A stretch of DNA of 30,398 nt from a virus. A program made the translations under genes and the position numbers. The notes below the pieces were generated by a model. The model ran no database searches, had not been told where the DNA came from, and worked only from the letters and a program-made list of their open reading frames with translations. Shown in pieces: positions 1 through 30,398 of the stretch. Each line of letters begins with the position of its first letter. Position 1 is the first letter of the stretch. Location: IMG/VR virus record IMGVR_UViG_3300045996_000198, positions 1 to 30,398 of that record; one strand, written 5' to 3'.

Positions 1-293
1 CTTGGGAAGTTATCGGTGACGGACACGTTGTCGTAGGTATAAATCGTGGAGTAGTTGACGCCATCGGTAGAACCGTCAATTCTAAACTTGTAGATCCCAT
101 CCCAGTAAGCAGACGCAATGCCGGCCGAATCAGACTCGAGCGGTTGAGCAACGGTGGCTGATTTCGTGCGGGTGGTGTAGCCGTCTTTAAGTGTAGTAGT
201 TCCAGCTGAGTAGTGATAAATCTTTAATGTGTAGAGCGTACCGGAAGAATTAAAGTACGGTCCGAAGGCTTTGAACTGGGCATTTGTCGCCAC
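1..293 (-). CDS. Tail fibre / appendage protein, N-terminal part (cut by window edge)
   Basis: An open frame runs leftward off the window from a GTG at 293-291, preceded by a perfect AGGAGG at 306-301 with a 7-nt spacer. The translated start is MATNAQFKAFGPYFNSSG, followed by a LYTLKIYHYSAGTTTLKDGY stretch and later YWDGIYKFRIDGS. That layout (AQFKAF, then a short strand, then 'Y.AGTTTLKDGYT', then 'G.YKF.I') is the common N-terminal module of phage tail fibres and appendages of the 'AQFKAF...GKLYTYAAGTT' type. Ninety-seven codons are visible without a stop. The gene is separated from the ejection-protein gene by about 60 nt, so it has its own ribosome-binding site and is not coupled by overlap. 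The C-terminal receptor-binding part lies outside the window. Confidence 0.75.
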   Translation of the reverse strand, partial: MATNAQFKAFGPYFNSSGTLYTLKIYHYSAGTTTLKDGYTTRTKSATVAQPLESDSAGIASAYWDGIYKFRIDGSTDGVNYSTIYTYDNVSVTDNFP

Positions 294-356
294 TGTGACT
301 CCTCCTGTTGGAGTAAGCCGGGGAAGCCACAGTGAAACGTGGGGTGCCGGGGGAAA

Positions 357-1802
357 CTATTGAGAAGCTATATCGTCATAGTCTGAAAGCGATTTACCTA
401 TCATGGCCCCTCTGATTGCTGGGCCAGCGTCTGGATGTGCAGTTAAACCACTTTGGTAACGTTCGCTAAGTATAAACCTTCTTGCCGGACTACGCAATAA
501 CGGCAAGCCAGCAGCAGCTAAACCTGCCGGTCCACCTACCGCGCCATACCCTATTGTGCCGAGCATGGCAGATGAAAAGGCATCGGTTCCAGCCACGGCC
601 GCAGGGGGTACAGCGGAGGCATCCCGAGTGACACGCGGGAACGCCTGTGCGAACTTGCCAATGACTTTAAGCTCTCCAGTCAGCGGTTGGCCTTTATCGA
701 GCATCCTGCCAATCATCGCAGCCGACACGTTGCCATCCCCCAGGTTCAGGGACCGCTCCACCACGAAGGTTCTGGCGTATAGCTGGTTTGCAGCCTTTAG
801 CTTGGCCATTAATTCAGGCTTGCCAGCCGCCTCAGCAATCCGCTCCAAATCTCCCTCTATGGACTTAGCCAGATTGCTTGCAGATTCAGCCTTATCAAGC
901 ATGGCTGGGTCGCCCAAACGGGCATGGGCTGTATAAAACTTTTTCGCATCGGCTCTAGCCTGCTTTAAATCTTCAGCAAGGCTGGTGCTGTGGAAGCGAG
1001 GAAACCAGTCCATCTTCGTTGTTGACCGTAATTCATCTACCTGATCGTATATCTTGCCAGCCTGTTCCCTGACATCCTCAATAGCTGCCATAGTAATAGG
1101 GGCATCATCAGGAAGCCCAATAGCCCTAGCAGCTAGTTTGTTGGTGACAGCCTGGTTACGTATGGCAGCGTCTTGAGCAATCGCCGCTTTACCAGCCACG
1201 CTCTCAAGTTTGTTTCCGACTGCCGATGAAGCCACTGTTGAGGGCTGAACGACATAGCCAGCTTTTCTGGCATCCTTCAATGTCACGGCCCCGGTAGGCG
1301 TTAGATTGTCTGCCTGTTTCGCACTGAACCCACCAACAGCTACAGAAGTGGCAACCCCAGTAGCTACCTTCAGCAAATCGCTTCCGGTGAGTTCCTTCGC
1401 AGCCTGTCCAGCGGTTCCGCTGATTGCGCCAGTTGCGAGGTTCCTAGCGACTCCCATAAGGCCCTTCGCGGGGGATGCCGCCGCACTAATGGCTGTCTGA
1501 ATCGCTGTATCTACATACCGCTGTTCCGCTGTCACTGGTTCCTTGGCTGGGTCGTACAAGCCAACCGCTTCCGCACCTTTCAGCGGATAGTTCGGCGTCA
1601 TGGTCGCTTCTTCTTTAATCTGTGGATGCATGGCACCAGCTGCGGTCTTAGCCATGTTCCACAAATCAACAGGAGTATTCACGACACCGGCTACAGCCTT
1701 CACAACAGCGTTACCAGCAACGTCCAGCATGGAAGGATCGGTGTGGACAGTGTTTTCCTGTTCAGCCCTGGCCCTAAATTCAAACTCTTCTAGTTCGTTC
1801 AT
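357..1802 (-). CDS. Putative internal virion / DNA ejection protein
   Basis: A 481-aa protein, last in the cluster of ejection-type genes. I chose the ATG at 1802 because it makes a 4-nt ATGA overlap with the upstream stop; an in-frame ATG 18 nt earlier (1820) is possible. The sequence is Ala/Gly-rich with low-complexity helical stretches. It contains hydrophobic Gly/Ala segments near residues 100-165 and 410-445 (for example GTIGYGAVGGPAGLAAAGLP), and a charged helical middle with lysine/glutamate heptad-like stretches (about 260-350). I recognise no enzymatic motif. Position next to gp7-like and coiled-coil virion proteins, plus the potential membrane-active segments, suggest it is packaged and ejected with the DNA, as P22 gp16/gp20 are. 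Family assignment is by context only. Confidence 0.7.
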   Translation of the reverse strand: MNELEEFEFRARAEQENTVHTDPSMLDVAGNAVVKAVAGVVNTPVDLWNMAKTAAGAMHPQIKEEATMTPNYPLKGAEAVGLYDPAKEPVTAEQRYVDTAIQTAISAAASPAKGLMGVARNLATGAISGTAGQAAKELTGSDLLKVATGVATSVAVGGFSAKQADNLTPTGAVTLKDARKAGYVVQPSTVASSAVGNKLESVAGKAAIAQDAAIRNQAVTNKLAARAIGLPDDAPITMAAIEDVREQAGKIYDQVDELRSTTKMDWFPRFHSTSLAEDLKQARADAKKFYTAHARLGDPAMLDKAESASNLAKSIEGDLERIAEAAGKPELMAKLKAANQLYARTFVVERSLNLGDGNVSAAMIGRMLDKGQPLTGELKVIGKFAQAFPRVTRDASAVPPAAVAGTDAFSSAMLGTIGYGAVGGPAGLAAAGLPLLRSPARRFILSERYQSGLTAHPDAGPAIRGAMIGKSLSDYDDIASQ

Positions 1803-3754
1803 TTGTGACTCTTCTTCCATTCTTGGTATCGGCGTTCCTTGTCAGGATCATTGAATGGTGCCACTCCACTAGGGGCTTTAGGTGATGCTGCTGATGGTAC
1901 GGCTTGTCCTTCAAACATCGGATGAGCGTCTGAATACGCCTGGAGTTCATCGTAGAATCCTTCATCCAGTTGGCCATGTTTCTTCCGATATGTCCTAGCA
2001 ATTTCAGCCACCTTCTGAACCCGTTTGGCAACCTTGCGACCAGTTTCAATAATGAGCTTGTTGCCTTCTGGTGTTGTTTCTAGTCCAGGCGTCATGCTTA
2101 CCAAGAACTCTCTGTCTGCATCGGACATGGCACCTGGCATTCCTGCACCGCCAGATGGATTGCGTAGCTCTAAAGCCATCTGTCGTGCTAGGGCTTGAGC
2201 GGCTTGCTTTGCGCCCAACTTTGGATCTAGGTCAATCCCGAACGACTTGGCCAGCGAATTGAACTGTGTCCCGACAGTGGTTAGTCTCCCAGTTTCTACG
2301 CCTTCCAGTAACTGCTCCATGCGGCTCAACCGTGCCAAATTGTCATTTGCTGCCGCGGCTAACTTTTGCGTATTGACAAACTCCTCACCGAAACCAGCCC
2401 CAACCTTCTGGGCCTCAGCTTTCTCCTGGCTCATGGTGATAGCAATGGGAATCCTGTCAGGGTCCTTGAGTGCCTTCGTAATATCCGACACACTGACTTC
2501 GTTCTCCGCTGCAATCCGTCCCGCCTGCTTCAGTGCGGCTTCCTGTCCGATCTTCGCCGCTAAGTCCGTGAGTTGTTGCTGGCCTTTCGCAATGCGACCC
2601 TTCTCCGCTTGGGCTACACTAAACTCTCTCTCCTTCAGATCCAGCGTCCCGCGTTGAACATCTAGCCGTTCTGTCGCCATGCGCTTGCGTTCATCTAAAG
2701 TTGAGAGATGGAACGAGGCATCTTCATAGGCAGAATGTAATGCGCCATAGTTTTCTAGCGTTGAATCTTCGGCAAATTTTAATTGAGCCCGGTTGATATT
2801 GGACTGGAATCTAAGAGCCTCCACTTGGGCCTGAACAGTCTGCAAGCTCTCCCCTTCCTTCGGTGCATCAGCCCCAGATGCCAACAACTCTAAACGGGTC
2901 TCTAATTGCATCTGCATTTGATCCATTTGCTTGAGCCCAGCCCTTAATTTTTCTTTGGCCTGATCTTTATTTTTAAGAAACTCATCCACATCAGCGTTCT
3001 TGAAGCGTGCCAACTTCCGTAGTTCTTCGGCTTTCTGCCGGCCCATGTTGACTACGTTCTTTTCATACTCCTGGTCCATTTTGCCCATGGCATCAAGCAC
3101 GGGTCCGATTCTATCAAGAAAGCCCTTGGTCGCAATGACTGTCGGAATCAATGACCGCTCCTGCACATGGACATTCGCTACAATCTGCTCAGTCTCCATG
3201 CGCTTGGCTTTAAGGGCTTGCTCCTTTTCCTGCTCTAGCCCAGTCTTAGCCACCACATTCGCCGCCTGTGTTTGCACGGCCGGAGAGGACACAGTGAGTT
3301 GAGCCATCGCTGGAGAACTGCCTAACCCTGCTGCCGTATTCAGTTCCTTTGCCCCACGTTGCGCTAAGAGCCGCTGTGATTCCTCTTCCACTAACTTCCG
3401 AGAGGCAGGACTCGCTTTGAGCCATTTGTCATAGGCCGCCTTGTACTCAGGGCTATCAGGATGGTGCGAAGCCAGGGCATCAAAGGTCGAAGGCGTAGCA
3501 TAGAACTCATCCACGTTCGGCACCGCAGCCCCTAGTCCGCGATTCTCCATTAGCTTCCTAAACAATGGATACTGAGCCATAGGGGGAGCGTCTTTGTAGA
3601 GTTGCTGCAAGGCCGACTCATCCTGCGCCCTCTTGCTCTGTTCCAGTTGGGCCTGATTAATCGCTATGTTCTCCTGCTGATTCAGGAGTTGCATAGCCTG
3701 CATCCCAGTTTGCATAGGGTTGAAATAGTCAGTCAGGGGGCGAATCTCAGCCAT
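1799..3754 (-). CDS. Large coiled-coil internal virion protein
   Basis: A 651-aa, mostly helical, Gln/Glu/Lys/Ala-rich protein starting MAEIRPLTDYFNPMQTGMQA, with AAAGG about 9 nt before the ATG. Long heptad-like stretches occupy about residues 170-440 (ELRKLARF, LKQMDQMQMQLETRLELL, TERLDVQRGTLDLKEREF). The C-terminal quarter holds a compact segment (MALELRNPSGGAGMPGAMSD, then REFLVSMTPGLETTPEG, then a basic helix and DEGFYDELQAY), an arrangement I associate with ejection proteins of P22/T7-like phages. There is no signal peptide. It probably lies inside the capsid and is delivered with the genome. The downstream gene overlaps by 4 nt. Its promoter-proximal end overlaps the outward-facing promoter of the plus-strand gene at 3809. 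Confidence 0.75.
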   Translation of the reverse strand: MAEIRPLTDYFNPMQTGMQAMQLLNQQENIAINQAQLEQSKRAQDESALQQLYKDAPPMAQYPLFRKLMENRGLGAAVPNVDEFYATPSTFDALASHHPDSPEYKAAYDKWLKASPASRKLVEEESQRLLAQRGAKELNTAAGLGSSPAMAQLTVSSPAVQTQAANVVAKTGLEQEKEQALKAKRMETEQIVANVHVQERSLIPTVIATKGFLDRIGPVLDAMGKMDQEYEKNVVNMGRQKAEELRKLARFKNADVDEFLKNKDQAKEKLRAGLKQMDQMQMQLETRLELLASGADAPKEGESLQTVQAQVEALRFQSNINRAQLKFAEDSTLENYGALHSAYEDASFHLSTLDERKRMATERLDVQRGTLDLKEREFSVAQAEKGRIAKGQQQLTDLAAKIGQEAALKQAGRIAAENEVSVSDITKALKDPDRIPIAITMSQEKAEAQKVGAGFGEEFVNTQKLAAAANDNLARLSRMEQLLEGVETGRLTTVGTQFNSLAKSFGIDLDPKLGAKQAAQALARQMALELRNPSGGAGMPGAMSDADREFLVSMTPGLETTPEGNKLIIETGRKVAKRVQKVAEIARTYRKKHGQLDEGFYDELQAYSDAHPMFEGQAVPSAASPKAPSGVAPFNDPDKERRYQEWKKSHK

Positions 3755-3755
3755 G

Positions 3756-3785
3756 TTGACAAGCCTTTCAGTAGGGGCGTACCAT
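3756..3785 (+). promoter_or_regulatory. Candidate sigma-70 promoter for the plus-strand gene
   Basis: Exact TTGACA -35 box at 3756-3761, then an 18-nt spacer and TACCAT at 3780-3785 (4 of 6 to the TATAAT consensus). It lies about 20 nt upstream of the strong Shine-Dalgarno sequence of the plus-strand gene at 3809 and faces that gene. It falls at the start of the divergently transcribed 651-aa gene. Sequence match only; no expression evidence. Confidence 0.5.
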
Positions 3786-3808
3786 TATAGACATACAGGA
3801 GGTGGCCC

Positions 3809-4126
3809 ATGAGAACCTTACTCACATTCATCGCGTTATTGATTGCTTCACCAGCGTTCGCTATGAGCGAAAGCGCCTTGAACTTCTGTAAAAGCATGAA
3901 AGACCCAATGCAATGCGTCAGCGAGTTTCTCACCGCTGAACGTGAAGCGAGACAAGAACGTGTCGCCTTGGAGGTCGCAGAAATCCAAGCCAGCGGAATG
4001 GCCGCATTTGGCTCAGGTTTCGCCATGATAAATGGAGTCAACCAAGGTCTTGCTACCATGCGCGTTCAACCTTACTCTGTCCCGTTTCAACCTGTCGCAT
4101 TACCGTTCCCACAGGCTGGACGTTAG
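3809..4126 (+). CDS. Small secreted protein, opposite-strand moron-like gene
   Basis: The only convincing plus-strand gene in the window. It encodes 105 aa starting MRTLLTFIALLIASPAFAMS, a textbook Sec signal peptide with an AFA cleavage site at residues 16-18. The mature part is short and has two cysteines (residues 27 and 36, FCKSMKDPMQC), a charged helix (EREARQERVALEVAEIQ) and a Pro/Gln-rich tail. AGGAGG stands 6 nt before the ATG and a promoter-like sequence lies just upstream. The gene exactly fills the space between two minus-strand genes, and its 3' end overlaps one of them by 4 nt. Independent promoter, opposite orientation and export signal are what is expected of a phage 'moron' expressed outside the late operon. 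I do not recognise the family. Confidence 0.75.
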   Translation: MRTLLTFIALLIASPAFAMSESALNFCKSMKDPMQCVSEFLTAEREARQERVALEVAEIQASGMAAFGSGFAMINGVNQGLATMRVQPYSVPFQPVALPFPQAGR

Positions 4127-4135
4127 CGACCAGCC
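4114..4135. other. Inverted repeat spanning two convergent stop codons
   Basis: GGCTGG (4114-4119) and CCAGCC (4130-4135) form a perfect 6-bp stem with a 10-nt loop. The loop contains the stop codons of both convergent genes. There is no T-tract on either strand, so it is not a standard intrinsic terminator. It could slow polymerase or stabilise the converging mRNA ends, or be incidental. Confidence 0.3.
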
Positions 4136-5151
4136 GTTAATGGGTCAAAGTCCATGGTTTGGCTGTAGCTGGCTGTGCCTGTCGGAACTGCCTTATTTCT
4201 CGCCATGAGGTTGTTGAACATATTGTAGTTCAACCCTGCTCCGACTGCCCCGTTGACCGCATTGCCTACGCCTACCGCCGTATTTGCCCACGCATTCCCC
4301 TCGCCAATAATCCCTTGTGCCGCAGCATTCCCCGCCCCAATCTGCATATTGGCGACACCTTGAGAGGTTCCGGTAAGCGCACCGGCACCAGCTACAGAGG
4401 CGTTCAGACCACCACCAAAGAGAAGGCTCATTTTTGCGAAGTCCCTGTTTTCCTGATCCACCATGCGAGCGTACTGACGTTCTGTTTCACCCGCTCCAAG
4501 CTCAATCAATCCCCTACGTTTCTCTTCCGCTTCAAAGCCTGAGCCACTCAACCCTCGAGCGGCAAAATGCCGGTCCATTGTGCGGCCGAGCAATTCAGCT
4601 TGGAACTGATACCAGGGGGAGGCTTCGACTGGCTTCCTTTCAGGAATTGCCTGTCGTGTCGCTTGCACCTGCTGAGCTTGACCAATTTGCAGTTCGGCTT
4701 GTTTATTGAATGTGGCTAACTTGGCTTCAGCCTCACGAATCTTAGTCTGAACCGAGTTCAAGTCTGCATGGAAGGCATCACGCCGCCGTTCGCTCGCATT
4801 CTTTCCGGTAAAGGTCTGATACGTTTCCCATTGCGGAATCGTCGCTTTCAGTCGGTCAATTTCACCTTGCAACGCTATCCTCTGGGTGTCCACATTGTTC
4901 TGGATCTGCTCAGGTGAATACACAATGTTCTGGAGGGTGTTCCCAGCGTTCAGGCCAAACTGGCGGTAGGGGTCCAGGTACGCTATTGCATCACGGCCCC
5001 CCGCTTGCTGGGTGGTAATGCCGAGATAGGCCGCGTCCTGCTGTGCTGCCGCTGCATCCTTCGCCGCTCCGCTCTGCATGGACCCGCTGAGAATTGATGT
5101 TCCACCGGCTAGTAATGCTGACCCGCCGATAGCCACTGCTACCCAAGACAT
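4123..5151 (-). CDS. gp7-like DNA transfer / ejection protein
   Basis: A 342-aa protein with a hydrophobic, Gly/Ala-rich N-terminus (MSWVAVAIGGSALLAGGTSI, residues 1-22). A Gln/Ala-rich helical region follows, with coiled-coil potential around residues 85-165, then a DRHFAARGLSGSGFEAEEKR segment near 195-213. The C-terminal half is Gly/Ala/Asn-rich (GVANMQIGAGNAAAQGIIGE). This order (membrane-active glycine-rich N-terminus, 'AARGLSGSG' motif, helical core) is typical of P22 gp7-type DNA transfer proteins found next to tail genes in podovirus-like metagenomic phages. It overlaps the upstream cupin gene by 13 nt and converges with the plus-strand gene at 3809-4126. Confidence 0.7.
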   Translation of the reverse strand: MSWVAVAIGGSALLAGGTSILSGSMQSGAAKDAAAAQQDAAYLGITTQQAGGRDAIAYLDPYRQFGLNAGNTLQNIVYSPEQIQNNVDTQRIALQGEIDRLKATIPQWETYQTFTGKNASERRRDAFHADLNSVQTKIREAEAKLATFNKQAELQIGQAQQVQATRQAIPERKPVEASPWYQFQAELLGRTMDRHFAARGLSGSGFEAEEKRRGLIELGAGETERQYARMVDQENRDFAKMSLLFGGGLNASVAGAGALTGTSQGVANMQIGAGNAAAQGIIGEGNAWANTAVGVGNAVNGAVGAGLNYNMFNNLMARNKAVPTGTASYSQTMDFDPLTAGR

Positions 5152-5618
5152 GGTTTCACCTCTTGTGCGTCAATCACGTTGCTGTCTAACGACTCAAAGT
5201 CCGGTACAATCAACACTGCTTCTAGTTGGTCTAAGTCCTTCACATCGTCTACGTTCGCATGAATCGTGGTCCACACCGTATCTTCATGGGCATAGCCCGC
5301 TCGCTTCGTTCCTGGTGGAGAGACTATCGTATGTGGAGCCTTGACCCGCTTGGGGCCATTCTCCGTCAATACCGAGATGTCCCCTTGACTAATAATGTTC
5401 ATGTGCTCAGTCTTGTGTATCTTGCCAGTTAAGAGCGTTCCCTTCGGAATGAATATCTCCCTAGCGTAGACTCCCTTAGAGAAGTGGTGCGTCACCTTGA
5501 TGTCAACCTGTGGACACTTCTTCATCTCCTGCTCAAGATAGGCCAACTTCTCCCGCACCGACTTATCCTGAACGGCATCGGTCACTGTCGCTACAATGTC
5601 AGCGCATTCAGGTTCCAT
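5139..5618 (-). CDS. Cupin-like small protein
   Basis: A 159-aa protein whose ATG at 5618 overlaps the tailspike stop by 1 nt (TGATG). After an N-terminal helix with a cysteine (KKCPQVDIKVTHHFS), residues about 45-125 read like a single-domain cupin/RmlC barrel: REIFIPKGTLLTGKIHKTEH, then NIISQGDISVLTENG, then APHTIVSPPGTKRAGYAHED. The metal-site histidines of enzymatic cupins are only partly represented (H71, H97 and H112 are candidates), so catalysis is unproven. Phages often carry such cupin-fold proteins in their tail gene clusters; the role is unknown. Coupling to the tailspike suggests it is made with it, perhaps as an assembly or accessory factor. Confidence 0.65.
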   Translation of the reverse strand: MEPECADIVATVTDAVQDKSVREKLAYLEQEMKKCPQVDIKVTHHFSKGVYAREIFIPKGTLLTGKIHKTEHMNIISQGDISVLTENGPKRVKAPHTIVSPPGTKRAGYAHEDTVWTTIHANVDDVKDLDQLEAVLIVPDFESLDSNVIDAQEVKPCLG

Positions 5619-6946
5619 CAGAACGCCGCTCCACCGTCAATGCGGAATCGCTCGCCACCAGCGTAGATAATGATGTTCCTATCCCCGGCTCCATTGTCCT
5701 CAATAATAATGGACCCATCTTCCGATGCCGCTGCTGCTGGCAGTGAGGCAGTTGCAATGATGGGTATGCGCCTACGCCTGCCGCTTGAGTTTAACGCAGA
5801 GCCGCCATACACATAGTCGGCCGTATTGGGAATCGGCTTATTCGCCAGGTCATCCTGAATGCTGTCGTAGAGAATATAGTCAGTGAGCGTAGCCGTAGAG
5901 CCCTGCTGCCAAAAGCAGTTCTTGAACGAAAGGTGATTGCCGCTCAAGGCTGTAGCATTAAACGCCTCGAGGGTGGCGCTGCCATAGAGCACCGTATCGA
6001 AATTGGCGTATGGCACCTTGCGGAGATACACACCCTTTCTCGTTGGGTCCAAGAAGCAACTCTCAACCACTAACCCCTGCATCCCGGTATTGTGGGCAAT
6101 ATAGATGGAGTGAGCCGTATCATCCGTCCCCTGCTCGGTTCGCATCCCACGAATACGAAGATTGTTGGCAGCTAGGCTGGTCGTCGTATCGTTCCAATAG
6201 AGCCCATAGGTGCCGACAACCCACGGGTTCGCCCCATCAAATTCCACGTTGGAAAGATTCACTCCATCGTCAATCGTGACGCAGGGGTTATCGTTCGCAA
6301 TCAGATAGAGGTCTTGGAAATGGAAGTGGTCTATATCAATCGTGCTATTGGGATTGCCAGCAATGACCACTGGCTTATCGCAGGCACTATAGAGGTTTCG
6401 GATTTGCCCAAACTCCCGGCCCTTGGTACGCAGCCCGATACTATCGGCCCCTGACCAGTACAGCGTGCTTCCAACCGTCACGCTCCCGTTAATCGTGACA
6501 TTCTCAATGAGGTAGCCGCTGCTATCAATGAGGTCAATCGCCACCTTGGTATAGGTGGAATCATCTGACTGGAAGGAAATGTCACGCAATGACCCTTGGA
6601 CCAGCAAGTTACCGCTATCGCTGAACTCTAAGCATGTACCATTGGCAGTGGGAGCAAAAACTATAGTGGTGACATAGACTCCAGCCCCACGTATATGAAG
6701 CCGCTGCCCACTTGCCGTGAGCTTTGAAGTGACCTTATACCGTCCAGGCCCAATGAATACTTCGGCATTATCGCCAGCCTCATCCAAGGCTCGCTGGATC
6801 GCTGCCGTGGCATCAGCTACCCCATCTCCCAACCGTGGATCTACGGCCACCTCCGCGCTCGTATTGGCGAGTAGGTGCATATAAATCTCATCGAGATAAT
6901 CAAGCATCTCGTTCGGGTCTGGAAGGCGTGGCGGTATGCTTATCAC
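5618..6946 (-). CDS. Tailspike with right-handed beta-helix (pectate-lyase-3 type)
   Basis: A 442-aa protein starting with GTG inside a GTGA overlap with the gp10-like gene. After a short alpha-helical N-terminus (residues 1-30), residues 37-75 carry the diagnostic DPRLGDGVADATAAIQRALD start and a VFIGPGRYKV segment, as in pectate_lyase_3/tailspike beta-helices. About 300 residues of beta-helix rungs follow (repeated N.T/I.G turns, FQDLYLIANDNPCVTIDDG). The C-terminus (EDGSIIIEDNGAGDRNIIIY) is a small strand-rich domain with IIIYAGGERFRIDGG at the end. There is no signal peptide, so it is probably a virion tailspike binding or cleaving a surface polysaccharide. Catalytic residues cannot be named from sequence alone. 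Confidence 0.85.
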   Translation of the reverse strand: MISIPPRLPDPNEMLDYLDEIYMHLLANTSAEVAVDPRLGDGVADATAAIQRALDEAGDNAEVFIGPGRYKVTSKLTASGQRLHIRGAGVYVTTIVFAPTANGTCLEFSDSGNLLVQGSLRDISFQSDDSTYTKVAIDLIDSSGYLIENVTINGSVTVGSTLYWSGADSIGLRTKGREFGQIRNLYSACDKPVVIAGNPNSTIDIDHFHFQDLYLIANDNPCVTIDDGVNLSNVEFDGANPWVVGTYGLYWNDTTTSLAANNLRIRGMRTEQGTDDTAHSIYIAHNTGMQGLVVESCFLDPTRKGVYLRKVPYANFDTVLYGSATLEAFNATALSGNHLSFKNCFWQQGSTATLTDYILYDSIQDDLANKPIPNTADYVYGGSALNSSGRRRRIPIIATASLPAAAASEDGSIIIEDNGAGDRNIIIYAGGERFRIDGGAAF

Positions 6947-8373
6947 TCCACGTTCTCCTGAGCATCCACCAACACAAACTCACACGCATCTGTATGGCAG
7001 ATTTCGTACTGTCTGAACTTATAGGCACCGAGCTTATGTGTACGGGCTTCTAGGTAGTGGTCTCCCACTTGGCCTAGCCGCAACTGTCGTTCGTTGCTCC
7101 AAGCCCCGTTATGATTGCGCCATCGAAGCGTCACGACTGGATCGGACACTGAGCTATTGCCCTGGCCCCGCTTGAAGCGAAAGACAATCTCAGAGGATTT
7201 CTTCTCATTGTAGGTGCCATGACTGATGAAGCCGGTACGCCGTAGTGTTCTGATTGGGTCGCCGTCATCGGTGTAGCAGTCAGTTTTGATCTTATAAATA
7301 CGGCCGTCCTGTCTGTCGCCAACTAGATGGAAGTTCCACCCCTTGGCATAACAATAGGAATGGCCCCTAAAGGCTTCGTACTCAGCAGACGCGGTATTCC
7401 AGTATCCCCACTGCGCCCAGCCACCCGTTTGGTAGTTATAGGCGAGTGTGGTCTTACCATTGGGGAAGCTCGTCACGTAGAGGGGGAAGCCGGCCACTTC
7501 AATGTTGTCGCTAATGGCATCCGAGACGATAGCAAATGACTGAATCAGTTTGTGATAGGGGAAGCTGATGTGGGTGGGGGTGCGGGAATCCAGCTTCACG
7601 AACCGCCGCTTGTTATCCAGCCACATCCAGTGGTTCCCGACTTGCCTGAATGTCTGCACAGCTGAACAGCCAGTAGGAATCAGGCCGTTCACCCGCCGCA
7701 CAAACGGGGTCACGCCGTCGTTGTACCAAATCTCAACCGATTCCTCTCCAACCAGCATGAGTTCAGACCAGCCTTCGTAGATCCCAAGCAAGTCATCGGG
7801 TCTGCCGGCCTTGCGAAAGGTGTCAGTGGCGGTCCATGAAGTCATATCATTCGGGTCGGAGAACTGGGCATCTCGTCCACCAGAGGTGGCAATCAGGTAG
7901 CCATCAAGGGTCGCAAGGTGACTCACAGTGGTTGGGGCTTGGGCATCAACCATGAGAGCGGTGCCATTCGTGGTGATGGGGGTGATGTCCGTTTGCAGGA
8001 TATACGTGCCATTCGTCCAATACAGGTTGCTTCTATCCGTCGCAAACGAGGCCCTGTTAATCGTTGGCACCGTCCCGACTTGGTTAATATCCGTCGCGGT
8101 GCCATCGTGCTCAATTTTCCAAAGGGCTCCAGTGGCGCTCACGGCAATAACCAAGTTATTGACTTCATCCCAGTAGAGCCCAATGATGGCTGGTAAGGCC
8201 GATGCGTCTATGTCGCCGTAGTCAATCGGCCAATCCTCAAGCCCTGGTCGCTTCACCGTATGGCCTAGCTCATTCACATAGCCGTCAATGAGGGCAGCCG
8301 ACACGCCGTCTAGCTCCACTTCATCCACGTTCGCGTATGGGTCTCCCGTTAACGGGAGTTCGCGCCAGCTCAT
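6943..8373 (-). CDS. gp10-like tail hub / packaged DNA stabilisation protein
   Basis: A 476-aa protein. I chose the ATG at 8373 because it overlaps the upstream stop by 4 nt (ATGA) and yields MSWRELPLTGDPYANVDEVE; the longer frame would overlap the HNH gene by 55 nt. Family hallmarks are the N-terminal LPL.G.Y stretch, repeated strand blades with 'GLYWDEVNNLVIAVSATGAL', 'FSDPNDMTSWT', 'LLGIYEGWSELMLVGEESVE' and 'EIWYNDG', and a C-terminal all-beta part. Proteins of the P22 gp10 family close the connector after packaging and anchor the tail needle and spikes. It sits between the gp4-like/ART genes and the tailspike, matching P22-type tail order. No needle gene (gp26) is apparent nearby. Confidence 0.8.
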   Translation of the reverse strand: MSWRELPLTGDPYANVDEVELDGVSAALIDGYVNELGHTVKRPGLEDWPIDYGDIDASALPAIIGLYWDEVNNLVIAVSATGALWKIEHDGTATDINQVGTVPTINRASFATDRSNLYWTNGTYILQTDITPITTNGTALMVDAQAPTTVSHLATLDGYLIATSGGRDAQFSDPNDMTSWTATDTFRKAGRPDDLLGIYEGWSELMLVGEESVEIWYNDGVTPFVRRVNGLIPTGCSAVQTFRQVGNHWMWLDNKRRFVKLDSRTPTHISFPYHKLIQSFAIVSDAISDNIEVAGFPLYVTSFPNGKTTLAYNYQTGGWAQWGYWNTASAEYEAFRGHSYCYAKGWNFHLVGDRQDGRIYKIKTDCYTDDGDPIRTLRRTGFISHGTYNEKKSSEIVFRFKRGQGNSSVSDPVVTLRWRNHNGAWSNERQLRLGQVGDHYLEARTHKLGAYKFRQYEICHTDACEFVLVDAQENVE

Positions 8374-8981
8374 TTCAATAGCCCCAGTACGAAATCCATT
8401 GCCAATTTGTCTCTCTTTGAGCAATTACAAAACCTGCACGCTATAGCTAGATTATCAGTGTGGTTGCTCCCACCCTTTATGAGCGGCACAATATGATCGG
8501 CGTGAAAGTTCGCTGATAATTCAGCACAGCAGTAGTAGCATCTTCCATTCTGTATAATTTTCTGACAGGCAATGTCGTCCTTCGTCCATTCCCCACCAGC
8601 AGCAAGTTTCAATGCTCGACGGTTGTTTTCGTGCGCCACAAAGTATGAGCGTCTAGTTTTCCTGTATTCATTCAGGTACGCTCTTTTCTTCTCGCGGTTC
8701 TCTTGTGCGTACCTCCTGCTATATGCGTTCTTTTGTTCTCTATTTTCCCAATGCAACTTTCGCGCATACCGTCTCTTATGTTCGGCGTTTTTGGCGTACC
8801 ACTTTGCATACCTCTCGCTGACTTTTTCTTTATTGCGCCTTGCATATCGAGCAGACCTAACTCGCGCCTTCTCTGGATTCTTGGCACAATACTCTTTATA
8901 TGCCAGTTGCAATTTCTCTTTATTCCTTTGCCTGTAACGCTTTTGGCAAGCCTTCTTCTTTTCCTTATCGGCGTATGGCAT
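8370..8981 (-). CDS. HNH endonuclease with long basic N-terminal repeats
   Basis: A 203-aa protein. Residues 1-130 are extremely Lys/Arg/Tyr/Asn-rich with degenerate 13-20-residue repeats (NREKKRAYLNEY, NREQKNAYSRRYAQ), likely a nucleic-acid-binding arm. Residues 140-195 form an HNH/zinc module: CYYC (148-151), ADHIVPLIKGG (D162, H163), H174, N177, and CRFCNCSKRDK (182-192). Its start overlaps the ART stop (TAATG) and its stop overlaps the gp10 start (ATGA). The DNA is visibly more A/T-rich than the flanks. Free-standing HNH genes of this kind are typically mobile homing-type endonucleases, so lateral insertion is likely. It is probably not a structural protein. Confidence 0.88.
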   Translation of the reverse strand: MPYADKEKKKACQKRYRQRNKEKLQLAYKEYCAKNPEKARVRSARYARRNKEKVSERYAKWYAKNAEHKRRYARKLHWENREQKNAYSRRYAQENREKKRAYLNEYRKTRRSYFVAHENNRRALKLAAGGEWTKDDIACQKIIQNGRCYYCCAELSANFHADHIVPLIKGGSNHTDNLAIACRFCNCSKRDKLAMDFVLGLLK

Positions 8982-9922
8982 TATTCTCTCTTCATTATCT
9001 TCGGCAGCGTGTCATCAAAGACGACATAGTTAGAGGTTCCACCTGTGCCACGGCTACCTGCGTCTAGGTACCTAAGACCAGGGATGCCAGCATCTCTCAA
9101 TCTCGCTGATACATCTTCAGGCTTGCCAAACTCTCCCATGAGCGTATGTGCGAGTTGACCGGAAGGGTTATCCATTGCCTGTTGTGCCGCTTCTTTGCTG
9201 GCAAACGCCTGAGTACCTGAAACCGGATACCCACTATTATGGTTGAAAAGAACCCAGCGCCCATCATGAAGTTGGGCTGGTCCAATCATGCTCGAGACCT
9301 CTTTCATTATTGGCTCAAGAGCCATCTGCACTTCTTTGGGCTGTGATTGTATTGGCTTCTCAAAATCCAGCATCTTGGCAATTTGCTCATCGGGAAGGTC
9401 TACAGTGTAGAGGTTGTTACCAGAGCGTGAAGCAATGGCGGCTTCCTTCGCATCTGCCCAAGCAACATCTGACGCTGACGCTTTCGGATTAGCCCTGATT
9501 TTCTTAATCGCATCCTGCACAATTTGTGTTGCGGCTGGCATAATGCCGCCCTGTCCCGTGTAGGACTTCGCCACTTCTGGATTTTCCGCAAAGTACAGCC
9601 CATGACCAAATGCCTGTGCGCCTTCGCCTGTACCGATTTTGGACATGGCGAACTTCTCAAAGGTATGCGGAGAGCCGTGGTAGACAATCTTCCCTAGTAG
9701 AGCCGTAGACAGACCAGCGGCTTCGTACACTGAACGGCCAACCGGATTCATGCCAATCCAGCTATTGCGAGGGTCATTCAGATAGTGCTGAATGGTGCTC
9801 AAGTCCTCATAGATTTGCTCTCCCGCATGTTGCATGGTCATCTTGGCTTTCGCCTTAGCTTCCTGAAAGGTATCAATGATACCTAGCGCAATGTCTCTGG
9901 CTTCAGCGTCTAGCCCGTTCAT
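8981..9922 (-). CDS. ADP-ribosyltransferase-like protein (ART-PolyVal type)
   Basis: A 313-aa protein starting in a TAATG overlap with the gp4-like gene. A helical N-terminus (residues 1-75) precedes a domain starting at IVYHGSPHTFEKF (79-91). The motif GTGEGAQAFGHGLYFAENPE (97-116) follows, and later LYTVDLPDEQIAKML and AGIPGLRYLDAGSRG. The protein ends with NYVVFDD (298-304). This Y-H-G-S ... G-L-Y-F-A ... [NR]YVVFD series is the hallmark of the ADP-ribosyltransferase family of phage polyvalent/MuF-associated proteins. H82, Y110 and an acidic residue near the end would be catalytic candidates. It probably modifies a host protein after delivery or expression. The target is unknown. Its place among connector genes suggests it may be packaged. 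Confidence 0.82.
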   Translation of the reverse strand: MNGLDAEARDIALGIIDTFQEAKAKAKMTMQHAGEQIYEDLSTIQHYLNDPRNSWIGMNPVGRSVYEAAGLSTALLGKIVYHGSPHTFEKFAMSKIGTGEGAQAFGHGLYFAENPEVAKSYTGQGGIMPAATQIVQDAIKKIRANPKASASDVAWADAKEAAIASRSGNNLYTVDLPDEQIAKMLDFEKPIQSQPKEVQMALEPIMKEVSSMIGPAQLHDGRWVLFNHNSGYPVSGTQAFASKEAAQQAMDNPSGQLAHTLMGEFGKPEDVSARLRDAGIPGLRYLDAGSRGTGGTSNYVVFDDTLPKIMKRE

Positions 9923-10779
9923 TAGAAATAGAGAACCTTGTTATGAATGCTTGTGGTCTGTGCCTGCACTGACCTAAAGACCTTTTCGTGCGACTCGTTT
10001 CTAAGGCTGCGAAGCAAATTCACCCGCTCAATAGGGGTGTTATGTCCCGCTGCTAACTCAATGGCGAGTTGCTTCTGGAGGAACAGCGACCAGCCTTGCG
10101 GCATGTCAGGGTTATCGGCCGCAGCATCGAAGTCATAGAGTGGCCGCTTCAACTGAAGGCGTATGAGTTCAGGAGCCACGTAGCTCGTGCCTGTGGCCCA
10201 TGAGGAAGGACCAGACCCACCGGACTCCCAATAGAGGAGATAGTTGGCACCAGTAATCGGCTTGTTCTCGGAGGCTGCGGTATGCGCCCGTATGCACTTG
10301 TAGGCCGCAGCATCAGTCCCCGTGACCACTGACTGAGTATTGACGCTCGAGAGCATCGGCACCACATACAGCGACTTGCTGGAAACGGTGGTGTTCTCCG
10401 TCAGGTAGACATAGCGAGGATCACCGGTCTCCGTCTTATTCTTGAGCATCTCGTACTGTTCAGTCGTCAGCACATCCAACGGTTCATCATTGCCTGAGGT
10501 GTTCCGATAGCTGGCACTCACAATGCTCAAGGCGCTACTGGAGAGCCCGTTGCTGGTCGTATAGACGAAGGTATTAGCCACTAAGGTAATGCTGCTGAGG
10601 CTGATAGCCCACAGGTGTTTGCCGGCCAAATCATGCTCACGCATGATGAGGTTGAGCTTTTTAATGCCTGTATTCAGTAAGTCTGGTGAGAGCGTTTCCC
10701 CTTCAGCCAATACCCCTAAGTCTTTATAGGCCAGGTCAATCAATTCATTGCGGCTTACGTTGAAGTTATTGGTAGGCAT
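9922..10779 (-). CDS. gp4-like head-tail connector with carbohydrate-binding-like insert
   Basis: A 285-aa protein starting MPTNNFNVSRNELIDLAYKD in a TAATG overlap with the spike-base gene. The N-terminal helices (ELIDLAYKDLGVLAEGETLS, then the LNLIMREHDLAGKHLWA stretch) and the C-terminal helix (QKQLAIELAAGHNTPIERV) match the tail-accessory-factor gp4 family, which extends the portal channel in P22-like phages. Residues about 157-202 (YKCIRAHTAASENKP, NYLLYWESGGSGPSSWATGT) look like the small 'Y-C-x-H...YW...W..GT.Y' carbohydrate-binding-type module that turns up in many phage proteins. It is inserted between the core's beta strand region and the C-terminal helices. The core call is strong; the insert's ligand is inference. 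Confidence 0.8.
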   Translation of the reverse strand: MPTNNFNVSRNELIDLAYKDLGVLAEGETLSPDLLNTGIKKLNLIMREHDLAGKHLWAISLSSITLVANTFVYTTSNGLSSSALSIVSASYRNTSGNDEPLDVLTTEQYEMLKNKTETGDPRYVYLTENTTVSSKSLYVVPMLSSVNTQSVVTGTDAAAYKCIRAHTAASENKPITGANYLLYWESGGSGPSSWATGTSYVAPELIRLQLKRPLYDFDAAADNPDMPQGWSLFLQKQLAIELAAGHNTPIERVNLLRSLRNESHEKVFRSVQAQTTSIHNKVLYF

Positions 10780-11039
10780 TAGATGAGCCCCACAATCTTG
10801 GTCGCGGTGGTTCCGGTGCTATGAATCTTCTTGATGTAGATGGGGAGCACGCTACCTGCCGGCACAGACTCAAAGGTGACGGTAGAGCCATCGAACATCG
10901 TCACTTTCAAATCGCCAGTCCCGCCGACATACACCCCGCGCATCCAATACTGAAGGTCATCATTGTCCGAAGGGGTCACGGATTTTGCGCCCCAACTTGG
11001 CCCCTTGCTATCGCGTGGATGAAATGGTCCAACACCCAT
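10779..11039 (-). CDS. Spike-base-like small protein (RCAP_rcc01079-type)
   Basis: An 86-aa protein: DSKGPSWGAKSVTPSDNDDL, then YWMRGVYVGGTGDLKVTMFD, then TVTFESVPAGSVLPIYIKKI and STGTTATKIVGL. The pattern 'VTPSD..DL...R.LYVGG.GD..V....G.TVTF..VPAG..LP...K.I..TGTTAT.I' is that of the spike base protein family first recognised in the Rhodobacter gene transfer agent (RCAP_rcc01079) and widespread in phages. It is a short all-beta protein thought to support head spikes or a baseplate/collar. The ribosome-binding site is weak (AGGA about 10 nt upstream). The stop overlaps the gp4-like start (TAATG), linking it to the connector block. Confidence 0.7.
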   Translation of the reverse strand: MGVGPFHPRDSKGPSWGAKSVTPSDNDDLQYWMRGVYVGGTGDLKVTMFDGSTVTFESVPAGSVLPIYIKKIHSTGTTATKIVGLI

Positions 11040-11044
11040 AGTGT

Positions 11045-11905
11045 TTAGAGTCCTATATAGAGGCCAATTCGAGAGAGTTGCCGTTGTGCTGGTGGAACTG
11101 AAACGACCACGACTCCACCGCTAACGGTTCCTTCTCCTGCCATCTCCGAGAATCCTGCTGCGAAGTTCCCAACCCCAACCCATCGCACGGTGCCCACGCC
11201 AGCCATTTGCGCTGAATCTGATGTAAAGTCACCAGTTCCGGTAATGGGGAGTGGGGCTTGCACATCCTGCACCGCCCCCGTACCGTCCATTGAAGCCGAT
11301 TGACTAACGAAGGCCCCTTGTCCCACCCACCGAACTGTGCCAACGCCGGCCATGCTTGCCGCTTGCGCGGTGAACGCTCCTGTGCCGGTAATCGCTTGGA
11401 CTGGTTCTGTGTAGGTAACTTGGAGCTGTGCCGAACTGAAGGCGACAGTTGGGGACGCATCGGTAACACGCACGCCAAAGGCGGTGAGTGCATTCGTCCC
11501 GCTTCCATTGACTTCAGCAACCGTCCAGGCTTGCCCAGACTTGGGATTTGTCGCGTAATTGTCTGTACGTAGCGCAATGTTCGCATTGCCGTTGCCTGGA
11601 TTGTGCGTAGCCGAGCTATTGCGGTTGGTCGTGTCATTACACCTGAGTAGACTGCCAGCAACTGAGCCTTGCGAGCCGTTCTTGAAGTCGTAATACAGAA
11701 CCTGAACGCTGATATCTGTCGAGCTAGCTGGTACGTCAAAGGCGCTAAATCCCATGACCAGTGCGCCGGCCCCTGAACAGGTCGCAACATCAGTGGCGGG
11801 GTTGCCGCTGTCTGGGTGGTCGTCAAGGAGCAGATGCCGTGACGTACCAGACCATGTGCCGGTAACTGCCACTTCGCTGGTTGGATTCCGTGTCTTTGTC
11901 GCCAC
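11045..11905 (-). CDS. Repeat-containing structural protein
   Basis: A 286-aa protein with a GTG start at 11905, just after the upstream stop. Residues 1-170 look like a beta-sandwich domain with few charged residues (SGAGALVMGFSAFDVP, NYATNPKSGQAWTVAEVNGS, then a VQVTY-like final strand). Residues 172-264 are two copies of a roughly 49-residue repeat, each with two 'G.GAF....A.MAG.GTV' half-units. The C-terminus is hydrophobic (RQLSRIGLYIGL). Such Gly/Ala/Thr repeats are common in phage fibre or decoration proteins, and neighbours are structural. The overlapping long frame starting at 11907 lacks these features. Function beyond 'structural' is not supported. Confidence 0.7.
   Translation of the reverse strand: MATKTRNPTSEVAVTGTWSGTSRHLLLDDHPDSGNPATDVATCSGAGALVMGFSAFDVPASSTDISVQVLYYDFKNGSQGSVAGSLLRCNDTTNRNSSATHNPGNGNANIALRTDNYATNPKSGQAWTVAEVNGSGTNALTAFGVRVTDASPTVAFSSAQLQVTYTEPVQAITGTGAFTAQAASMAGVGTVRWVGQGAFVSQSASMDGTGAVQDVQAPLPITGTGDFTSDSAQMAGVGTVRWVGVGNFAAGFSEMAGEGTVSGGVVVVSVPPAQRQLSRIGLYIGL
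11114..11392 (-). repeat. Coding tandem repeat (two ~49-residue units)
   Basis: Within the 286-aa protein, residues 172-220 (ITGTGAFTAQAASMAGVGTV...) and 221-264 (ITGTGDFTSDSAQMAGVGTV...) are repeats of each other. The shared 'MAGVGTVRWVG' core is also visible at DNA level as near-identical stretches starting around 11171 and 11321. Each unit has two beta half-repeats with a G.G.F....M.G.G pattern. Copy number in such arrays usually varies between related phages. Confidence 0.7.
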
Positions 11906-11906
11906 A

Positions 11907-12284
11907 TTAGGCTGGTGCGGTGTAGGTTAAGCTGCTCACAGAGACTTCCTGTCCTGCCGATACTGAAACGCTCCCTAATTCAATATCCCCGCCGCCTCCG
12001 GTCGCCGTGACTGAACCAGACCAGACTTCCGTTCCGGTAGAATCCTTGATCCTGACCTTGGCAATCGTGCCGCCCGTAGCGCTGGAATCAGCGGTAATGG
12101 CAGAGGCCGTTGCAACGCCATTGGCTGCATTCCCAAATGCAGGGTCAGAGAAGGTGCAGGTTGCGACTTCCACATCACCAGAGGTTTGAAACTCGAGTGT
12201 GCCAGCTCCCGCCCCTGCGTCTACCCGATCCACCACGGCATCAGCCATTGCGTTTCGCGTGTTTGTCGTATGAACTACCGCCAT
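11907..12284 (-). CDS. Phage structural-type protein (small, all-beta)
   Basis: A 125-aa protein. I chose the ATG at 12284, with GGAGG 8 nt upstream, over a GTG 15 nt earlier. The sequence runs MAVVHTTNTRNAMADAVVDR, then DAGAGAGTLEFQTSG, TFSDPAFGNAANGVATASAI, IKDSTGTEVWSGSVT, and ends VSVSSLTYTAPA. This is a widespread phage family of about 110-130 aa: 'N...D.VDAGAGAGTL.....LAT.TFSDPAFG.A..GVATA..I.......G....RI.D..GT.V..GSV......SVS.GQ.V.VSS.TYT.PA'. It is found among tail or decoration genes and has no known enzymatic role. It overlaps the upstream gene by 10 nt. Confidence 0.75.
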   Translation of the reverse strand: MAVVHTTNTRNAMADAVVDRVDAGAGAGTLEFQTSGDVEVATCTFSDPAFGNAANGVATASAITADSSATGGTIAKVRIKDSTGTEVWSGSVTATGGGGDIELGSVSVSAGQEVSVSSLTYTAPA

Positions 12285-12502
12285 GTGAGCATCCTCCACA
12301 TCCGTACATACCAGGGCGCACTGTCAGTGCCTTGCATCGTTGCCACTGGACGAACCCATGCCGCCCGACCATCTTTCACCCACTGTTCCACGAAGGCCGC
12401 TAACGGACCAGATTCATTCCGTATCGTGTACGTCATGCCTTCGCAGTACACACTTTTCAATTCAGGTTCCGTAAACGTCTTGAGGCATTTGAATGAACGC
12501 AT
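12275..12502 (-). CDS. Small hypothetical protein (75 aa)
   Basis: The ATG at 12502 forms a TAATG overlap with the preceding stop. A GTG 12 nt upstream is in frame but would overlap more. The protein starts MRSFKCLKTFTEPELKSVYC and contains two cysteines, a basic/aromatic-rich second half (WVKDGRAAWVRP, WYVRMWRMLTWR) and no membrane segment. Short proteins with a 'Y..G..Y.IR...G.LA..V..W...G.' pattern are seen near the tail genes of phages, but I do not assign a family. Its tight coupling on both sides argues that it is translated. Confidence 0.6.
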   Translation of the reverse strand: MRSFKCLKTFTEPELKSVYCEGMTYTIRNESGPLAAFVEQWVKDGRAAWVRPVATMQGTDSAPWYVRMWRMLTWR

Positions 12503-12936
12503 TAGTGTAGACACTCCACAATTCGTTTGAGGCCAGAGCCCGTTGTCTTGAGTGAGGTGCAGGCCATCCCAGTAATCTCAATCTTATTAGCGTCTAGCTG
12601 CTTGGCTGTGATGTTCGTAACCGAGACAGGGCTTTCCAGCGCCTTGACCCTCGTATCCAATGCCGCTACTACGTCCTGCCAGCCGGTATCGACATCAGCA
12701 AAGTACCGCGCCACATTGGAGGATGGCCCACCGTTCGGGACTGTGAGCTTGTAATAGCCGAACTCCGTAATGGAATAGCTTGGTGGATAGGCTGGTATTT
12801 CCTTCAGTACAGTGAATGGCCCTGCCTCAGTCGCGCTGTATTCCAATAGCAAGAACCCATCGGCCGTAGGGTCCCAGACAATAGAAGCCGCCTGAACTGG
12901 GGCAGCAAACAACAGTAGGAAGAATAGAATGAGCAT
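12502..12936 (-). CDS. Secreted FN3-like protein with short C-terminal helix
   Basis: A 144-aa protein starting MLILFFLLLFAAPVQAASIV, a strong signal peptide with a VQA cleavage site near residue 16. The following part (WDPTADGFLLLEYSATEAGP, FTVLKEIPAYPPSYSITEFG, YYKLTVPNGGPSSNVARYFA) resembles a single FN3/Ig-like beta-sandwich with a Pro-rich loop. A heptad-like helix follows (DVVAALDTRVKALES, about residues 88-102), then a last strand section with two cysteines (C125, C142). The start overlaps the 902-aa gene stop by 1 nt. It belongs to a run of four exported-type proteins. Its function is unknown. Confidence 0.65.
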   Translation of the reverse strand: MLILFFLLLFAAPVQAASIVWDPTADGFLLLEYSATEAGPFTVLKEIPAYPPSYSITEFGYYKLTVPNGGPSSNVARYFADVDTGWQDVVAALDTRVKALESPVSVTNITAKQLDANKIEITGMACTSLKTTGSGLKRIVECLH

Positions 12937-15644
12937 TAGAACCCCACTCCTATGGCTGGACTAGCTATCGTGACACATGCCCCTGTGCTTGGCGTCGGTG
13001 TTGCCAGTGCCACTCCAGTTTGGTGATATTCTTGGAAGCAAAAGGTCCGTCCAGCCGTCACATCAGTCGCAAACTTGAGCACACTGCGGCGGGTAAAAGA
13101 CGCATTTTGAGCCATATCTATATTGGGCACTGCCGCTGCCGTCAGTTGCGTCGTGCCATCGTTTGCCGTGAGTGCCCCAGACAGGCAACATGCCACCGTA
13201 CCCGTCACAATGGCGCTGTCGCTGACGGTCCCGAAAAAGGCTACCCCGTCACCTGATGCCGTATCGGGAACTGGCAGCCAAGTGCCGGCCGTGTCGCAGA
13301 GCGCACACGAGTAGTAGAGCTTCAATCCTGTTGGGTCGCAGTCTGCCGCCGTACAGTCAACCTGAGTCACTAATGACACCGCCCCGCCAGTAATAACTGT
13401 CACTGTGGCGCTCACGGCCCCGTAATCCGTTTCTGGGCTCCGTAGTAACTGCCACTGGTGCGCGACTTGGGTATAGGTGCCGGTAGGAGTAGGAGACGTA
13501 GGCTCCCAAATTGCGTAGAGGTCGGCAATGTCCTCCGCTGCAAGAGCCGCGTTGTACCAGCGTGGTTCATCAATCGTGACGCCGCCTGACACGGAATCTC
13601 CAAAGCCTGACGCCCTCCCAAATGTCACATCACTTGCCAGGGTAAAACTGGTATATGATTTCACCGACTGCGAGCCAGTTCCGGCCACAGCATCAACGTA
13701 CAGTGTCGCGACGTCAGTCCCGCTATTCATCACGAGGCAGACGTAATGCCAGCCAGCCGTCACAGGAAAATCACTGTTACTCGCCGCCGTACTGGACTGA
13801 ACCCCTACTGACCATGTACCGGTGATATTCGAGAGGAAGAACCGTTGATTAGTGCCGAGCGAGGACCCGAAGTAGGTTCGCGTTGCCGCTTCTAGCCCTG
13901 TGTTCATCTTCACGCCCATACAGACCGTGAAGGATTGCGTGGACGGGTTGACACCGCTCCCATGCGCGACTGCAATAGAGTCGTCGCCCTGGTCGGCAAA
14001 CTGGACCGCTGAACCGTGCTTACCCGTGACCCACGTCGGCCCGTTGGTCAGCGTACCGTCCTCGTTGTTCGCGCTTTCATCTTCGGCTGTCGTGGGTGTC
14101 GTTCCGCTTGTCCCATCGTCAAGCGTCAAATGGAAGTACGGTGTACTGGGGTCGCTCGGTGGGGCAGCCCCACAGTTATTCGTGACAGACTGGTTGGTGA
14201 ATGCGAGCAGTTCTTGGTTTGTGGTGTTGCCGATCAACGCGGAATCTGTCGTTGCCCCTGTTTGGGCATAGCTGACATCCCACGTTTCACCGCCCGCACA
14301 CACGGCCCCAGAGAAGGTGACTCGCACCACGCTATCTGAACCGGTGAGTTTATTGACTGACGACACGGTGCGTGCCACCCCGCCGACACGCACGCTCCAG
14401 CCAGTGGTCGTGGGGATTACCGGGACGTTGACGGACATCGCAAGCGTTACGTCTAAATTGTTCTCGTTGACCGTAGCAGATGAGAACCCGCCAATGGTTT
14501 CAAATGCCCCTATGTCACACGTCCCGTTACAGGCAACGCCCGTGACGGCCACGCCAGCGTTGATGGCGTTCGTACTGCTTGCGGTCAGCGTGAGATCAGG
14601 AGACCCTGGGATCGGCTCCCCCGCTGTGGTGAAGTTTGGATCAGTCGTTACATTGCCGCTCTCTGTCGCAAACTTGCCAGAACACCCAGAAGTAAAAGCG
14701 GTGACACCTGGAGTCGTCGCAAACGCCACATTGTTTCTCACAATATGATTCCCGCCAGGACTGGAGCAGTCAATCCCGTTTGCCCCAGTTGAGAGTTGAT
14801 TGGCGTTCTCGTAAAAAATGTTATTCTCGATCCGTACCCCTATCGTGCCGGATTGCCACAAGATAATACCGGCCCTGTACTCGCCCCAGGCAAACGTGTT
14901 ATTGGCAATCGTGCCAGTGAATCCGGTGTGATTCGTACTAGGTTTCCCTGAGAGACTGGTACTGCCAGCGGTTTGAATCCCGTATCCGCCAAGCGTTTCT
15001 TCAAACACATTGCGGAAAATCAGCCAGTCTTTCCCAGTGATATACAGGCCGTGGATTTGGTTTTTCGTTCCCGTCCAATGGTATCCAATGCGTTTGAACT
15101 TGTTATAACTGACCGTGCAGGCCCAGCAGTCCCCGAGAACGCCGTTAGCATAGGAGGTTGTGAATACATTTCGCGTAATCAGTATATGGTCGCCTGTCTC
15201 AATCTTGATCCCATCGTAATGTCCGGTAATCGTGAATCCTTCAATAGTCAGGTAGCTGACGGAATTGATCGTCCCGTTAATATGGTCGATACGAATGCGA
15301 CTGACACTGTTACTTGGCGAGGTTGACCACGCGATTACGGGCGTATGCCCCGGATAGTTTTTCAATGTGATGGGGCTTCCTGCCGTGCCGCTATACCGCA
15401 AAAGAATCTCACCGCTATGCGTGTAGGTGCCGTTCTTGACGAGGCAGGTATCCCCAGGCTCATCGGCCTTCGGAGTCGAGCCGCCCGCGCAAGCCGTAAT
15501 CGTCGCTAGTGGTAAATCTTCTGACGTGCCGGGGTTGCTGTCACTTTTGCTGGCATGACCAGCATCCACGTAATAGGTCGTGTTGAGCGCATGAGCAAAA
15601 CTGGGGAAGAGAAGCGCAATAAGCACACTAAGAAGCAACATCAT
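12936..15644 (-). CDS. Secreted multidomain beta-helix / LamG glycan-binding protein
   Basis: At 902 aa this is the largest protein in the window. It begins MMLLLSVLIALLFPSFAHAL, a signal peptide with an AHA site (17-19). A right-handed beta-helix follows, about residues 22-390, with the NTTYYVDAGHASKSDSNPGT start typical of DUF1565/parallel-beta-helix proteins and rungs such as NNVAFATTPGV and NNTFAWGEYRAGI. About 390-485 is an SwmB/Ig-like strand domain (VNENNLDVTLAMSVNVPVIP). About 500-715 is a LamG/concanavalin-like domain (YFHLTLDDGTSGTTPTTAED, KHGSAVQFADQGDDSI). The rest is a beta-rich C-terminus with several cysteine pairs (CTAADCD, CALC). Domain edges are estimates. The start makes a 4-nt overlap with the 259-aa gene. 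It probably binds or cuts a polysaccharide, and export is predicted. Confidence 0.75.
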   Translation of the reverse strand: MMLLLSVLIALLFPSFAHALNTTYYVDAGHASKSDSNPGTSEDLPLATITACAGGSTPKADEPGDTCLVKNGTYTHSGEILLRYSGTAGSPITLKNYPGHTPVIAWSTSPSNSVSRIRIDHINGTINSVSYLTIEGFTITGHYDGIKIETGDHILITRNVFTTSYANGVLGDCWACTVSYNKFKRIGYHWTGTKNQIHGLYITGKDWLIFRNVFEETLGGYGIQTAGSTSLSGKPSTNHTGFTGTIANNTFAWGEYRAGIILWQSGTIGVRIENNIFYENANQLSTGANGIDCSSPGGNHIVRNNVAFATTPGVTAFTSGCSGKFATESGNVTTDPNFTTAGEPIPGSPDLTLTASSTNAINAGVAVTGVACNGTCDIGAFETIGGFSSATVNENNLDVTLAMSVNVPVIPTTTGWSVRVGGVARTVSSVNKLTGSDSVVRVTFSGAVCAGGETWDVSYAQTGATTDSALIGNTTNQELLAFTNQSVTNNCGAAPPSDPSTPYFHLTLDDGTSGTTPTTAEDESANNEDGTLTNGPTWVTGKHGSAVQFADQGDDSIAVAHGSGVNPSTQSFTVCMGVKMNTGLEAATRTYFGSSLGTNQRFFLSNITGTWSVGVQSSTAASNSDFPVTAGWHYVCLVMNSGTDVATLYVDAVAGTGSQSVKSYTSFTLASDVTFGRASGFGDSVSGGVTIDEPRWYNAALAAEDIADLYAIWEPTSPTPTGTYTQVAHQWQLLRSPETDYGAVSATVTVITGGAVSLVTQVDCTAADCDPTGLKLYYSCALCDTAGTWLPVPDTASGDGVAFFGTVSDSAIVTGTVACCLSGALTANDGTTQLTAAAVPNIDMAQNASFTRRSVLKFATDVTAGRTFCFQEYHQTGVALATPTPSTGACVTIASPAIGVGF

Positions 15645-16420
15645 TGCAATAGGACCGGCGCAATAGGCCGTCTCCCTGAAACCGCTGCTTTAATTTCAAT
15701 GGCAATGCCGCCAGAATCTGCTGCGCTCCATGAGGCACTCGGACTGGTATCGTTGGAGGCAATCCACTGGGCTTGGATGGCAGAATCGTTGGTCCCATCA
15801 TCTAGCGCCACATCCGCGAGTTCTGTCCACCCGCCTTCGTTCGTCACGGCTAGGTTAGCGTTCAGACTGAACGTGGCAAACGTGGCGTTATTGGCACTGC
15901 CGAAAGCTGCAAGAGACAGGGCAAGACTTGTCCCGCCAACATTCACGTCCTTATCGCTTTGCACGATGGCCCCAGATCCATTCGTCCCAGAGGTGTCCAC
16001 GCCCGTGCATTCCGCGACAATCCATGACCCACTCAGAGACCCGTCTGCTGCTGCCCAGGTGATCGAGATAGTCCCTGCGGACGGAGACGCCCCCATCGAA
16101 CGAAAGAGCGACAAGAGGTGCGATGGAGAGCCAGCAGTCGAGATGGCCTGCTTGTCAATTTGCACGTATGTCAGCCCGTTTCCGGTGAGTGTGACCGTAT
16201 AATTACCGGCAGTGGTGTCACTCCGATACGGGGCCACTACCGCAACGAGAACGAGAGCATTGGCCGTTGGAGTAACCGAGGCCGTCACATACGGGTCGGT
16301 CCCAACACGATTGGTGGCGTCAGAACCTGATGTCAGCACCGCACAACTCACGGCAGCGTTAGCGGGCATGGCGAACGCAATCATGCAGGCGATGGCCAGT
16401 GACAGCGACAACACGTTCAT
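15641..16420 (-). CDS. Secreted beta-sandwich protein (259 aa)
   Basis: The protein starts MNVLSLSLAIACMIAFAMPANA, a signal peptide with an ANA site at residues 20-22. The mature part is Ala/Thr/Ser/Gly-rich all-beta (VTASVTPTANALVLVAVVAP, ITWAAADGSLSGSWIVAECT) with few charged residues and two cysteine-containing segments. The shape fits a surface or virion beta-sandwich, but I do not recognise a named family. GAGGAG stands 9 nt before the ATG, independent of the preceding stop only 3 nt away. The next gene overlaps by 4 nt (ATGA). Placed between two other exported-type proteins, it is probably part of one functional set. Confidence 0.65.
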   Translation of the reverse strand: MNVLSLSLAIACMIAFAMPANAAVSCAVLTSGSDATNRVGTDPYVTASVTPTANALVLVAVVAPYRSDTTAGNYTVTLTGNGLTYVQIDKQAISTAGSPSHLLSLFRSMGASPSAGTISITWAAADGSLSGSWIVAECTGVDTSGTNGSGAIVQSDKDVNVGGTSLALSLAAFGSANNATFATFSLNANLAVTNEGGWTELADVALDDGTNDSAIQAQWIASNDTSPSASWSAADSGGIAIEIKAAVSGRRPIAPVLLQ

Positions 16421-16422
16421 TT

Positions 16423-17757
16423 TTAGTCACTCCTCGACGTGATGCTGTATTCCAGCTTGAATCCGATGTGATGGAGCGTGGCTACCGCCGTGGTTGTTCC
16501 TGTTGCATCAAGCTGATAGCGCCAATACAGCATGTCACCAGCCGCACAGGTGCCAGCAGGGGTTACAGCGGCTGACGTGGTAAAGTCGTTTTGGTTACTC
16601 CCTGTTACGCCAGCATCGTCAATGGCTACCTCAGTGCCCCAGGTGCTTGACGGGGCTTCGCCGTTACCACGGCACTGTGCTGCAATGTCACCATTGAGGG
16701 CGCTCGTGTCGGCGGCGGTTTGAAGATAGACGTGTTCAAATGTGACAGTCCCGCCATCCCAACCGTCAGGCATTTTGATTGAGCCATAGATGGTAGCCGC
16801 GTCATTGTCGGTTGTGATAATTGTCCAGATCTTCGGACCGGAATTGATTGTCACTTCTGCTGGCGCTGCCGCCTGCGTCCCGTCAGTAGAGAGCGAACCA
16901 GCGCCAAACCAGACACTTTTCTTGGGACGATAGGCCGTGGCGTAGGTCCACATAGCCAAGGTGGAAGCTGCGTCAGGGTCTACCGTCTCAGCACATGAAT
17001 CGCCCTCCACATCGAACAGGCACCATGTCTGATTCGTCATTATTTCCGTTTTGGTGTTCGCCGCTTCATCAGGCAGAATGTGAATCCCGGTAGACGCATC
17101 GTGCCAAATACACACTCGCTTGGAGGCCGCATCGCCACCGACGCAAAAGCCATTCGCTTCTGATGTGGCCCCGTCAATGACCTTGCCTTGGTCAAAGGCT
17201 TGATCCAGCGTTGGGGTGCTCGGTGAGGCGAGTGACACAGCCCCGCTCCCGTCATCAGTCAACAGCCCATCAGGGACAGTCAGCGTTGTCACTCCGCTCA
17301 CACTGGGATCTCCGTCCTCTTCAGCCACAACAATTCCGCTGCTCCCACCACCACCGCCGCCACCACGCCGAGCCAGCGTCAACAACCCTTTGACAGTCAC
17401 TGTCCCGCCCGTGTAGGCCGACACTCTGGCCCTAAACTTGGAGAACCCAGCCACGTTGCAGAAGTACAACCCGCTAGCAGTGGCTGTAGTCACCAGAGCC
17501 CCTGAAGTGCTTGCCGTTGACGTGCAGACGGCTGACAACCAGTTGGAATCATCGGCAGTCGCTTCAAACGTCACAGTGGCCGTATCGCTAATGACCACTT
17601 GGAGGCCGATAGTTCCCCACCCCTCAACCTGTAAGGCCGTTCCGTCACCAGTGGCAGACACCCCATCTTGCAGCACTTGAACCGGCTTAAATTCACGGCT
17701 CCAAGCGGGACTGGCTAAAATGAGGCCCAGAAGGACCCCTAAGACTATTTTCCGCAT
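16423..17757 (-). CDS. Secreted protein with poly-glycine linker (444 aa)
   Basis: The protein starts MRKIVLGVLLGLILASPAWS, a classical Sec signal peptide with cleavage near residue 20. Residues about 25-130 form one beta domain (VEGWGTIGLQVVISDTATVTF). A seven-glycine linker (132-138) leads to a longer region with DGLLTDDGSGAVSLASPSTP at about 163-182. The region after about 280 (TINSGPKIWTIITTDND, then a GGTVTFEHVYLQTAADTSAL stretch) looks like a structural fold. A perfect AGGAGG sits 4 nt before the ATG. The start overlaps the methyltransferase gene by 13 nt. Virion assembly takes place in the cytoplasm, so an export signal here is unexpected. No family is assigned. Confidence 0.65.
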   Translation of the reverse strand: MRKIVLGVLLGLILASPAWSREFKPVQVLQDGVSATGDGTALQVEGWGTIGLQVVISDTATVTFEATADDSNWLSAVCTSTASTSGALVTTATASGLYFCNVAGFSKFRARVSAYTGGTVTVKGLLTLARRGGGGGGGSSGIVVAEEDGDPSVSGVTTLTVPDGLLTDDGSGAVSLASPSTPTLDQAFDQGKVIDGATSEANGFCVGGDAASKRVCIWHDASTGIHILPDEAANTKTEIMTNQTWCLFDVEGDSCAETVDPDAASTLAMWTYATAYRPKKSVWFGAGSLSTDGTQAAAPAEVTINSGPKIWTIITTDNDAATIYGSIKMPDGWDGGTVTFEHVYLQTAADTSALNGDIAAQCRGNGEAPSSTWGTEVAIDDAGVTGSNQNDFTTSAAVTPAGTCAAGDMLYWRYQLDATGTTTAVATLHHIGFKLEYSITSRSD

Positions 17758-19430
17758 AGATCCTCCTGACTCATGGCAATGACTAACGAATCCCCATACA
17801 CACGGATGTCATCGAGCAACCCTAGTGCTTTCCCGATTTCCCGCAATTCAAAGAACTGTTGAGCGAAGGCGGCGTAGTGCATCGTCGTCGTAAACTTGCG
17901 GCCGTCAATCTTGACGGGAATCACAGCACCCAGTTCACCAACGCCAGCAATGCCCTTGGCGTAATGCCCTGCCGTCACATGACAATCGAAACCAAAGAGG
18001 TGCAGCCGCTTACAGCCCAGCATCATGGCTATTGAAAGTGAGCACAGCACAACGCTGCCTCCAGTGTTGATGAGCGCCCTCTTATTGGAAGGCGAGACGC
18101 CATCAAGCTCCTGGTCCGTGAAACCCCTGTTTGTACTGTGGAAGAGGTAGACGGATTCCCCGTTCAGCGCATCCAGCACTGACGGCCGGCACTGCGAAGC
18201 CACAAGGTAGGTCAATCCATCAGGAATGGTCTCAAAGGCTTCGACCACATCATCCGAGGCATCCTGAGCAACGACATAGTGTGGTGTAAGCCCATGCTTC
18301 GTACACCACGGCAACATGCGTTCAATGGCGAGCACGACGCCTCCAGCCTGTTGCTTTGCCTTAATCGTCTCAACCTGTGTCTCGACTGACGGTCCACCAC
18401 CAATCACGATGGCTTCCTGCCCTGCGTGCTTGTTAATGAGGTCAGCAATGTCGGGAAGGTTGCGAGACATGGAGGACGCGACAAAACTCTTACGTTCCGC
18501 TAAGGGGAACTTATTGACGCCACGTACATGCGGAAGAACCAGCGTGCCTTTTTTCCAGAGATAATTCTGAATGTCTCTGATGTAACGGGCCTGTGGTCTG
18601 TTTGATTTCTCCCTGAAGCCGTCAGCTTTCTTCCAGAGTGACGTAATCGAGTGATCGGCCCTGAGTTCCTCAAAGCCGCAGCACTCCATCACATAAATCA
18701 GCGTCTCTGCTGTAAACTGCCAGGGGTGAGCGTTCTGAAAGACACGGCCCAATTCACAGGCGAACAAACCCGGCATTGACACATAGAGCATCCCATCGTC
18801 ACTGAGCAGGCCATGTATCCGCTTCAACATGGACTCAATGTCGGTGGCATGTTCCAGCACATGATTCATCAGAATCAGGTCGGCTTTGGTGCCAAGTATC
18901 TCCAGGGTTTCAATCGAACCAACCTCAATCGGCAAGCCTCTATCGCGCCCAAACGACACCCGCTCCGGTCCATAATCCACGCCATGCACTTGTGCGCCGG
19001 CATCCAGAAACGGTTGCAGCCACGCCCCAGCATTGCACCCAATATCGAACACGGTGGTAGGCTTGAACTCGTACTGCTCTACGAGGTAATTGCGGAGAGC
19101 CTCAGCGACTTGTTGACCATGGGCGAAGTCCTCTTCGTTCGTATCCTCGTCCGTGTCATAAATGTGGCGGTATTCGTGTTCATAGAACTGCGCGTAACTG
19201 TCCTCAGTCATGCGGGGGTTGGCATAGAGAATCCCGCACTCCGAGCACAGACGCATCTTGTGGTCGAAGCCGTAACGGTCAAACTCCGTCACGACTTGGG
19301 ACTTGGTAGAGCCGCAGAAGCAGGCTACGGGTTCCGTTTTATAGACACCCGTAGCGAGCTTCCTCTTAACGCGGCCGATGTAATAGGCTGCGGCTGGAGC
19401 AATAGCAGCCTCTACATGGTCAGACCTCAT
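17745..19430 (-). CDS. Fusion: zinc-knuckle class I methyltransferase + MptE-like/DUF115 domain
   Basis: A 561-aa fusion. Residues 37-65 hold a CxC...CxxC zinc site (C37, C39, C62, C65) before a class I methyltransferase: motif I VFDIGCNAGAWL (127-138), D152 in HGVDYGPERV, and LILMNHVLEHATD (185-197). This layout is typical of Methyltransf_23-type enzymes acting on sugar or lipid-linked glycans. From about residue 338, EAIVIGGGPSVETQV, LAIERMLPWC and HYVVAQDASDD, then INTGGSVVLCSLSIAMMLGC, HLFGFDCHVTAGHYAKG, match the MptE-like/DUF115 fold. That fold is shared with archaeal pterin pyrophosphokinase MptE and with Maf flagellin nonulosonate transferases. It starts 3 nt after the 242-aa gene. 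The acceptor is unknown; a glycan or protein-glycan target is likely. Confidence 0.85.
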   Translation of the reverse strand: MRSDHVEAAIAPAAAYYIGRVKRKLATGVYKTEPVACFCGSTKSQVVTEFDRYGFDHKMRLCSECGILYANPRMTEDSYAQFYEHEYRHIYDTDEDTNEEDFAHGQQVAEALRNYLVEQYEFKPTTVFDIGCNAGAWLQPFLDAGAQVHGVDYGPERVSFGRDRGLPIEVGSIETLEILGTKADLILMNHVLEHATDIESMLKRIHGLLSDDGMLYVSMPGLFACELGRVFQNAHPWQFTAETLIYVMECCGFEELRADHSITSLWKKADGFREKSNRPQARYIRDIQNYLWKKGTLVLPHVRGVNKFPLAERKSFVASSMSRNLPDIADLINKHAGQEAIVIGGGPSVETQVETIKAKQQAGGVVLAIERMLPWCTKHGLTPHYVVAQDASDDVVEAFETIPDGLTYLVASQCRPSVLDALNGESVYLFHSTNRGFTDQELDGVSPSNKRALINTGGSVVLCSLSIAMMLGCKRLHLFGFDCHVTAGHYAKGIAGVGELGAVIPVKIDGRKFTTTMHYAAFAQQFFELREIGKALGLLDDIRVYGDSLVIAMSQEDLCGK

Positions 19431-19433
19431 TCG

Positions 19434-20162
19434 TTACGCCTGCCTCGTCGGTAGACGGTCGAATGTCAGGTAAATGTATCCCGCACCAGCGGTGCTCGAG
19501 CTGGTTGTATTCGTGTACACAATGCTGGCTCCTGACGTAGCATTAGCACGGTAGTATTTCTTCCGTGCATACGTGCCAGTCGCATTCGCCAACAGCGCAC
19601 CGAACAAACCAGACGTAGACACCAGGGCTTCCTCTAACAGCGTGATCGGGAAGCCAGTCGTGGACGCGGCCACGCCATCAGCAAACCCGTCAGGGTCGGT
19701 AGAGGTCCCGATGTCCAACACGCCGCCAGTCATGGCCGTCACCACATCAAGCTCAATGTCCTTCACCAACATGGCCGCTGAAATCGTGAAGCCGCTGTTG
19801 ACAACGGTTTCCGATGCGCCCGAGTAGGTGTAGGGAACCACCAGCTTGTAGAGGAACTTGTCAGGGTCCACATCAATGCGATGCTGAGACGGTGTGACCG
19901 ATTCGCAAAAGAACGAATGGCCGCTGGCCGTCAGGACGGACAAATCCAGCGAAGTCACGCTAGAAGCCGTCCAGAACCGAATGACGCCATTGGTGAACGT
20001 CATCGGGTTGGAAGCTGATGTGCCGTTCACATCGCTGTAGATGGTCGCTTCAGCAGGCGAGCCATCCGTCAGCACGTTGCAGACACCGGAATCGTCATCA
20101 ATGAAGCTCCGGCTTCTGGTGTTGAATAACTGGAAATACCACTCTGTTATGTTCACGCCCAT
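19434..20162 (-). CDS. Structural-type protein of unknown family (242 aa)
   Basis: The protein starts MGVNITEWYFQLFNTRSRSF with GAGAG ahead of the ATG. It is all-beta in character and rich in Ser/Thr/Ala: NPMTFTNGVIRFWTASSVTS, then PFRIDVDPDKFL-like, then SGASETVVNSGFTISAAMLV and a repetitive C-terminal half (ATSGASIVYTNTTSSSTAG). No enzymatic motif, signal peptide or membrane segment is seen. It follows the capsid and decoration genes after a hairpin-bearing gap, so it is probably a virion protein (head fibre or neck). I cannot name the family. Confidence 0.65.
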   Translation of the reverse strand: MGVNITEWYFQLFNTRSRSFIDDDSGVCNVLTDGSPAEATIYSDVNGTSASNPMTFTNGVIRFWTASSVTSLDLSVLTASGHSFFCESVTPSQHRIDVDPDKFLYKLVVPYTYSGASETVVNSGFTISAAMLVKDIELDVVTAMTGGVLDIGTSTDPDGFADGVAASTTGFPITLLEEALVSTSGLFGALLANATGTYARKKYYRANATSGASIVYTNTTSSSTAGAGYIYLTFDRLPTRQA

Positions 20163-20184
20163 TGGGTGCTCTCTTTCGTTGTAT

Positions 20185-20222
20185 GGGCCTCACGCCCCGG
20201 CTTTCGCCCCCCGGTGAGGCCC
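20185..20222 (-). other. Intercistronic hairpin after capsid genes
   Basis: GGGCCTCAC (20185-20193 on the plus strand) and GTGAGGCCC (20214-20222) form a perfect 9-bp stem. An inner GGC-GAAA-GCC tetraloop helix is flanked by G-rich internal loop strands when read on the minus strand. It lies between the 85-aa gene stop and the 242-aa gene start. There is no U-tract after it in the direction of transcription, so it is not a standard intrinsic terminator. It may set mRNA stability or partial read-through between capsid and downstream genes. Confidence 0.6.
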
Positions 20223-20229
20223 AGACGGT

Positions 20230-20487
20230 TTATATTTTCTTCACAAACGCGATGTAGCTGAATCGGTCAGCACTCGCATGTGTCGCCGTAAACGTGTTCG
20301 CTGAAATCGTGTCAACGTACACGGCAGTCGTACTGGTGGAACCGGACACCATCACATCGGTAATGATTTCCCCTGCGGGAAGCGTCACCGTTGTCGTGGT
20401 ACTCGCCCCACCAGCATTGCCGTGGTAGAACCCCAGCAACCCGCTAGGACCGACACCGCGAGCTGGACCAAATGCACTAGCTGCCAT
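20230..20487 (-). CDS. Small capsid-adjacent protein (85 aa)
   Basis: The protein starts MAASAFGPARGVGPSGLLGF and continues with TTTTVTLPAGEIITDVMVSG, a beta-rich, low-charge sequence ending SYIAFVKKI. AAGGAGGT lies 6 nt before the ATG, directly after the capsid stop, which suggests high expression. Size, position and composition resemble capsid decoration or stabilising proteins, but I do not recognise a named family. Confidence 0.65.
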   Translation of the reverse strand: MAASAFGPARGVGPSGLLGFYHGNAGGASTTTTVTLPAGEIITDVMVSGSTSTTAVYVDTISANTFTATHASADRFSYIAFVKKI

Positions 20488-20498
20488 AGTCCACCTCC

Positions 20499-21563
20499 TT
20501 AGTCGGCAACAGCGGCCGCGAATACGTGAACAACGCCGTTGTCCTCGTCACTTTCGCCGCTCACTGTGCTGCGTCCGTAGACAATCTTCTCGATTCCACG
20601 AATCTCATGGAGTTCGGCCACATAGTCGTGACCCAAATCCTGGTTCGTGTCCTCAGTGAACTTCGATGTTTGACCCCAAACCACCGCACCGGCCTGTGCT
20701 CCCATGAGCAACCCATGGCCGCACTGAATGGTCGAGGACACCAATTCCACCCGATCCCACTCGTAAATCAGCACGCCGTTCCAAGAGCCCTTGAAGCTGG
20801 CTCCTGTGTAGAGCACATGACCGTTCCCCTGAATCGGAGGCACGTTCAGTTGTGCGTTCTTCCACGATGCATCGTCCGTGATGAGGTCGCGCACGCTGTA
20901 CGGGTGATGAACCGAAATGAACCACTCTTGGAAGGACTGCCCAACCTGCACCTTCATCGGGCGAATCTTCGCCGTGGCATTGATCGGAATAAGCGCCTTG
21001 CGCTTCGCAATATCCAACATCGAGGTCGTCAGCTTGTCGCTGGTGTTGTCGATGTTGCCCAGTGCTGTCGCATGGGTCGCGTTCCAGTTGGAATCCGCTG
21101 CCCCATAGAGGTAACGACCACGAACGCGGCCGCTGGCGGTATCCACCATGGCCGTCATAATGTCGTCCTCGAGCTGTTGCTTGGATTGGTCAACGAGGGC
21201 TTCACGAACCTGCATCAGCACATCCCAGGGGACACGCTTCTGCGTCATCGGCACATCTTCGACTTTGACAACTTGCCGGTCATTGTCGATGGTGATGCGC
21301 TGGCCGTAGAAGTCCACGCGGCCTTCGTTACCTTCGCCTTTATTGCGTCCGGTAACGTGGCCACCTTTGAGTTTTGAGCGAATGCCAATCGTGATGGCAT
21401 CGCCCGGTTTCTTGTTCAGGTCCATCTTGACCTGAATGGGCATATCTGAGGATTCCCCCATGACATGCGCCCACCAGAGCTGCTGTAGATATTCTGACTG
21501 TATCCCGGTCTCCCACTGTTCAGCGGTAAGGTCGTGACCTGTCAGGACTTCGGTGTACGACAT
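20499..21563 (-). CDS. Major capsid protein, N4-gp56-like
   Basis: A 354-aa protein starting MSYTEVLTGHDLTAEQWETG. The order 'EYLQQLWWAHVMGESSDMP', 'KPGDAITIGIRSKLKGGHVT', 'GRVDFYGQRITIDNDRQVV', 'VPMTQKRVPWDVLMQVREAL', 'ASGRVRGRYLYG', 'FQEWFISVHHPYSVRDLITD' is that of the N4-gp56/HK97-fold capsid family used by many podovirus-like metagenomic phages. AAGGA stands 8 nt before the ATG. The preceding gene is the scaffold and the next a decoration-type protein, as in other head operons. It builds the icosahedral shell. Confidence 0.9.
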   Translation of the reverse strand: MSYTEVLTGHDLTAEQWETGIQSEYLQQLWWAHVMGESSDMPIQVKMDLNKKPGDAITIGIRSKLKGGHVTGRNKGEGNEGRVDFYGQRITIDNDRQVVKVEDVPMTQKRVPWDVLMQVREALVDQSKQQLEDDIMTAMVDTASGRVRGRYLYGAADSNWNATHATALGNIDNTSDKLTTSMLDIAKRKALIPINATAKIRPMKVQVGQSFQEWFISVHHPYSVRDLITDDASWKNAQLNVPPIQGNGHVLYTGASFKGSWNGVLIYEWDRVELVSSTIQCGHGLLMGAQAGAVVWGQTSKFTEDTNQDLGHDYVAELHEIRGIEKIVYGRSTVSGESDEDNGVVHVFAAAVAD

Positions 21564-21580
21564 GGTTTACGTCCTTCTAC

Positions 21581-22453
21581 TCAGGTGCGCGAAGCACCCC
21601 ATGGAAAGACTTGTTTCAAGTCCAATCGGGTGGGGGCATCGGCCTTTTGCGCCGTGCGGTCCACATCACCCCTGACGTTTCCTAGAGTGCTCGTCACTGG
21701 TCCCGGCTTCGGTTTCAAGGAAGTCAGGATTTCCTGAGTAATTTTGGGTTTGAGTTCTTCTTCAATTCGTTTGCGAATCTCCTCAGGAGTGCGGCCATAC
21801 TTCTCACCGTCTAGGTGTTCCTTGACGACGGCGATGGCTTCCAGCACTGGGGATTTCGCTTCCATCACTCTCGCTCGAATCAGAGGATTTGCTTGCAATT
21901 TCTGATAGAGCGAGTCCTCAGCCCACACGGTCTGCATGACGTACTCCTCCCCGTACTGCCTGACGGCCGCATCATGCGAGGACTCAATCCGACCTCGTAC
22001 TTGTGCATCGGCGCTTTGCTGTTCGGGGGAAGGGAGTTGTGGGGGTTCATAGGTGCCGTCAATCTTTTTCTCGACGCGCACCACAGCTTCTTTCAGTTCT
22101 TTTAGTTCTCGTTCTGCTCGCAGCGCCCTTTTATGCTCTTCATTCGCCCAGGACTGGGTGTCTTTAAGACGCTTTTCAAGGGTGTCTTTGTCAGTTTGCC
22201 GTTCAGCTTTTTCAGGCTCTGTTTTGCTACCAGCTTCAGGTTTGGTTTCGGCTTTTGGTACAGGTTCAGCTTGCACAGGAGCCGCAGCCACTGGCTTCTC
22301 AGCCACAACAGGGTTTTTATTCTCTCCTGATTCATTGGGCTTCTCCTCTGGCTTGGGTGCTGGCTTCGCCTTATCCTGTAACTTCCCTAAGAAGCTGCCC
22401 ATAGGAGCAGGGGCTTTCGCTGCTGGCTTGTCCTTTTCTGCTACGGTGCTCAT
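21581..22453 (-). CDS. Capsid scaffolding protein
   Basis: A 290-aa protein. Residues 1-90 are Pro/Ala/Lys/Glu-rich and disordered (AEKDKPAAKAPAPMGSFLGK, then PVVAEKPVAAAPVQAEPVPK). Residues about 90-135 are heptad-rich (KRLKDTQSWANEEHKRALRA, ERELKELKEAVVRVEKKIDG), likely a coiled coil. After a Pro/Gln-rich link there is a helical region and a C-terminus with basic helix and PGPVTSTLGN. This disordered/coiled-coil/basic C-terminus composition, directly upstream of the capsid gene, is the classic scaffold signature. Its start overlaps the preceding gene by 4 nt. Confidence 0.82.
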   Translation of the reverse strand: MSTVAEKDKPAAKAPAPMGSFLGKLQDKAKPAPKPEEKPNESGENKNPVVAEKPVAAAPVQAEPVPKAETKPEAGSKTEPEKAERQTDKDTLEKRLKDTQSWANEEHKRALRAERELKELKEAVVRVEKKIDGTYEPPQLPSPEQQSADAQVRGRIESSHDAAVRQYGEEYVMQTVWAEDSLYQKLQANPLIRARVMEAKSPVLEAIAVVKEHLDGEKYGRTPEEIRKRIEEELKPKITQEILTSLKPKPGPVTSTLGNVRGDVDRTAQKADAPTRLDLKQVFPWGASRT

Positions 22454-22779
22454 GCTTCCACCAACTCGTTCTCAAGCGCGAACTTCCGCATCCGCTCATC
22501 GTTCTCAGCCTTCTCAATTTCAATGCGGCCCTTGAGGTCAGGCGTCACGGTTTCGGCCAGCTGCCAGTTACCACCTACGGCAAGCAGCGCACCCACCCAG
22601 CGCAACGGCACTTCGCAATAGGCCGCGCCGTTCTTGCTGGTACGGCTGAACGTCAACACTTCCTCCTGCTTCATGCTGTTACTGACTAATGGGATTGGCA
22701 GTTCGACAACTTTTGTCGTACCCTTGAAATGTCCTACGTACTTCATCTTAACTGTTTCTTTTTTCACTTCGTTCGCCAT
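22450..22779 (-). CDS. Small hypothetical protein (109 aa)
   Basis: The ATG is preceded by GAAGGAG and starts MANEVKKETVKMKYVGHFKG. The protein contains VELPIPLVSNSMKQEEVLTF and a charged C-terminal helix (KGRIEIEKAENDERMRKFAL). The beta-rich first half, with an SRTSKNGAAYCEVPLRW stretch, resembles the short proteins often found between portal and scaffold genes. No function can be given. Position between portal-linked genes and scaffold suggests a head-assembly role. Confidence 0.65.
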   Translation of the reverse strand: MANEVKKETVKMKYVGHFKGTTKVVELPIPLVSNSMKQEEVLTFSRTSKNGAAYCEVPLRWVGALLAVGGNWQLAETVTPDLKGRIEIEKAENDERMRKFALENELVEA

Positions 22780-22816
22780 GTTGCTCCTTCAGGAAGATCC
22801 GACAGTGGATCGCTGG

Positions 22817-22900
22817 TTATTTGGCTCTCCGACATTTGCAGGGAGCGCTGTTGCAGTATTGACAATATGGAGGCCAAGGAATCATCGGCTTATGCTTCAT
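22817..22900 (-). CDS. 27-aa Cys-rich mini-ORF
   Basis: Reads MKHKPMIPWPPYCQYCNSAP followed by CKCRRAK and stop. Its ATG (22900) overlaps the preceding stop in a 4-nt ATGA junction, the same arrangement as its neighbours. Cysteines 13, 16, 21 and 23 (CxxC then CxC) could bind one zinc or iron ion. Too short to be found by normal gene calling, and its Shine-Dalgarno sequence is weak, so translation would rely on coupling. Could be real or a chance frame. Confidence 0.45.
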   Translation of the reverse strand: MKHKPMIPWPPYCQYCNSAPCKCRRAK

Positions 22901-23280
22901 TTAGGCACATCGCCTCTATGACGAGGCTCTTTGCCATCGCGCCAATGGCGTTTGTACTCACGGCTAAATGTGTCGGCCGCGTTCGTGTTGCTGAACGGAA
23001 TGAACTCACCCGATTCCATCGCCCAGTCAAAAGCCTCATCCGGTTCAAGTTTCTTGAGCTTCTTCGTCTTTGGGTCAAATACCACTGACGGATAGACAAT
23101 CGGTGTCCCGTCCTCTTTCTCGCCCCACATCATCATGTGAGTTGCAATGGTCTGGTCATCTATTGGCAACGTGGGGTACATTTCAGGTCGTGCAATCCGG
23201 TCCACGAAGTTCAGCCCCCGGTAGCTGTCAATAATGGAATCCACCCAACTGTTCTGAGCATCATCGAAAACCGGCATCAC
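22897..23280 (-). CDS. Hypothetical protein (127 aa)
   Basis: The start is GTG at 23280 or ATG at 23277, forming a GTGA overlap with the upstream gene. The sequence runs MMPVFDDAQNSWVDSIIDSY, then YPTLPIDDQTIATHMMMWGE, YPSVVFDPKTKKLKKLEPDE, and ends with a basic tail (REYKRHWRDGKEPRHRGDVP). It is an acidic/aromatic protein with no transmembrane segment or known catalytic motif. Located just after the portal-linked genes, as many uncharacterised head-assembly genes are. The family is not recognised. Confidence 0.65.
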   Translation of the reverse strand: MMPVFDDAQNSWVDSIIDSYRGLNFVDRIARPEMYPTLPIDDQTIATHMMMWGEKEDGTPIVYPSVVFDPKTKKLKKLEPDEAFDWAMESGEFIPFSNTNAADTFSREYKRHWRDGKEPRHRGDVPK

Positions 23281-23486
23281 TTACCCATTAAGAAATACTT
23301 TTTGACCCCTCGCACCTTGAGCACCCGTTGGTGCTTATCGAAATCGTCTATGAGTTCATCGACCTCTTGATGCTTCATCGCATCCTTAGAGCCAAACGCT
23401 TCAGCAAACTTCCGCAAGTTGACCTGCGTAATGGTCTTGGAATCCTGTATCTCATCCATGTCAATGCGGATTTCTTTATGCGCCAT
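23277..23486 (-). CDS. Small charged protein (69 aa)
   Basis: Starts in a TAATG overlap with the portal stop: MAHKEIRIDMDEIQDSKTIT, then NLRKFAEAFGSKDAMKHQEV, and a basic tail (KHQRVLKVRGVKKYFLMGK). Helical and highly charged, no cysteines. Tight coupling to the portal and to the next gene suggests it is expressed. The function is unknown. Confidence 0.65.
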   Translation of the reverse strand: MAHKEIRIDMDEIQDSKTITQVNLRKFAEAFGSKDAMKHQEVDELIDDFDKHQRVLKVRGVKKYFLMGK

Positions 23487-25600
23487 TACTTCGCCTTTGC
23501 TGCTGGTTTCGGCTTCGCCTTTTCCTTCTCAATGTCTTTGTCTTTCTTCTGTAGCTCGGTTTGCCGGTGCATCAGTTCCACCAGCATTTCTCGCTTAGAG
23601 TCTGAGCCGTGCTTAATCAGTTCCACTTCCTGTCGCTTATCGTTCATGCGCTCCACGCTGGCCTGTTTCGCTAAGGCTTCCTCGAGAGCAAGGCGCTTCG
23701 CTGATGGCTCACCCTGCGTCAGTTCGTACTCAGCCAACATCGGCAAGCCGAGCTTGGTATGGGCAAAGACGGCCTTTTCCTCAGGCGTCAGTTCCGACCA
23801 GTTCATAGCAATGGAAATCTTCGGCTCCGGTGGAGGTGCTTGCGCCATGCCGTCCAGAATCTTCATTAGCCCTTCCTTCTGCTTGGGCTTGATGCTAGAC
23901 ATCTCAAGAAGGAACTTTGCCATCCCTGTCCCGAATGGCATGACTTGAGGAAGCAGATTGGCGACGATTTCAAACTGCTCCGTTTGGAGCGTCAGCGAAT
24001 CCTCAACGTCAGCAATAACGAAGTTGAACCTCATATCCCGCATGGCATCCAACCGAGACTTTGGAAGCTGAATGACTTTGGGAGCCGCAGGATCGTCGGT
24101 AATCTGGAAAACAATGTCCTCGTTGAAGTGCTGGCAGATGAGGCCCCAGACCTTATTGAGCTTGATTCTGCGGGTCCGGCGAACATTGGTGAGCAATGGC
24201 ATATTCACCCAGTCCGTCATCATCTGCTCACGGGCTTTGCCCACCCCGCTCCGCATTTGCGAAGCCGCGCCCTGGTTCGTGGGATCTTCACCGCTGACCA
24301 TGTTGAAGGCTTGCTTAGATTCAGCGTGCATGGCCATTTGTGACTGGCCCATGTCCTGATTCTTGATGAGCTGGACCACTTCATCGGCCTTGCCCCTGAC
24401 TTTCATAATTCCGTCAGGACGGCCCTTCTCATTGGCGAACTCAGCCCAGTCCTCCACAGCGTTCTGGCTGACAATGGCCTGATTGGTGTTAATCAGGTGC
24501 ATCGCCTTAGATCGGCGCTTATTGATTTCCTGGCTGATGCTGATGAGGTTTCTGACAGGTCCGAATGGTTCGCCTGATTTCTTGCGGTCTGCGAAGTACG
24601 GCACGAATGGGAACATGCCGTCCTGGTCCTGGTATCTATCGTGATAAATGAGGGTGCCGGCACAGTAGATGCCCAGCCACATTTCCTCGCCTACTACACG
24701 GTCAATAGACGCTCCCGGTATCCCCTCAGCCGCTTTCATGGCTTGGCGCGGTCCCAGGTAGTCCAGTTCCACCCGCACGCCTTCAGGCGTAATCAGGATG
24801 GTTTTGACGACTTTGCGCTTGTAGTAGATTTCGACAGGACGGAGACGGCCACGGTTCGGGTCAACATAGGTCCAATCCGTCATACGCAGTACGGTTGGAT
24901 CTATGGGCATTCCGGTTCCACCCAACCCGCTGGGCAGATGGTTCACGCACTGGCGTAGCTCTTTGGCCTTTTCAGGCCAGAGGCAGATGGCATCTTCAAG
25001 GTCGATCCACTTGGACCGACAAATGAACTTGGCATCCTCGTTCCAGTCGTATTTGCGGGAATGGGGGTCGGGGAAGATGTAAAAGGGGTTCTCGTTGCGA
25101 ATGACGATGGAGGGCTTGCCGTCAGAGTCCTTCGCGGAACAAATCTCTATGACGCCAAAGCCCCCGGTATAGCCGTCCTTAATCTGGTCAGACTCTTCAA
25201 ACTCAGCCCCGTTGACCTGATCCACCCACCTGAAGATGTCAGAGGCGCTAGAAGCGGTCTGCTCATCTACAACAGCGTTACGGCCGAGAACCGTCACAGT
25301 CGTATGCTGCCGCTGGAACTGGCCCAGAATGCGGTCTACTTTGGGCTTGATGAGGTTTTCGGTAACAACCGGCTGGCCGCGTTCCTCGAGCATGGCCCGT
25401 TCAAAGGCGGTCCACTGCTCACCCTCGTAGAACTTGTAATCCTGGTCAGCGTTAGTGCGCCATGCTCTCCAGACGGGCGAGAACAAGGCTGAACCAAACA
25501 TGCGCTCCAGGCGCACAACTACATCGCGGTCAGTTTCCCGACCTATCGTGTATTCACTGATATTGAGATTGCTGCTTGTGTGTGAGTAGGTAGATGCCAA
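23486..25600 (-). CDS. Portal protein, P22-like
   Basis: A 704-aa protein starting with TTG (MASTYSHTSSNLNISEYTIG). Family features: YKFYEGEQWT (56-63), a GQPVVTENLIKPKVDRILGQ stretch (75-94), and NENPFYIFPDPHSRKYDWNE (169-188) followed by CRSKW, the P22-like portal signature. The 'DRYQDQDGMFPFVPYFADRK' and SGVGKAREQMM segments match crown/stem regions. The C-terminus is Lys-rich and helical (ELQKKDKDIEKEKAKPKPAA). It forms the dodecameric DNA entry channel and nucleates head assembly. The only ribosome-binding site (AGGGAG) lies inside a hairpin in the leader. It follows a candidate promoter, so it may be the first gene of the head operon. Confidence 0.9.
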   Translation of the reverse strand: MASTYSHTSSNLNISEYTIGRETDRDVVVRLERMFGSALFSPVWRAWRTNADQDYKFYEGEQWTAFERAMLEERGQPVVTENLIKPKVDRILGQFQRQHTTVTVLGRNAVVDEQTASSASDIFRWVDQVNGAEFEESDQIKDGYTGGFGVIEICSAKDSDGKPSIVIRNENPFYIFPDPHSRKYDWNEDAKFICRSKWIDLEDAICLWPEKAKELRQCVNHLPSGLGGTGMPIDPTVLRMTDWTYVDPNRGRLRPVEIYYKRKVVKTILITPEGVRVELDYLGPRQAMKAAEGIPGASIDRVVGEEMWLGIYCAGTLIYHDRYQDQDGMFPFVPYFADRKKSGEPFGPVRNLISISQEINKRRSKAMHLINTNQAIVSQNAVEDWAEFANEKGRPDGIMKVRGKADEVVQLIKNQDMGQSQMAMHAESKQAFNMVSGEDPTNQGAASQMRSGVGKAREQMMTDWVNMPLLTNVRRTRRIKLNKVWGLICQHFNEDIVFQITDDPAAPKVIQLPKSRLDAMRDMRFNFVIADVEDSLTLQTEQFEIVANLLPQVMPFGTGMAKFLLEMSSIKPKQKEGLMKILDGMAQAPPPEPKISIAMNWSELTPEEKAVFAHTKLGLPMLAEYELTQGEPSAKRLALEEALAKQASVERMNDKRQEVELIKHGSDSKREMLVELMHRQTELQKKDKDIEKEKAKPKPAAKAK

Positions 25601-25601
25601 C

Positions 25602-25640
25602 GGCTCTCCCTGGGCTTACCAGGGAGCCACCGCTAGGTGG
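25602..25640 (-). promoter_or_regulatory. Leader hairpins over the portal ribosome-binding site
   Basis: On the minus-strand RNA, CTCCCTGG and CCAGGGAG form a perfect 8-bp stem with a 5-nt loop. Its 3' arm contains the AGGGAG Shine-Dalgarno sequence 6-7 nt before the TTG start of the portal. A second stem, CCACC-loop-GGTGG, lies immediately upstream. No U-run follows, so it is not an intrinsic terminator. Sequestering the site would lower portal translation until ribosomes or a factor open it. Visible in sequence; regulatory effect is inference. Confidence 0.55.
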
Positions 25641-25739
25641 GGGGCTGGATTTCGGAACTATTGGACTAGGCCAACGGGACGCTTACATAAAGCACCAAAT
25701 CTACCGTATAGACCCGCAAGGGTTTAACAGCAGATTAAG

Positions 25740-25768
25740 TGCATATACTATTTCTGGAAAGATGTCAA
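25740..25768 (-). promoter_or_regulatory. Candidate promoter upstream of portal
   Basis: On the minus strand an exact TTGACA (25763-25768) is followed by TATGCA after 17 nt (25740-25745), or TATATG after 15 nt (25742-25747). It overlaps the 3' end of the 51-aa gene and points toward the portal about 140 nt downstream. The 147-nt leader between 25601 and 25747 contains no gene that I can support. Confidence 0.4.
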
Positions 25769-25903
25769 GTCTTTTTTATGTAATCCCAGTAATCGGTCAA
25801 TCATAGCTAAAACACCTAGCAAATGTCGCCTAAAGAGCTGCAAGTCCTCACGGCTCATGTGTGATAGGTCCACGGTTGTACGGCCAAGGATTTGGTCAGT
25901 CAT
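25748..25903 (-). CDS. 51-aa small helical protein
   Basis: A complete ORF: MTDQILGRTTVDLSHMSRED, then LQLFRRHLLGVLAMIDRLLG and LHKKDLTSFQK. The ATG at 25903 forms a 4-nt ATGA overlap with the 82-aa gene. It is Leu/Arg-rich with amphipathic-helix spacing, no cysteines and no transmembrane segment. Short, highly charged helical proteins of this kind often act as DNA-binding or accessory factors, but no family is recognised. Its last codons overlap the candidate portal promoter. Confidence 0.6.
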   Translation of the reverse strand: MTDQILGRTTVDLSHMSREDLQLFRRHLLGVLAMIDRLLGLHKKDLTSFQK

Positions 25904-26148
25904 TTAATCTTGTTGCCAGCCATATCAGTCTTATATGCGCGGCATGGGTATTCATGTACTGTAAAGCTGACTAAATCTTCGTTCCCCTCTACCCTAACGC
26001 ATGTATCTGGAAAGTCCTCAACCGGATACAGTTTATTAGCTATAGACGTTGCGCCTTCAATAACTGGACGCTTTTCAACCATCGGCCCAGTCACAGGGTC
26101 AACCCAGATGAACGTAGCAAGCAGTGGGGCCACACATAATAGTCTCAT
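25900..26148 (-). CDS. Small protein with hydrophobic N-terminus (82 aa)
   Basis: I chose the ATG at 26148 because AGGAGG stands 4 nt upstream (overlapping the terminase stop), rather than the farther start at 26172 inside the terminase gene. It starts MRLLCVAPLLATFIWVDPVT, a short hydrophobic stretch that may be a signal anchor but has no clear cleavage site. The rest is soluble with two later cysteines (DTCVRVEG, EYPCRAY). It may be a membrane-linked late protein. No recognised family; I would not call it a spanin or holin on this evidence. Confidence 0.6.
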   Translation of the reverse strand: MRLLCVAPLLATFIWVDPVTGPMVEKRPVIEGATSIANKLYPVEDFPDTCVRVEGNEDLVSFTVHEYPCRAYKTDMAGNKIK

Positions 26149-26156
26149 AAAGCCTC

Positions 26157-27695
26157 CTATACGCACTGCCACGGCACGGTTTTAGATTGCTGGCCCTTGC
26201 GACGGGCTGCTAGGGGGATACGGCTGATGCAGTACCTACGGGCAAATTCCCGCAAGCACAGCGCATCAGCCTTGTTCGGTGACGCTACGCCCCTTTTCCT
26301 AAGTTCCTTTTTGCTTTCAATCCTGATTTTGCCGTTTTCTTCCCTCCAGTGAATATCGGTAAGCTCTCCAAGTAGTTCATCATCCATCGGGAGGCAGATT
26401 TGGCGCTTTTCAAACGCTTCACGAAGGTTCCACCAGAGTTCGTCACGGAGACGGTGGAACCTTTCAACCTGACTTGGCACTTCTGCAACGTTGACATCAT
26501 AGAGGTTTCTGAGGTTGGCCACTCGACTGAGATGTGAGTAAACCCCTGCACCGAGACCGATGACGTCGATGGCTGCGGCATACTGCCCCTCCTCATCAGA
26601 AAGTAAGTCCCTCAAGCACCCTTCTACCTTCCAGGCTATCTGTGTCGTATCCATCCCCTGGACTTCATAGAACGGCATCGAAGGCGAATGGGGAATAATC
26701 ACATGGCCCCTGCCTGGAATAATGACGGTCTTATCATCCCCCTGGCCACCTACGTCTACACCAATGGTCAGCGGCTCCAATGGGTCAATTTCGCTTTCCC
26801 GGTGCATCGCATCATAAGCCCAATCCCACGGTATCAAGACATCGGGGGCCGCTAGAGGCGGTAAGCCTTTGACGCGGATACGGTAGAAGTTCGATTCCTT
26901 GCCGTACTTCTCAGCCAATCGCGCATGATCGGCTTCCATGTTGGGAGCGAATACCGGCCGCGTCTTGGCTAATTCCTCGCAATCCCAGTGGTGACAGGCC
27001 CAGTATTTACGGAACTTTGATTGAGACTCGATGGCAAAGCCATGAGAGCGGGTGGGGTTGAAAATCATCAGAATCAGGTTGCACACACCGCCTAAACCGC
27101 CTTCCAGCGGCTTGAACACGGCATCCGGTACACCTGACGCCTCGTCTACAATAATCGTCACATAGCGTTCATGGAGACCGCCCAAGACTTCAGCTTGCTC
27201 CTCAGGGCTGCTATTCTTCTGGATGGTACGCGGTTCAATGAACCACTCGGACCCACCGCCTTCTTTCATGTAGATTTTGGTAGCTCGATGCTCAATGTTG
27301 GTCTTGAGCATTTCAGAACCACGCCAGAGCTTGTGAAACTCAGGCCACAACACTGACTCAATCTGTGGACCAGCTGGAGCGGTTACGCGGGTTTTAGAAT
27401 GCGGGAAGCAAAAGAGCGTATGCATCCCGATCCAGCCGGCAAAGTGGGACTTGCCTGAATCGTGACCGCTCTGAATGCTCATGCCCATTTTGTCCTTATA
27501 GGGCTTTTCCTCTTCCTCCAGTGGCGTTCCCTTAGCACTCTTGACCTTCGCCCGTATGAGTAGCCCCCAATCCTTTAACGCTGCTTCCTGCTGGAATGTC
27601 GGCTCCTCCTTGAACACTTCGCGCACGAATGTCAGTGGCGAAAACTGCCACTCCATGATTTTCTTAATCATGCGCTGTTCTTGGGAGAGGGCCAT
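26157..27695 (-). CDS. Terminase large subunit
   Basis: A 512-aa protein starting in a TAATG overlap with the cytidylyltransferase stop. The ATPase has a Walker A-type SGHDSGKS (76-83), Walker B IIVDEA (181-186) and a coupling segment IFNPTRSHG (211-219). The C-terminal nuclease is seen as LTIGVDVGGQGDDKTVI with D314, AAIDVIGLGAG with D377, and ASPNKADALCL with D477, the acidic triad positions of RNase H-fold terminases. It translocates and cuts concatemeric DNA at the portal. A small terminase is not visible upstream, where three metabolic genes sit instead. Confidence 0.93.
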   Translation of the reverse strand: MALSQEQRMIKKIMEWQFSPLTFVREVFKEEPTFQQEAALKDWGLLIRAKVKSAKGTPLEEEEKPYKDKMGMSIQSGHDSGKSHFAGWIGMHTLFCFPHSKTRVTAPAGPQIESVLWPEFHKLWRGSEMLKTNIEHRATKIYMKEGGGSEWFIEPRTIQKNSSPEEQAEVLGGLHERYVTIIVDEASGVPDAVFKPLEGGLGGVCNLILMIFNPTRSHGFAIESQSKFRKYWACHHWDCEELAKTRPVFAPNMEADHARLAEKYGKESNFYRIRVKGLPPLAAPDVLIPWDWAYDAMHRESEIDPLEPLTIGVDVGGQGDDKTVIIPGRGHVIIPHSPSMPFYEVQGMDTTQIAWKVEGCLRDLLSDEEGQYAAAIDVIGLGAGVYSHLSRVANLRNLYDVNVAEVPSQVERFHRLRDELWWNLREAFEKRQICLPMDDELLGELTDIHWREENGKIRIESKKELRKRGVASPNKADALCLREFARRYCISRIPLAARRKGQQSKTVPWQCV

Positions 27696-28402
27696 TACTT
27701 AGACTCCAGGTAGGCTAGTACGTCATTCACATGGAAATTGTTATGACCAAACATCTCGTAAATGCCAGCGATGAAGTCGTAATCCTCTTGGGTGTTGACA
27801 TCTAGGCGGTAGTTACAGCTAGTCTTGCCAAACGTGATGCCACATTCCGGATACTCATTGTCCAGAAACTTATCGAGAAAGTATTTATGTGGGTGCTCAC
27901 GGTAGTCTGGACGACCCTTTGAGATTCTATCTAACCACTTCAGCCTGCTCATGCTGAATACTTCAGCGCCTATACCGTCAACCCACCTCCACTCACCTAC
28001 ACCGCCATAGTATGAGCGCACCATATCGGTAGTGTTGGAATAGAAGATGTGCGGAGTATCAAGGTAATCTTCGATGGCTTTGTCTATAAATTCAGGCTGA
28101 ATGCACGGGTTATCACACGGCACCCGCACGATAATGTCAGCATGACAGCGTTCGGCTACGGTCAGATAGCGTGCCACTAAGTCGTTCTCGTCTACTAACG
28201 GCGCATGAACACGGCAGGGCATCGCAGAAAAAGCGTTCTCGTCTTGAGGAGGCACGGCTAACACCACATGGTCTAACCGCTTGGCCCTTTTGACTCGCTC
28301 AATAATGTTTTCGGTCATGCTCTTGCCGGCCAAGGGTAATAGAGCTTTCCCTTTGAGCCTGGTACTGCCCATTCTTTGCTGTAATATCGCTACAACCTTC
28401 AT
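27695..28402 (-). CDS. SpsF-like cytidylyltransferase
   Basis: A 235-aa protein. I chose the ATG at 28402, in an ATGA overlap with the radical SAM stop; a longer start at 28429 would overlap more. Residues 8-19 are QQRMGSTRLKGK, the nucleotide-binding loop of the CMP-sugar synthetase/SpsF family. RVPCDNPCIQPEFIDKAIED carries the D.P motif, and a further IGAEVFSMSRLKWLDRI and RLDVNTQEDYDFI match the family order (COG1861). Members attach CMP to sugars, for example in nonulosonic-acid or spore-coat polysaccharide biosynthesis. Substrate unknown. It sits between the radical SAM gene and the terminase, both joined by tiny overlaps. Confidence 0.85.
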   Translation of the reverse strand: MKVVAILQQRMGSTRLKGKALLPLAGKSMTENIIERVKRAKRLDHVVLAVPPQDENAFSAMPCRVHAPLVDENDLVARYLTVAERCHADIIVRVPCDNPCIQPEFIDKAIEDYLDTPHIFYSNTTDMVRSYYGGVGEWRWVDGIGAEVFSMSRLKWLDRISKGRPDYREHPHKYFLDKFLDNEYPECGITFGKTSCNYRLDVNTQEDYDFIAGIYEMFGHNNFHVNDVLAYLESK

Positions 28403-29196
28403 GCGCTTGGAGTTCCCCAGTGAAGGCATGATTTACATAACGGATTAGCTAAGTCCCTACGTCCCGCCTTATGCGCCTCAATCATGCGTTGCCGTGTCGG
28501 TCCGTTCCAAATTGATTCGAGTGTTTCTGTGTTAGCGTCTCCGATGTATCCATGTCCTTGAGCATCGAGCCGGTTACAAAGATACATACGCCCGTCTTGA
28601 GCAATCGTTGGACGATGCAATGCGTCAAGGCAGATTCCAACTTCTGGCACCACCGGAGCGCGATGAGCATACTTGCTGTTATCAATCGGGACATGAATTA
28701 ATCTCCTAATCACCCGAACGCCTAACGCTTCGTACTCTTCGATACCGTCTTGGAGCATGTCGCCAACGATTTTAACTTGGACGATAGGCAGTCTGTCATT
28801 TTTTGCCGCAAGGAATCCCTTAAGTACCTTGAGCTGGGCTTCTGCGTCTTTATCTCCCCTAAACACTGAGACTGTAAGTGTCGTACATCTTCCAATAATT
28901 GCGTCAGCAACTCTTTCGAGATTAAGCCCGTGCGTGACAATCGACGTAACGAATCCATCAAAGAGCGACAATGCGTCTTTAAGTCTTGGATATGCCGTTG
29001 GCTCTCCGTCTCGATGGAAGCTGATAACGATTCCGCTAGGTGTTTGAACACGTATCCTTTCGAGGAGCCCATAGTCCATATCTCCGTAAGTAATAGGGTT
29101 CACATCAGGATTCTGATGGCCGCACATGGGACACAGGTGCGTCTTATCGCACTTAGAAGTCAGCTCGATGTTAAGTTGTGCTAGTCCTGACAGCAT
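28399..29196 (-). CDS. Radical SAM protein with truncated SPASM/twitch end
   Basis: A 265-aa protein using the ATG at 29196; a farther start at 29265 would overlap the aminotransferase by 95 nt. LNIELTSKCDKTHLCPMCGH contains the [4Fe-4S] cysteines as CX5CX2C (C16, C22, C25), one spacing wider than the usual CX3CX2C. The 'HRDGEPT' near residue 61 plays the GGEP role. The C-terminal C189-x12-G-x4-C207 followed by C254-x2-C257 resembles a SPASM/twitch auxiliary-cluster region, but ends without the last cysteines. Chemistry and substrate are not predictable. Coupling with an aminotransferase and cytidylyltransferase suggests a small-molecule or sugar pathway. Confidence 0.85.
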   Translation of the reverse strand: MLSGLAQLNIELTSKCDKTHLCPMCGHQNPDVNPITYGDMDYGLLERIRVQTPSGIVISFHRDGEPTAYPRLKDALSLFDGFVTSIVTHGLNLERVADAIIGRCTTLTVSVFRGDKDAEAQLKVLKGFLAAKNDRLPIVQVKIVGDMLQDGIEEYEALGVRVIRRLIHVPIDNSKYAHRAPVVPEVGICLDALHRPTIAQDGRMYLCNRLDAQGHGYIGDANTETLESIWNGPTRQRMIEAHKAGRRDLANPLCKSCLHWGTPSA

Positions 29197-30094
29197 CCCA
29201 CGCCCCCATTTGACCCCTGATGTCACACGCAACTCGTTCAGACCAGCGGTCCATAATCTTTTCATACATCGGTGGCACTAAGCCCATGCCTGAGCCAATC
29301 GGCCGGCCTTCAATATGCGAGACCCAAAAGGCACAGAACGGGGTAGCGGTCAGCCAAATCTCTTCCGCGTTAATCAAATCTCTTACCGTCAGTTCATCCC
29401 ACATGACATGCAAGCCTTCCTCTTCCGCTAAATCAGCCACCATGCGTTGAGAAATCCCTGGTAAGGCTTCATCCGTGGTGCAAATCAAGTGCTCATCGTC
29501 TACTAAGGCACAGATATTGGCACCGGGACATTCTGCTACCTTGTCGTCATAGGTAAGCATCAGCGCCCAATCGGGAGCGGCTTTTTGTTGGGCTAAGTGG
29601 AAGTGTAATCTGCTACGGTGCTTGGCTCTGGCCGGCACAGACAGCGAGGGAACCTGACGAACAGGCGAGATAACTAATTTAACCCCATCGTCAAAGTAGT
29701 GAGATAGGCCGGATACGGTGTACCGCAGGGGAAACGCTGCTGCGTAGGCGTAAGAATGCGTAATGGTGCCTTCGATATTATGGTACATCTCGGCACAGCC
29801 AGGGCTAGCCACCAGAAGCAATCGGTATTCATCCTCCACCCCCATAGGGTTTCTATCCGTCAGTTCCCGCACAACGTCATGCCAGCCCCATTTGCCTGGT
29901 AATGGGTCCACAATGCCTAACAGCTTCATGGACTCACGTAATCGGCTAATATGTTCGTCTAAGCGGAAATGTTGGTGAGAGAAGCTGCGGGTCATTTCAA
30001 AGCAGGCGACACCTTGCATGACATCGAGCGAGTAGATAGAGATTTTCGCATCGGCTTCAGCAATCCACTCGCCATTCATATAAACGGTTCTCAC
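29171..30094 (-). CDS. Class IV aminotransferase (fold-type IV PLP enzyme)
   Basis: I chose GTG at 30094, with GGAGG 8 nt upstream and a GTGA overlap with the helix-turn-helix stop; an ATG 15 nt earlier is the alternative. The 307-aa protein has the fold-type IV pattern: MNGEW, DVMQGVACFEMTRSF, FRLDEHISRLRESM, PARAKHRSRLHFHLAQQ with the likely PLP lysine (about residue 158), VAECPGANICALV, TDEALPGISQRMV and AEEIWLTAT. Relatives are branched-chain or D-amino-acid aminotransferases and aminodeoxychorismate lyase. Sequence does not discriminate among them. First of three coupled biosynthetic genes upstream of the terminase. Confidence 0.88.
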   Translation of the reverse strand: MRTVYMNGEWIAEADAKISIYSLDVMQGVACFEMTRSFSHQHFRLDEHISRLRESMKLLGIVDPLPGKWGWHDVVRELTDRNPMGVEDEYRLLLVASPGCAEMYHNIEGTITHSYAYAAAFPLRYTVSGLSHYFDDGVKLVISPVRQVPSLSVPARAKHRSRLHFHLAQQKAAPDWALMLTYDDKVAECPGANICALVDDEHLICTTDEALPGISQRMVADLAEEEGLHVMWDELTVRDLINAEEIWLTATPFCAFWVSHIEGRPIGSGMGLVPPMYEKIMDRWSERVACDIRGQMGAWDAVRTSTT

Positions 30095-30282
30095 AGAACG
30101 TGCCTCCATTCGCGGCCCTTGATGATTCCATTAATTGTCTGGGCTGAAACGCCAAACTTTTGGGCAAGTGCTGTCTGAGTTACCTCCTTCTGGAAGTAAT
30201 AGTTGCGAATGTACCTAACGTCATCCTCTGTTAGCTTGGCTTTTGAATGCTCCGATCCTCGCACCATTCGAATGGTTCTCAA
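30091..30282 (-). CDS. Small helix-turn-helix DNA-binding protein
   Basis: A 63-aa protein with a TTG start at 30282 backed by GAGGGGG just upstream. Residues 15-58 read KLTEDDVRYIRNYYFQKEVT, then QTALAQKFGVSAQTINGIIK, G.EW.HV. This is the compact helix-turn-helix module often appended to HNH nucleases or free-standing in phages. The start overlaps the stop of the gene to its right by 2 nt. A perfect 14-bp palindrome lies at codons 3-7 and could be its own operator. It may regulate this operon. Confidence 0.8.
   Translation of the reverse strand: MRTIRMVRGSEHSKAKLTEDDVRYIRNYYFQKEVTQTALAQKFGVSAQTINGIIKGREWRHVL
30263..30276. promoter_or_regulatory. Perfect 14-bp palindrome at the start of the HTH gene
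   Basis: ACCATTCGAATGGT, a perfect 14-bp inverted repeat with 7-bp half-sites, lies inside the first codons of the helix-turn-helix gene. A dimeric regulator could bind it to autoregulate. A site this long is expected by chance about twice in a 30-kb window, so position is the main argument. Confidence 0.3.
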
Positions 30283-30398
30283 ACTGCCCCCTCTTGGTAG
30301 GCCCGCTTAAAAATATAGAACTCGCTTTCATGCAAATCGCCAATGATGACTTTGGCCGTGTAGCTCACCAACTCCCAGCCACTAGCCCCCATTTCGTT
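30279..30398 (-). CDS. DUF4177-like protein, C-terminal part (cut by window edge)
   Basis: From the window edge a frame without stops reads NEMGASGWELVSYTAKVIIG, then DLHESEFYIFKRAYQEGAV and stop (39 residues). The 'N.lGaeGWELVs......yYiFKR' pattern is typical of the DUF4177 family of small proteins. Its TGA overlaps the TTG start of the helix-turn-helix gene by 2 nt, which supports real translation of both. The N-terminal part lies outside the window. Confidence 0.7.
   Translation of the reverse strand, partial: NEMGASGWELVSYTAKVIIGDLHESEFYIFKRAYQEGAV

Follow-up and report, generated by a model that had tools for sequence, protein, structure and literature searches.

What could a phage make with an aminotransferase (AT), a radical SAM enzyme (rSAM) and a cytidylyltransferase (CMT) whose genes run directly into that of its terminase? 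We investigated this question for a stretch of viral DNA of 30,398 nt, referred to as the window, which contains the following features:

17745–19430, minus strand: methyltransferase/Maf-like fusion (PF01973 6.2e-24, Methyltransf_23 2.1e-14)
19434–20162, minus strand: Ser/Thr-rich conserved protein (Ser/Thr 24%), candidate acceptor
20499–21563, minus strand: major capsid protein (PF13252 2.2e-32; phrog_334), context and alternative acceptor
23486–25600, minus strand: P22-like portal protein (PF16510 2.3e-91), context
26157–27695, minus strand: terminase large subunit, TerL (phrog_2 3.9e-24), TAATG junction with CMT
27695–28402, minus strand: SpsF/KdsB-type cytidylyltransferase, a CMP-sugar synthetase (PF02348 CTP_transf_3 1e-21)
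28399–29196, minus strand: twitch-type radical SAM enzyme, BtrN-like (Pfam SPASM 4.6e-8, profile, fold)
29171–30094, minus strand: class IV (fold IV) PLP aminotransferase with GTG start (PF01063 Aminotran_4 2.9e-28)
30091–30282, minus strand: HTH ORF of 63 aa (phrog_6156 1.1e-8), GTGA 4-nt overlap with AT
30283–30398, minus strand: contig end, with the NeuB gene of the cassette just beyond it, judged by the gene order in the near-identical contig L002

We confirmed that the three enzyme genes lie head to tail on the minus strand: AT and rSAM overlap by 26 nt (29171–29196), rSAM and CMT by 4 nt (ATGA) and CMT and TerL by 1 nt (TAATG), in agreement with the coordinates of the preliminary description. 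The AT gene begins with GTG at 30094, the position at which two relatives (L006 and L007) have an aligned ATG. The HTH ORF at 30091–30282, which resembles the HTH tail found in HNH endonucleases of phages and has a 56% identical copy upstream of the AT in L003, is probably a bystander.

The identities first given to the three enzymes (class IV aminotransferase, radical SAM, SpsF-type) agree with our Pfam, PDB and fold matches, and the expected catalytic residues are present in all of them. A PDB search with the AT returned BCAT, D-AAT and (R)-amine transaminases (best 7.6e-18) with K158 in the column of the PLP lysine, and K158, E188, N193 and the GIS loop (G213-I214-S215) are invariant in 6 divergent phage copies. 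By the same search the AT is nearer to amino-acid and amine transaminases than to sugar transaminases, which counts against a role in sugar amination. For the CMT we found the cytidylyltransferase 6oew (3e-17) and KdsB (7.5e-9), with Q8, R10, R15-L16, K19, D97-N98-P99 and I106-D107 invariant in 9 copies. More distant phages carry a class III aminotransferase in place of the class IV enzyme, and others a NeuA-type synthetase (GSKGxPGKN motif) in place of the SpsF-type one; from these non-orthologous swaps we conclude that the functions are kept.

In the rSAM, the RS-cluster cysteines C16, C22 and C25 are spaced CX5CX2C, and the cysteines of the auxiliary cluster (C189-x17-C207 and C254-x2-C257) are all invariant in 20 copies. 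The three RS cysteines are invariant throughout as well, spaced CX5CX2C in the window and 14 others and CX3CX2C in 5 of the 20; the window enzyme thus departs from the CX3CX2C motif expected of BtrN-type enzymes. Using a 20-row rSAM profile, hmmsearch matched BtrN (4m7s) at 2.4e-10, and Foldseek matched the predicted model (pLDDT 82) to BtrN at 2.9e-8 (TM 0.53/0.64) and to SpeY at 1.4e-4. By profile and predicted fold, BtrN is therefore the nearest among solved structures. BtrN is a sugar-alcohol dehydrogenase, and its pathway also uses transamination. The phage enzyme, a putative dehydrogenase, resembles the twitch rSAM dehydrogenases BtrN (butirosin) and SpeY (spectinomycin) in profile, fold and the four auxiliary-cluster cysteines, but differs from these enzymes with their BtrS-type transamination in its mostly CX5CX2C motif and its different genomic pathway. 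BtrN itself turns the alcohol of an amino-cyclitol into a ketone (PMC9012708).

The preliminary description had the trio right and missed two further genes, one of which lies just off the contig. In L002 a NeuB gene (1997–2836) is followed by HTH, AT, rSAM, CMT and TerL; the evidence for NeuB comes from the contigs of relatives, as the window itself stops before this gene. We found NeuB in 22 of 27 related viral records, the remainder being mostly short or cut, and in 24 of 31 further related ones. A profile of the phage proteins matched Pse synthase, SpsE and NmNeuB at 3e-50 to 3e-61 overall with the barrel residues kept, and E8, K36, Q38, K113, S116, S138, S201, H203, H224 and D235 are invariant in 14 sequences. 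The phage proteins mostly stop at ~272–302 aa, and no SAF domain (PF08666) was detected in 22 viral records; a relative in the PDB, 6ncs, is equally short (290 aa).

NeuB, AT, rSAM and CMT form a set, in three different arrangements, in 24 related IMG/VR contigs, and the cassette also turns up in a phage whose TerL is unrelated (Terminase_3). Between close relatives dN was far below dS; for those pairs that allowed an estimate of dS, dN/dS was about 0.04–0.11 for AT, 0.18–0.24 for rSAM and 0.11–0.13 for CMT; the genes are under purifying selection. From this co-occurrence in 24 contigs and three orders together with the low dN we conclude that the grouping is not due to chance, and co-occurrence elsewhere, on which the original idea had been staked, speaks in its favor. 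In about ten relatives the cassette separates TerL from portal, and in L079 it is placed behind the Maf-like gene, so that its location at the usual site of the small terminase is not general; we rejected the notion that it replaces the small terminase, as its position differs among relatives. Gene families, conservation of catalytic residues, co-occurrence and linkage can all be read directly from the sequences.

The statement that the trio is rare in phages is correct for named ones, as AT, rSAM and CMT had no match at E≤1e-5 among the 50,697 INPHARED records and none in PHROG. None of the phage isolates searched has the whole gene set. For NeuB only 3 named phage records matched, one of which is a bacterial contig, and in the two viral ones we found no BtrN-like rSAM or aminotransferase nearby. 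A scan of genome contigs revealed one bacterial rSAM relative (29%) in Magnetococcales, whose 20.8-kb locus had no NeuB, AT or CMT matches; in its phylum 3 of 399 genomes, the Magnetococcales one included, gave hits. With this single relative lacking its partners and 3 of 399 genomes matched, no bacterial cassette was found.

The second overlooked gene (17745–19430) encodes a zinc-ribbon sugar-C-methyltransferase-like domain (residues ~25–265) fused to a Maf/MptE-like PF01973 domain (residues ~310–555; 85.1 bits at a cut-off of 34.6). The predicted model is of modest confidence (pLDDT 72, pTM 0.50); Foldseek matched it to MtmC/TcaB9/KijD1 and to Maf 5mu5 (1.2e-11). TAL-effector matches in the PDB were discarded, being sums of many repeat matches, each of them insignificant, with a short 'HGLTP' stretch. 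PF01973 is the central domain of Maf, which puts CMP-NulO sugars on Ser/Thr (PMC11339370), and the product is accordingly regarded as a candidate CMP-sugar protein glycosyltransferase, judged by its domains and modelled fold. The gene is seen in lineage contigs that cover the head region, and in L079 it abuts the NeuB start. Among 31 more distant cassette phages only 5 have PF01973 above the cut-off, and some encode ordinary glycosyltransferases. Between the Maf-like gene and that of the major capsid protein lies the gene for the Ser/Thr-rich protein (19434–20162), which had no Pfam match.

Comparing the set with known systems, we found the same unit of NeuB-family synthase and CMP-sugar synthetase as in NulO biosynthesis (sialic, pseudaminic and legionaminic acids; NeuB/PseI/LegI with NeuA/PseF/SpsF). 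However, the phage NeuB is without the C-terminal SAF domain that completes the sugar site in standard NulO synthases, and a class IV AT and a BtrN-like rSAM take the place of the dehydratase and DegT enzyme of the Pse/Leg routes; no NDP-sugar dehydratase (PF01370) or DegT aminotransferase (PF01041) was found in the searched contigs of the lineage, several of them fragmentary. For these two reasons we regard the set as a variant of NulO systems and not a standard member. The Maf flagellin glycosyltransferases (Campylobacter, Aeromonas, Magnetospirillum 5MU5, C. botulinum) share the PF01973 core and the predicted CMP-ulosonate donor, whereas the phage fusion has a methyltransferase-like part where the Maf N-terminal domain would be, ends shortly after PF01973 without the C-terminal helical domain, and has capsid instead of flagellin neighbors. 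The sfm operon of Shewanella oneidensis combines a 290-aa NeuB (SfmA), a methyltransferase and an adjacent Maf, and protein O-glycosylation of flagellin was demonstrated by mass spectrometry (PMC3765264). Both sets thus hold a short NeuB, a methyltransferase and a Maf, in sfm all at one locus, but sfm acts on bacterial flagellin and includes a TPP enzyme and an ATP-grasp protein, and that paper (PMC3765264) nowhere uses the words aminotransferase, radical SAM or cytidylyltransferase.

Taken together, synthesis of a CMP-ulosonate is a well-supported prediction for the cassette. We see an even chance that the window genes are one share of a NeuB–AT–rSAM–CMT and Maf-like cassette which makes, in few steps, a CMP-amino-ulosonic (nonulosonic-acid-like) sugar for a virion protein; substrate, order of steps, amine chemistry, acceptor and purpose we infer. 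NeuB would condense PEP with a host-derived sugar aldehyde to a 3-deoxy-2-ulosonic acid. The BtrN-like rSAM would oxidize one hydroxyl to a carbonyl, which the PLP aminotransferase would turn into an amine, with the precursor or the ulosonic acid as the substrate of both. The SpsF-type enzyme would then form the CMP-sugar, and the fusion protein would transfer the sugar, perhaps methylated, to Ser/Thr residues on the virion, with the 19434–20162 product or the capsid protein as the most likely acceptor; there it might serve protection or adsorption. The earlier proposal is partly supported: its core idea, a putative amino-modified, CMP-activated sugar, stands and is made more precise by NeuB in the relatives, the NeuA-type swaps and the BtrN-like rSAM.

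An unlikely alternative is that the CMP-ulosonate alters a host surface glycan (O-antigen or capsule) for phage exclusion or progeny release. Sets of NeuB and CMP synthetase usually serve surface polysaccharides, as in a Moritella record, larger cassette phages also encode Glycos_transf_1/2, and prophages are reported to carry genes that modify the NulOs of their hosts (PMC12053666, PMC6586298). The open-licence literature on phage NulO synthesis yielded such prophage genes and no phage-encoded route like the cassette. Against a host target, however, the cassette lies within the late head and packaging operon of the lineage, the partner conserved with it is soluble, a Maf-like domain adjoining the capsid gene, and no flippase or polymerase was matched by Pfam among the window proteins scanned. 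It is very unlikely that AT and rSAM produce a small molecule of their own, be it an amino acid or a cofactor, and merely travel with NeuB and CMT as the only sugar enzymes: class IV aminotransferases are mostly amino-acid enzymes and some marine phages have NeuB and NeuA with no BtrN-like rSAM nearby, but the four genes stay linked through three orders, the set reappears beside the Terminase_3 TerL, and the AT slot is kept even though the AT class changes.

DNA hypermodification in some phages relies on rSAM and PLP enzymes together with glycosyltransferases, a subject reportedly treated by Pyle 2024, which is cited in PMC12619734. We consider it extremely improbable that DNA bases are hypermodified here with the CMP-sugar or by means of rSAM/PLP chemistry, as no base-priming enzyme was matched by Pfam among the scanned proteins of the window, itself a partial genome, and we know of no DNA-modification pathway that includes NeuB or CMP-sugar synthetases. 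The PF01973 family also holds the archaeal 6-hydroxymethylpterin diphosphokinase. Its Pfam name (MptE-like) and the archaeal control matches of the family would suit a diphosphokinase for pterins or nucleotides that has nothing to do with the cassette; this is rather improbable in view of the Maf 5mu5 fold match, the fusion to a sugar-C-methyltransferase-like domain and the joining to NeuB in L079.

A few phage groups, mycobacteriophages among them, are known to have glycosylated virions, and to our knowledge none is known to use phage-made CMP-activated ulosonic acids. Our fuller reading of virion glycosylation, in which an undescribed compact amino-ulosonate route (SAF-less NeuB, BtrN-type rSAM dehydrogenase, class IV or III transaminase and CMP synthetase) and the fusion protein O-glycosylate the phage's own capsid or decoration protein in a sialylation-like manner, is plausible but falls somewhat short of an even chance. 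If true, viruses would have their own equivalent of the Maf flagellin-glycosylation system and a new enzymatic path to amino-ulosonic acids without NDP-sugar dehydratases, with a directly testable acceptor adjoining the capsid gene. As at least 400 IMG/VR stretches carry NeuB relatives of the phage-cassette kind, this chemistry, though nearly absent from isolate collections, may be widespread.

In the window, an IMG/VR virus record of 30.4 kb, the trio of biosynthetic genes was found in a single unbroken series of overlapping minus-strand open reading frames that runs from an HTH ORF to the terminase large subunit:

30282-30091, minus strand, HTH ORF; GTGA junction with AT
30094-29171, minus strand, fold-IV (class IV) aminotransferase (AT); 26-nt overlap with rSAM
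29196-28399, minus strand, radical SAM/SPASM protein (rSAM); ATGA junction with CMT
28402-27695, minus strand, KdsB/SpsF-type cytidylyltransferase (CMT); TAATG junction with TerL
27695-26157, minus strand, terminase large subunit (TerL); end of the overlapping chain

The 26-nt, ATGA and TAATG junctions bear out the preliminary description, in which the trio lay head to tail, overlapping and joined to TerL by TAATG. Pfam, NCBIfam and PDB sequence searches agreed on the three enzyme assignments, and the GTG start of AT is backed by alignment to an ATG start in relatives. The window edge falls directly ahead of a NeuB-family synthase gene (NeuB), which we located at 1997-2836 in L002, a contig whose encoded proteins are 99.7-100% identical to those of the window across HTH-AT-rSAM-CMT-TerL. 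In relatives, HNH endonuclease genes lie between or beside cassette genes (L003 10822-11220, L009 1574-2020, L022 7757-8425), and the 63-aa HTH ORF may be an HNH endonuclease remnant. The TerL of L010 (3654-6263, 869 aa) is split by an insert that resembles an intein and contains a LAGLIDADG domain.

Scans of IMG/VR with single proteins returned 8-11 contigs per protein, and profile scans 25 and then 55 rSAM-bearing loci. Mapping by tblastn and home-made HMMs showed that 24 contigs (near-duplicates among them) of the window's own capsid/TerL/portal lineage carry the whole set of NeuB, AT, rSAM and CMT, so that the trio does co-occur elsewhere, in three arrangements: NeuB-AT-rSAM-CMT-TerL-portal (the window type), TerL-NeuB-CMT-AT-rSAM-portal and, in L079, major capsid protein, Ser/Thr-rich protein, MT-Maf (a methyltransferase/PF01973 fusion), NeuB, AT, rSAM and CMT. 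One further contig (L083) carries NeuB-AT-rSAM-TerL without CMT. The genes are thus reshuffled yet not scattered, which argues for a single shared function. AT, rSAM and CMT all show a much lower dN than dS when close relatives are compared. The centre of CMT (~residues 100-200) drops to 33-68% nucleotide identity and much of the remainder is at 70-97%; this central part looks exchanged among close relatives (the window, L003, L004, L006, L009). rSAM has a similar patchwork. From these patterns, recombination seems to replace parts of both enzymes, possibly altering sugar specificity.

Under the label REPLACEMENTS, the set was observed to recur, with substitutions, in phages further removed from this lineage, on contigs of up to 203 kb. 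Here a NeuA-type synthetase replaces the SpsF-type enzyme, and a class III aminotransferase (PF00202) fills the place of a missing class IV enzyme; in L049 (G028) the cassette accompanies an unrelated TerL, Terminase_3. This exchange of one enzyme type for another, with function kept, is strong evidence that the two slots are those of a 'CMP-ulosonate synthetase' and an 'aminotransferase'. At least 400 IMG/VR stretches (e.g. L110-L174) hold NeuB relatives of the phage kind. NeuA-like genes accompany many of these, and in some the partners are class III aminotransferases and radical SAM enzymes of the B12-binding type.

The NeuB profile matches sialic-acid and pseudaminic-acid synthases of known structure (1e-50 to 1e-61), and its barrel residues aligned to those that serve PEP, metal and acceptor in NmNeuB are invariant. 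A CMP-activated ulosonic acid is very probably the product. The phage NeuB stops where the C-terminal SAF domain would start, and a search of 22 viral records gave no SAF domain; its acceptor sugar may therefore be an uncommon one. Neither a dehydratase (PF01370) nor a DegT aminotransferase (PF01041) was found in the lineage contigs, which thus give no sign of the usual pseudaminic or legionaminic acid route; the precursor would be supplied by the host. A SIS (GmhA-like) gene adjoining NeuB was seen in just one of the lineage contigs examined, L010.

All 20 rSAM copies keep the three cysteines of the RS cluster and the four auxiliary ones; 15 of the copies (window included) have the RS motif CX5CX2C and five have CX3CX2C. 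BtrN is the top PDB relative by profile and the nearest to the AlphaFold model (pLDDT 82), with SpeY lower down. In butirosin synthesis, a transaminase aminates the ketone that BtrN produces. BtrN forms this ketone from 2-deoxy-scyllo-inosamine (PMC9012708). This likeness offers a chemical rationale for pairing rSAM with AT, which would convert an alcohol to a carbonyl and then to an amine, and we consider it somewhat more likely than not that they install one.

For transfer, a candidate lies near the capsid gene:

17745-19430, minus strand, MT-Maf, 561 aa; zinc-ribbon methyltransferase domain and PF01973 domain

In a model of modest confidence, its methyltransferase domain is nearest to the sugar C-3-methyltransferases MtmC/TcaB9/KijD1, and Foldseek finds Maf 5mu5 (1.2e-11). 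PF01973 is the Maf_flag10 domain, whose structure resembles the sialyltransferase Cst-II, and Maf proteins transfer CMP-activated nonulosonic acids (NulOs) to flagellin Ser/Thr (PMC11339370). The domain is present in the long lineage contigs spanning the head region, a recurrence whose weight is reduced by phylogenetic inertia. In most of these its gene stands behind that of a conserved protein, which lies downstream of the capsid gene and, in the window, contains 24% Ser/Thr; in L079 the MT-Maf gene directly adjoins the NeuB start. From domain content, place and the L079 junction we infer that a virion protein is the likely target; for the transfer itself we lean only slightly towards its occurring. 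Just after MT-Maf, four successive genes (12502-17757, minus strand) have signal-peptide-like N-termini, and relatives G009, G018 and G024 have at least one such gene near the matching place; exported phage proteins in a late operon are unusual. The window also encodes an ADP-ribosyltransferase-like polyvalent-protein domain (8981-9922, minus strand; PF18760, 9.8e-8).

No INPHARED phage record matched AT, rSAM, CMT or MT-Maf, in keeping with the earlier remark that phages rarely carry the trio; PHROGs gave no match for AT, rSAM or CMT, and the INPHARED matches to NeuB were a bacterial contig and two records of uncultured viruses. Prophage genes altering host NulOs are reported (PMC12053666, PMC6586298), and a search of open-licence papers returned no example of a phage making a CMP-ulosonate with rSAM/AT and Maf. 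The nearest characterised analogue, the Shewanella sfm locus, combines a 290-aa NeuB with a methyltransferase, has a Maf next to it and acts on flagellin (PMC3765264). Given the results for SAF, dehydratase and DegT, we do not claim membership in the standard NulO pathway and file the phage cassette as a variant of NulO/Maf-type protein glycosylation. As a whole, we give an even chance to the reading that these phages would make a CMP-ulosonate bearing an amine installed by rSAM and AT and transfer it to a virion protein, the steps not being independent of one another.
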